Shown piece by piece: positions 1-64,000 of a DNA stretch of 64,000 bases (the first letter of the stretch is position 1; every line of letters begins with the position of its first letter). The stretch spans positions 3,847,464-3,911,463 of the forward strand of contig CM049320.1 in NCBI GenBank assembly GCA_026874595.1, in the 5' to 3' direction. The translations under genes and the position numbers were made by a program. This DNA is from Sipunculus nudus. Lineage: Eukaryota > Annelida > Sipuncula > Golfingiida > Sipunculidae. The notes below the pieces were generated by a model that was not told the origin of the DNA, searched no databases, and saw nothing but the letters and a program-made list of their open reading frames with translations.

Positions 1-1000
1 CTGAAAAGACCTAACTAAAGATCTTCCACATGCCCTGGATATATATAGCCGAATCATACCATAATGAAATCCTTTGTTAGTAACTCTTGATTACCTGGGC
101 TGTTCTCCACTACAAACTCTCATATTCTTGTTATAACAATAACCCGCAAGGTGCCAGTGCCCAGTGGATGCCATTGCTTCTCCAGCAAAGTCCCAGTGAG
201 GTGTCACTGTGGTTTCACCTGTGTGGTATCCTAAACATGTACTGCCAATCAGTTGACACTTGGCAACCAGTTACCATCTTGTGTGGACCAGTTAGCCAGT
301 TTGTGTACACACCCAATAAGTAATCCATCCACTTTCAATCTTTCGTTGATAAAAAGAAAATATTTCAAAATCATTAAATAATTACAAATGATAGATTCAG
401 ATAGAAATATGATTGAAACAATGGGAGTTACAAAGTATGGTAGGTTTATACTCCATCTCAAAGACTCCTGATTTTTTTTAATTATCATTATAACTGCTAT
501 ATATCACCAATATCAGTTATATATTATATATATTTATATAGGTAAATATATTTTAAAGCAAAGAAGCATACTGATCACAGTATTTCCCAAGTTTGTACAA
601 GAAATTTTGAGTTACGTCAGTTGCCATTTGAGACTATATTGCCCATAAAACCCGGGTTTACCCAGTAAAACCCACTGGGCTAGGTTTTATGCTTAAAACC
701 CGGGTTTTGCCCAACCCTGGGATTAAGGCATGGTCAATAAAAACAACATTCCTCTCTGAACATGCCCCTTGCCTCCAAACTCCCTCCACAGAAAGACACT
801 GCCTGGACGTTGTCCTCAGTGTACTTTTAATTGCATTCCTGCTTTCTATTCAAACCCTGACAAGTTTATTTCTTCAAGTTTGTCAGTACGGGGGCTGTAA
901 TTTTGTTTACACTCTAAAACCTGGATGTCAGAGGTTGTAAGTCGAAATAATGGATATATTGCTAGTATTAACTATTATATACTCAAATCATTACTTATAG
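1..1000 (+). other. Probable first intron of SEM1 (partial)
   Basis: This stretch precedes the acceptor TTACTTATAG at 991-1000. No exon matching the acidic N-terminal part of SEM1 could be found in it, so the first coding exon is presumably further left. It holds two exact GC-centred palindromes, AAACCCGGGTTT at about 648-659 and AAAACCCGGGTTTT at 695-708, set in a short CCCAGT/ACTGGG-rich block that looks like a decayed repeat. Nothing else coding was seen. Confidence 0.55.
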
Positions 1001-1097
1001 ACTGGACGGGGCAGGAGGAGGATGAAGGGGATCAGAACGTGTGGGAGGATAACTGGGATGACGATGATGTAGAGGATGATTTCTCAAAACAGTTACG
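1001..1097 (+). CDS. SEM1: SEM1/DSS1 26S proteasome lid subunit, second coding exon
   Basis: SEM1 (DSS1, Rpn15) is a very small, disordered acidic protein of the 26S proteasome lid. It is also a partner of BRCA2 and part of the TREX-2 mRNA-export complex in animals and yeast. The exon lies between an AG acceptor ending at 1000 and a GTAGGT donor at 1098, and it is read with one base carried over from the previous exon. It encodes the family's hallmark acidic/aromatic segment, including [15 protein letters not shown] and then SKQLR, next to a Gln/Glu-rich stretch ([11 protein letters not shown]). The tryptophans and the DDF-S-x-QLR core match the animal family as I know it, and the last Arg codon is split by the intron (CG|G). 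The frame continues exactly into 2409-2451. Codons are GC-richer than the flanks. The start codon is outside the window, so the N-terminal acidic block cannot be judged. Confidence 0.95.
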
Positions 1098-2408
1098 GTA
1101 GGTTCTGATTACAAGTTCTACAATGAATATTGAGTTCAAAGTGTGGAACATCATGCAGGGCATACAGACATTTATCTGGTTCACAAGTACAACAAGGAGT
1201 GGTTGGGTTAAAGTATGGAACATCATGCAGCACAAACAAACAGGCATCTGTTCATCTAACACTTTCCCTGTCTCAGTATCAAAATGGAGAACCCAACAAT
1301 CCCACACTCAAATTTATTTGTTTGCTGTAAATGATATGTACACACTTGTATTTCTAAAAGATACAACTGCCCCTTGAGGCTCATCAGTTCTGTTCATAAG
1401 TTTCTATCTTTCAACCTTACAAAAGAATGCATGATACTGGGACATTTTTTGCCACAGTCTACTTCCAATTCTGGGTTGCCAGCAGACAGGGAAAAGTCAG
1501 GAAAAAAAATATATTTTTCAGGGTCAGGAAATCTCACAAAAAAAAATAGGGAATTTTCTGAAAATTAGTGGAGTCATGGAAAAGTCCTGGAATTTTTATT
1601 GGCTAAGGGTTTGATATTTCTTGTAAAGTTGTGGTGTTTGCAGGTTTAATCATGTTTCCTTTTAGAGTTAATATAAAGATCTAGGTTAATGATACAGAGC
1701 ATAGATGTACATAACTCAGACAGGGCTCAGTATTTAAGTTTGTTATTAAAATGCGTAAATAAAATGCCATTCCAGGTACCAATACGTGTCCACTCGTATA
1801 ACTAAATGAAATATTCAGCTGTTAATTAGTTACATCAATTGCCACAAGGTGGCAATACCTTTTCTAGCCGTAGCGATACAGTGAGAGCAAGTTTGATGGC
1901 TCTGTCAGAGATAGCAATTAATGTTTAAACATTTCGTCAACTAGACCAGTCTAAAGACCAGATTATATGAAATTGGCATGTAAGTTTATTCTTGAAAACC
2001 AAATGCAAGTCTGGGAATAGTTAGGGAAAAGTCAGGTTTGGCTGCTGGCAACTCTGCAGTTAACCTTCTATTAATTTGGCCCTTTAACTTATGCAGAATC
2101 AAATTTCTTGCAGGACCACACAGGAACTAATCTGTTGCAACTTTGTGCTTGCCATACATTGCAGACAGGCCTTGTCATGCAAGGGCAAATTTAAGGGGGC
2201 ATGCCCCTCCCCCAGATAATCTTAAATCTTGGAAATCGAACAATAAATGCTTAATACCCAAAAACAAATTTGGATTTTTAACATGTGATTGCACCATTTA
2301 CAGCCTATATTTTCAAAAAGTGGGAGGGGGATTCCTCATAATAGTTTGTAGTGTACCATTTATGTTTCTGTTACAATGTAATTATGCTGTACTCTTTGTT
2401 CATTTCAG
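1098..2408 (+). other. SEM1 last intron
   Basis: This intron runs from the GTAGGT donor to the TTCATTTCAG acceptor and joins the split Arg codon in frame. It contains the inverted-repeat element at 1471-2056. A GGGGGCATGCCCCTCCCCC low-complexity block lies near 2196-2214. No other exon is needed to complete the C-terminus. Confidence 0.85.
1471..2056. mobile_element. Intronic MITE-like element with terminal inverted repeats
   Basis: The left end reads CTGGGTTGCCAGCAGAC and the right end, on the other strand, reads CAGAGTTGCCAGCAGCC (14 of 17 identical). Subterminal GGGAAAAGTCAGG boxes follow near both ends, at about 1489 and 2022. The CAGxGTTGCCA style of end is typical of hAT-type elements. 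No 8-bp target duplication is clear and there is no transposase, so this is a non-autonomous, decayed copy. It sits wholly inside the last SEM1 intron. Confidence 0.55.
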
Positions 2409-2451
2409 GGCAGAGCTTGAAAAACAGGGACACAAAATGGCAGATAAATGA
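2409..2451 (+). CDS. SEM1: SEM1/DSS1, terminal coding exon
   Basis: The exon follows the acceptor CAG at 2406-2408. It completes the split Arg codon and encodes AELEKQGHKMADK followed by TGA at 2449-2451. The AELEK-x-G-x-KM ending is the conserved C-terminal helix of SEM1/DSS1. The intron position immediately before AELEK is, from memory, the same as in vertebrates. The two exons in this window supply about 46 residues, about two thirds of a protein that is normally near 70 residues. The final residues (ADK) are the variable part of the family. Confidence 0.95.
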
Positions 2452-2945
2452 TCTCTTCTGTGAAAATGTGAATGGACGATTATAACAATAACACATGGAG
2501 TGTGTGTAGGTGCATCATGGGGGTGTCATAACACTGACAACAAACGAAAATGTTCTCTTATCCGAGGATTTCGACAACCCTGGCGGGAAAACATCCAGCT
2601 TCACTCCTGTTTATTTTCACAATGTCAGTGGCCCTCTAGTTACATTTATTTGTGTTTTGTTCAGTCTTATAATACCTGTAATTCTTATTACTCAAATAGT
2701 GATCTAAATAATATTGCATCATGTTGGTAAACTGATGAAAATGAATTAAGAATATGGCTATTTCAAACTCATCATAAATCAGAAGCAGGCACATTTTCAT
2801 TAAAAAGTTGCTCAGTAACAAGCCAGTAAGAAAGAGGATGGAGTAAAAAAGCTATCACCACGTTGAAATACTTGATCAATATACTGTATTTAAACATTCA
2901 TATTTTGTAAGTAAAATGTAATAAATAATTGAACGCTAGTTTTGC
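2452..2945 (+). terminator. SEM1: SEM1 3' UTR with AATAAA
   Basis: Non-coding sequence follows the SEM1 stop. A canonical AATAAA lies at 2920-2925, about 470 bases after the stop. The cleavage site is expected 10-30 bases further on. The assignment of this signal to SEM1 is by position. Confidence 0.6.
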
Positions 2946-3272
2946 TTGTTATTTCATATTCTTGTAAGAGCTGAAATGGGTGGAAATTTTTTATGTGAGC
3001 CCTCCATAGGTATTACTTGAGATCCTGTTACCATGAAAACACTGTTTTATCAGGGAAAATTCAAACTGTTAAAATGGGAATTCTATCTGTTATGCCATTA
3101 AACACATACATGCTACTTTGTGGGCAGGAAATACTGCGGCTCTTGTGCGACTTTACATGGGGGGGGGGGCACTGTATGAGTGAACCGACTTATAAACACT
3201 TTACATGATTTGTGTTAATGTTCATTATTTCTTTACATTTGAAAACTTATAAAAGCTTGTACATTTGTAACA

Positions 3273-4409
3273 CAGAGTATGCGAAATCCGTCGGTCCTGC
3301 GGACCTGACCGGCTGAAAACGGGCGGGTCGGATAAAATCTCTAATCCAGCCGGACCTGGTGTCCGTCTGTTTCCAAGCATTACATATTATTCGAATTGGA
3401 GACCAACTTTCCTTAATTTGCTTGACTGTCACTGCGTAAACTGCTCCATGTGCATTTGTTGTTATAAATTTGATGGCAAAGCGAAGGCAGAATACAGATG
3501 GCCGTGATTCGCCTGTGCATTTAATTTCTTTAAAAAGATAAAATCGCAGCCAATCAAAATTGCCATAAGAGTTACTTATGAGCCATTCAGTCCGTCAGTC
3601 TAAACAACAGACGCTATTATTGGATAATTTGGTTCTCAGACATTTCGCAAGATGCCAATTCGCAGCGTCAAACGTGCCGTTTCGCCCCAGACGTTTTCGC
3701 GACTTCTTGTCAACGGGGCCAGGAGCCTAAATTATTTTTAAGTTGAAATGAGATAATCAACCATAACTCGCCAGTTTGTATACTTGTGTGTCAAAAAAAT
3801 TATGAACGGACCCTCAGTTGGGAACTATCTGCATGAGAAATTTCACACGACGTGCGCGGTGTCTTAGAATATAGTGCCCCACTGTCCCGCCAGAGGTCGT
3901 TCCTAAATCAACATGTGTGCTGCGTCCGTTGCGATCAGGACATCAGGGGGCGAATTTGATTGTACAAAACGTCATGGTTACAAAACAACATTTTAAGTTT
4001 AAACCGATCGGAAATGCTATAAAAGATTTAACTGATACAAGCCTTATTTTTTGTATGGACACTCACTGACTAGCCATTATAAATTAATTACCCAGGCATT
4101 TTCACCATGTACCCATAGGTCCCCTGAGCAAATAAAATTTCATTTTTTTTTAATTTCCATACAACATTTCCCCTTTGAATGTATTAGAGATGTTAATTTG
4201 TATTTATACTTCTCAGTATTATATGAATAATTCTCTTGACACAAGTTATTAATGATAATTTTTAATCATAGAAAAATATAATTGGGCATTAAAATATCCA
4301 ATAAATATACTTCGTGGCAGGTCCTGCAGAAATCTGGCAGGACCGGCTATAAGCCCTCTGCAGCAGGACCTACTGTCCTCCTGCCAACTGCAAGTTTTCG
4401 CAAACTCTG
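3273..4409. mobile_element. Non-autonomous hAT-like DNA transposon with exact 6-bp target duplication
   Basis: The left end is CAGAGTATGCGAAA and the right end, on the opposite strand, is CAGAGTTTGCGAAA (13 of 14 identical). Both flanks carry an exact GTAACA (3267-3272 and 4410-4415). Subterminal regions are rich in GGTCCTGC/GCAGGACC inverted boxes (3292-3330 and 4316-4385). No open frame resembles a transposase, so the copy is non-autonomous. The CAGAG...GCGAA ends suggest hAT. That superfamily usually makes 8-bp duplications, though groups with 5 or 6 bp have been described, so the superfamily call is tentative while the element itself is well bounded. Confidence 0.7.
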
Positions 4410-5910
4410 GTAACAGCTCCTATTTATTTCAGCAGTGTTCTACTTTCCTTGTGTAAATAAAGAAGAGAATGAGATGTTATTTATTGTCAGATACCATTCA
4501 GTTTAGGCCTTCCATTCAATAAGCCATCTGAAAAACTCTGCATTTTCTTAGATTTTATTGAGAAAAAAGCTAAAAAATTGTTTAAAATCTTCTCCTCCAA
4601 AACTGTCATGCCAAATTGTTCAATATTAATTAAACAGAAATAATCTCATACCATCTCTCTCAAGTTTGTTCAAATGGTTAAATTTGGGTGAATTTTGGCT
4701 GAGTTACAGGAAGTTGAACTTAATTGTCTGTCTAAAAAAGCATACTAAAATGACAATCTCAGAAACGGCCGGAGCTTTCATCAACAAATTTTATGCCAGT
4801 GTTGGTCACATGAGTCATATATGAAATTCAGGTATTGGTGGCACCCCCTGCCTTGACCTTTTTTTGAACTGGGGTCATTGGTCATCTGTATATTAACCAA
4901 TAATTTCTAAGGAATAGCAGGAGCTACCATTCCCAGATTTTATGCAATAATTTCTCACATATCAAATGTTGTGGGATTCAGCTTATTTTTTTGTAATCTG
5001 CATTTACTTAAATTTTATAGGGAAAAGGCTGAAAAACCTTTAAAAGTCTTCTACTTGTAAACAGTCCAGCCAAATTGTTCAATATTTTACAGAAATGATT
5101 CCAGAGGCAAGCCTTCTCAAGTTTGTTCAAATGGTTTGCATTTGATGAATTTTAGCAGAATTACACAAATTTGAACTTAGTTATTTGGCCAAGTAAGCAT
5201 ACTGACATAGTAATCTCAGAAATGACAGAACCTAGCACTACCAAATATTGTGCAAATATTGGTCACAAATGTTGCAGATTTTGTGTTGTCACCTACATTG
5301 ACCTGGTTTTTATTTGCAAAAACCTCATAATTTTAACCTCTTTCGGCTGATAATGTTTATGATGAAACTGTCAAGTTGAATCGTTCAGTTTTTCAAAAGA
5401 ATTATCCTAGGACATGGTTCTTTCAATCATATAAGAATAGATTGAGTTTGTTGATTTTTGGTTGAGTCGTGAAAAGCTTAGGTTGGTCTTATGGCCATTA
5501 TTATGTCTATTTCAAACTGAGGACTGCAATAGTGTTCTTCTACAAAATTGTTGTTTCAATTATAACTTCTGTGACATTGCACAAAAATTATTCTTAGGTG
5601 GCCTTTGTTCAAGTTTACTTGAATGATTTTTGGCAGAATTATTGGACCTTTAGCAATGAAGGAACTGCATCTTTTATTATTATAGATATTTTTGGTAAAA
5701 AGTTTATGAATATGTCAGCTTGAAAAAAAAGCATTTTATCCAAAGTATTTCAGTACGTGTAAACAGATTTACCAACAGGCAAAGATTGTGTCTGTATCAT
5801 TAACTGGGTTGAAAAACTGCCAACTGTTTCAGATTTTGCAACAGATCAAGAGTTCATTCAGTGCAGCCAGATATAGGTCAAGAGTTCATGCAGTGCAGCC
5901 AAGCACAAGG

Positions 5911-6020
5911 CATGTGATCACTGCATTGGTGTCATGTGAACACCTCATGGCCAACATGTGATCACCTCATGGGTAGCATGTGATCACCTCATGAGTATCA
6001 TGTGATCACCTCATGGGTGT
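5911..6020 (+). repeat. 22-bp tandem array inside A1
   Basis: About five units follow the pattern CATGTGATCACCTCATGGGT plus two bases. The best-kept units start at 5955, 5977 and 5999. Each contains the palindrome GTGATCAC. The array was not seen in the other A copies, so it is a local expansion. Confidence 0.8.
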
Positions 6021-6160
6021 CATGCCCCTCAGGGCTGCATGTGGAGCCAATCTGTGAGCTTATGCAATGATGTGGCTACTATTTCAGATTAGGCAACAGG
6101 CCAAAGGTCAGTCTGGATCTATTTATAGCTTCGGCAGACTGCCAACTGTATCAGATTAGG

Positions 6161-6535
6161 TAACAGGTCAAGAGTTCACTCAGTGCAGCTAGGTACAGGT
6201 CAAAAGTTCACTCAGTCTAGCTAGTTCACTCAGTGCAGTAGCTGCATTCTATTTATAGTGTTGGCAGACTGCCCACTGCGTCAGATTATGCAACAGGTCA
6301 AGAGTTCACTCAGTGCAGCTAGGTACATGTCAAAAGTTCACTCAGTCTAGCTAGTTCACTCAGTGCAGTAGCTGCATTCTATTTATAGCGTTGGCAGAAT
6401 GCCCACTGTGTCAGATTATGCAACAGGTCAAGAGTTCACTCAGTGCAGCCAGGTACAGGTCAAAAGTCACAGTCTAGCCAGGTGCAGGTGGTGAGTTCAC
6501 TCAGTGCAGTAGCCTGAGCTAGCAATTTGTCACAG
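6161..6535 (+). repeat. About 131-bp tandem repeat inside A1, three units
   Basis: The phrase ACAGGTCAAGAGTTCACTCAG recurs near 6163, 6294 and 6425, each followed by GTCTAGC and GTTCACTCAGTGCAGTAGC. The same phrase occurs in the A copies at 12140-12200 and 53300-53520 and, reversed, at 58020-58110, with different unit numbers. Confidence 0.75.
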
Positions 6536-7107
6536 TTCACTTTGGGCAACTGCCTTTCTCACCTAAGCCTGGTCAGCCCCATGCATCAGACTCAAGGTAA
6601 GTCTGATGTATTGGCCTGATATATTTGCCTGTCTGTGATGGCTTTCTTGTTCACAAGACAGGTGTCGCCACCTACAATGACTTTTGCACAATGTATGTGC
6701 CTCCTTATTTCTACGAGGAATTTGATATAATCAGCCTGAAATTTATACATATCGAATATCTTTGTCATATACAAGACTGGTGGTTCCACCTACAATAATT
6801 TTTGCACAGTGTTTCCCTGCTTATTTCTCATGAGGGGTTTGTTATATCAGTCTTAAATTGGGCATATGTATATATCTCTGATAGCTTTGTTGTATACAAA
6901 ACTGGTGGTGCCAGCTACAATCATTTTTGTGTTGTGTGCACCCATACGAGAATTTCAGCAGTGATGTTTGTGTAATTGTTTCTTATTCAAAATGTTTAGT
7001 ACTTGCATTGTTCATATACATGAAAAGTAATGGTCCAGTATTGAAGAATTATACCTGGTGTATTTCCCAATGCACAGGTTTGCATTAGGCCTCTAGGCCT
7101 TGTTTTA

Positions 7108-8172
7108 AATTCGGAAGTAAGATCGGTCACATGTGAACTGCTGCGCCCTCATTTTTGGTTGACCTCTGACCTTTCCTCTCTGCCCAGCGTCCATTTGTGC
7201 GTCTGTTTCCACACATAAACCCACATATCTCGGGAACCGTTTGACCGATAAGGCTATAGATTTTGCACAAATGTAGCCCTTGGCAAGCTTTATAACATAC
7301 ACTAAAAATTGGTGGCGCCCCCTGCAAACATTTTTGCACAGCGTCCATCTGTTCATCTGCCTTGGGATAAAAACACTCGTATCTCTGCATTGGTTGGACT
7401 TAACCATCTGAAATTTTGCATGTGTATGGACAGCTTTCTTGATTTTATGACAGGTGGCGCCATCTACATTCAAGTTTAAGCTGCAGACATCCAAGCTCAT
7501 ATCTCGGGGACCGTTTGACCAGTTGGGCCAAAATGTTGCATGTGTATAGATCTCACATAGCTCTTAATCATACACAAAATTGGTGGTGCCACCTGCCACC
7601 ATTTTTGCACAGCGTCCGTCTGATTGCCTGCCGTGGGCCAAAATCACTCGTATCTCAGAAGTGGTTTGACTTATCTGCCTAAAATTTTGCATGTTTATAC
7701 ATTTTGGATAGCTTTCTGGATTTTCCGGCAGGTGGTGCCACCTACATTTATGTATATGCTGCAGACATTCAGGCTTATATCTCAGGACTGGTTTGACATC
7801 CCCCCCCCCCTGAATTTTTGCATGTGTATTGATCTCACATATCTCTTAATCATACACAAGATTGGTGGCGCCACCTGTCATCTTTTTTGCACAGCGTCCG
7901 TCTGTTCATCTGCTTTGGGATAAAAACACATATCTCTGCATTGGTTGACTTATCCACCTAAAATTTTGCATGTGTATACATCCTGGACAGCTTTCTAGAT
8001 TTTATGACAGGTGGCACCACCTACATACACATTTCGGCTGCAGACATCCAGGCTATTATGCACACACACCTCAATCTATTTCCCCTTGCCACTCAATCCA
8101 TGCCTCACTTCACCTTTCCCACTCTGATTTTTAAGGATACACGTAGTCGCTTGTTGACTACCCATATTCTAG
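7108..8172 (+). mobile_element. Family F Helitron-like element, copy F1
   Basis: The body is made of about 270-280-bp modules. Each alternates a GACAGGTGGCGCCACCTACATT box and an ACTGGTGGCGCCACCTGC box, with TATCTCGG...GTTTGAC phrases between. The 3' end has a stem GTAGTC (8143-8148) pairing with GACTAC (8156-8161), then 7 nt, then CTAG at 8169-8172. This is the canonical Helitron 3' layout of hairpin followed by CTRR. The next bases, TTTTTGTGTTG, are internal family A sequence, so F ends inside an A element. The 5' boundary is uncertain and no Rep/helicase frame is present. Confidence 0.6.
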
Positions 8173-8365
8173 TTTTTGTGTTGGGTGCACCCATGCCAGA
8201 ATTACAGCAGTGATGTTTGTTTAATTGTTTCTTGTTCTAAGTGTTTAGTACTTTCATTGTTCATATACATGTTACATGTTCTTGAAAAGTAATGGTCCAG
8301 CATTGAAGCATTATACCTGGTGTAATCTCATTGCACAGGTACGCATTAGGCTGGTAGGCCTTGTT
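8173..8365 (+). mobile_element. 3' remnant of a family A element (A2) interrupted by F1
   Basis: The sequence from TTTTTGTGTTGGGTGCACCC to AGGCTGGTAGGCCTTGTT matches the last about 190 bases of A1 (6920-7105) and A3. The left part of this A copy is missing or replaced by F1. Confidence 0.65.
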
Positions 8366-9861
8366 TCCACAGAAAGGCAAACCTGTACAGTAATGCTTTT
8401 CCATTGGAAAGGCGAAAATTTCAGAGTATTATGATCCCTGATATGTATGGTTCGTAGTTTGCCCTCAAGCTGAAAGTCGAATATTGTGAGTTGAACCACT
8501 TTGGTCAAATATGACCAAACTTTACTTGGTAAACTGTTCACCTTAAAAAAATACTGTTCGCTTTGCAGGCCTGTAGATAAAGGTCTACTAGCCGAGAGTC
8601 TCGGTTTGCTTTAATCATGGACTGATGGTGAAGAAGCTGCCTGTTAACTGACTACACATGATCAGATGTCATATGATGACATAATATATTGCCATACAAT
8701 GATACGATAGTGACGATAAGTGCTACAAATGTCGTTAAATAATACATGGCTCTTCATAATTTGACACAATCCCCTCTTTGGGGCGCTCCTGGAGCCATGT
8801 AACGCTCCAAAGTGGTGGCTTACCGCATAAAGCCGTCTGAATTATAAAGTTACCCTTGGACCCCATCAACCCCTCCCCTTAATCTGCTTCTATCTGTTAT
8901 TTGGCGTGTACCTGCAGTCGCTTGTCAACTGCCCATTTCCTCGCTATTTTGTAACAATTTATTAGTAGTTTGCACATGTACATGAGTCTTTATGAGACAG
9001 GTTCTTTTTACTTATAAGTTTCTGGACTCGATCTAATATCTCGATTCCATACCTCTGAGTCCTTGAGTCTGAGTGCCTGAAAAAGTCGTCTTGAGTCTGG
9101 ACTCGAGTCCTATATCACTGATGGATAGAATCATGACAATCGATGCATTAATTATTCAGATACTTGAGCTTTTGTATCAAACGTTTAATTATTCCGGGGT
9201 GCATAAACAGGCCTCCTAACTCATTTTTTTTTTTTAATTTTAACGTTTTTTATTTAACAACTAAAACAAGGGTTGTATAAGAGTAATTCAAATATAATTT
9301 TATTTCAATTTGCAGTTCAACAATATGCCAATATTGCTTTCAATTTCCAAAGAAAGAATATCAGAAGTATCATAAGTACCATCGCAATTATAATAGAGCA
9401 CGTTATTATCACATGACCTGACAGTGGCAACTGATTCTGTCACTGGGTTACGTAGATCACGCAAAAATCGTTACCGCAGAGTGGTACGGACAATACGCCT
9501 ACGGTTGTGTTGGAATCGCCTAGCGTTATGCAGTTGCTGCAGATAAATCCCAAGCTTGGAGGTCGTTACTACAGTCTTCTGACCTGGTGATCCCGGGGAA
9601 TTCTCACGTGGACAGCGGCTAAACCTTTATGCTGCGAAAGCCGCTATGAGAAAATAGGAACTGGCCTTATCAGGCCCGTGTTAGATCAGCGATAAATTCA
9701 ACTGTTCTTATATATAAGTTTAAAGATGATTAAGTTCAACGCCAGCTAATGGCATGATTTTTATTTGTGATTTTTGCCTTATTCTGCATAATGAACTTGG
9801 TAATTCCTGCGGAGAAAGGTTGTGTCGGGTCACGGGTGTGTGACCTGGTTCATCTACAAGC
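8366..9861. other. Unassigned intergenic DNA with a decayed Helitron-like 3' end
   Basis: No gene was recognised. At 8914-8932 a GCAGT...ACTGC hairpin embedded in GCAGTCGCTTGTCAACTGCC resembles the 3' hairpins of F1 and F2, but its terminal CTAG has decayed to CTCG. The stretch 9400-9700 is GC-richer and unique, with no readable frame of note. Confidence 0.4.
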
Positions 9862-10391
9862 TGTTATAGTGTAAATAAACACGGCACATGCATGTTATAA
9901 TGTAAATAAACACGGCACATGCATGTTATAGTGTAAATAAACACGGCACATGCATGTTATAGTGTAAATAAACGCGGCACATGCATGTTATAGTGTAAAT
10001 AAACACGGCACATGCATGTTATAGTGTAAATAAACACGGCACATGCATGTTATAGTGTAAATAAACACGGCACATGCATGTTATAGTGTAAATAAACACG
10101 GCACATGCATGTTATAGTGTAAATAAACGCGGCACATGCATGTTATAGTGTAAATAAACACGGCACATGCATGTTATAGTGTAAATAAACACGGCACATG
10201 CATGTTATAGTGTAAATAAACACGGCACATGCATGTTATAGTGTAAATAAACACGGCACATGCATGTTATAGTGTAAATAAACACTGCACATGCATGTTA
10301 TAGTGTAAATAAACACGGCACATGCATGTTATAGTGTTAATAAACACGGCACATGCACGTATAGTGTAAATAAACACGGTACATGCATGCA
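9862..10391 (+). repeat. 31-bp minisatellite, about 17 units
   Basis: The unit reads TGTTATAGTGTAAATAAACA followed by CGGCACATGCA and is repeated head to tail with very few changes: some CGCGG for CACGG, one CACTG, and small indels in the last two units. Each unit contains AATAAA on the + strand and, across the join, the palindrome CATGCATG. The near-identity of the inner units suggests recent expansion or homogenisation. The array lies outside the recognised mobile elements. Confidence 0.95.
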
Positions 10392-10650
10392 TGTTGTATC
10401 TGAAAGCCGTGTAACTGAAGGTGGTTGGTTGCATATGTCCGGAAGTTTAAAGGTCACTATATGCAAAACGTGTTTTGCAAAACTCTGGTTAATCTCACTT
10501 GCCGCCAGATGACCTTGCTGAATGTGTTTGGATTATTTTGGCGGCCTACCCCCCCCCCCCCCCTCCCCCCCCCCCCCCCACACACGTTATAAACATGGTA
10601 TAAACTAAACGATCAGCCTGTGTACCGTGGGATCAGCGTTTTACGGTTCA
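10392..10650. other. Spacer with C-rich tract
   Basis: This is unique sequence with a poly-C tract at about 10551-10579 interrupted by single T residues, followed by CACACACG. No coding signal was seen. Confidence 0.6.
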
Positions 10651-12850
10651 TTTATAGCGACCTGTGAGCTTATGCGATGGTGTCCCGTCAGGAGCTAGCA
10701 TCACCAAATTTTATGGATATCTTGGTCACATGAGTCATGTTTGAAATTGAGGTATTGGTGGTCCCACCTGCTTCGACCTTTCTCGTACGGGGGTCATCGG
10801 CATCAGTACATTAACCCATAAATTCTCAGGAACAGCAGGAACTAGCATAAAAAAATTTATGCAATTTTATGGGCAAAAACCTCGTTATTTAGCCTCTTTC
10901 AGCTTCTACATTAAAAAATTATTGATGATGAAACTGTCAAGCCGAATAGTATAATTGTTCACCAAAATTATACTAAGGTAGGGTTATTACAATTGTATAA
11001 GAATAGATCGAGTTCATTGATTTTTGGTAGATTCCTAGAAATCTGAAGTTCTTCTTGTGGCCAAGTAAGCCTATATCAAACTGAGGGCTGCAATAGCCTT
11101 CTTCTGAAAAACGGTTGTTTCAAATTCATTAACATTGAACCAAATTTATTACTAGGTTCATTATTATTAAAGTTTTTCTTAGATGAATTATTGGACATTT
11201 AACAGTGAAAGGACTGTGAGATACTTTGGTTAACCAAGTTTCTAGATTTATTGTAGTAACAGACAGCTCTGTGGGTATATAAGCAGAGCTGTACAGGCAA
11301 CATAAATAATATGTGTCCATATTCAACTTTGTGCAAGATGAACCCATGAATAAAATATATCTGTATTCTGATTTGGCTTTTAATCGGCCTCTATTATTAT
11401 TTAAAGGGGCCCAATCACCCATAAAGCAAGTTGAATTAACATGAAAAATAGCGTCTTCTCTATGAAATAAATTGATACCTGCCAAAACTTTGCCCTGAAA
11501 TCGTTGGCTTACTCCTGCACACGAGTGTTAAAAACAGTGGACCGGGCGCGATCACACGTGTCAACACAAACACAGCGTGCACCACCTTGATCAAAACATA
11601 TGTCAATCAGGAGATGTCCTGACCCACTTGACAAAAAAAAATTGTAATACGTGTTCCTGCTGGCTAAAATATTGCATGTTCTCTGTCGCGCATGCGAATA
11701 ATGGGACCTCCGCGTTATTGAACACATACAAATGTGGACTGTTAACAAACACGCAATACCATAACAAGGTGTTAAATAGCTCAAAGGGAGGTACTAAGAC
11801 CGTGTGCAGGGATAGTTTTACCTGGAAACTTTTCTATGAAGCAAACGTGAACTGAGAGTGTGAAAGAATAAGTATAATATTGCTCCTGATTTTGTCCGTT
11901 TAAACATTTTGGATAAAAAGAAATCTTATGAATGTGTCTGCATGAAAAAAAGCATTGTAGCCAAAGTCTTTCAGTATGTGTAAAAAGATTTGGCAACAGG
12001 CTAAGATTTTGTGTGTATCTATAAACAGCTTGGCAGAATGCCTACTATTTCAGATTTTGCTGCAGGCCAGGTTTCAGTCAGCATCCATTTATTGCTTTGG
12101 CAGACTGTCAACTGTATATATAAGACAGGCAACTGGTGAAGAGTTCAGTCAGTGCAGCCAGATACAGGTCAAGAGTTCACTCAGTGCAGTAGCTGCACTT
12201 GCATATTAGTTTCGGTTCACTTCGAGGCAACCCTCTGCCTCAGATGAGCTTGGTCATCCGTGTGCACCTGACTGAGAATTTTGATGTATCAGCCTGAAAT
12301 TGTGTCTGTGTATCATCTCGGATAGCTTCGTCTACACAAGACTGGTGGTGCCACCTACAACAATTTTTGCAAAGTGTCTGTCCCTGCTTATTTCTCAGGA
12401 TTGATTTGACATGTCAGCCTGAAAGTGTGCATGTCCTACACCTCTAATAGTTTCGTTGTATACAAGACTCTGGCGCCATATATGATTGTTTTTGGTTGTC
12501 ATGCATATGTGCACATGTATAGCACAATGTTCAGTAGTTTGAAGTATCGGCCTGAAATACATCTTCATGCATCCATACATCTTCGATGGCTCTCTCATAC
12601 ACAAGACTGGTGGCGCGTCTTGCAATCGTTTTTGTGTTGTGTGCATCCATGCCAGTATTACAGGAGTGACGTTTTGGTGACAATACTTGGATTCAAAATG
12701 TTTAGAACTTGAATTGTACTGTACATGTCACACATGTACTTGAAAGTAAGCGAATACCTTTGAAATAATGGTCAAGCATGTTTTCATGGAAGCATTATAC
12801 CTAATGTGTATCCCCTTGCATAGGTTCACATCGGGCCTTTAGGCCTTGTT
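10651..12850 (+). mobile_element. Family A element, copy A5, carrying a nested MITE
   Basis: The copy starts TTTATAGCGACCTGTGAGCTTATGCGATGG (head of the family from about 10651) and ends with GGGCCTTTAGGCCTTGTT at 12850. Sequence before 11215 and after 11904 is continuous with A1 (5640-5820). The insert between contains MITE G1 at 11401-11903 plus about 185 bases of other DNA. The 3' part carries GGTGGTGCCACCTAC boxes (12345, 12605). Confidence 0.7.
11401..11903 (+). mobile_element. Family G MITE, copy G1
   Basis: The copy is bounded by TTAA on both sides (11401-11404 and 11900-11903). It starts AAAGGGGCCCAATCACC and, on the opposite strand, ends AAACGGACAAAATCAGG, an imperfect terminal inverted repeat. 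It matches the copies at 20833-21336 (reversed) and 24264-25016. TTAA targets are used by piggyBac and Kolobok elements, but no transposase is present, so the superfamily is open. Confidence 0.7.
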
Positions 12851-12995
12851 ATGAAAGGTTCTTAGGATTAACTTTAGCTTTTATATACGTCAGATTTCGG
12901 AAAAAGCTTTTGTAATATAATTAAGGAGGGACATCAGCAATTCAGCACGTAAGTCATAATAATAATCAAGCGTGCATATCACACAGACACGCACA

Positions 12996-12998
<3 letters not shown>

Positions 12999-13054
<56 letters not shown>
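12999..13054. repeat. (AT)n microsatellite
   Basis: A pure AT dinucleotide run of about 56 bases, preceded by ACACAGACACGCACACGC. Confidence 0.95.
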
Positions 13055-13056
<2 letters not shown>

Positions 13057-13754
13057 ACAAGCCTCCCCTAGTGGTGTGTGTACTGTGTACACATCTGTAC
13101 GTCCTGTCCTTCGGTCTGAGGCTTTTACACTGCTGGAATGTTTTGTGACTGAATCCCATTCATCTTGCTCACGTGACACCCTGAAATTGATTTACCAACT
13201 CTATCTAAATCCCACACAAACACCAGTTTTATACAGCGTTGTCAGCATACACTGTTCGCATGAAACGGTGGTGTTCGTTAGTATTTAATTGTCTAGCTGT
13301 CCGTGTGCGTTGTCTTGTGGGTCGCGTATTAAAATATGCTGCTCATAAAAAGAAGCAGTCACTGACGTTTTCCAATGACCTGGAAAGAGGGGCTTTGAGT
13401 CTAAATATAAACGCACCTAATGAACCAGAATCTCCCAGAATGCCCACGTTAAAAATAGAGAATGAACTAACCTGATTTATCATTTTTGCTGACGTGCTAA
13501 AACTAAGAAAAAATGAAATGTAGGCCTTACTTAATTTGTATATGCAATAGCCTATTTTTAGTTTGTATACTTTTTTTTATCGAAGCTAATATTATTTTTA
13601 ACTTTCAACATTCTCGTCGTTTTCTTACTAATCAATGTTCGTAATTTTTTTTCACATGGTTTGCCAAATGGTGCGCGCCCTATTCCCTTTCCCGTCACTT
13701 CTTAATTATCACACGGGACTCGGTGGATATTCATTAACTATATGTGTACGTGAT

Positions 13755-13791
13755 CACGTGAAATGATAATACGTGTCACCAGTCACGTGAC
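13755..13791. promoter_or_regulatory. Pair of CACGTG E-boxes, one an exact GTCACGTGAC
   Basis: CACGTG lies at 13755-13760 and again within the perfect palindrome GTCACGTGAC at 13782-13791, with an additional ACGTGTCACC between them. GTCACGTGAC is the CLEAR-type site bound by TFEB/MITF-class bHLH-ZIP factors in animals. No gene start was recognised nearby, so a function is only a possibility. Confidence 0.35.
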
Positions 13792-15144
13792 ACCTCAGGG
13801 TACGCATCTGGTTTAGGGGGTATTATGTAGTAATGATACTACCCTGAACGACTACAGGGGCTGTAAAAAAATACGCTTATTTGTGCAAGACTGCGTGCTA
13901 TAGAACACGTACGTATTATCCAGGCATAAATATATAACTCTGCTTAGCTGTTGGGTTGTATACTTGTAAAGCAAATACAATGGAAAGAGTTAAAATTATT
14001 TTGTCTAAACTCGTATACAGTTGTGTCGCTGGTTATAGGGTTTTAGAAAGAGGCGGGTCCATAAGATTAAAAATTCAAGTTTACGAGCGGGTTCCTCGAA
14101 CATTTTTAAATAAATCACATTTTAGATAAACGTTATGTGATTTGATCCATAAAAAGTAGGAACCGATGTGCTAGACCCACAAATATAGTGCTTAATATTA
14201 GCTTAACATTTATAGCAGTCTTTGTGTTTTCTTTTATACAAGACATGCCGTTATGAAGTGGTGGTGACATGTGATGCAATCTGTGAGAACTCAATGACCT
14301 TTATGAAACATGGGATGTTAACACGCTATTGCTGAGTACAAGTTGACCAAACCCCGATTAACACCCCTATACCCGCTAACACCATTTGTGCTCGTGTCTG
14401 TCACGTCCGCTAACATCCATGCTTTTCCATGCAGCAGGGACTGCATATTCTAACTCAGTGTGTGGGTTACTTGTTCAGCTGAAGCATTTGGGCGAGCTCT
14501 TTCACAGTTGCTTGAACCCTTATTTCAGGGGAAATAGAAAAAAAGCGATTGAGCTTAGAACAAATTCGTCTCCTCGAGGGACTAGGCCCACCTTGTTGTG
14601 ATAAACGCTATACCAGGAACGACGATATAGGCCTTCTAATTAAGGGCACAGTTGCCTCCATTTCTCGATAAAATCACATCCGCAAACATTGATTCAAGCA
14701 ACTTTGTTCCTTTTCTTGAGCTAGAAAACTTAAGAACACTTTTGGATAGTTGACGATGGTTTATTTATATTACTCATATAAAACTGAATCCCTTAATCTC
14801 TTGCTGGATCTTGTCCAACCAACTGAATTCTTACAAATAATAATGTACCTTACTGTCCATGATCTTTAGTTTGCTGAAGATGTGTTCCTCCAATCTGCTC
14901 TCTCTTTCCTGTCGTCTGCTTGTCTCCTCCACTCCACTCACGGCTTAACTACTGTCTCTGTTAACTCGAGTCAGTGTACTTTCTTACTTACATTTCTAAC
15001 ATTTAATACACATACAATACCATCAGCTAGTTACAGCAATTCCAATGCACACATATAAAAAATAATTAAATCCTAACAGCTGCCTTTGACATTACCTGAC
15101 CTGTTGAACTGGATGGGTCACGATTTCCATTCGTATTTTTTTCC

Positions 15145-15167
15145 GGGGGTGGGGGTTGGGGCGGGGG
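15145..15167 (+). other. G-quadruplex motif
   Basis: Four G runs (5, 5, 4 and 5) are separated by loops of 1, 2 and 1 bases. A C-rich stretch follows at 15175-15187. This satisfies the usual G-quadruplex pattern with short loops. No associated gene is seen. Confidence 0.7.
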
Positions 15168-15973
15168 ACTTAAACCCCCTCCCCCCAACACACACATAGG
15201 CCCTTGTGGCAGGGTCTACAACATTTAACCCCGTTCCCCATTTCTCATTATGAAAAAAAAAATATTATAATGTTATAATCCTGAAACCATTTTAGTGGGG
15301 GGGGGGGGGCCGCAGTGTTTTAAGGGAATCGCGACTGTCGAGTGCATGTGCGTACCAGTTGAAGGGGTTGGGCGTGGGAGGGATGTCCCCCAAAAGCGCC
15401 GTCGGATTTTTTTTAATGTTAAATTAAAATTTAAGCAATATTTAAAAAATTTGAGAAGGAAAGAAAAAGGAATTATATCACTTCAGATACCAACAAGATT
15501 TTAGAATGCTTTCCTTAACTATTCTGATCTATAAAACCTGCATTATCCATGCATACATGTATGATATACAATCCAAGAAATTTCAGTTTTCTGAAAAAAA
15601 AAGAAACGCACTCATTTAACCGAACACACACACATATATATATACATATTAATATTTAGATATATCTCATATATTAAATCAGATGATGATATGTTATGAA
15701 ATATAATGTTTTTGTGTGATCCTTTCGTGATTAAAGAAATTGTCACAACTTAATTCATCCATACATGAAATAACTACAATCAGTAAACCTTGCCTATTGA
15801 CACATCTAATGAGTAGCTATATATTGAATAGTTAATAAAATATGAATCGCGCATAAAAGTCAGATGATTTAGTTTTCTGCATGCATTTTGTTAAAAATTC
15901 ATTTCTTTATTGCTGTTACAGAACGGTTGTGTATGACCTTGAAATTCGCGTATCATACCACCTGTATTGGTAA

Positions 15974-16002
15974 CCCCCCCCCCCCCCCCCCCCCCACCCC
16001 CC
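15974..16002. repeat. Poly-C tract
   Basis: A run of C residues interrupted once by A at 15996. Confidence 0.95.
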
Positions 16003-16380
16003 GGTTCATTATTCTCTCTTAATTTCTCCTTTTGTCCTCAAAGCTAGCCCTGTTGTTGTTCTCGAACATAGGCCCCTTTTCCATGCGCGCGGAAACGCGA
16101 ATGTTTTCAATACAAAAGGAGCGCTATACAAACTAGTGAATGTGAATATTGCTGCGGTGATCTTCATGCATGGAGTTGAATGACCAGTGACCAAGAAGAG
16201 GTATTTTAGGGCCCAGCGGAGTTGTTCCCTATTTTCCCCAACATCCGTGTCTGCCAAACGCTTAACTGTAAATACTAAAGTTGCAAAACGCCGTATAACG
16301 GGAAGCTGACCTCTCTCTAACTTTGTGATGACCACTGAATCCGATTCAAGGTATTCTCTCCATCAGACTCCTTTGCAGAT

Positions 16381-16856
16381 GTCAGTTCAGATGGCTCAGC
16401 TATTTGTGAAGAACCGCCGCTGATTGCGTGCGCATATTAACTTCATATTCACCCTTACAGCACGGTGCATGTGGGCCGGCAACGGACGTCAATGAGGTCA
16501 GTGAAGAGGAGATCGTGCAGTTCATGGAGATTCTCTACGATCACAAAGGTTCGAGCAACTAAGACCAATGCTATGCTTATCGTATACGTGACATGCATTG
16601 ACCTTACAAGAAGAATCAAGAGCATGCAGCCATGAATGGTCAGGAGACTACTGCCTACGATATCTCTGCTGTCAAGGACCCAGAAGCTGAGATGGTGAAA
16701 CATTTGCATACACATCTCGGTCGACTACGAAACTGTGCAAAACTGCACGCGTTGTTCAGCATTCTGGACTCAGACCTCACAGGATCAAAGGCAGAAAAGC
16801 AGACGGAATATGGGCTGAAATATCTGACGTCGATAAAAAGATTTCACCCAAGATGA
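16381..16856 (+). other. Possible coding remnant, unrecognised
   Basis: A GC-richer island holds two short open segments. After an acceptor-like TTACAG at about 16454-16459, a frame reads HGACGPATDVNEVSEEEIVQ and goes on to a stop near 16560. From ATG 16632 a separate 74-residue frame runs to the stop at 16856, with acidic and His-rich content (DPEAEMVKHLHTHLGRLRNC). The segments are in different frames, neither matches a family I recognise, and no donor site clearly ends them. They could be exon debris, a decayed element or chance. Confidence 0.2.
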
Positions 16857-17360
16857 AATCTGGCATAGCCAATCAAAGAGTAGCATGCTACATGTGCAGT
16901 ATGTATCAACGTTATACTGGCGAATATATATATAATCAAATTATCTAGGTGTTTATATTATAATTATATCTCATCACGAAGGTGGTCTTGTCATTTGATG
17001 TAAATACTTTAAAAGGTAATTTTATTTGTAATCGATTATATTTTTGATAATCCAGGAAAGTTATTTTAATTGTAAGCATTGGTGTTGAAAAGCAATTGTC
17101 GGAACAATTTTTTTTTTTTTGATATATTTGAAAGTTTTTGACTCATAAATTATATGTTATTAAGGCATACCTGTCTGTCAACCCAATGCAAATGGTTTAA
17201 CACTGAACAACTCGCGCACTGTAAAGGCACATATACATAAATTTACAATAATAAGTTTATAATCTCCCGCTATATATTAGTTTAATTCGGCTGGATATAT
17301 AAGTTTCCAAGCAAACCATCATGGCACATGCATGGACATGTAAACTATCTCCAGTTTACC

Positions 17361-17423
<63 letters not shown>

Positions 17424-18730
17424 CACTGTTATTGTGCCTTCAAAATAAAGGTTAAAGACTAGTGCCAAGCTGTCTGGATGCGGATGGCCGGGGTGTCCAG
17501 GCGCTCATCACGGAGTCAGTGGGTGCTGGTGCTCTGCTGGATCGTTCCACTTCTCAACTTGACCCTCGGTGTTGAGCGTTTTGGAGCAAACAGTGGAAGG
17601 CGTCTTCGGTACCTTTGCGCTCGGCTTGGCATGGCATCTGCAAACACATTCAAAGACTTCGTTTCTTTCTCTCTTTATAATATTTGGAGGCCAAATACGT
17701 CATCTGCTCGAACCCAGCTCCACTTTTTTTCGATTCGATTCGGTTCTGTGTGCGAGTATGCACAGTCCACATGTGCCTGTCTACCATTACAAGACTGCTG
17801 ACCAGAAATAAGATCTATATATCGCATGTGTGCATGACAATTACACTAACAAGTATATTAGGGGAAACTTTTGTGTTAGTTCCGAATGGGATGATAGTTG
17901 ACGTTGCCTGCTTGAAGCACAGTTGTCGCTTAATTGGAAATCCGTTTAATTAAAACCGAATTCGTTTATTTGACTGAATTTATTTAATTATTGATGAGAC
18001 TGTCAAAAGCTGTAAGAGCTCACACCAATCTCTGGCCCAGTTGCCGTTACTCCCCTAATGTAAATGGTCTCCGAGCACAAACTTATTATTTTTTTTCACA
18101 AATACATTTCTTTTCTGAAATCATAAATAAAATTGTATTTGTAATCAATTAAAATTAAACAGGCCTGGTATTATTTAAATTAATTGATTTAAATAGTGAA
18201 ATATACATGTAAATCATGATTTATATCACTGTAAAAGCATCACAGTAGCCGATCCAGGGGGTTTGGGGTCCAGAGGGGAGGTTCGGACCACCCCCCCCCC
18301 CCTTTTTTTTGAACCGCAACAAACTTTTTTTAAGTAGTTCAACCCAGTCTTTGCAACCTGGACCCCTCCATTCCGGACCAGAGGAGATTTTTTAGCTTTT
18401 TTTAATTAATATATCCTAATGGATATAGGAAAATCACCAAGTAGTGGTGAACAAATCAGCAATGGCCATAAAATGTAAGTAGGCAGATGTATATTATAGT
18501 GTTGTAGCATATGATCAGTCTGAATGAACAGTCCGAATTCAGGTTTGCCATAAGCCCCTTTTTAATAACAATAATTTTTTTATACTAATTTCAAAATATA
18601 CTACTAAATATCTTGAAATACGGTTATAATAAATAACTCCTAGTTCATGTATAACGATAGAAGAAATGGTTTATTTATCATTTGTTTATTCAAATCAATA
18701 AAATAAAAAAAGTAACAATTCTTCATCGTC
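16857..18730. other. Unassigned AT-rich DNA
   Basis: It contains an (AT)n tract at 17366-17421, and a GATCCAGGGGGTTTGGGGTCC / CCCCC low-complexity block at 18248-18303 with a weaker partner at 18350-18385. A GC-richer patch at 17470-17680 has open frames on one strand, but none with a recognisable product or convincing splice sites. Confidence 0.45.
17366..17421. repeat. (AT)n microsatellite
   Basis: A pure AT dinucleotide run of about 55 bases. Confidence 0.95.
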
Positions 18731-19196
18731 GGCGGGGGACATAGAAATGGCGAGCATCCGTCCGTCTTTCTGTCCGTCCTTCCGTCCGTCCGTCACACAT
18801 TTTTCAACGCGTTAACTCATTCAGATTTTCAGGGACAGCCACTAAACTTGCAGCAATAATGCAGCATATGAGGGGCTTGGTCAAGTTTGAATATGGATGA
18901 CCTTTACTCATTTTTCAAGGTCACAGAGTCGATAATGCTTAAACGATGTTAACGCAAAAACTCGCCATGAATTGAGAGTCAGTCACCAAACTTGCAGCAA
19001 TAATACACCTTACGAAGGGTTAGGTCAAGTTCGAATATGAATGACTTTGACCTATTATTCAAGGCATTTATCAGTTCATTGGAAACACCTATCACAAATT
19101 TCATAAAGTTATATTAAGAAACTTTGTTCTCACCTACTTGCACATTAGGCGGGGGACAAACCAGATCTGTTCCACTGATCAACTTTGCCCTTGTTT
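18731..19196 (+). mobile_element. Family E element, copy E1
   Basis: The copy starts GGCGGGGGACATAGAAATGG, continues with a GTCCGTC run and repeated ...CCAAACTTGCAGC.../...AAGGTCA... phrases, and ends ATCAACTTTGCCCTTGTT. It matches the copy at 40157-40604 along its whole length. The ending TTGTT is like that of families A and B. No coding frame is present. Confidence 0.65.
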
Positions 19197-19929
19197 TTAT
19201 AAAAGTTGATTTTTTTACCACCCATGCTTTTAAAAGTAATTGTATTTATACTTGATTACTGTCAAGGTCACACGCTGGAAAGATGGACCCTTAAAGGGTT
19301 GTATTTTGTTCCTTTAAAATGGGAGCATTGAGTAACAGATCATGGCATTGGAATGAACCTCGACCAAAACCGTGTAATTCTCTGCTGTCTCTTTATCCAC
19401 CAATCTGTCTCCCTTTTTGCATATTTGTATTTACGCGTGTGTGCGTGCATGTGTGTGCAAGTTCTCACGCATACGTCTTACTAATACTCCTTATATATGT
19501 GGCGTATAATACTCCTTTTCTGACATGTCTCGTGAGTCGTATTAACCATAAAAATAGTAATAACAAGCAGCCAATGGGCCTTATGTCAATTCTACCGATT
19601 TAGATATAAAAATCGGCGCATGCATTAAATATTGAGATATATATTTTACTCAAACCGAAATAGAAGCAGTGATATTTAACGAGCGTTAACGATATTTCCG
19701 TGGAACTGATTTGGCAAATTTTGTTCAAACTCACCGCATTAATTAAATGTTACGATACATAATGCGCACTAGTTGTTATATAACATTGAACAACCAGGAG
19801 AAAGACTACCAGGGTGATCAAAATCATGTTTGTCTCCTGGTTCACACAAATAGTTTACAGTAAAGTGGCCATTTTAATGGGTTTCACAAGGCACATGTCT
19901 CACTTTTGGGTGCTATAAAAAATACCGTT
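19197..19929. other. Unassigned DNA
   Basis: Nothing recognisable was found. The stretch includes GTGTGCGTGCATGTGTGTG-like simple sequence near 19437-19458. Confidence 0.5.
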
Positions 19930-20231
19930 ATTGCCCATAAAGTTGGAAGAATATAGGTCACGGATTTCAAAGAAGATTACTCCGGACATTCCTGGGTGAT
20001 GCATTAGAAATTTCTAGGTCTAAAGATAACAATGTGTGTCCATCTGACTTTCAGAGTGCTCAAGTCGTTTTCCCATAGCCCGCGGAATATGGGTCACAGT
20101 AAAGTTAGAAGTTTCTGGGTCAAACATTTACGATTTGTGCCCTGTTATCAGACGTACGGCCAGACAGACGAAGGGTGATTAGCAGACAAGTTATAGCTCA
20201 GCTGGATGACTTACAATCAACTGAGCTAAAA
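19930..20231 (-). mobile_element. Family D element, copy D6 (reversed, diverged)
   Basis: Read on the opposite strand it starts TTTTAGCTCAGTTGATTGTAAGTC, followed by a GTCTGTC region and ...GGGCACAAATCGT...GACC.AGAAACTTCT phrases, as in the copies at 30093 and 36651. The inner boundary is approximate. Confidence 0.55.
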
Positions 20232-20832
20232 TTTCATCCAAATGACACTATATACTGTTATGGGAACACTTGCAGGGATTAAATGGATATAACAAATGAA
20301 ATTTAAATTTGTTTCTAAATGCCGTATACAATCATGTTTTTAGGTTAAAATCACACCCATTCATGGGGTTTATGGTAATCAATAAAAGTCCTTCATGCAT
20401 AGGCTAGTCGCATGAATATCTACCCCCTGTGTGTGTTCGCGTGTGTGTGAGCATGTGAGCTTGTCTGTATGTGATTTAGGCACCGCACTGGAAACCTGTT
20501 TTCAATTATTAATTTTAATCCATATGTTTTTTGTAGATAAATGTTCTAATCATGCATACGCTTGTACGATTTTGTACGATTGTTCAATTGCGATTGTATT
20601 GGAACTGATATACACAAGTAAAATACTGATTGTACTGCATGATTAAACTGGCTGTATTTATCAGTAAAGGGAAACTTATCCATATATAGTTAAGCATTTT
20701 GTTTTTGTTTTCGAAAAATTCCATGTACAATATACTAGTATATTCCTGTATTCGCTGACCAATGAAACGCATTCAAAATATAATCTCATTTAACTGCCTT
20801 CCTTTCGTGAATGTCCTATAATGGTCCAAATC

Positions 20833-21336
20833 TTAAAGGGACATAATCAGGAGCAATATTATTCCTATTCTTCCACACTATCAGTTCAGTTTTGCTTTAT
20901 ACAAAAGTTTTCCAGCAAAACCATCCCAGCACACAGTCTCATTTCCTCGCATACGACTGTTTAACACCTTATTATAGCCCTGCGTGTTGGAAAACACAGT
21001 CTGTTTACCATAACAAGGCCGCCTGACCGGAGGTCCGTTTAAGAGGGAAACACGCGGTGTTTCAGCCAGCGGCAACATTTATTACATTTTTAGGGCAAAG
21101 TCAATCAGGGCATCTCTTGATTGGCACGTGTTGTGGCACCGCGCAGCATACGGCCCGACGCACTGTGTTCATGTTGACACCTGCGATCGCGCCCGGTTCA
21201 CTGTTTTTAACACTCGTTTACAGGAGTTAGTAAACGGTTTCAAGGCAATATTTTGGCAGGTACAGATTTATGTTAACGGGAAGAAGCTATTTTTCGTGTT
21301 AACTCAACATGTTTTATAGGTAATTTGGCCCCTTGA
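20833..21336 (-). mobile_element. Family G MITE, copy G2
   Basis: This is a reversed copy of G1 and G3. On the + strand it starts TTAAAGGGACATAATCAGGAGC and ends GGTAATTTGGCCCCTTGA. It is flanked by TTAA (20833-20836) and a mutated TTGA (21333-21336), and its length is almost identical to G1. It has no transposase. Confidence 0.7.
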
Positions 21337-23426
21337 AAATTGCTGATTTATCAGAAAATTTGTTAACTTCTTAATTGGCCATTATCATACCCAACTCAGC
21401 ACCAAAATTGTGTTGCTGACAATATATAGGTCATTATTAAGAAAAAGTGGCAATTTGACTACTTTGTCAACCACACGTGAAGTGTATACAAAATTACATG
21501 TATAATATTATAACCTTGTAGATCATCACATTTTCAAATTAATTGCCTATTGGCTTGAAAATGCCGGTTTATAACGCTTCGTTGACACCTGAGACTGATA
21601 CCAGTGGCAAGTCTTTGCAGCATGAGGACTATTCACCTTGATATGCCGTGACCTGTTTATTGACATTAATTACTGCTAATTGCTAGTGGACAGGCCCTAC
21701 AGGGTCACAAGCTCCGACTCATTCGTATTTTGATACATAAATTGTCATTAAGATCATTTGTATGCAAAACAAATGATAAAGTTTAATACAGGAAAGAGGG
21801 AACCAAATCAGATTATATATAATACGGATTGACGTCAGACAACTTTTACTAGCATGTTTACAAACCAGCAAGAAAATTGCATTACCAAACAATTTGTTAT
21901 TTCTATATATTTTTTTCAGAACAGTATTTCGTTCAATTACACCATCTTCAAAGGTATACATTTCTCACGGAACAAAAGAAAAAAACATAAACAAAGAGCG
22001 CATAGTTACGTGACATATTTAACCAAAAAAAATGTGTCAATTTTTTTTGGTGAAATTTAACTTGAAGGAGGAAAGAGGATAATTTTGTATTTATTCTAAT
22101 TTGACGTACTTGTTAAATGCACCCTCACAACCAGAAATGAGATGTATCCATATTTGTAAAAATGAAATTTTAGTTACATTGTTTACATCTTCTAATAAGC
22201 CATAAGCAGACCTATTAGGGAATATTCTCGGGATTCGGAATTTGTATACAACTGGGGCTTAAAGTTATTTTAATATAGAATAAAGATAAATTGAACTAAG
22301 GTAATTGGACAATACTCAGACCTGGAAGTCGCCTATCGCCTAAGCGCGTGCATAGAAGCTTCAGGGAGTTCTCTGTTGTATTTACATCTGAAAGTTGAGG
22401 TTGAATGTTTTTGTCAAACTTAATTTCCAGTAACTCGTGCGGCACTGGTATCCCAGTATCTCGTGCGGCGGCATTGGTATATATTCAGCTGGGTGACCCG
22501 TTCGGTATATATGATTGATGAAATCCATATGGTATAATGGCGCCGAAAGTTATTATCGACAGAATTTTTAAAATTGATAAAAATGACAACAGGACCGGAT
22601 TCGATGATCGGTTATCGATAATTACATGGGAAAATGTTATTATCGGGATTATCGATAAAAAGATCTATATGTCTCATGACAAGAGGGTCTGTAAAACTAT
22701 CCTAAATAAACAGCCTAGCCAGCTGATGCAATAACAGATGAAGTATATCGCATGATCTGTTTAAGCCAATAAATAGGATATTATATATACATATTCCAGT
22801 TGTAGGTACATAATTTGATTTGGTCTGGACAGATTCGGACATTCGTTGTTATGGTGATTTCCTTGTAATAACGGTCAATAATTATCTAAAAAATCTGGGT
22901 TTTTTTCTCCTTCCAGTTTTGGAAAAATGTGTACATAGTGATTCTTGTCAGGAGCATCCCTAATTGTTTCGAATTTCGAGGTGGCCCTTAAAGAGCACAT
23001 TCATCTGCAAAGGCAAATAGTGAAGGCCTACATAAAGCAAAATTAACGCTCGGATATATGCCTATTTAGCTCAAGCGTAATAAAAGTTTTAATTAAAAAT
23101 TAAATTAGACGCTTCACCAAATGTTCGGGCCAGATTCGGGCCTATTAATTTTAAAAAGACAGACGGACAAACAGAAAGAAAAAAATGTTCCTACATTTTT
23201 ACAACTGGTTCGTCTTAAAATCAACCAATTTCACCAATACTACGGCAATAATACGTGGAGAGTTAGATTTTTTTTACAAAAATAAATTTTATTCTAAATT
23301 GAAACGAGGTTGTACATATATAATCGAAAAGCTAGGTTCACTTGATATTTGAATGCAATATTTTTTTTTTCAGATATATTGCTGATTTATTATATTATAC
23401 ATTGATATGATTTACCTGCATATACA

Positions 23427-23434
<8 letters not shown>
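21337..23434. other. Unassigned AT-rich DNA
   Basis: No gene was recognised. A 65-codon open frame from 22537 is rich in TTATCGATAA-type repeats (around 22549-22660), which explains its Ile/Asp bias, so I do not count it as a gene. Confidence 0.5.
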
Positions 23435-23465
<31 letters not shown>

Positions 23466-23626
23466 TAAATAAATAAATATGTAAATACATTTATATTAAT
23501 ATATATATATAAATTAATAAATAAAAATATATATAAATAATATGTATATACCCTATACATAAGATATATATAAAAATATATATATATATCATACATAATA
23601 TCATATATATATATATACATAAGAAG

Positions 23627-23676
<50 letters not shown>

Positions 23677-23860
23677 GTGTGTGTGTATATATATATATAA
23701 TATATATATTCAGTGTAACTTGTCTGAAAGATCACCTGTATATTAAGCCAACATTTAGTGAACCAAAAGCATTCACATTGGTATAAACTGACCTGTGTAA
23801 TAAGACCCCCTGTGAATTAAGACCACTTCTGGCCAGTTACGTGGATGGTCTTCTAACACA

Positions 23861-23935
<75 letters not shown>
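23435..23935. repeat. Cluster of (TA)n microsatellites
   Basis: Long TA runs lie at 23435-23462, about 23631-23672 and 23866-23935, with shorter ones between. They flank and probably received the pogo-like terminal sequence at 23711-23865. Confidence 0.9.
23711..23865 (+). mobile_element. Pogo/Tigger-like terminal sequence inserted in (TA)n
   Basis: It starts CAGTGTAACTTGTCTGAAAG right after a TA run. It carries the repeated phrase ACCTGTGTAATAAGACC / GTGAATTAAGACCACTT, typical of the subterminal part of pogo/Tigger elements. It ends with GGTCTTCTAACACAGGTTT, whose complement resembles the start, before another TA run. TA is the target of Tc1/mariner/pogo elements. It may be a short MITE or the left end of the element whose transposase fragment lies at 24031. 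Confidence 0.45.
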
Positions 23936-23939
<4 letters not shown>

Positions 23940-24030
23940 TTATTTATTATTTATTTATATATGTAATATGTATGGTGGTGTGTGTGAGAGAGAGAAGAGA
24001 AAATGATTAAAATGCTCTCTCACTTTTCAG

Positions 24031-24180
24031 ATGGCTCTTACGTATACCTTGAAATCCACGCGAGGTGCCTATAGGCAGGATGCATTACGACTGGCTGTAA
24101 AAGCTGTTGTAGAAGAAGCTAGTTTAAAGAAGGTCTCCAGAGACATCGGCGTACCCCGAAACACCAAAAAGAGCTTATAG
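24031..24180 (+). pseudogene. Fragment of a pogo/Tigger-type transposase, psq helix-turn-helix
   Basis: An ATG directly after a good acceptor (CTCTCTCACTTTTCAG) opens a 49-codon frame ending TAG. Its residues about 13-44 (AYRQDALRLAVKAVVEEASL, then KKVSRDIGVPRNT) fit the psq-type DNA-binding helix-turn-helix: Y-x-x-x-[AL]-x-x-A-[VI]-x-A-V, a hydrophobic turn, then IG-[VI]-P-[RS]-x-T. This domain is the N-terminus of pogo/Tigger transposases and of CENP-B/pipsqueak-type proteins. The expected TL-x-x-R after the last motif is replaced by TKKSL-stop, and no DDE domain follows, so it is a broken or partial copy. The intron-like acceptor leaves open that it is an exon of a host gene, but no donor or partner exon was found. 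Family G MITE G3 begins 84 bases downstream. Confidence 0.6.
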
Positions 24181-24263
24181 CAGCGTCCAGCTTAAATTCT
24201 GAGGAGGAATGTATTTGGACTTGCAAGTCACCTGATGCTCAACCTCAATTGTTTTTTATCTAA

Positions 24264-25016
24264 TTAAAGGGGCCTATAATCACCTATAAAGCATGTTAAA
24301 TACACAAAAAATAGCGTCTTCTCTTTGAAATCAATTAGTACCTGCCAAAATATTACTCTTAAAGGGTTGGCTTACTAGCGTGGACCTAGCGCGATCACTA
24401 GTTGGCGCCAATCTAAACATAGCGCGAGGGACCCCGTGTATCGCCCGGGCCACAATACCTGTCAAACAGGAGATGCCCTGAGTGACATTGCCCAAAAATG
24501 TAATACATGTTCCCGCTGGCTGTAACATCGTGTGTTGCAGTCGATCAGGGACCCGATACATGGGGCAAAAGGTGCGTGTCATTTCAGTTGAGGCCCGTGT
24601 ACCTATCGTACAAATCTGTTGAAATATGTTCAACAATGAATTTACATTCGGCAGGTGGGCCGTAATTTCCATTCAGGACTGTGATTTAAAGTCCATGCAT
24701 CCAGCGCAGAGATATATCACTAATATCAGAGGACATGAAATTCGATGTATGGACCAGTTTGAACTCCTCTTTGTTTAAGATCTGTCGCGGATGCACAAAA
24801 TCGAACCTCTGGTTACGCGACCTTGTTATGGTAAACAAAAACATGTGGACCATGCTTACTCACACACAGAACCATAACAAGATCCTAACCGGTAGCTGTA
24901 TGGGAGGTAATGAGACTGTGTGCTGGGATGTTTTTGCTTGGAACCTTTTGTATAAAGGAAAACTGGACTGATAAAGTGAAAGAATAGACAAAATATTGCT
25001 CCTGATTACATCTCTA
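24264..25016 (+). mobile_element. Family G MITE, copy G3 (long form)
   Basis: It starts TTAAAGGGGCCTATAATCACC (TTAA at 24264-24267) and ends AAATATTGCTCCTGATTACA, matching G1 and G2. The right TTAA has decayed. It is about 250 bases longer than the others because of extra sequence in the middle (about 24580-24830). Open frames in it are not shared with the other copies. Confidence 0.65.
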
Positions 25017-26723
25017 AGTGTTACTTTGTTAGTTATACCGAGTGAATGTGGCATGCATGTGTGAATTAGTATAGTTTTCCACAAATTGGTTATGAAATAA
25101 AGTATTTACTAGTATTTCAGCATAAAAAAATAACATGCGATTCTATGTTGGGCTGTATTTTTTTTTTTCTTAAATATAGTTCTATAAGCAAATGAATTTG
25201 TATTTATCAATAAATGATAGCTCGGGAATGAATGAAGAGAGCGGGGTAACATGCCCACCCATGGGCATATTGCCCCAAGTCTGGGGTAAAACGCCCATGG
25301 TCAGAAGATTTTACTTTTCCCGATTCCGTCGAAATATTCTGATTTGTGCCAAAATTCCCATCAGAATTTATTTTCTCTAATATTTCTGAACTGTTAACAA
25401 TACAAAATATTATTTAAAGATGTTTAAGAACCACCAGGAAACGTTTCCGCTTTAGGTGGGCGTCTTGCCCTGCCCTACCCCCCTATTTCCGTTGGAATCT
25501 TTCAATTACTTGCCAGCATGTTGAATATAGGCCGTCCTCATTGGGGCGGGCTTAGAAAGCGGCAGGGGGTGCAGAGGTGAATAGGCGCCGTCCTCGGGGG
25601 GGGGGGGGGGGGGGAGTGCCTTAGAAGGGGGACAGGGGGCGCACATACCCCTCTTTTTCGACCTAAAAGCCCGGGAAATTGAATAATACGCTTAATAGCA
25701 AAAGGCTTTTCCCAAAAGCTCTGCGCGCGAGATTGAGACTTATAATAAATGACATATCGATTCATTAAAACTATATACCGGTATATATGTATAGTAATAC
25801 ATTAGCCTAATTGTTCCTATTGCTATAATTTTAAATATGTTAGTCGTATATGTAAATTAAAAATATATTATATTAGATCACTGCTGTACCAGTTTAAATT
25901 TTAATTGATATTCTAAAATTGGTCAAGTTGTTCTGTCCACCCGCTATATATATATGCATGGGAGCTTTATTTTTTATAATTTCAAGGACTTTGCCCTCGT
26001 CAGTTATATATGCAAGCTGTCATCGTAAAAAAAAAATATTCAAACCGATTTTTCTAAACTTCTGTTGACCTGCAGGTGCAAAAAGAACGATGGTGCGGTT
26101 TTAATAGTGTTATGCAAATATACATTAACAATGATTATATATATTTTCGAATTTTAGCGAAGTTTTATAATTAGCTAAACATAAATAATAAATTGTGCTT
26201 AGCCTATAAGCTCTTCTCTCTCCCGGTATATACGCGGGTACGTACGGAGACACTCAGGCTGGCACATTTATTGCAGTTGCAAAGAAATTAAATTATTTCA
26301 CTTTTTTTACATTTCTAACTGAATTTATAATTAAATTATATATATTGATGATTCATAACAATGATATGGATTGATCTAAAATGCATTTGGTATACAATTA
26401 TATACTAACAATTATATTTATTATCTATTTTAACACTTTTAAAACGTTTTATTTTAAGCCTAAAATACATGTAAAAATTATATTTCTCTTTTCATTTCAT
26501 GTTTTGTTTTCTTGGGATGTCTGTGTATAAGCGACCTTAACATTAATATTTCTGTTCGGGCATGTCCAGTTATTTGAATTATGTGTGCTAAGCAAATATA
26601 AGCTAGAACAATTGAGACAGCAGAAAATCTTGCTGGGTTACTTGGCTTGTTTCAACCTGTACCCGGCTCACCTGCAATTAGGTCACAAACGAGAGTAACG
26701 TAAAGTCCCGTTCTAACTAATAT
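25017..26723. other. Unassigned AT-rich upstream flank
   Basis: No gene was recognised. A G-rich low-complexity block lies at 25545-25660, including a run of about 17 G near 25598-25614. The rest is AT-rich and unique as far as I can see. Confidence 0.5.
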
Positions 26724-26850
26724 CCAATCAGTGAACAATATGGTAACCACGTGACCACGCTGGTGTAGGCTCAGTGAAGGAACCTCGTGTATATTGTGCA
26801 CGGAGACAGGACAAATCGTTCAGTGTTTTCACACCGATAACAACCTCAAA
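26724..26850 (+). promoter_or_regulatory. Putative promoter and 5' leader of the modular gene
   Basis: A CCAAT box in ATCCAATCAG (CCAAT at 26724-26728) and an E-box in ACCACGTGAC (CACGTG at 26748-26753) lie 100-125 bases upstream of the ATG at 26851. The leader GATAACAACCTCAAAATGG gives the start a reasonable context (A at -3, G at +4). There is no clear TATA box. Sites and start are inferred from position. Confidence 0.4.
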
Positions 26851-26907
26851 ATGGCCGACAGTAAACCCGAACTATCCCGTGCTGGCACAATGCAAGTGAC
26901 TGCTAAG
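26851..26907 (+). CDS. Modular TAK-motif protein, exon 1 (start)
   Basis: This is the first of six coding exons (26851-26907, 28227-28394, 29756-29905, 35160-35286, 35771-35880, 44336-44431) that join in frame to 708 bases, a 235-residue protein. I do not recognise the protein. Exon 1 encodes MADSKPELSRAGTMQVTAK and stops exactly at a codon boundary before GTTGGT. That donor is weak (a GTAAAA lies 4 bases on), but the phase-0 junction after TAK is shared with exons 2, 3 and 5, which supports it. The RAGTMQVTAK end is the first half of the motif completed by EG-x-x-[FLY]-L at the start of the next exon. No signal peptide or membrane segment is visible in any exon. The composition is strongly charged, suggesting a disordered, probably nuclear protein (inference). 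Confidence 0.7.
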
Positions 26908-28226
26908 GTTGGTAAAAGATCACGATTGCATTGTCTGGAAATTTAAGTCGAGAGATGGACACTTGTCAACCGATCAGAAATCCATGTTTGTGAACATGGC
27001 CGGTTTGTTTATCTTAAATGTGACGCTTTTTCGACCTTGGAATCTGAAAATTAAGATAATTTATGCATCTCATATCATATTATTGCCTGTAAAGCGAGCT
27101 CAGTTTAAATATCTTTTCTTAATCTCCAGAGGTTTCTTCAAAACGCGCTCGCGAAAGATGTCGTCCAAATCGGTGCTCAAAATGGCGGCACCGCCCATAT
27201 TTTGCTGCCGATGGGGTCTTGACCCTGGCACGTAGTTGGCGTCCCGACGCGCAGGGGTAGTCTCAAAATCAACATTGTGCGCAGGCCTGATATCAATGGC
27301 TGATTTGCCAGTTTTTACGACATAGGTTCATAACAACTGGTCAGTCCCTTCCGGTTTCAGTTCAGCCCTGTTCTGATTCTGTTTGTTGGTGGCAAGGCAA
27401 CTGTAAAACTATAACCCATCTGTCATTTTCAAAAAGAAAATCAACATTTGATTTATAGGGTGTCATCAGGTCGACATATTGACCTGAAATAGCAGGTCAT
27501 TTCAGGTCAGATTAAGGGTTCAGACTGGAAATTTCACCCTGACTTCTTTGCAGACCTGTACAAATCAGCCTGAACATCTTTGCATGTGAAATTTGCTCTT
27601 TTTTCTGTTATCATAATTTATTTGATTGGAGTGACAGTAGGTTGCATTTTCTTCACAGTCAAAATGGGGTTAAAAGTTGATTGTAGGCTGTAAGCTTTGT
27701 GCGAGTCCAGTCTGATAAGAAATTACCACAGAACAGATTCAATAATTCTGTGATTAATCAATTGTTCATAAATATATGTGTGCTTTCTTGTTGCTACATT
27801 TCATAAAAATGTATATTTGTCATTACCTGGAGAATATTTCATCAACAAATTTGATAAATATTTTGGCAGGCACATGATTTATCAGTATATTTTTACAGTC
27901 TGATATTTGTCATAAGCTAAGTCATATATGCAGCCATATAAAATTAAATAAGGGAAAAAGTTACAATTGTGAGAGGGTAATATTTCTTTTAGTTGAAAGG
28001 AGTGGATTTTACATAATCATGATAATCTTTTTTTTTCTTGTTTGTAATATTTCGGGGAGCAAGAGAACTTGTGTGCTGTGTGTTGTGTTTGTTACCCTGC
28101 TCTTTTCAGTTTAAGAATCAGTGTACGACAAGTTAATGAATTACCAGTACAATGTATGTAATGTGTTACCCAGGTATTCTGTCACTGTAAGTTCATTAGC
28201 TATTCCCTCTGTCAATGTATTTGTAG
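26908..28226 (+). other. Intron 1 of the modular gene
   Basis: This intron is mostly unique sequence, GC-richer in its first 350 bases. A 108-codon open frame there (26909-27235) has no family likeness and overlaps the donor, so it is read as chance. Confidence 0.6.
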
Positions 28227-28394
28227 GAAGGTCAGGTCTTCCTGGACAAAAATTTGACAGAATGGAAAAAACCCTATCTTACTGAGCATTTTGATGGGGA
28301 TGCTAATGATAATGACAAGGAAACCCCAGATGCAAACTCCGAATCTGATAAGCCCAAACTGTCCAAACACACAACCATGAAGGCAACCGCAAAA
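28227..28394 (+). CDS. Modular TAK-motif protein, exon 2
   Basis: This 56-residue exon (residues 20-75) runs from the acceptor TTTGTAG to the donor GTGAGT, with both junctions in phase 0. It starts EGQVFLDKNLTEWKKPYLTE, then an acidic Asp/Asn/Glu linker with a DANDNDKETPD core, then KPKLSKHTTMKATAK. The start completes the motif begun in exon 1 and the end opens the next one. It has the only Trp of the protein. The frame would run on into the intron, but the donor is good and the TAK junction is shared with the sister exons. Confidence 0.78.
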
Positions 28395-29755
28395 GTGAGT
28401 GTCCTCACCCTGTCTGTTGTCCTGTCCCTGGTGTATGTCCTAGCAAAGATGGTGGCGCCCTCTAAGTAAACATACAAGTGGGGGGAAATACGGTTAGACT
28501 GACAGTTTTATCAGTAATGTGAAAAATATTAGGACCAAATCTTGTCTTGATGCAGAAATTAATGACGATAAAAACAGGAATTATTGAAGAACATCTTTAT
28601 ATTTTCTTTTTGTGTGGGGGGGGGGAGAAGGGGCTATATCTAATTAGATTGAATATAAAGTCTTCAGAGATTTGCTCTGAATTGGTCTGAAATTGAGATT
28701 TGTTTTATAATCACTTGTAAGTCTGAAACCTAATCAGGTGTTTTTTTTGTGAGAATATTACATGCAGTGGGAATTAAAAATAAAACCCCTCTCTACCAAA
28801 GGTCCAAATGAATATTCTGAAAATGCTTTTGAAACAGTTATTTATACTAATAAGCCTATGTTAAAGAACCATATGGGACGTGGTTGGCTCTCTAAGTTGA
28901 AAAAAAATGTGACTTACTCAAAACATTCTTAGTACATTACAACAAGATGAGGGTGCCACAGTGTTCAATGCCTCCCTTTGCCCTGCATGCTTTGGTGTCT
29001 CCTTCCTGTCTAACATTTATAACTGGTATTCTTGAGAACTTCACAAGTATCACATGGATGCTAATTTTCACTGATTGGTCTTCACAGGTAAATTACTAAT
29101 ACAGGTTTACTTGATGATGCTGTATGGTCCAAGGTGGCATGGTTGAGTATTCTGTTGTTAATCTAAAGACTCATCTTTTCAGCGGCTGATGGCATCATTG
29201 GCATGTTTAATGGGGTGCTTATTGTATTTAGTTGTATTTATTTTATCTGAATTAATTATCAACACGTTTGGGTTATTATCTTCTTCCCAGGCCAGAGTGA
29301 TAAATTTTTTTTTTTTCAGAATGTTTGACCTCACAGTGCATGCTTAAAGGCTTTTCATATATGCCTGTTTTAACCCATGCATGGCCAGAAGTGTAATATT
29401 AAATATGTATTCTTGCCTTGTGAACTAAACATTAGATAATGCTAACAATCATGTATATAAAATATTTAATGTATGTCTTGAATATAATTTTGTTCTGGTA
29501 AATTTATTTGTCTTCAGATTATAAATCCAATATTTTTACATCATCAAACAAGTCAGTAGGCAACCTATCTGTATATCAGTTTATTTTCCTATTAAATGAA
29601 TTAAAAAGGGGAAAAGTTCCATATATTACAACTTGGATAAATAAACAAGTACAATTGAATGGATATGAATATATATGAAACTGTTTAGCTTTGATATGGA
29701 AGGTGAGAAATCAGAGCTCATAAAACTGATAGTGTGCATTTTTATCTGTACACAG
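28395..29755 (+). other. Intron 2 of the modular gene
   Basis: Unique AT-rich intron sequence with a short poly-G tract near 28616-28624. No repeat family listed here was recognised in it. Confidence 0.6.
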
Positions 29756-29905
29756 GAGGCTGACGCCCTTCTCGGGTCCGACAAACCAGACACTGACGCA
29801 CACACCAGGGGGCAGCAGAAGAAGCTGGACGATATCAAGTCTGAGGCTCCACCAGCCAAAAAACCAAAGATGTCCAAGGCAGGCACAATGGCTGTCACAG
29901 CCAAG
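29756..29905 (+). CDS. Modular TAK-motif protein, exon 3
   Basis: This 50-residue exon (residues 76-125) runs from the acceptor GTACACAG to the donor GTATGA, in phase 0 at both ends. It starts EADALLGSDKPD, has a charged linker with QQKKLDDIKSE, then PPAKKPKMSK, which resembles a monopartite nuclear localisation signal, and ends AGTMAVTAK. Its last 15 residues are the closest match to exon 2's end (KPK-x-SK-x-x-TM-x-x-TAK), consistent with exon duplication followed by linker divergence. Confidence 0.8.
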
Positions 29906-30092
29906 GTATGACCCTCATATCAAATATTACTGTCTGTAATGTGTGGTCAAGAGATGTAATTATACTTGCAGGTTTCAGGGTTTGTTTTGATGAGATGACG
30001 GATGAGAGGAGATGTTGATGGCTTTGCTGTTGCTAATCACATGACAGTGACATCTTTGGTCAGATATTGTATCGTTGTGACTTGTAAGGATG

Positions 30093-30440
30093 TTTTTAGC
30101 TCAGCTGACTGTAAGTCAACTGAGGTATAGGAATGGCGCTTTGTCCTTCGTCCGCCGTCCGGCCATCCATTAGCAGGGCACAAATCGTACCTGCTGATCC
30201 TAGAAACTTCTAAGTAAACATCCAAGGAGGTCAATAAAAAATCTCCTTGGAAACCTGAAATTAGGTCACTGTGACCTATATCCTCCGAGCTATGGGGCTT
30301 GAAAGTACCCCCCAGAATTATAAAAAATATAATAAAAAACCTCAGATATCTTGATAATTAATGCATGGATTGTCATGAATCTTGCCTTGAATATTGACCA
30401 TGATTAGTTTTGTCAGTTCCCGAAAAGTGGTGGACTTGTA
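30093..30440 (+). mobile_element. Family D element, copy D1
   Basis: It starts TTTTTAGCTCAGCTGACTGTAAGTC, followed by GTCC-rich sequence and the phrases GGGCACAAATCGTACC and CTAGAAACTTCTAAG, shared with 36651-37014 and with reversed copies at 19930-20231 and 61926-62287. It stops where family B begins, so B1 either abuts it or inserted at its end. Confidence 0.6.
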
Positions 30441-33045
30441 TTTTTAGCTCAGCTGACTATAAGTCATCTGAGCTATAGTCGTGGTCCTTTGTCCGTCGGC
30501 TGTCCATCCGTCCATTAAACTGGCACGTTTTGAAACCGTAAGACCCAGGAATCCAAAATTTGGCATAATGTTAGATGTCCCCAAGATCTCCTACCAAGCT
30601 GAAAACTGGGTCTTTGTGGCTTTGTTCCTTTGAGAAATTAAGGAAAAACCTCAATTTTATATTAAAAACCTATTTTCACACTTCAGGACTGCCTAATATC
30701 AAAACCAAACATCTGCTTTTCCTCATATTTACCATAAATATTCCTGTATATAGTTTCTATGTACATGCCAGAAATTATGTCTGTATTATGTAAATTTTAA
30801 AAAGTTATGTGCCCTAACATAATGCATTTTGTAAAAACTCCGGAAAGATATTTGATCACTTAACACAATACATGTTAAAGCTAAGGACTTTTTTTCCAGT
30901 AATATAACTTTAAATAATAAAAATTAAATTGTACACCCAAAATTAGATCAAAATCTTTTAAAAATTTTTAAAATATTAGCAAAAATAAAAAATATTGGTA
31001 CTTTAAATTTTGCCCAACTTTGCCTATGGCACATTTTTTCCTGTAAATGCTGTGGATTTTATTTTCACAGCATTTTGTTAGCATTTCATCTGTTAACACT
31101 AAAAATTTGAAACCAGTTGATCAAAAACTAGATTTTATTCAAGTTTTCAAGCACCATGTCACATATTATTTACATCAAGCTAGTGTAATGCAGTTTGCTA
31201 GAGCTCAGCTCCCCAGCTTCAGCTCTCAGTTCCTAAAATATGACATACAGTTAGATGTCTCCAAAATCCCATACCATGCTAAGAATTTGGTCACTAGGAC
31301 TTAATTCCTTTTATATATTAATGAAAAACTTTATTTTTCCATTAAAAACCCATTGTTACACTGTAAGACTGTCTAATATCAAAACCACTGATCTGACTTC
31401 ATCATATATAATAAACATTTTTTTCTATTCATTCACTATGCACATGCCAGAAATGATGTCAGTATTGCGTAATTGATTTGTGTTATGGGCCCAAACATAA
31501 TGCACTTTGTAAAAAATCAAGAAATACATTTACTCCCTTAACAAGAGGATTGATGAAGCTAGAGATTTTTTTGTCAGGGATTCAACATTATTTGATCAAG
31601 ATTCAATTGAATACCCAAAATTAGTTCTGAATTTTTCAAATTTTATGAATTATTAGTATAAATATAAAATTAGTACCTTAAATTTTGCCCAACTTTGACC
31701 ATGGCACGTTTGTTTCCTGTGAGCACTGTTGATATAATTTTCATATCATGCATACATAAGGATTTCAGCTTTTTAGTTTAGAAAGCTGAAAGAAAATGGC
31801 CAAAAATTGTAGCTTTTATTAATGTTTAAAGTCACTCTCCAGTCACCTGTATGTTGACCTTATTGACCTTTCAGCAAATTATGCACGCTTGAGGGAGGCA
31901 TACACTGGGGCAGCCAGGCAGCTTATGGCCAGCCACAGTTGATCCAGGTGTCCAACCCAACTTATCTAGTAGTTGTTTTGACCAACAGCTTAACAAGAAA
32001 CTATAAATTAATAAATTTTCATTGGTTTTTAATAACAAATTAAAGAAAAATTAATAGAAAAGGAATTTGTTAGTTGATGAGTAACAGAAAATTAAAATGC
32101 AGTTACTGATGATGTAAGAATCTTGTATGGATGGATAGAATGTCAATGTCAATGTTATTCCAAATAACACCATGCAGTCACCTATGGTATTTTTCAGTGA
32201 AATTTTAATGATAAAAAAATAAATCATATTATTCATTACTAATCATTAGGGATCATATGAAGGAAATTAATGATAGACAAAGAAGCAGTTGATAATATTA
32301 ATCTAGATTCCTACTGTGTCTAGTGTGTAGATTGATGTGAAAGTAGTCCAAAGTGAATATATTACATTTATTTTTTTTTAATATAAATAAAAGCCATAAA
32401 ACCAGGTACTTAAGATCATTATTGAAATTTGTGAATTTGATATATTCTGGATTCTCAACATCATTGTTTGGCTAAAACTGAATAAATACCAGACATGGTG
32501 CAAATACTTTGCAAATGTATTTGAATACGAATATGAATCATTATAAAATTTCTTGCATAAGATTGGGAATTCAAGTAAAAATGGAAGTATTTGAATACCA
32601 GTGCAAATACTTTCAAAATGTATTCATGAATGCATTCATGAATATATTCTATAATATTATTTTAATAATCATTTCAGTTATATTTTATTTAAAAAAAAAA
32701 TCATGATTCTCTTTTTTTTTTTAATACAAATTATATTTGGCACAATATTTGTTATTAAATTTTAATAAATAGTTAAACTCTTATATTATATGTGCTGCTT
32801 ATAAGTTATATGGCCAAGTCGAAATCTGTGTGACAATAGCACTCCATTTGTCAATAAAATAAATGAAATCAATCCTCTTCCCTGTCTCCAAAGATACTAT
32901 CAAAATCATACATAAGCTAAACACCAACAACTCATAATAAAGCTTTTATTTATTACCACACAAAACCAGCATGTGCCTCATTTCCAAAACATATTTTTTC
33001 ATCATATATAACAGCTGAGCGCCGTGACCCATGGGTCCCTTGTTT
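30441..33045 (+). mobile_element. Family B element, copy B1 (full length)
   Basis: The 5' end is TTTTTAGCTCAGCTGACTAT. GCTCAGCTG (30447-30455) recurs inverted as CAGCTGAGC at 33012-33020, just before the perfect palindrome GACCCATGGGTC (33026-33037), and the element ends CCTTGTT. The interior has two related about 680-base halves (TTTGGCATAATGTTAGATGTC near 30557 and its partner near 31238) and a 24-bp palindrome at 32621-32644. Its open frames recur in the other copies as repeat sequence. No transposase or Rep frame is present. It lies inside intron 3 of the modular gene. Confidence 0.8.
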
Positions 33046-33069
33046 GTTATTTTAATGAATATTTTTCTA

Positions 33070-34645
33070 TTTTTTTTTTTACTATAAAACTACAACAATC
33101 ATGTCAGTTTCTCAGCTGTAATTACATCTAGTGTCCCAAAACTTGGTGTGTTCATTGATCACAAGTGGATGCCATATGGTTATCACCCTGTTTGTTTGTT
33201 TGTCATCTGTCTATCTGTCAGTCTGTCCATCCACATAAATTTGTTTCCAGATGATAACTCCAGGTTGTATTGACACATGGATTTCAAACTTGACTTGCCT
33301 ATGGCCAACCACTAAAGCAAGAACCTATATGATTTTGGGGTCATAAAAAAAAGGTCACAGGACTCATTTCTTTAAAAAGAATGCACATGCATTTGAAGCC
33401 AAGCTTTTCATCCCAAACTTTCAGTTTTGCGCATTTAGCTGACTTGCCAGTATAGGGAGAGCATAAATAAATTTGGGGTCACATGGGCAAAGGTCAAGGT
33501 CACAGGAGCCATCTGTTCACAAATTAGTTTCCAGTTGATAACTCCAGTTTAGTTCGACATATTGGTTTCAAACTGAACTTATATATGACTCACCACTAAA
33601 GTAAGAACCGTGTTGATTTTAGGGTCAAAGGTCAAGGTCACAGGACTCTTCTTTTAAAAGAATGCATATGCATTTGAAGCCAAACTTTTTATAGCAAACC
33701 TTCCATCTTCAAGATATTGCTAACCTGCCAATTGGGAAGATTCAGTTCAGTTTTGGGGTCATAAGGTCAAAGGTCAAGGTCACAGTACCCACTTATTTAG
33801 AAAGATTGTAGACGCAATTTAAGCCAAACTTTTCATCCCAAACCTTCCATCTTGTACATATAGCCGAGCTGCCAATAGGGGAAGAATCTGATTGATTCGG
33901 TGGTCACAAGGTCAAAGGTCATGGTCACAGGGGCTCATCTGTCAACATATTTGTTTCTTGATGATAACTCCAGTTTGAATTGACATATTGGTTTCAATTT
34001 TGACTTATATATGACCCACCAATAATGTAAGAACCCTTTTGATTTTGGGTCATAATACCAAAGGTCGTGGTCACAGGACCCACTTCTTTAAAAAGATTGT
34101 TGATGAATTTTTAGCCAAACTTTCTGTCCCAAACCTTCTATCTTCCAGATGTTGCTCACCTGCCAATAGTGGAAGTAACTTTGAGGTCCAAAGGTCAAGG
34201 TCATAGGGGCCATCTATCTACATATTAGTTTCCAGATGATAACACCAGTTTGGTTTGAAATCTTGGTTTTAAACTTATATATGGCCCACAACATAAGTAA
34301 GAACTGTTGATTCAGGTTCATGAGATCAAAGGTCAAGGTCACAGGACCCACTTCTTTAGAAAAAATTGTGGATGCATTTTGAGCCAAACTTTTCATCTCA
34401 ATCCTTCCATCATCGACATGTGGTGCACCTGCCAATAGGGGAAGTTTCCTTTTGATTTTTGGGTCACAAGGTCAAAGGTAAGGTCACAGGGCCCATCCAT
34501 TCACAAATCAGTTTATGGATAATAACTCCAGTGTGGGTAGACAGGTTGGCTTCAAACTGATGACAAATATTTTGGAAAACCTCATAAACATATATCCTTA
34601 TAGACAAATGCAGCTGAGCATCGAGACTCTTGGGTCCCTAATTTA
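33070..34645 (+). mobile_element. Family C element, copy C1, with AGGTCA arrays
   Basis: The start region ACTATAAAACTACAACAATC / CATGTCAGTTTCTCAGCTG matches the copies at 39664 and, reversed, 61925. The end is GCAGCTGAGC followed by GGGTCCCTAATT. The body consists of about 140-base repeats centred on AAAGGTCAAGGTCACAGG, with eight or so recognisable centres (for example 33622-33640 and 33764-33782). CTCAGCTG near the 5' end and CAGCTGAG near the 3' end form an inverted pair, as in family B. Confidence 0.7.
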
Positions 34646-35159
34646 ATCAATGATTATTGAACGGGAAATAAAAAAAAGAAAATTTTTTATAAGTGAGACC
34701 TGATGGTCAGATATGGTTACTAGTTAGGATACTAGTTTGTGGATGTATAATGACTGATACTGGTATGGATGGGTTGCCTATCATCATTCCATAGTCCTGT
34801 TGTTAGGAAGCACTAACTTTAAATGCTAGGCCAGATGTTGGGCTTTTGATCCGAGTTTAAATGCTACTCTTTTGTGTGTCATGTATGTATCATCTCTGCA
34901 AGGTCAAACCAAGGTGGCTCTGCCTCCAGACCTGTGTGTGTTGTGTTAAACTTGCAGTTTCCTCAGGAATTTATTTGTAAAAGAACAAATTAATGGTTGT
35001 TTCAGAGATTAAAAGTTTATGTTATGTCTCACCGTGGAAGTGCTGTCTAATAAACAGAGAACAGAGATGGCTACTTTAGTGCAATAATCTGTGAAAGAAG
35101 CCTGTACATAAAACAAATATGAGCAAAAACAAATACTGGTATTATAATTATATGATTAG

Positions 35160-35286
35160 GAAGGCAAGAACCTGCTGAAGGGAGAGAAGCTGGCAGACAC
35201 GAGGCAGGAAACCAAAGCACGATCAAGCCCCAAGGCAACGGGCGGGATGAAGAGAACGTCCACCATCGCCAAGACCATGGCAGAAG
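35160..35286 (+). CDS. Modular TAK-motif protein, exon 4 (diverged module)
   Basis: The exon holds 42 full codons (residues 126-167) plus one base, from the acceptor GATTAG to the donor GTGAGC. It starts EGKNLLKGEKLADTR and ends in MKRTSTIAKTMAE. The end aligns with the others only if TSTIAKTMA stands for x-GTM-x-x-TAK, so that the Glu opening the second half-motif is kept in this exon and the intron lies 4 bases further right, in phase 1 instead of 0. The linker is basic (TKARSSPKATGG). The next exon joins to restore Ala (G|CT), keeping the frame. Confidence 0.78.
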
Positions 35287-35770
35287 GTGAGCTTTAATCT
35301 GTCATAACCTGACCCTGCTTTTGTCTAACATTGCAGATAATGGTTAAAGTTGGAGAGCTACATCATATTCAGCTTAGTCGACTGGAAGTCACCTGAGCAG
35401 TTGGGATCTAACCCTTTGCCTGTTGTCTGTTTGTCCATTTGTCATGCTCTTAATAGGGCTGCAATACTATACATTACCCTGGTCATATTGGTAAGAAAAT
35501 TATGTGCCCTGTGCCAGTACCCTGGCATCCAAAAGCAGCAAATGTGACCTATTCAAGCATATTGATAAGTGAAATGAGGTGTAACATGACCCCTCCATAG
35601 TAAATACAAAATAGTGCAGGATATATTTGTAAGATTTCAAGATAAGATCAAAATTTAAGTCTTACATTCCTACATATTCAGCATTATTTTAACAGAATGT
35701 CCTCGCTGTTATAGAATATGAAATTTAATGCATTTTCAGCGTTCAAATGAACCGGGTTTTCATTTTTCAG
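35287..35770 (+). other. Intron 4 of the modular gene
   Basis: A short intron of 484 bases without recognised repeats. Confidence 0.7.
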
Positions 35771-35880
35771 CTCAAGCAGTGTATGGAGACCTTGGAAACA
35801 TTGAAGGTCGTCGTACAAGGTCAGCTGGAAAACCAAAACCAGCCATGAAGAAGGAAGGAACCATGCAGGCAACAGCCAAG
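35771..35880 (+). CDS. Modular TAK-motif protein, exon 5
   Basis: The exon runs from the acceptor TTTTTCAG to the donor GTGTGT. It starts in the middle of the Ala codon left by exon 4 and adds 36 residues (169-204). It reads QAVYGDLGNIEGRRTRSAGK and then PKPAMKKEGTMQATAK. The beginning corresponds to the second half-motif (E-A-x-x-VY) and the end is again KEGTMQATAK at a codon boundary. It is the shortest and most basic of the middle modules. The intron to exon 4 is only 484 bases, much shorter than its neighbours. Confidence 0.8.
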
Positions 35881-36650
35881 GTGTGTACTTGTGTCATAAT
35901 TTGCATAGTTGGATACCTCTATAGTTAGTAAAGTGTTTTGAGCCATCCTGGAAAACTGAGTAAACCTAGAAAATGACTTTCCTTTTTCCAGGCAGTAGAA
36001 TGTCAGGGGATTTGAGAAAAGAATCATAAGTCAGGGAATTTAATTTACCATTTGAATAAATATTGGTCAGTCGATTAAAGTTTATCCCATGTCCAAATAG
36101 CATATACACTGGATTGTTGGTCTGTGAACACTTTTCATGTGGAATTTGATGGAAAAATTATCTTTGAATTATGAAAATTCAAAGGGTAAAAATGAGGGAA
36201 TTTTTTATCATTAAACACTGGGAAGCCTTGATTCAAAGGCAATGTGTTATGGGTGTTGGTTTTTCTCTACTTTTTGTACCTATTACATTTATTGAAGTTT
36301 TAAACTTGTTTGCATGTTTTGCTTGTGGTATGTTTTGCTCCTCTATTTCTGGCACAGCTGACTCTCAGTCACTATAGTGATGGACCTTTATCTGTCTTCT
36401 TCCATCTCATCAATCCTTGTTATTTCAGTACAAATAATATCTATGTTTGATCTTGAAGAGTGTGTAATACTGTTGAAAAAAATATTGAATAAAAAATTAA
36501 GTAAATGTAATTACCTCGTGTACACATATTTTTCTGCTATGCAAATTTTAATCAAACTGGCCCTGTTGAATTTATTAAAGTGTCACTTAATCAGATTGGA
36601 CAGTTTGATCAGTTGTATGTCATAATGTGACTAGTTGCACCATTTATAGC

Positions 36651-37013
36651 TTTTAGCTCAGCTGACTGAGAGTCAACTGAGTATAGGAATGCCATCCCTG
36701 TCATTTGTCTAGCTGCTTAGGCATCCTTAGCAAGGCACAAATCATGACCGCTGACCCTAGAAGCTTCTAAGTGAACATCCATGGAGGTCGATAAAAAATC
36801 TGCTTGGAATTAGGTCACTGCGCCCTTATCCTCTGAGCTATGGGGCTTGTAAGTACCCCTCCAAATAATTAAAAATTTGATACAAAACCTCCAATATCTT
36901 GATAATTATTGCATTGATTGTCAAAAATCTTGGTTTTTATATTGACCATGAATAGTTTTGTCAGTTCGAAGAAAACTGGTGGCACCAACTGAATTTTTTT
37001 CTGATTTCTCCAA
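36651..37013 (+). mobile_element. Family D element, copy D2
   Basis: It starts TTTTAGCTCAGCTGACTGAGAGTC and carries GGCACAAATCATGACC and CTAGAAGCTTCTAAG. It is followed directly by D3, whose head repeats at 37014. Confidence 0.6.
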
Positions 37014-38388
37014 TTTTTTTAGTTCAGCTGACTGAAAGTCATCTGAGCTTTAGGGATCACTCTTTGTCCACTGTCCGTCTGTCTGTCCGGCTGTCTGTTA
37101 ACAGGGCACAAATCATAACTTCTTACTGAACATCCATGGAGGTTCATAAAAAATCTCCTTTCAAAACGTGAAATTAGGTCACTATGACCTATATCCTTCA
37201 AGCTATGCGGCTCTTAAGTAACCCCCCCACCCCCAAGAAAAATTTAAAAGCTCCAATATCTGTATAACTAGTGCATTGATTGCCATGATTCTTTTCATAT
37301 GTATTGATCACGGAGTGTTTCATCAGTTCCTGAAGACAGGTGAAGCCATCTGTACTTTTTCTAATTTTTGCACATTTTTTCTCTATTTGGAACCTTCAAA
37401 TGATGCAATCAAGCTGTTAAGGGGCCTCAAATCGTGACTGTTAGACCTAGAAACTTTTAACTGTTTCTTCAGGCCAAAAAGATGATTTTAATGACCCAGT
37501 GAGTCAGGCAGGTCTCAAATTGTAATTGCTGGACCTAGGAGCTTCTATCTGAATACCCTTAGAAGACCATAAAAATCTTCCTTTGAAGAATGAAATAAAG
37601 GTCACTGCGACCTATAACTTCCAAACTCTTGGGCTCAAAATACCCCCCAGAATTATTATACATTTAATATGAAAGCTTGGTATCGTGAATATCTAATGCA
37701 TTGATGGCCATGATTATTGCCATACATATTAATCTTGGAGTGTTTCATTATTTCCTGAAGATGGGTGGTGCCATCTGCACTTTCTAATTTTTGTGCATTT
37801 ATTCTCTATTTTTGAGACCTTCAAAAGATGCAGTCTGCCTGTTAAGGCGGCACAAACAATAACTGTTAAACCTAGAAACTTTTAACTGTACATCCAGGGA
37901 GGTTCAGAGGCAAATCTCCTCTGAAACATGGAATTGGGTGACATTGAGATGTATTCTACCAGCCTCTGACAGAAAACATGATTTTGAGCACCCATAGAGT
38001 CAGACAGGGCACAAATGTTATCTATTTGGCTAAGAATCTTTAGACTCAATATCCAAGGAAGTCTTGGGCAAGTTCCTTTTGATTCCTGAAATAAGGTCAC
38101 TGTGACCTATATTCTGTGAGCTATGAGCACCCAAAAAATCACACAGGGTACTAATCTTAAATGTCTTTCTTGATGTAAACCTAGGTCATTTTTATGTCTC
38201 CTTGATCATCCAGAATAAGGTCACTGTGACCTGTATTCTGTTAGTTTTGTGAAAGAACATAATTTTAGTACCCTCTAAGTCAGATGGACACAAGTCGTAG
38301 CAGATTAACATAGAAACCTTAACTTAGCATTTTTGGATGTCCTAATAAAATCTTCTTGGAAACATCAAATAAGGTTACAGGTCATGAG
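37014..38388 (+). mobile_element. Family D element, copy D3 (expanded)
   Basis: A second head, TTTTTTTAGTTCAGCTGACTGAAAGTC, is followed by at least four tandem versions of the GGCACAAATC...AGAAACTTTTAA...AAATAAGGTCACTGTGACCTAT module, so it is longer than other D copies. It ends where the F element starts. Confidence 0.55.
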
Positions 38389-39489
38389 TTTTGCGGATAC
38401 TATGTTTTCAGCCCACCGCCGCCGCCGGGATTATGTTCGGGTCACATGTGAACTGCTGCGCCCCAATTTGTTTTGACCTCTGACCTTTCCTCTGCGCTCT
38501 GCGTTCGTTTGTGCGTCTGTTTCCACAAATAAACCCACTCATCTCGGAAACCGTTTGACCGATCAGGAAAATTTTTTGGCACAAATGTAGCCCTTGGAGA
38601 GCTTTGTAACAAACACAAAAAATGGTGGCGTCACCTGTAACCATGTTTGCACAGTGTCCATCTGTTCGTCTGCCTTGGGTTAAAATCACTCATATTTCTG
38701 CAGTGGTTTGACTAATTCACCTGAAATTCGGTATGCGTAAACATCCTGGATAGCTTTTCTGATTTTATGACAGGTGGCGCCACCTACATTCACTTTTACG
38801 CTGCAGACATCCAAGCTCATATCTCGGGAACCGTTTGACCGATTGGGCCAAAATTTTGCATGTGTATAGATCTCACATAGCTCTTTATCATATGCAAAAC
38901 TGGTGGCGCCACCTGCAGCCATTTTTGCACAGCTCCCATCTATTTGTCTGCCATGGGAAAAAATCACTCATATCTCGGCAGTGGTTTGACATATCTGCCT
39001 AAAATTTTGCAGGTTCATACATCCCCGACAGCTCTCTTGATTTTATGACAGGTGGCGCCACCTACATTCTAGTTTATGCAGCAGATATCCAAGCTCATAT
39101 CTTGGGAACCGTTTGACCGATTGGGCCAAAGTTTTGCATGTGTATAGTTCTCACATAGCTCATTTATCATACGCAAAACTAGTGGCGCCACCTGCAACCA
39201 TTTTTGCACAGCGTCCATCTGTTTGTCTGCCAAGGGCAAAAATCACTCATATACATGTAGTGGTTTGACTTATCTGCCTTAAATTTTGCATATGTATACG
39301 ACTTGGATGGCTTTCTGGATTGTGTGGTAGGTGGCGCAACCTACATACACAATTTGGCTGCAGACATCCATGCTTATATGCAACACCTCACTCTATTTCC
39401 CCTTGCCACTCAATCCATGCCTCACTTCACCCATTCCACTCTGATTTAGGCGGATACACGTAGTCGCTTGTCGACTACCCGTATTCTAG
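38389..39489 (+). mobile_element. Family F Helitron-like element, copy F2
   Basis: It starts near GAGTTTTGCGGATACTATG, the same head as at about 53962, and holds 270-280-bp modules with GGTGGCGCCACC boxes at about 38773, 38903, 39052 and 39182. The 3' end has a perfect 7-bp stem, GTAGTCG (39460-39466) with CGACTAC (39472-39478), then 7 nt, then CTAG at 39486-39489 followed by T. This fits canonical Helitron ends. It has no replicase frame. The exact 5' base is not certain. Confidence 0.65.
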
Positions 39490-39663
39490 TTGTAACCTAT
39501 TTTCAAAGGATTGTGGGCAAACAAAAATGATTTGTAGCATTCTGGAAGTCTACTCATTGTTCAATGTTCCTTAACAAATATTTTTCACCAGATCATAACT
39601 TCAATCATGCATCACATGTTTTTCAAGTTCAGCTCTAGTAATGGCCCACGGACCACTAGTTAC

Positions 39664-40993
39664 ATTTTTTAGACCATAAAATGACAACAATCATGACATA
39701 TTCTCAACTTTGGTTTTTGTCTTCTGTCCCAAAAGCTTGTGTGTTTATTGGTCATAAGCAGTGGCCTGTAGAAATCATCCTGTCTGTCTGTCTGCCTGTC
39801 CATCCACAAATTGTTTCCAGATGATATTAACATATGTGGATTTCTTTCTTACTTATGGCCCACTAATAAAATGTATGTATGACCCATCAATAAGGAAAGA
39901 ACCCTTTCAATTTTGGGGTCATGAGGTCAAAGTTGAAGGTCACAGGTACCATTCCTTTAAAAAGATTGCGTATGCATTTTTAGCCATACTTTTCATCACA
40001 AACCTCCATCTTCCAGATATTGCTCACCTGTCAAATTCTTTTCAATTTTTGGGTTAGAGGGTCAAAGGTCTAGGTGAAAAGGCACTTCCATTCACAAATT
40101 AACTTTTTGACGATTTCCCTTGATTTGTCCCCCACTGACAGCCCCTTGTTCAGCCCTATCAGCAGGAGACATAGAAATGGTGAGCATCCGTCCATCTGCC
40201 TGTGTGTCACAGATAAGTTAATGAAAAGAATTTGAGCCTTGGTCACCAAACTTTCAGCTTCGATGCATCTCACTAAGGGCTAGGTCAAGTTAGAATATGG
40301 GTATCCTTGACACATTTCTCAAGGTCACATAGGCAATAATGCAGAAATGAAATTATCATAATAACTCAAAAAGAATTTGAGGCACAGTCACCAAACTTGC
40401 AGCCTTCAAGTACCTTATGAAGGACAAGGTCAAGTTGGAATATGGATGACATTGATGCAGTTTTTAAGGGCACAAAGGTAATCCTGGTGGGTGACAGTGA
40501 CCCATCTCAGTTCCATACAGGTTTTCACAACTTGTCCACGACAGGTGAGGGGGGGGGGGGGGGACATACCAGATATGTTCCACAGATCAACTTTTCCCTT
40601 GTTTTGACAGACAGGTTGGCTTCAGCCTTGATTTATTAATGACCAAGCACTATGATAAGAATCATTTTGATTTCAGGTTTCCAAGGTCAAAGGTGAAGGT
40701 CACAGGACCCACATGCATTGATTGTGAATGCATTGTAAATAAAACTTTTCATCCTAAACCTTCCTTCTTTCATATGGCTTACCTGCTCAGGGAACAAGGG
40801 CACTGGACCCACTTTCTTTAAAAGGTTGTAATGAAAATCAAATTGGTGTAAGTTAAAGGAAAGTAAGTGTTCACATTGTTTTATCATAAATTTAAGAGTA
40901 ACGGTCACAATACCCGGTTTTTTAAAAAAAACTCATAAAATATCCTTATAGTCAAACTCAGCTGAGTTTCATTACCAGTGGGTCCCGAGTTAA
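39664..40993 (+). mobile_element. Family C element, copy C2, interrupted by family E
   Basis: The start TTTTTTAGACCATAAAATGACAAC matches C1. The end ACTCAGCTGAG...GTGGGTCCCGAGTT matches the family end. The AGGTCA repeats are fewer and more worn than in C1. The copy is split by E2 at 40157-40604. Confidence 0.65.
40157..40604 (+). mobile_element. Family E element, copy E2, nested in C2
   Basis: It runs from the AGCAGGAGACATAGAAATGG head to ATCAACTTTTCCCTTGTT and matches E1 (18731-19196). C2 sequence resumes at GACAGACAGGTTGGCTTCA. It includes a G run at about 40549-40563. Confidence 0.65.
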
Positions 40994-41257
40994 TCATTGT
41001 AAAACATTTTAAAAAGTTTTACTTTGATAAGAAAATTTATACAAATTGTAAGTATAATTTACTTTGTATAACTAAATTTCTACAGATTAGTCTGTTACAC
41101 ATATTTCCTTGGAACAAAATCCATTGAACCTGTTCTTTAATTTCTCAATCATTTTGCATGGATTTTTGCTTTACTTTTAAAGCTAGATATCTTTCTGTGA
41201 TATGCATAGTATATAGTAGATGTCTCCATCCATTGAAATATACCAGATGTGCATCAA

Positions 41258-43972
41258 TTTTTAGCTCAGCTGACTATAAGTCATCTGAGCTATAGTCGTG
41301 GTCCATTGTCCGTCGTCCGTCCATCCGTCCGTCCGTAGATGTGGCACGTTTTGAAACCGTAAGACCTAGGAATCCAAAATTTGGCATAATGTTAGATGTC
41401 CCCAAGATCTCCTACCAAGCCGAAAACTGGGTCTTTGCAACTTTGTTCCTTTGAGAAATTAAGGAAAAACCTCAATTTTTTATTAAAAACCTATTTTCAC
41501 ACTTCAGGACTGCCTAATATCAAAACCACTCATCTGTTTTTCCTCATATTTACCATAAACATTCCTCTATATAATTCCTATGAACATGCCAGAAATTATG
41601 TCTGTATTATATAATTTAAAAAAGTTATGGGCCCAAACATAATGCATTTTGTAAAAAATCAGGAAAGATATTTGATCACTTAACACAAAACATGTTAAAG
41701 CTATGGACTTTTTTCCAGTAATATAACTTTAATTAATCAAAATTAAATTGTATACCCAAAATTAGATCAAAATCTTTTAAATTTTTAAAAATATTAACAA
41801 AAATAAAAAATTGGTACCTTAAATTTTGCCAAACTTTGACCATGGCACGTTTTTTTCCTGTAAGTACTGTGGATTTAATTTTCACAGCATGTTTTTGTTA
41901 GCATTTTGCCTGTTAACACCAAAAATTTGAAACCAGTTGATTAAAAACTGTAGATTTTATTTAAGTTTTTCAAGCACCATGTAACATATTGTTTACATCA
42001 AGCTAGTGTTATGCAGTTTACAAGAGCTCAGCTCCCCAGCTTCAGCTCTCAGTTCCTAAAATTTGGCATACAAATAGATGTCTCAAAAATCCCCTACCAT
42101 GCTAAGAATTTGGTCACTTGGACTTAATACCTTCGAGATATTAATGAAAAACTTCATTTTTCCATTAAAAACCCATTGTTACACTTCAAGACTGCCTAAT
42201 ATCAAAACCACTGATCTGACTTTAATCATATATAATATACATATTTTTCTATACATTCTCTATGCAAATGCCAGAAATGATGTCAGTATTGCCTAATTGT
42301 TTTAAGTTATTGGCCAAAACATAATGCACTTTGTAAAAAATCAAGAAATACATTTACTCCCTTAACAAGAGGATTGATGAAGCTAGAGATTTTTTGTCAG
42401 GGATGTAACATTATTTAATCAAGATTCAATTGAATACCCAAAATTAGTTCTGTATTTTTCAAATTTTATAAGTTATTAGTATAAATATAAAATTAGTAAC
42501 TTAAATTTTGCCCAACTTTGACCATGGCACGTTTGTTTCCTGTGAGCACTGTTGATATAATTAAACACATAAGGATTTCAGCTTTTTAGTTTAGAAAGCT
42601 GAAAGAAATTGGCAAAAAATTATAGTTTTTATTAATGTTTTTATGAGACCATGTCAGACCTTGGCTCTCTCTAGCCCCTCTTGAGTCACCTGTATGTTGA
42701 CCTTGTTGAACTTTCAGCAAATTATGCATGCTTGAGGCGAGGCATAAACTAGGGCAGCCAGGCAGCTTATGGCCAGCCACAGTTGATCCAGGTGTCCAGC
42801 CCAACTCATCTAGTAGTTTTTACCAACAACTAAACAATAAATTAATAAATTTTTATTGATTTTTAATAACAAATTAAAGAAAAATAGAAAAGGAATTTGT
42901 TAGTTGATAATAACAGGAAATTAACTTGAGTTACTGATGATATAAGAATCTTGTATCAAATTAATAAATTTTTATTGATTTTTAATAACAAATTAAAGAA
43001 AAATAGAAAAGGAATTTGTTAGTTGATAATAACAGGAAAGAGAGTTACTGATGATATAAGAATCTTGTATCGATGGATAGAATGTCACATATTCCAAATA
43101 ACACCATGCAGTCACCCATGGCAATTCTCAGTTCAATTTTAATGATAAAAAAGTAAATCATATTATTCATTACTAATCATTAGGGATCATATGAAAAAAA
43201 TTAATGATAGACAAAGATGCAGTTGATAATATTAATCTAGATTCCTACTGTTTCTAGTGTGTAGATTGATGTGAAAGTAGTCCAAAGTGAATATATTACA
43301 TTTATTTTTTAATATAAATAAAAGCCATAAAACCAGGTACTTATGATCATTATTTAAATGTGTGAATTTTGTAAATTCTGGATTCTCAACATCATTGTTT
43401 GGTGAAAACTGAATAAATACCAGACATGGTGCAATACTTTGCAACTGTATTTAAATACAAATATGAATATGTACTCCATGATAAAATTTCTTTCATAAGA
43501 ATGGGAATTCAGGTAAAAATGAAAGTATATGAATATCAGTGCAAATACTTACAAAATGTATTCATGAATGCATTCATGAATATATTCTTTAATATTATTT
43601 TAATAATCACTTCAGTTATATTTTATTTTAAAAAATCATACGATTCTCTTATTATTTTTAATAAAAATTATATTTGGGACAATATTTGTATTATTTTAAT
43701 AAATAGTTAAACTCTTATATTATATGTTCTGCTTATAAGTTATATGGCTAAGTCAAAATCTGTGTGACAATAGCACTCCATTTGTTAATAAAATAAATGA
43801 AATCAATCCTCTTCCCTGTCTCCAAAGGTACTATCTAAATCATACATAAGCTAAACAACTCATAATACAGCTTATTTTTTTACCACATAAAACCAGCATC
43901 TGCCTCATTTCTAAATCATATTTTTTAATCATATATAACAGCTGAGTGCCGTGACCCATAGGTCCCTTGTTT
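41258..43972 (+). mobile_element. Family B element, copy B2 (full length, with internal duplication)
   Basis: It has the same ends as B1: TTTTTAGCTCAGCTGACTAT, then CAGCTGAG and GACCCATAGGTCCCTTGTT (the palindrome has one change). It is about 100 bases longer than B1 because a 119-base segment (from about 42841 and again from about 42960) is duplicated in tandem. The 24-bp palindrome is kept at 43559-43582. Confidence 0.8.
42841..43078 (+). repeat. 119-bp tandem duplication in B2
   Basis: ATTAATAAATTTTTATTGAT starts at 42841 and again at 42960, and the two units run to CTTGTATC with few differences. B1 and B3 have a single copy. Confidence 0.85.
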
Positions 43973-44335
43973 TTTTTAATTTTGGCAAGTTTCATGGTTA
44001 TTTGAGACTGACAATGATCAGTCCTGTTTGGGTCAGCTACCTGTAAGCTGAGCCTCATGACCCAAGGGTCCCTTGTTTAAGGTTTAACCAAAACCAATTA
44101 ACTGAAATACTTGTAGTCAAAAATCTATCATACTGATATATGAAAACCTGATGAGCAAAACATTATTTTGACTTTAAATAAAAGTATGATTATGTCAGAG
44201 TGATCAGTTGTAAATGACAGCTGGTGAGCTTCTCAGAGCTTACTGATTTTCTACACAAGAATTGTAAAGAATTGTATAAATTTGTAAATCATATCATCCA
44301 AGATTTTATCATTGTAACTTTACTTTGTTTGACAG

Positions 44336-44431
44336 GAGGGAAAGGCATATCTGAAGAGAGGCAGAAAGCCAGCGAAGAAGGCCGAGCCCGAACCGGTGGA
44401 GGAGGATGAAGAGGAAAACGAAGAGTCCTAA
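44336..44431 (+). CDS. Modular TAK-motif protein, last exon: AT-hook-like core and acidic tail
   Basis: The exon follows an acceptor TTTGACAG after an 8.5-kb intron and starts in phase 0 with EGKAYLKRGRKPAKK, then AEPEPVEEDEEENEES and TAA at 44429-44431. EG-x-x-YL completes the fifth motif. KRGRKPAKK resembles an AT-hook or other minor-groove/linker-DNA-type basic patch. The strongly acidic C-terminus recalls small chromatin proteins of the HMGA/HMGN kind. That likeness is compositional, not evidence of descent. The codon choice is GC-rich compared with the surrounding AT-rich DNA, as expected of a real exon. Confidence 0.82.
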   Translation, partial: EGKAYLKRGRKPAKKAEPEPVEEDEEENEES

Positions 44432-44444
44432 ACTCAGTGATTTT

Positions 44445-44461
44445 AGTGCCACCTAGTGGCC
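44445..44461 (-). promoter_or_regulatory. CTCF-like motif in the modular gene's 3' UTR
   Basis: On the opposite strand it reads GGCCACTAGGTGGCACT, close to the conserved animal CTCF core CCAC-[TC]AG-[AG]-[GT]-GGC-[AG]-C. It lies 14 bases after the stop codon. Assignment is by motif only. Confidence 0.35.
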
Positions 44462-44563
44462 AAGATCTAAGATACACAGTATCACTGGCAGTAATGTATA
44501 GGTACCAGGAACATGTATACTGTGAGACCAACCTTATTTAAGTCTGTGTAAGTTATGAACAAT

Positions 44564-44569
44564 AATAAA
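44564..44569 (+). terminator. AATAAA polyadenylation signal of the modular gene
   Basis: A canonical AATAAA lies 133 bases after the TAA. A second AATAAA follows at about 44599. The position suits a short 3' UTR. Confidence 0.65.
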
Positions 44570-45280
44570 CATTGTTATAAAAAATCCTGGGATGTCAATA
44601 AATATAGGTGTAGTCTAAAATATGAAGATTCTGCCAGTGTTTGTTGACATGGTGGCACGTAATTGGTAGGCTTTATCAGGAATGCTTATTTCATGCCACT
44701 GATGTCACGATTGAAAGGGGAACAAAGGGCTTTAAGAGACACAGTTTTCGATTTTGCATATGTACTGGAGACCTGAATTACAATTAGAAAACAGCGGTCA
44801 TTTTAATTACATATATTGGATACATATAGTTAATTGGAAATTTAGTCATCACAGTATGCATATTTTAAACCTGTACATAGGTGCCAGTGGTGAACACCCC
44901 TTCTCTGCCATCTCATTACATTAGTGTATCATTCATTCACTAGAGGTCACTCTTAGGCAGTTTTATGTGTTCAAACAAAGGTTAAAGATAGCAGGCCACT
45001 TTTAAGATACTTCTCCTGTTTTTTTGCACCCTGAGTCTAAAATGTAAGAATAAACTTCACAAGATTCACTATAATCAGTAAACAGTGATGACATATTTAA
45101 AGATGGATGTAGGACATATAAGTAAGCCCTTAATAACAAGAATTTTACAAATTGTTTCTTTAAAGAGATATAGTGACTGTATTTTGACACTTCATATACA
45201 GTAGATTAATATTTTTATATATCTTTAAACATGACATGCTCTAAGGTGTTTCATTATTCTGTAAGAGTGCTCTTTAGAAA

Positions 45281-45285
<5 letters not shown>

Positions 45286-45323
<38 letters not shown>
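45286..45323. repeat. (TA)n microsatellite
   Basis: A pure TA dinucleotide run of about 37 bases. Confidence 0.95.
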
Positions 45324-45325
<2 letters not shown>

Positions 45326-47202
45326 CACTTATCTTATTAATTAATAATAGCATTCTTTTGTTTCTGTTATATACCTTATATTACCAATGATAGAATTTTA
45401 TTACAATGTAAGTATACTTGCACAATTTTTCATGAAATAGATGCATAATCACTTTACATAAATGGGTCTTATTGAGACCGTTCAACCAGGTCCAGTGCCA
45501 GTGATAGAGGAAACATCAAGTGGTAGATATTTACTCTAAGATTGTTGAGAATAGTAAGACCTTAGTAATAAGAAGTTAAGGTGCTGCAAAACTGCAATGT
45601 TGACGGACGTGAGAGATCACCCAGATAAGCTAACAGAAACTGAGATTACCTGTGTGAAAACCAGACATAACAGAACATTTGTTTTAAGTATGAGGGGTTC
45701 CGGTATAAACAGTTGAATAATGGAGTGTTTATTCAGCATATGTACTATAAGAGCGACAGTGGGTTTATATCTGATAGTCCTATAGAACATTCAGTTGTTG
45801 TACTTTACATGCCACTTTGGCACTGGACTGTCACACCAAGCTTTTAAGCTGCAGCTTGCAAAGTATAAGACAAGATATATGTATAAACTACGCACATATA
45901 CAAATATGCTGTACAAGGTAGCTCTGAACTATTTGTTTTTATATTTTTCTGTTTGTTGGATTGAATTATTTGTTCTATATATTTCTACTAATAATCTATT
46001 TATATGTGGCTAATAATAAACCACCTGTAGTTACCCTCCAAACTCTAAGATAATGGGCAGCATTATATGAAAGCTTTTAAAAATGGCTTGCTGTGTTCAG
46101 GGGATCAAGGTCCCTGTTGTACACGCACTGTAGATAACGTATATATATGTAGTTCTTGCATATTTAGGGGTTTTAATGTTTCCCGTAAACACAGTGAAGT
46201 ACATCTATTTAAATTTTTATAACACTAGGTGAAACACCCTTTATAGAGTTCTAATACATGTATGTCCATCTATATTTACAAGCATAGCTGGCTCATATCA
46301 TTAACATATATATGAAGATATGAATATTTATAACCAGAGCAGTCACGCCGTTATTATTGTCTAATGAATATTATAAAACAGTGATTTAAAGCTCTGCCTA
46401 TAACAAAGTGATGGAGATGTTACCAGCTATGAATATTTATGAGGGTGGTTCACTAGTGTTTTCTTCTGACAGGATTTAACTTGATGTTACACACACACGT
46501 ACACGTACAATCGTTTTACTCTGTGTTTTTAATGGCATCCGAGCTTTTTCATGTAATGAGAGATTGAGAGATGACTCCAAGTTTGATTGCCGGAGCCATT
46601 TCCCTATTTAATGTAGTATGATTTGTTGTTAATGATAGGATTATAGCAAATATTGCAGGGAAGTAGCTACATATATCGCTGTGCAGGTCATCAATGAAAC
46701 CTGGCGCAGGCATGGATTAAGCATCAGGCCAATAGTTGTTAATTTAATCAAAAATTATGTAGGCTTTGAAGCTACTTTTGTTGTTGATTCGTTTGATTTT
46801 AGGCTTTATTGGTGAATTATATAATTGTTTTTTTTTCTTTAGACTGTATATCTTTTATAAAAAGGTTTCAAAGTTTCAATTTGTCCTAGGAAACTCAAGT
46901 TCCAACATTGAGGCGATTGCTAATGCAAGCACAAAACCCAGTAGTTCATGTGAAGATACAATATAGCACGAAGTATCACAGAAATATTATAGCAACCGAG
47001 CCCGGGCCAGTCGCTAGAACCATCAGTCGTTCCTTCTGGAAACAAATTACTTGATAAAATATTCATAGAAATTACCTTTATTTTATATCATATGGTTAGA
47101 CAGAAAAACTAAAGGATTAACGGGAAAGCTTAATTCCCAGTTCATTTGCGTCCTGATTAAATGTTCATCTTGGACAGTTTTAAAACGTGTTTTTGACTTA
47201 AG

Positions 47203-47217
47203 CACTAGATGGCGCTG
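47203..47217 (+). promoter_or_regulatory. CTCF-like motif
   Basis: CACTAGATGGCGCTG fits the animal CTCF core (CAC-[TC]-AGATGGCGC) at nearly every position. It is single-copy and outside the recognised repeats. Function is inferred from the motif only. Confidence 0.35.
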
Positions 47218-47978
47218 GTAATTGGCCCAAGAACAGATTAACCATAATTTCTGGTGCACTGTATTGGGCGTACTGTGATGAATTGTAGCACTTTGGTGGT
47301 AAAACTGTGATTCGAGAAAGAACTTGTTGTGATGGAAATGAAAGTGTGATATGCTTGAACCTTCATTTAAGAAATATCTCTGGTTCAGTGACTGCTAAAT
47401 CAGCTTGGCGAATGTCATAATTACAGACAGGTTAAGAATGTTTGTCAGTGCATGTATTCTGGAAGAGATCAGTGTTTGAAAACCGATCAGATGAATGGTT
47501 ATTTATACGAAACTAAAGTGAATGTATGTTTCTTCTTTGACTAGGCTGTTATATATAAGGTATACATCGTGTTATTTCAATTATCAAAATGCTGGTGTAA
47601 ATGCTGATCCAGGCGGAATGGTCACCTAGCGGAGGGCCCTTTTTCGGTACGTCCAGAATTGAGTGCATTATGATGATCAGAAATAGACTGTACATTCTGT
47701 ATCTGAAAGCCCCGGTCGCTGCTGGAAAGTATCAACCGGGAAAACAAGTTGTGAGTCGTGCGGGTTACAAGGATTAAAGTGCTGAGAACCAAGGAATAAT
47801 TAACTGATATAACGATGGACACTACTCAAAGAAGTGGAGAAACCGGGCAATCATGTTAAATTAGGTTTAATGTTATTTCTTGAAAGAGACTGCAGGGAAA
47901 ACTACATGTATATTGCTTTTTCCGGTGACAGTTGGTGAAGAATCGGGGTCATTGTATTCGACCATGAATCCCCGGAAC

Positions 47979-48031
47979 AGATGGTTTTCTGTTAACAGAT
48001 GGTTTTTCGTTGACAGATGGTTTTCTGTCTT
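47979..48031 (+). repeat. 18-bp tandem repeat, three units
   Basis: ACAGATGGTTTTCTGTTA-type units are repeated three times with small changes. A short open frame over it (RWFSVN / RWFFVD / RWFSVF) reflects the repeat, not a known protein. Confidence 0.8.
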
Positions 48032-48855
48032 TGGTATACAAGCACCTCGGTTAATATTAACAGAGGAAATAACGTGTTCCGGAACATAAGAAGATCAGCC
48101 CAGTCTTTTGTATCGAGTTAATTATTAAGGCCTGCTAATTATGCTATGAATTGAACTTTCGGGAAATTGAGGTCAATTTTTAAGCCTTTTCACATAATTA
48201 TAAAGATTTGTTTCATTTTACAAAGTTTTTGTTTAGTCGGCAAGATTTAAAATGTAGAATTCTGCCAATGTGGGCTGAAGTCTTGTTGATTTTTGTGGGT
48301 TTTATTTTATTTTATATTTACTGAGTCCGCTGTTTTATCATGTTTGTAGCAGAGTATATTTGTAGAGAGCTCTTCTTCTATACCTGTTGAAAAATGTGGA
48401 TTTTTACATGTTTTGCTCATGTTTGTAGCTTCTGTGCTCCTCTTTATAAAGTTTACTGTGGTGTCACGTGATTTATATTGTATGTGCTGTTCCGTTGCTG
48501 CCTCCCTTGCTGAGGCAGGGACTGTAGTGTCTGCAGCTTATTTTCTTTGTAGCTGAATAAAATAAAATAAAAATACCAATCATGTGTGTTTTTTTCGTCC
48601 TTGTTGACTAGGCCTTTATCATTAAAGGTTTCTGGTATCTTGAACTGTCATTGCACTCGTCCGCCAGAGGTCGTTTATACGAGTTCAGGATTAGAGGAAG
48701 ACTGGGACTGCTCTCAATTGTCGGGATGAGGGATTCCAGCGACTCCCTTGTTCCTTTTTATTCTTATGAAAAAAATTTGTCTTGTTATTTCCAATATATT
48801 CCGACATTTAGGCTTCTATTTTCATATGTCATTGATCTTCTATTTTCATTTGTTA

Positions 48856-51500
48856 TTTTTAGCTCAGCTGAATATAAGTCATCTGAGCTATAGTCGTGGT
48901 CCATTGTCCGTCGTCCGTCTGTCTGTCCGTCCGTCCGGATGTCCGTCCGTAAGACTGGCACGTTTCGACACCATTGGACCTACGAATCTGAAATTTGCCA
49001 TACAGTTAGATGTCCCAAAAATCTCGTACCATGCCGAAAATTGGGTCAATAGGACTTCGTTCCTTTGAGATATTAAGGAAAAACCTCATTTTTTATTAGA
49101 AATCTATTTTCACACTTCAGGACTGCCTAATATCAAAACCACTCATCTGGTTTTCTTCATATTTACCATAAATATTCCTCTATATAGTTCCTATGTACAT
49201 GCCAGAAATTAAGTAAGTATTATTTAATTTTAAAAAAGTTATGGGCCCAAACATAATGGACTTTGTAAAAAAATCAGGAAAGATATTTGGTCACTTAGGA
49301 CCAAAAGTGTTAAAGGTAGGGACTTTTATTTCAGTAATACAACTTTAATTGATCAAAATTTAATTGTTTACCAAAAATTAGATCAAAATCTGTTATTTTT
49401 ATTTTAAATATTGGCAAAAATATAAAATTGGTACCTTAATTTTGCCCAAGTTTGACCATGGCACTTTTTTTTCCTGTAAGTACTGTGGATTTAATTTTCA
49501 CAGCATGTTTTTGTTAGGATTTTGTCTGTTAACACAAAAAAAACTGTAGATTTTCTTCAAGTTTTCAAGCACCATGTCACATCAAGTCTACATCAAGCTA
49601 GTGTTATGCAGGTTGCTAGAGTTCAGCTCCCCAGCTTCAGCTCTAAGTTTCTTAAATTTAGCATACAGTTAGATGTCTCCAAAATCCCCTACCATGCCAA
49701 GAATTTTATCACTAGGACTTAATTCCTTCGAAATATTAATGAAAAACTTCATTTTCCATTAAAAACCCATTGTTACACTGTAAGACTGCCTAATATCAAA
49801 ACCACTGATCTGACTTTGATCATATATAATATATATATTTTTCTATACATTCGCTATGCACATGCCAGAAATGATGTCAGTACTGCGTAATTGTTTTAAG
49901 TTATTGGCCAAAACATAATGCACTTTGTAAAAAATCAAGAAATACATTTACTCCCTTAACAAGAGTATTGCTGAAGCTAGAGATTTTTTGTTAGGGATGT
50001 AACATTATTTAATCAAGATTCAATTGAATACCAAAAATTAGTTCTGAATTTTTCTAATTTTATAAGTTATTAGTATAAATATAAAATTAGTACCTTAAAT
50101 TTTGCCCAACTTTGACCATGGCACGTTTGTTTCCTGAGAGCACTGTTGATATAATTTTCATATAATGCACACATTAGGATTTCAGCTTTTTAGTTAAGAA
50201 AGCTGAAAGAAATTGGCCAAATATTGTAGCTTTTATTGATGTTTATATGAGACCATGTCAGACCCAGGCTTAATCCAGCCCCACTTCAGTCACCTGTATG
50301 TTGACCTTGTTGACCTTTCATCAGATTATGCATGCTTGAGCGAAGCATACACTGAGGCAGCCAGGCAGCTAATGCCCAGCCACAGTTGATCCAGGTGTCC
50401 AACCCAACTCATCTAGTAGTTGTTTTGAAAAACAACATAACAATAAACAATAAATTAATAATTTTGTATTGTTTTTTTATAACAAATTAAAGAAAAATTA
50501 ATAGAAAAGGAATTTGTTAGTTGATGAGCAACAGAAAATTAACTTGCAGTTACTGATGATGTAAGAATCTTGTATGGATGGATAGAATGTCAATGTCAAT
50601 GTTATTCAAAATAACACCATGCAGTCACCTATGGTATTTTTCAGTTCAATTTTAATGATAAAAAAATAAATTATATTATTCATTACTAATCATTAGGGAT
50701 CATATGAAGGAAATTAATGATAGACAAAGATGCAGTTGATAATATTAATCTAGATTCCTACTGTGTCTAGTGTGTAGATTAATGTGAAAGTAGTCCAAAA
50801 TGAATATATTACATTTATTTTTTTTTAATATAAATAAAAGCCATAAAACCAGGTACTTATGATCATTATTTAAATTTGTGAATTTTGTATATTCTGGATT
50901 CTCAACATCTTTGTTGGGCTAAAACTGAATAAATACTAGACATGGTGCGAATGCTTTGCAAATGTATTTGAATACGAATATGAATATGTACTGCATTAAA
51001 AAATTTTATTGCATAAGAATAGGAATTCAGGTAAAAATGAAAGTATATGAATACCAGTGCAGATACTTTCAAAATGTATTCATGAATGCATTCATGAATA
51101 TATTCTATAATATTATTTCAATAATCATTTCAGTTATTTTTTATTTTAAAAAATCAGATGATTTTCTTATTATTATTTTTTAAATAAAAATTATATTGGC
51201 ACTATTTGTTATTAAATTTTAATAAATAGTTAAACTCTTTTATAATATGTGCTGCTTATAAGTTATATGGCCAAGTCAAAGTCTGTGTGACAATAGCACT
51301 CCATTTGTTAATAAAATAAATGAAATCAATCCCCTTCCCTGTCTCCAAAGAAACTATCAAAATCATATACAAGTTAAAGACCAACAACTCATAATAAAGC
51401 TTATATTTATTACCACCCAAAACCAGCATGTGCGTCTTTCCCAAATCATATTTTTTATCATATATAACAGCTGAGCGCCGTGACCCATGGGTCCCTTGTT
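48856..51500 (+). mobile_element. Family B element, copy B3 (full length)
   Basis: It runs from TTTTTAGCTCAGCTGAATAT to CAGCTGAGCGCCGTGACCCA / TGGGTCCCTTGTT. The inverted pair GCTCAGCTG/CAGCTGAGC, the 3' palindrome GACCCATGGGTC, the two-halves interior and the 24-bp palindrome (51077-51100) are all kept. It has the same direction as B1 and B2 but lies outside the modular gene. Confidence 0.8.
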
Positions 51501-51705
51501 ACTTCATGTTTCCTATATTAATTTAGATTGAGTATTGTTATATAGACCTGCTATGACTAAAACAGTCAGCCGTTTTCCTAGAACTGTACATGTAAGTGAT
51601 GCACTCAAGTGCAGCAGTCTTAAACCATTTAAAAAAGACTGCTTGGACAATGTACTCATCGTAAATAACCGAGTAAAACACGATTGTGCATTGAAAACTC
51701 ATATA
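51501..51705. other. Spacer between B3 and A3
   Basis: About 200 bases of unique sequence. The open frame here has no recognisable product. Confidence 0.6.
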
Positions 51706-54700
51706 TTTTTAGCGAACCTGTGAGCTTATGCGATGGTGTGGCGGCGTCCGTCGGCCGTCGTCCATCGTCTGTACTTTAACCCATACTATTTTGAAAAAAA
51801 ATCACGAAATTTTATGCAAAAAATTAGTCATCTAAAAAACTCTATCGGATTTTGCTTAACTGCATTTTCTTAGATTTAATAGGGAAAAAGCTTAAAAAAG
51901 TTTTAAAAATCTTCTTCTCCGAAACTGTTAGCCAAATTGTCCAATGTTTCACAGAAATGATCCCTGCAACAATCTCTCTCAAATTTGTTCGAATGGTTAA
52001 AGTTCAGTGATTTTTGGCCGAGTTACAGGAGGTTGAACTTAGTCATTTGTCCAAAATAGCATACTAAAATTACAATCTTAGAAATGGCTGGAGATATCAT
52101 CATCAAATTTTATGCCAATGTTGGTCACATGAGTCATATCTGAAATTGAGGTATTGGTGGCGCCACCTGCATCGGCCATTTTCGTACAGGAGTCATCAGT
52201 GCCTGTAACATACTGACTGCTACAAAAAACTTCTTCTCTGAAACCATATGGCCCAATTGTTTAATATCGCACAGAAATGATCCTAGGGTAGTGCTTTCTG
52301 AAGTTTGTTCAAATGGTCTCAGTTCAGTGACTTTTGGCTGAGTTATGGGAAGCTGAATTTAGTCATATGCCATAACAGGCCATTTTAGCTCAGTGGCTAC
52401 AAAGATCTTCTACTCAAAAACCGCTGGGCCAAATTCTTAAATCTCACACAATTATTATCCTTAGATGTTTATAATTCAAGTTTGTTCAAATGGTATTGGT
52501 TCAGTGATTTTTGGATGAGTTATCGGAAGCTTAACTTAACCATTTTGCTGTATTTTCCCATATGAGTTTTAAACCTGCGAAACGTTTTTCGACTGTTGCC
52601 ACTGAAGCCAGTTTGTTAAATATTTTACAAGAATAATCCCTACAATAATTCTTATAATAATTGTCATTAATGGTTCCACATGAATGAATTTAGGCTGAAT
52701 TATGGAGATTGAATTGAGTCATTTTACCATATATGTTAGCTGTGTGATGCTGTTACATCTAGCCTGGCACCAGTTTATCAGCATCTGTTACATCATGCCA
52801 CTAGACATTTTGATTTCAGGTTATCTTTGGTTAATATCGACAAGAAATTTTTTTTAAAAGATTTAAAAAAAAACTTAGATTTATGATGTAAGTTATTCAT
52901 CATACCAGGCAATGGGATATTCATGGATATTCGGCTCTCTGTGGCTGTACAACTGTACATGGATTATAAATTATTGGTATCCCTACTTAACTTAATTCAG
53001 GAATTTGCCATCAGTGAGATATATCTGTATTTTAATTTTGCATTCAGTATGCATCTGTTATAATTTTACATGTATTCCTGATTTCTTTTTTTTTATAAAA
53101 AGTCAGCTATAAAACATAATGAATTTGGAAAATTAATTTCAAAGTTGTTTCAAGTAGGGACCACTTTTGTGTACAGATGGCACCAATTGGTTTACCATTG
53201 GCAGATTGCCAGTGCCTTGATGTTGGCCATCAGCCAAGATGATGTCAGCTCTATAAATAGTTTTGGCACAGTGCCTGGATTGGAAGAAGTGCAGCCAGGT
53301 GTAGGTCAAGAGTTCACTCAGTGCAGTAGCTGCATTCTATTTATAGCTTTGGCAGACTGCTCACTGCATCAGTTTTGGCCTGGATCTATTTGTAGCTTTG
53401 GCAGACTGCCAACTGTGTCAGATTATGCAACAGGTCAAGAGTTTTCTCAGTGCAGCCAAGTACAGGTCAAAAGTTCACTCAGTCTAGCCAGGTGCAGGTC
53501 AGGAGTTCACTCAGTGCAGTAGCTTGAGGCAGCAATTTGTCACAGTTCACTCGCAGGCAACTACCTTACTCACCTAAGCCTCGTCAGCCCAGTAAATCAA
53601 ACTCTGGAGAAGTTTGATGTATTGGCCTGATATTTTGACCTGTCTATGTGTCTTTGATGGTATTCTCATTTACAAGACAGGTGGTGCCACCTACATTGAC
53701 TTTTGCAGTGTATGCGCCTGCTTATTTCTACAGAGGAATTTGATACATCAGCGTAAAATTAGGCATGTTTATACATATCGGGTAGCTTTAAAGCGCACAA
53801 GACTTGTGGCGCCACCTACAATAATTTTTGCACAGTGAATGGCCCTGCTTATTTCACAGTAGGGGTTTGACATATCAGTCTGACATTGGGCATATGAATA
53901 TGTCTCTTCGTTGTATATAAGACTGGTGGTGCCAGCTACAATCATTGTATCCGCCAAAACAGAGTTTTGTGGATACTATGTTTTCAGTCGGACGCCGCTG
54001 CTGCTGCGACCACCACTGCCGCATAGATTTCCCGAGAACTCCTCTGTAACCTCTGGGCAGAATTTTTTAAAATTCAGAATTATGATCCGGTCACATGTGA
54101 ACTGCTGCGCCCTCATTTTTGGATGACCTCTGACCTTTCCTCTCTGCCCAGCGTCAATTTGTGCGTCTGTTTCCAAACATAAACCCACATACCTCGGGAA
54201 CCGTTTGACCAGTTGGGCCAAAATTTTGCATGTATATAGATCTCACATAGCTCAAAAGGTGGCGCCACCTGCAACCATTTTTGCACAGCGTCCATTTGTT
54301 CATCTGCCTTTGGATAAAATTACTCATATCTCGGCAGTGGTTTGACTTATCTACCTGAAATTTTGTAGGTTTATACATCCTGGACAGCTTTCTTGATTTT
54401 ATGACAGGTGGCGCCACCTACATTCACATGTACGCTGCAGACATCCAAGCTCATATCTCAGACACCATTTGACCGATTGGGCAAAATTTTTGCATTAATA
54501 TAGATCTCACATAGCTCTTTATCATAGGCAAAACTGGTGGCGCCACCTGCAACCATTTTTGCACAGCGTCCGTTTGTTTGTTTTCCATGGGATAAAATCA
54601 CTTATATCTCGGCAGTGGTTTGACATATCTGCCTAATATTTTGCAGGTTTATACATCTTGGATAGCTTTCTGGATTTTGTGGCAGGTGGCGCCACCTACA

Positions 54701-55070
54701 CTTATGTATTCGCTGCAGACATTCAGGCTTATATGTCAGGACTGGTTTGACATGTCCCCCAGAAATTTTGCATGTGTATAGATCTCACATAGCTCTTAAT
54801 CATACACAAAATTTGTGGCGCTACCTGCCACCATTTTTGCACAGCGTTCTTCTGTTTGTCTGCTGTGGGATAAAATCACTCATATACAAGAAGTGGTTTG
54901 AATTATCTGCCTAAAATTTTGCATATGTATTTAGTATATATATATGTTTAGTACTTGCATTTTTCATATACATGTTACACGTGTTCTTGAAAAGTAATGG
55001 TCCAGCATTGAAGCATTATACCTGGTGTAATCTCATTGCACAGGTTCACATTAGGCCTGTAGGCCTTGTT
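51706..55070 (+). mobile_element. Family A element, copy A3 (most complete), with F sequence inside
   Basis: It starts TTTTTAGCGAACCTGTGAGC. GAACCTGTG (51714-51722) recurs inverted as CACAGGTTC at 55039-55047, followed by the hairpin AGGCCTGTAGGCCT (55053-55066) and the end TGTT at 55070. At about 53948, after GCCAGCTACAATCA, A sequence gives way to family F (head GAGTTTTGTGGATACTATG, modules to about 54935), then the last A segment resumes. The F part has lost its 3' hairpin, so a deletion joined the two. F modules carry GGTGGCGCCACC boxes at about 54258, 54408, 54537 and 54686. No transposase or Rep frame is present. Confidence 0.75.
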
Positions 55071-55949
55071 TATAATAACGTAACCTCCGAAACCTCATTG
55101 GCATCACGGCTATCGGCTCGTTAAACTCTCAAAATTACGCTTAAGGAGCGCACAGGGCTGGGGTCTTGACCACAGCAACCTGTAGCTACTCGACAAAGCA
55201 AACATCATCTTCAGTAAGTCAGATTATAATTTATTTTAGAATTAATGGCAATAGATTATCTTGAACTTTCACATTCTATACCGAAAATCATGTTGGAAGT
55301 GATTCATTTCTGATATACATAATATCAGATTTGAAATTCAATTTTTACTGATATTAATTAACAGTTTAATATTATTTAATATGGTTAATATTAAACACGA
55401 TGGGAAAAAATGATTGCAGTTTGAGTGACAGTGTGATTTCGTTTGACAGGTACTCTGATGAAAATTTCCGCCATGTACAGTTCCTTATTTTCGACAAATT
55501 TTTATCGTATACATATATAGAGAGGAACATTTTAATTAGTTGTAATCCCAGTTTCTGAAATACATCGAGCAAACACCATCACAAACAAATCATCCCCTGA
55601 AGCACGATGCTGAGAACTTTCCTGACTCATGAAATTAGAACAACCTGTGATACAAGGAATTCAGCAGCGTTCAGTGGGACGCCTTTGCAAATAAGGAATA
55701 ACTCCACACTGATCCTTTTCACAGAAGGAGTTACTGGTATTGAACTCTAAACCATCCGGCAAAACTAAACCGAGTCCCGTTGCAGTGATTGTCTGTAATT
55801 TTATGAAACCGCTCGGTTCCTATTTAATTCCGTCTCGTGTTTTATCGGATTCTGTTGTCAAATCATTTTGGCCGAGCCAACTACCTATATATAGGCCCAA
55901 CACTCACCGTCCATAAACTACAGCTGTGTAAACACTCATCCGTTTTTTC

Positions 55950-56090
55950 GACAACGACAACCCGACAACGATAATGCGGCAACGGAAAAATAAAAAAAAA
56001 TTATAAAAAGATCGTTGTATACAGGAAAATTTATTTGTGTGCATAAATGCACACGCGCACGCCATGGCAACGACAATGCGACAATATAAT
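55950..56090 (+). repeat. Short interspersed repeat, copy 1
   Basis: It is built around ACAACGATAATGCGGCAACG, then ATCGTTG, then a CACACGCGCACGCCATGGCA segment and GACAATGCG. The same order of blocks occurs at 57219-57335 in the same direction. Confidence 0.55.
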
Positions 56091-56225
56091 TTCTCCTCCT
56101 TTCCCAGCATTGGATTTTTAAGAACACTGAGATACCTACGCTCCCGACGCAGCGGAAATCTTGCGCTTCTAAAGAAGCAACTGATTTTCACGCTGCCAGC
56201 TTTGACCATTTATGATATATTTAGA

Positions 56226-56238
56226 CACCAGATGGCGG
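56226..56238 (+). promoter_or_regulatory. Weaker CTCF-like motif
   Basis: CACCAGATGGCGG keeps the AGATGGCG core but differs in the flanks. Confidence 0.25.
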
Positions 56239-57218
56239 TTCGTTGTCTTCTGAAAAAAAAACGTGCGTATGATGTGACAAGCAGCCAACCAGATGCCAAT
56301 AAACAAACACTCGACAGGCATCCTGGCTCCGCCCATAGCTGCGCTTCAGGCGCCGCTTGATGAGTTTACGGTCGAATTTTAACTGCTCCCTCTGCATTCT
56401 CGCATCATCGACCGATTCGATTATGACATTATGACTGTGTTAGCGTAGCCATGTATCTGTTGTTTGCAGAACTGAAACCAGCCAGCGAGGTGTGCACGCA
56501 GCCTTTGTTGTTACGTTTCGTTTGAATTACAGCTCACCGGCCGGGCATCCTATGTGCCCAAGGTCCTAAGCCAACCACGTCTGGGGCAATTCTCTCTGAG
56601 CCTGTGGCCTGTTCAGCATGTTACCGGGGCGATGAGCTGTCAATCAAAACGAAATGAACATGATTGGCTCCGTGTATTCCTCGCTTGGCAGTGTCTTCCA
56701 GCACAAGGTCTCATCTGATTGGACAAAAATACAGTGCTCCCCTCTGGTGTAGCAATTCAGGATACGAGGTCAAAACAAACAGCGCTTACGATATAGGTGC
56801 TAGGCCTATAGTTAAAGCGCTGTGTAAAGAGCGTATGAGATACCTCGAAAAGGTAAGGTATATCGGCTAAAAGTGATGGAAAAGTAAGTTAGATAACCGT
56901 TTTCTAGATACACGATAATACATGTAAATTACTCTGAATTTTTATAAGGTGTATGAAGTAAACACCAATACGTTGTTTCTGTCTTCGTCTTTGATTACTA
57001 AATGGGACCCAGTATATCCCTATAATTCTACATCTTCAGGCGAAGGCGATATTTATTGTCGCCCTGGAGGTTCATCGTAATGAACAAAACATGTATGTGC
57101 GTTTTGGCCTCCGATTAAAAAAATAGCCGGATCAATGTGTACACCCAACCATTGCCATTGTCGTCGCCGTTGCCGTTGACCGATAAACGTATGAATTAAA
57201 TGTGTACAAAGCTTCTAA

Positions 57219-57335
57219 GGCAACGATAATCTGACAACGATAATGCGGCAACGGCAAAAAAATCGTTGAAAATTGAAAATCCGTTTGAGTATACACATGC
57301 GCACGGCACTGCACGGCAAGATCAATGCGGTACGA
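57219..57335 (+). repeat. Short interspersed repeat, copy 2
   Basis: It is the same block order as at 55950-56090: GACAACGATAATGCGGCAAC, AATCGTTG, CACATGCGCACGGCACTGCA, then GATCAATGCGG. Just upstream a CCATTGCCATTGTCGTCGCC segment (57148-57167) is roughly complementary to its first part, so the pair could fold back. Confidence 0.55.
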
Positions 57336-57530
57336 CTGTCCGGGATTTTTTTCGAACCGGTTTGTGACGCATTTTTCAACGATGCCGGATATAACCGTAC
57401 AGTACCACTCCCATAAAATAACGTCACTATTATCAAGCCCAGACAACATTTCAGGTATCATTTTCAAGTATTGTATTTATATAAGACCACTGAGATACCC
57501 GGAAAGACAATGAATCTTCTTAAATATTGA

Positions 57531-59562
57531 AACAAGGCCTACAGGCCTAATGCGAACCTGTGAATCGGTTTATACACTGGGTATAATGCTTCAATGCTGG
57601 AAAAATACTTTTCAAGTACATTTGTAACATTTATATGAACAATGCAAGTACTACACATTTTGTACAAGAACCAATTACAAAACATCACTGCTGAAATACT
57701 GGCAGGGGTGCACGCAACACAAAAATGATTGTTAGTGGCGCCAACAGCTATCCAAGATGTATCCATATGCCCTATTTCAGGCTGTTAAATCAAACCCCTC
57801 CTGAAAAAAAGCAGGAACATACACTGTACAAAAGTCATTGTAAGTGGCGCCACCAGTCTTGTGAACGAGAAAGACATCAAAGATGCATGGACAGGTCAAA
57901 ATATCAGGCCAATATATCAAACTTCTCTTCAGTTCGGTGAACTGGGCTGGCCAGGCTTATGTGAGGAAGGCAGTTGCCCCAACTGAACCGGAACGAATTG
58001 CTCTCTGCAGCTACTTCACCTAGTGAACTCTTGACCTGCACCTGGCTGCACTGAGTTAACTCTTGACCTGTTCCTGACTGCACTGAATGAACTCTTGGTC
58101 TGTTTAATAATCTGACACAGCTGGCAGTCTGCCAGGGCTATGAATAGATCCAGACTGACCCTTGGCGTTTTTTCAAATCTAAAATAGTTGGCAGTCTGTA
58201 AAACTATTTATAGATACAGACACAATCTTGGCCTGTTGGTAAATCTGTTTACAAACACTGAAAGACCTTGGCTACAATGCATCTTTTCGAGCTGACCTAT
58301 CCATAAAATTGTTTTAACAAAATGTTAAGAATAATAAAAGATGTAGTCCTTTCATTGTTAAAGGTCCAATAATTCTGCCAACAATCATTTCAGTAAACCT
58401 GAACAAAGGCCTCCTAAGAATCACCTTTGTGCAATGTTAAAGAAGTTGAAAAAACAGTTAAGCAGAAAAAGACTACTGCAGTCCTAAGTTTGAAATAGGC
58501 TTACTAATGGCCACAAGAATAAATTCATGCAGCTTTCTATGACTCTACCAAAATTAAATTAACCAAATATATTCTTATGCAATTGAAAGAATCCTACCCT
58601 TAGATAATTCTTGTGAAAAATTAAATGATTCAGCTTGACAGTTTCATCATAAGCCATTTGTTAACTGAGAGAGGCTAAAATTATGAGGTTTTGTCTATTA
58701 AAAAACAGGTTGATCCAGGTAGCGCCACATAAACTGCAATTTCAAGTATGAGTCATGTGACCAACATTTGCACAAAACTTGGTGATCCTATAGATCCTGT
58801 AGATCCTGAGATTGTTATGTCAGCATGCTTAATTGGCTAACTGACTAAGTTCAAATTCCTGTTACTCTGCCAAAATTCATCAAACCAAAACAATGTAAAC
58901 AAATTCGAAAGAGCTTATCTCTGGGATCATTTCTGTGAAGTTTTGAACCATTTGGCTGACTTATTTCAGAGAAAAGGATTTTCACAGTTTTTTTAGCTTC
59001 TTTCCCGTGAAATGTAAGTTAATGAAGGGGGCACCACAATATGCTTAATCCCACAACATCTGATATGTGACAGATTTTTGCATAAAATTTGGGGATGCTT
59101 GCTCCCGATTTTCCTAAGAAATTATGGGTTTATGTACTGATGACCAATGACCCTCGTACAGAAAAGGTTGATGATATTTCTGATACTGTCATTTAAATAT
59201 CCCTTTTTTGCCATCTAACTAAGTTCAGCTTCCTGTAAAGGTAGGTAGTAGTCCAAAAATCCATCGGACTGGAACCATATTTGAAAATTGAGAGAGATTG
59301 TTTCAGATATTATTCCTGTGAAATACTGAACAATTTGGCTGGACAGTTTCGGAGAAGAAGACTTTTAAAGCTTTTTTTAGCTTTTTCTCTATAAAATCTA
59401 AGTAAATGCAGACAGCAAAAAAATAATAATAATAAGCAAAATCTTTTTTTTTGCATAAAATTTGGTGATGATAGCTCCTGCCGATTTTGAGATAGTATGG
59501 GTTTACGTACCGACGACGGACGACGCCACACCTTCGCATAAGCTCACAGGTTCGCTAAAAAA
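57531..59562 (-). mobile_element. Family A element, copy A4 (reversed, short form)
   Basis: Read on the opposite strand it starts TTTTTTAGCGAACCTGTGAG at 59562 and ends with AGGCCTGTAGGCCTTGTT at 57531. It has few GGTGGCGCCAC boxes (57735, 57844) and none of the F modules, so it is closest to the ancestral, uninterrupted layout. Its open frames are repeat-derived. Confidence 0.75.
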
Positions 59563-60427
59563 GAAATCAAGAGTACAGCTGTTTAGATATACGATAATAA
59601 AAATCATCCTTACATTCATAAGGTGTTTTAGGTATATGAAATAAATTCTAATAAGCACTTTTTTGCCTTTGTCTTTAATTTACAAGAGGAATCCAGTAAT
59701 TCTTTTCTTCATCATCTTGTCAGCACGGTAATGATATCAGGTTATGGTCGTCCTGGAGGGCCAACCTGATGGCCTTTAGTGCGTCTTTTGACCACGAGAT
59801 GGCGCTACGTCTTTCTTTTGCAATAATGTGTTGATAAGGTAATCAAGGATAAAATTTATTTTCCTTGACGGTTAGTTTGTGCTGTGTCAGAAAATATCAA
59901 GAGGAAAATATTATGTAACATCCGTTTGAGGGTCAATATCCATGACAAAATTTTAATTTAAAAACTTAAAACTACATTATTTGGTTGCCAAACGGAAAAT
60001 TTATAGTATATAGAAGTAACTGTATATTTGAACGGGATCAACTATTCAAAGCAGGTGATTAGCACACCAATAAAACGTTAGTTCTCGTAAACCGCATGGT
60101 GTGGATTTTCTGAATATAAGCACTCTGGTTTCTCTTCAGCCACGCATAAATCTTTCGCCTTTTACTAAAGATTTCCGTGGAGAGGAACACTACAATGAGT
60201 CTATGATTAATTTCTGAAACTCTGCAGTAGTAGGGTAACAAGTAATCAAAAGATAACAGCACACTTCCTTTTCCCTCATATATCCTGTATCAACATTTTC
60301 TCAATCATAACATTCTGAACATGATTTATTTGTGAAATACGGTTTTAAAAAAATAGATTAAGTTAGGTGTTATAAGCTGATAAAATCTACTTATAAAAAA
60401 TAAGCTAGGCCTCTTAAGTAACTAACT
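59563..60427. other. Unassigned spacer
   Basis: Unique AT-rich sequence with the CTCF-like site at 59792-59808. No gene was recognised. Confidence 0.55.
59792..59808 (+). promoter_or_regulatory. CTCF-like motif
   Basis: CCACGAGATGGCGCTAC fits the animal CTCF core closely and lies in unique sequence between the A4 and C3 elements. Confidence 0.35.
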
Positions 60428-61925
60428 AGGAAACCACGGGTCTCGACGCTCAGCTTAATTTGTCTATAAGGATACGTTAATGAGTTTTTTTTCTTTCAAA
60501 ATATGGATCCTGTGATCAGTTTAAGCCATCCTGTCTACGAAACTGCAGTTTTCATCCATAAATTAAATTTTCAATGGATGGGCTCTGTGACCTTGAGCTT
60601 TGACCTTGTGACCCCAAAATCAAAAAGGAACTTTCCCCTATTGGCAGGTGCGCCACGTGGAAGACCGAAGGTTTAGGATGAAAAGTTTGGCCTAAAATGT
60701 ATCCACAATCTTTTTAAAGAAGTGGGTCCTGTAACCTTGACCTTTGACCTCATGACCGAAAAATTAAAAGGGTTCTTACATTATTGGTATGTCATAAATA
60801 AGTCAAGTTTGAAACCGAAATGTTAATCCAAAGAGTTATCATCTGGAAACAAATATGTGGACAGGTGGCCCCTGTGACCTTGACCTTTGACCCCAAAATG
60901 AAGCAGTTTCCTCTCCTATTGGCAAGTCAGCTTTATGTGCAAGATGGAAGGGTTGGGATAAGTTTAGCTTAAAATGCATCCACTATTCTTCTAAATATGT
61001 GGATCCTCGCTGTCCTGTGACCTTGACCTCTGACCTCATGACCCAAAAAATCAATAGATTTTTTGCGTTAGAGGTGGGCCATATATAAATTAAGTTTGAA
61101 ATCCATATGTCAATTCAAACTGGAGTTATCATCTGGAAACAATTTTCATGGACATACAGAAAGACGAACAGGATGATTAATATAGAGCATCCGCTTATTC
61201 AAGCGTGGCTCTAATAAACAACACAGAGTTTCAGGCCACAGATGAAACCACAGCTGCAAATCTCATAGTATTAATACAATCGGCAGTCTCAAAATAAAGG
61301 AACTAGGGTAAGCGGTCCCTGCTAACGGACGACCGGACACCCGGACGGCGACGGACGAAGCGCCATACCTATACCTCAGATGACTTACATCACTGCAGAT
61401 TTCCAAGGAGATCTATTTAGAACTTCCGATAAACCTTCCATGATCTTAGCCTTTACCCTTACAATTTTTTTACCTCTTTATGGCTGGCCAAATAGTAAGA
61501 CAGACAGATAGACATACAGACAGATGATTGACGAACGGCCATCACTATACCTCCGTTGAATTTCACATGGCTGCATTAAAAATATGATTGCAAGAACTTA
61601 TAAGTCTAAAATATGTCCTGTGACCTTGACCTTTGACCTCATGACCGAAAAAAATCATATAGGTTCTTGCTTTAGTGGTAGGCCATATGAAAGTCAAGTT
61701 TTAAATCTACATGTCAATCCAATCTGGAGTTATCATCTGGAAACAAATTTGTGTGGATTGGCGGATGGACAGATAGACAGACGAACAGACAGACAGACAG
61801 GGTGATTACTATAAGGCATCCACATGTAATAAACAAACACACCAGTATTTGGGACATAAAATAGAATCACAGCTGAGAAACTGACATGATTGATGTCATT
61901 TTATAGTAAACAAAATGAAAAATAT
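60428..61925 (-). mobile_element. Family C element, copy C3 (reversed)
   Basis: On the opposite strand it starts near ACTATAAAATGACATCAATC and TCAGTTTCTCAGCTGTGATT, and ends AGCTGAGCGTCGAGACCCGT. GTGACCTTGACCTTTGACC blocks lie near 60590, 60733, 60870, 61017 and 61617. A D-like segment is enclosed at about 61290-61560 (GTCCGTC-type run and GGTATAGG...CCATACC), so the copy is nested or chimeric. Confidence 0.65.
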
Positions 61926-62287
61926 TGGTAAAAATTAGAAAAAAATACATTTGGCGCCACCATTTTCGGGAACTGACAAAACCATTCATGGTCAATATTC
62001 AAGGCAACATTCATGACAATCCATCCATTAACAAGCAAGATATTAGAGATTAAGTATCAAATTATTAATTATTCGCGGGGGTACTTACAAGCCCCATAAC
62101 TCCGAGCATATAGGTCGCAATGAACTAATTTCAGGTTTCCAAGAAGATTTTTTAACGGACCTCCCTAGATTTTCTGTTACAGACTTCTAGGGTCAGCGGT
62201 TACGATTTGTGCCCTCCCAACGGACGATCGGACGGACAAAGCGCCATACCTATACCTCAGATGACAAACATTCAGCTGAGCTAAAAA
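61926..62287 (-). mobile_element. Family D element, copy D4 (reversed)
   Basis: On the opposite strand it starts TTTTTAGCTCAGCTGAATGT at 62287 and contains GGGCACAAATCGTAACC and CTAGAAGTCTGTAAC, then GGTTTTGTCAGTTCCCGAAA and GGTGGCGCC. It directly adjoins C3. Confidence 0.6.
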
Positions 62288-64000
62288 TTATGCACCAAAT
62301 TAATCGCTCGCGTGGACCGTCGAGTGTAGGGCCTACAAAGACATATAGCATACACCAGCTCCCTGTGTTCATGCTGTTCACGTGATTCGCCTGAGTTCTG
62401 ATGCATGGGATATGTTTTTCCCGCTAGTGAACGCAGGGCTCAAAATGAGTTCAAAGCATTCAACCCAGGAATTTATCTAGGGACCAGTTCGACCTTGTTC
62501 AAAAACATCAATAAACCCAATAATTCGTCTATACACGTGTTAACAAGGCCGCCGTCCTCGTTGGCCCGTCTGGCATAAGTGAGAAAAAACTATATAAAAA
62601 ACTATATATATATATTAACATTATTTTGGAAATGGAATTATTTATTAGGTATTTGATTATTACTTGCACCTTCGATGTGTTTCATGTGATGTCTCCGGCA
62701 TCCATATCATACCAATTATTTTCTAAAAATTAATCAATATTTATTTTATTCCCAGTTTTCTTAACAACCTTGGAGTTGTAAAAATCACTAATAATTAATA
62801 CCAAAAAATAATTTGTAATTGTACTTAATATAAAGCAATTAGAGAGTAACAAGAGGTATACTGAAGGAAATTTATTAGGTATGAGGAAGAGCAAATCTGA
62901 GGGAAAAAAAGTCATGCATGTTAAATCAATCATAGATAGATAGATCTAGAAAGATAAATAGATTAGTCTATAGATAGACAGTCAAAATGTGTACACTTAT
63001 GGTACAAAATATACATTGTATCTGTATTTATGATAGACTTTGATACACCATTAACTTTTTTTTTGGTAATTAAACATCATAGGAGAATAGGTAAAGGTTG
63101 ATACACAGATGTATGCATGTATATATTTCTTTGTCTTATTCATTCTTTTTTCTAATGCATATAATATTCTTCTGATCTTTTTTTTTAATGTTTTGTGAGG
63201 GATTTTGTGAAGCTCCAATATTTATGTAGACTGTGTTACAAGATAACTGTCTTTTTGTACAGTATTATATCATATCAGAAAAGGTATGATTCTAGATTCA
63301 TAGATCATTTATGCATGTGAACATGCCTTGCAGTGTTCGAAATACTGGGTGCCTAGGTGCACAGATGCACCAAAAAAACAGTTTTGTGCATCAACTGTAT
63401 CACTGCAAGGTGCACAGTGTGCACTTGAGGTTTGTAACTAGGACATATCTGCAGGACTGTTAGGCACATGCACATCTGACAGTCCAGATGATCAAACAAG
63501 GACAAATAAACACCTAAACATGACGTCACACTAGACACTACATGCATATAGATCCAGTGATCAGAGGTTTTCTTTAGATATATATTATTCAAAGTTCCAT
63601 TTTAACCAGGTTTAAACCTTTAGCTTATTTTTTAATGCACTGAAATATGTGTATAAATTATAATATAGCTTAATATAAATAACAGTAATGACATTAATGT
63701 ATTTGTGCACCTTGAAATTACTTGTATAAGCTGTGGTGCACAGGTGCACCTCAACATGAAAAAGTATTTCGTATACTGCCTTGTATTTTATTGATAAATA
63801 ATAAATGAGTTATATTCAGTCTCCTTTTTGTCTTTTTAAAATTCTACATCACTTATATTACTAATACCAGTTTCACTTCAAATTAATATTAACAACAAAA
63901 TTATTATGTAAATAATCATCAGCAGTAGCCCACATCATATATCATTTAAATATGTAAAATACAATACCAATGTAAGTTTCCTATTACTTAGGTTATTAAT
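62288..64000. other. Unassigned AT-rich DNA at the right edge
   Basis: No gene was recognised. A GATA-type simple stretch lies at 62934-62980. Around 63350-63430 and 63735-63750 there are several GGTGCAC / GTGCACC palindromic boxes (TAGGTGCACAGATGCACC, GGTGCACAGTGTGCAC, GTGGTGCACAGGTGCACC), probably from one decayed repeat. Confidence 0.5.

Follow-up and report, generated by a model that had tools for sequence, protein, structure and literature searches.

A predicted Sipunculus nudus gene in which four copies of a short protein motif are split at exon junctions

Repeat proteins are well known to grow exon by exon. Treacle and Nopp140 are nuclear repeat proteins with charged repeats, and the HMGN proteins are lysine-rich and disordered. 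Treacle (TCOF1) is described in one account as a nuclear phosphoprotein whose gene has many exons; two extra ones, of 231 and 108 bp, both have lengths that are multiples of 3 (PMC8470852). HMGNs appear as small charged chromatin proteins in a second account, which concerns vertebrate cells (PMC7013550). For Drosophila, a third describes introns gained at duplicated AG/GY proto-splice sites (PMC2891723).

The gene analyzed here lies in the window, the whole 64-kb stretch of DNA that was studied (C15:3847464-3911463). Like that of Treacle (PMC8470852), it is a many-exon gene with exon units divisible by 3; unlike Treacle and Nopp140, it has a conserved motif that spans exon junctions, and its protein gives no Pfam match to the family. 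As in the tandem exon duplication of repeat-protein genes, its symmetric-phase exons are duplicable units, whereas its motif is short, its protein predicted to be disordered, its linkers fully diverged, and its third unit split by an extra intron. The protein resembles the HMGNs in being small, charged, lysine-rich and, by prediction, disordered, and differs from them in repeating a motif four times and in having no nucleosome-binding domain match.

Gene model and motif copies at the exon junctions

Six exons on the plus strand join into one open frame with a single stop, from the ATG at 26851 to the TAA at 44431, and all five introns of this model are GT...AG. Two acceptors 9 nt apart, both in frame, are available for exon 5, and the upstream one (35771) outscores the downstream one (35780). 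The first-pass annotation had joined six exons in frame to 235 codons; we take this to be the version with exon 5 starting at 35771, the other start giving 232 aa. The features of the locus are as follows.

26790-26795, plus strand: TATA-like box (TATATT), starting 61 nt upstream of the ATG and 32 nt upstream of an initiator-like TCAGT, counted to the A of the latter at 26822
26851-26907, plus strand: exon 1, with the ATG start; 3' end is the first half motif PELSRAGTMQVTAK; donor AAG/GTTGGT
28227-28394, plus strand: exon 2, phase 0-0, 168 nt; from EGQVFL to PKLSKHTTMKATAK
29756-29905, plus strand: exon 3, phase 0-0, 150 nt; from EADALL to PAKKPKMSKAGTMAVTAK, with NLS-like PAKKPK inside
35160-35286, plus strand: exon 4, phase 0-1; from EGKNLL to TIAKTMAE
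35771 (or 35780)-35880, plus strand: exon 5, phase 1-0; 3' end PAMKKEGTMQATAK
44336-44431, plus strand: exon 6; EGKAYLKRGRKPAKK, acidic tail, stop TAA
44564 and 44597 (span 44564-44602), plus strand: two AATAAA hexamers, possible polyadenylation signals

Splice sites were scored with weight matrices that were not fitted to this species. Between 0.08 and 4.3% of the 3684 plus-strand GT sites in the window score as high as the donors of the gene, the extremes being exon 4, with the best donor of the five (0.08%), and exon 1 (matched or beaten by 4.3%). For the acceptors the range is 0.3-9.4% of 3350 plus-strand AG sites, excepting that of exon 4 and the downstream exon-5 site; exon 6 stands at 0.3%, and the two exon-5 sites at 2.1% (35771) and 16.6% (35780). 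The exon 4 acceptor is weak, a TTAG without a pyrimidine tract, and 40% of AG sites score as high. GC content is 42-58% in the exons versus 34-38% in the five introns. Pairs of TATA-like and initiator-like elements are common on the plus strand of the window (14 listed, with 13 distinct starts), and the pair upstream of exon 1 is no more than suggestive.

The motif comprises ∼20 residues and approximates P-x-[LM]-[SK]-[KR]-x-[GT]-T-M-x-x-T-A-K / E-[GA]-x-x-[FLY]-L. Four of the five junctions cut it between K and E in phase 0.

Junction 1/2, phase 0: PELSRAGTMQVTAK/EGQVFL
Junction 2/3, phase 0: PKLSKHTTMKATAK/EADALL
Junction 3/4, phase 0: PKMSKAGTMAVTAK/EGKNLL
Junction 5/6, phase 0: PAMKKEGTMQATAK/EGKAYL

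The mean pairwise BLOSUM62 score of the four 17-mers was 46.3, compared with 1.4 ± 3.5 (maximum 17.8) for shuffled sequences; none of 3000 shuffles reached 46.3, with the terminal K and E kept fixed because these splice-biased residues are partly a product of the splice consensus. Any two copies share 8-12 of 17 residues. Where degenerate residues are identical among copies, the codon differs in 36 of 55 pairwise comparisons, so it is the protein rather than the DNA that is conserved. The copies therefore appear ancient and maintained by protein-level selection, and nothing else in the data argues as strongly for a working gene. We also scanned both strands of the window, scoring the residues encoded just ahead of each GT and just behind each AG for resemblance to the half motifs. 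The four first halves scored 35.5-39.5, the next best being two unrelated peptides at 14.5; the four second halves scored 14.2-19.5, and nothing else passed the listing threshold of 12. Extra modules in the 5.3- and 8.5-kb introns were absent above threshold, a level at which a copy as weak as that at junction 4/5 would escape. Amphipathic moments of the four copies were 0.28-0.36 against a mean of 0.25 over all 13-mers of the protein, with no clear pattern in the four, and an amphipathic helix is unsupported. Literature searching that included six exact motif peptides listed no report on the motif.

An earlier claim placed the motif at every junction, five times. It held for junctions 1/2, 2/3, 3/4 and 5/6 and failed at 4/5, which is in phase 1 and where the best alignment puts the cut one codon and one base later. 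What resembles a first half at the 3' end of exon 4 scored 11.25 versus 40.3-46.3 for the true copies in a leave-one-out comparison (p 0.45 with the offset left free, 0.066 when kept close to the exon end). For the 17-mer over the junction p was 0.21 with the 232-aa product and 0.016 with the 235-aa product, which uses the better acceptor. A full fifth copy was rejected on this weak score; the p of 0.016 keeps a degenerate one possible. Our tally is four clear copies plus a possible degenerate fifth, which if real would favor the earlier count of five. With a phase-1 junction and at best a degenerate copy there, exons 4 and 5 act as one phase-0 unit divided by a 493-bp intron. The gene model could be partly wrong, with some exons not joined, exon 4 for example being cryptic or belonging elsewhere. 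The weak acceptor of exon 4 and the lack of a clear copy at junction 4/5 would fit such an error, but exon 4 opens with EGKNLL, its donor outscores the other four, the phases of exons 4 and 5 are compatible, and the whole frame is open; we regard a wrong model as quite unlikely.

Protein character and search for relatives

Lysine (15.9%), alanine (11.6%) and glutamate (10.3%) make up much of the predicted protein, and in the charge-hydropathy plane it falls on the disordered side (0.36 versus a boundary of 0.423); these values point to a mostly disordered, lysine-rich protein. The core of an AT-hook is RGRP. The peptide KRGRKPAKK, previously called AT-hook-like, carries RGRK and lacks that core, and the AT-hook profile, so short that it may be missed, was not listed in the Pfam scan up to E = 10. 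Of the proposal that NLS-like PAKKPK, this peptide and the acidic tail suggest a nuclear role, the basic stretches and the acidic tail therefore stand and the AT-hook does not. Composition, basic stretches and acidic tail are perhaps those of a protein with a nuclear or chromatin role.

The same properties (richness in lysine, alanine and acidic residues, basic stretches and an acidic C-terminus) would be expected if the protein had diverged from within a known chromatin or nucleolar family, whether HMGN-like, linker-histone-like or Treacle/Nopp140-like. We consider that improbable. The Pfam scan up to E = 10, in which HMMER filters discard most matches above about E 0.1, lists only a sub-threshold Spiralin and neither the HMGN nucleosome-binding domain (PF01101) nor a Treacle/Nopp140 family profile; the PDB sequence search found no chain up to E = 10, and BLASTP against human HMGN2 gave E = 39. 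The Spiralin match (E 0.012-0.18, below its cut-off) and four PDB profile matches (E 0.23-1) were taken as chance. The first-pass annotation had recognized no family and had named clear homology to a described one as a refutation. Both points came out in its favor in Pfam, NCBIfam and PDB sequences, collections other than animal proteomes, where no credible relative was found. The peptide pattern matched 70 stretches in IMG/VR and 53 in GTDB, none of them confirmed, both collections being without animal genomes by design; three pattern matches on viral contigs had frames with no further likeness.

The animal's own assembly (1.43 Gb, 153 contigs) was also searched. A protein search scored 24 candidates and gave six matches at E <= 10, all of them exons of this gene; no second copy was found in the assembly. 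The uninterrupted motif pattern ACNATGN6ACNGCNAARGARGS had no exact match in the 1.43 Gb. A second pattern, ACNATGN6ACNGCNAAGGT, describes a first half followed by a donor; it matched exactly 29 times versus seven for a reversed control. Three of these are exons 1, 3 and 5 of this gene, exon 2 falling outside the pattern because it ends in AAA. Of the 26 others, 10 were read in context as possible paralogues: nine have a stop in the stretch read, the tenth (L029) has TPTMLITAKV in common with a dispersed repeat, and in no case does the likeness to the gene go further. By their matched letters, most of the remaining 16 look like that same repeat. Two loci, L021 and L022 (C3:81966641 and C3:81974654), are tandem copies ∼8 kb apart, identical over the translated stretch, whose open stretch ends in TMMQTAK before a GT and is otherwise unlike this gene. 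A real, single-copy protein-coding gene, with splicing as predicted from its sites and frame, is part of the best explanation of the locus, which taken whole has about an even chance of being right.

Several observations were made on the surroundings. A minisatellite with a 31-bp unit (17.1 copies, 97%) occupies 9862-10389, and 60120-60236 is a full-length match to U5 spliceosomal RNA (90.8 bits). On one side of the window (L005, C15:3827464-3837463) lies a long tandem array with several open frames of up to 974 residues, TYNL[CY]P-like hexapeptides occurring in that longest frame. On the other (L007, C15:3911464-3921463), the minus strand carries an open frame with a match at E 1.2e-11 to PF00153, the mitochondrial carrier family; by eye we take this frame to recall SLC25A36. 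COX1 was matched 11 times in the assembly, nine with open frames of 577-578 residues in the standard code (C60, C61, C62, C66, C72, C74, C75, C89). The one read, on C60, is bacterial-looking by eye, and the match on C123 resembles a cbb3-type oxidase, so the assembly may contain bacterial, perhaps symbiont, contigs.

Origin of the array

Because each clear copy is split by a phase-0 intron at K/E, the gene can be read as three cassettes, exon 2 (168 nt), exon 3 (150 nt) and exons 4 plus 5 (228 nt, or 237 nt with the longer exon 5), each phase 0-0. The symmetric phase-0 exons of the earlier description are thus exon 2, exon 3 and the 4-5 pair, and not exons 4 and 5 singly. Each cassette begins with the second half motif, continues with a charged linker and ends with the first half. 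Growth by exon duplication, also proposed earlier, is plausible for these units from their repeated half motifs and phases. The linkers lend nothing to it: all 10 pairs of linkers are without detectable similarity (p 0.31-0.91), and the case that the units derive from one another rests on half motifs and phases. In the explanation that we prefer, the array would have grown by old duplication of symmetric cassettes, after which the linkers diverged, selection held the motif, and a phase-1 intron split the third cassette. One scheme would then explain the phase, the half-motif borders and the number of units.

An uninterrupted repeat array might instead have come first, with introns gained later and in parallel at the same AAG/GA proto-splice site of each copy. 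All four split points read AA[AG]/GA[AG], near the splice consensus itself, and the phase-1 intron 4 sits outside the cassette scheme. Since AAG/GA is a proto-splice site and such gains are described in the Drosophila account (PMC2891723), this is a serious rival. It would need several independent gains at exactly one codon boundary, however, and the motif similarity far exceeds the splice consensus even with the terminal K and E held fixed; we judge it unlikely, by a lesser degree than the wrong gene model or the known family. Orthologues, should there be any, could tell exon duplication and parallel intron gain apart by their introns and their numbers of cassettes.

Intron comparison does not settle the choice between these origins, since the repeats internal to introns 3 and 5, or shared by the two, include, among the matches listed, several that also lie outside the gene; none listed overlaps an exon. 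A dispersed element of ∼2.6-2.7 kb is present in three copies (30440-33056, 41257-43980 and 48850-51500; 86-92% identical in aligned pieces), two of them inside introns 3 and 5. Diverged local arrays with units near 270-290 bp occupy 33226-34643 (intron 3), related to 60424-61150, and 38430-39491 (intron 5), related to 7125-8174 and 54079-54930.

Possible cassette skipping and motif number

The simplest view of a short motif kept four times amid unrelated linkers is that it serves binding in a multivalent array, and the motif here probably binds a partner, the array then giving multivalency. The cassettes add a second property. Of the 16 subsets of internal exons, eight stay in frame to the same stop and eight are frameshifted (counted on the 232-aa model; the nine extra bases of the 235-aa model leave the frame unchanged). 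In each in-frame subset all phase-0 junctions complete a motif, so that a protein would have between one whole copy (exons 1 plus 6) and four. The in-frame skipping foreseen in the first-pass annotation is therefore possible for exon 2, exon 3 and the 4-5 pair, and not for exon 4 or exon 5 alone, by a frame test of anatomy. As all cassettes share the same half motifs at their ends, skipping would yield isoforms with fewer motifs and none broken.

The explanation as a whole, a disordered, perhaps nuclear array of four binding motifs that arose by old cassette duplication and permits skipping, is one we hold with evenly divided confidence. A bolder reading, that the gene is a splice-tunable valency device of a new family, with a binding motif formed only at junctions and up to eight in-frame proteins of one to four motifs, is tentative and on balance doubtful. 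If true, it would add a new protein family, and a short motif of a disordered protein completed only by splicing would be a neat way to alter binding valency.
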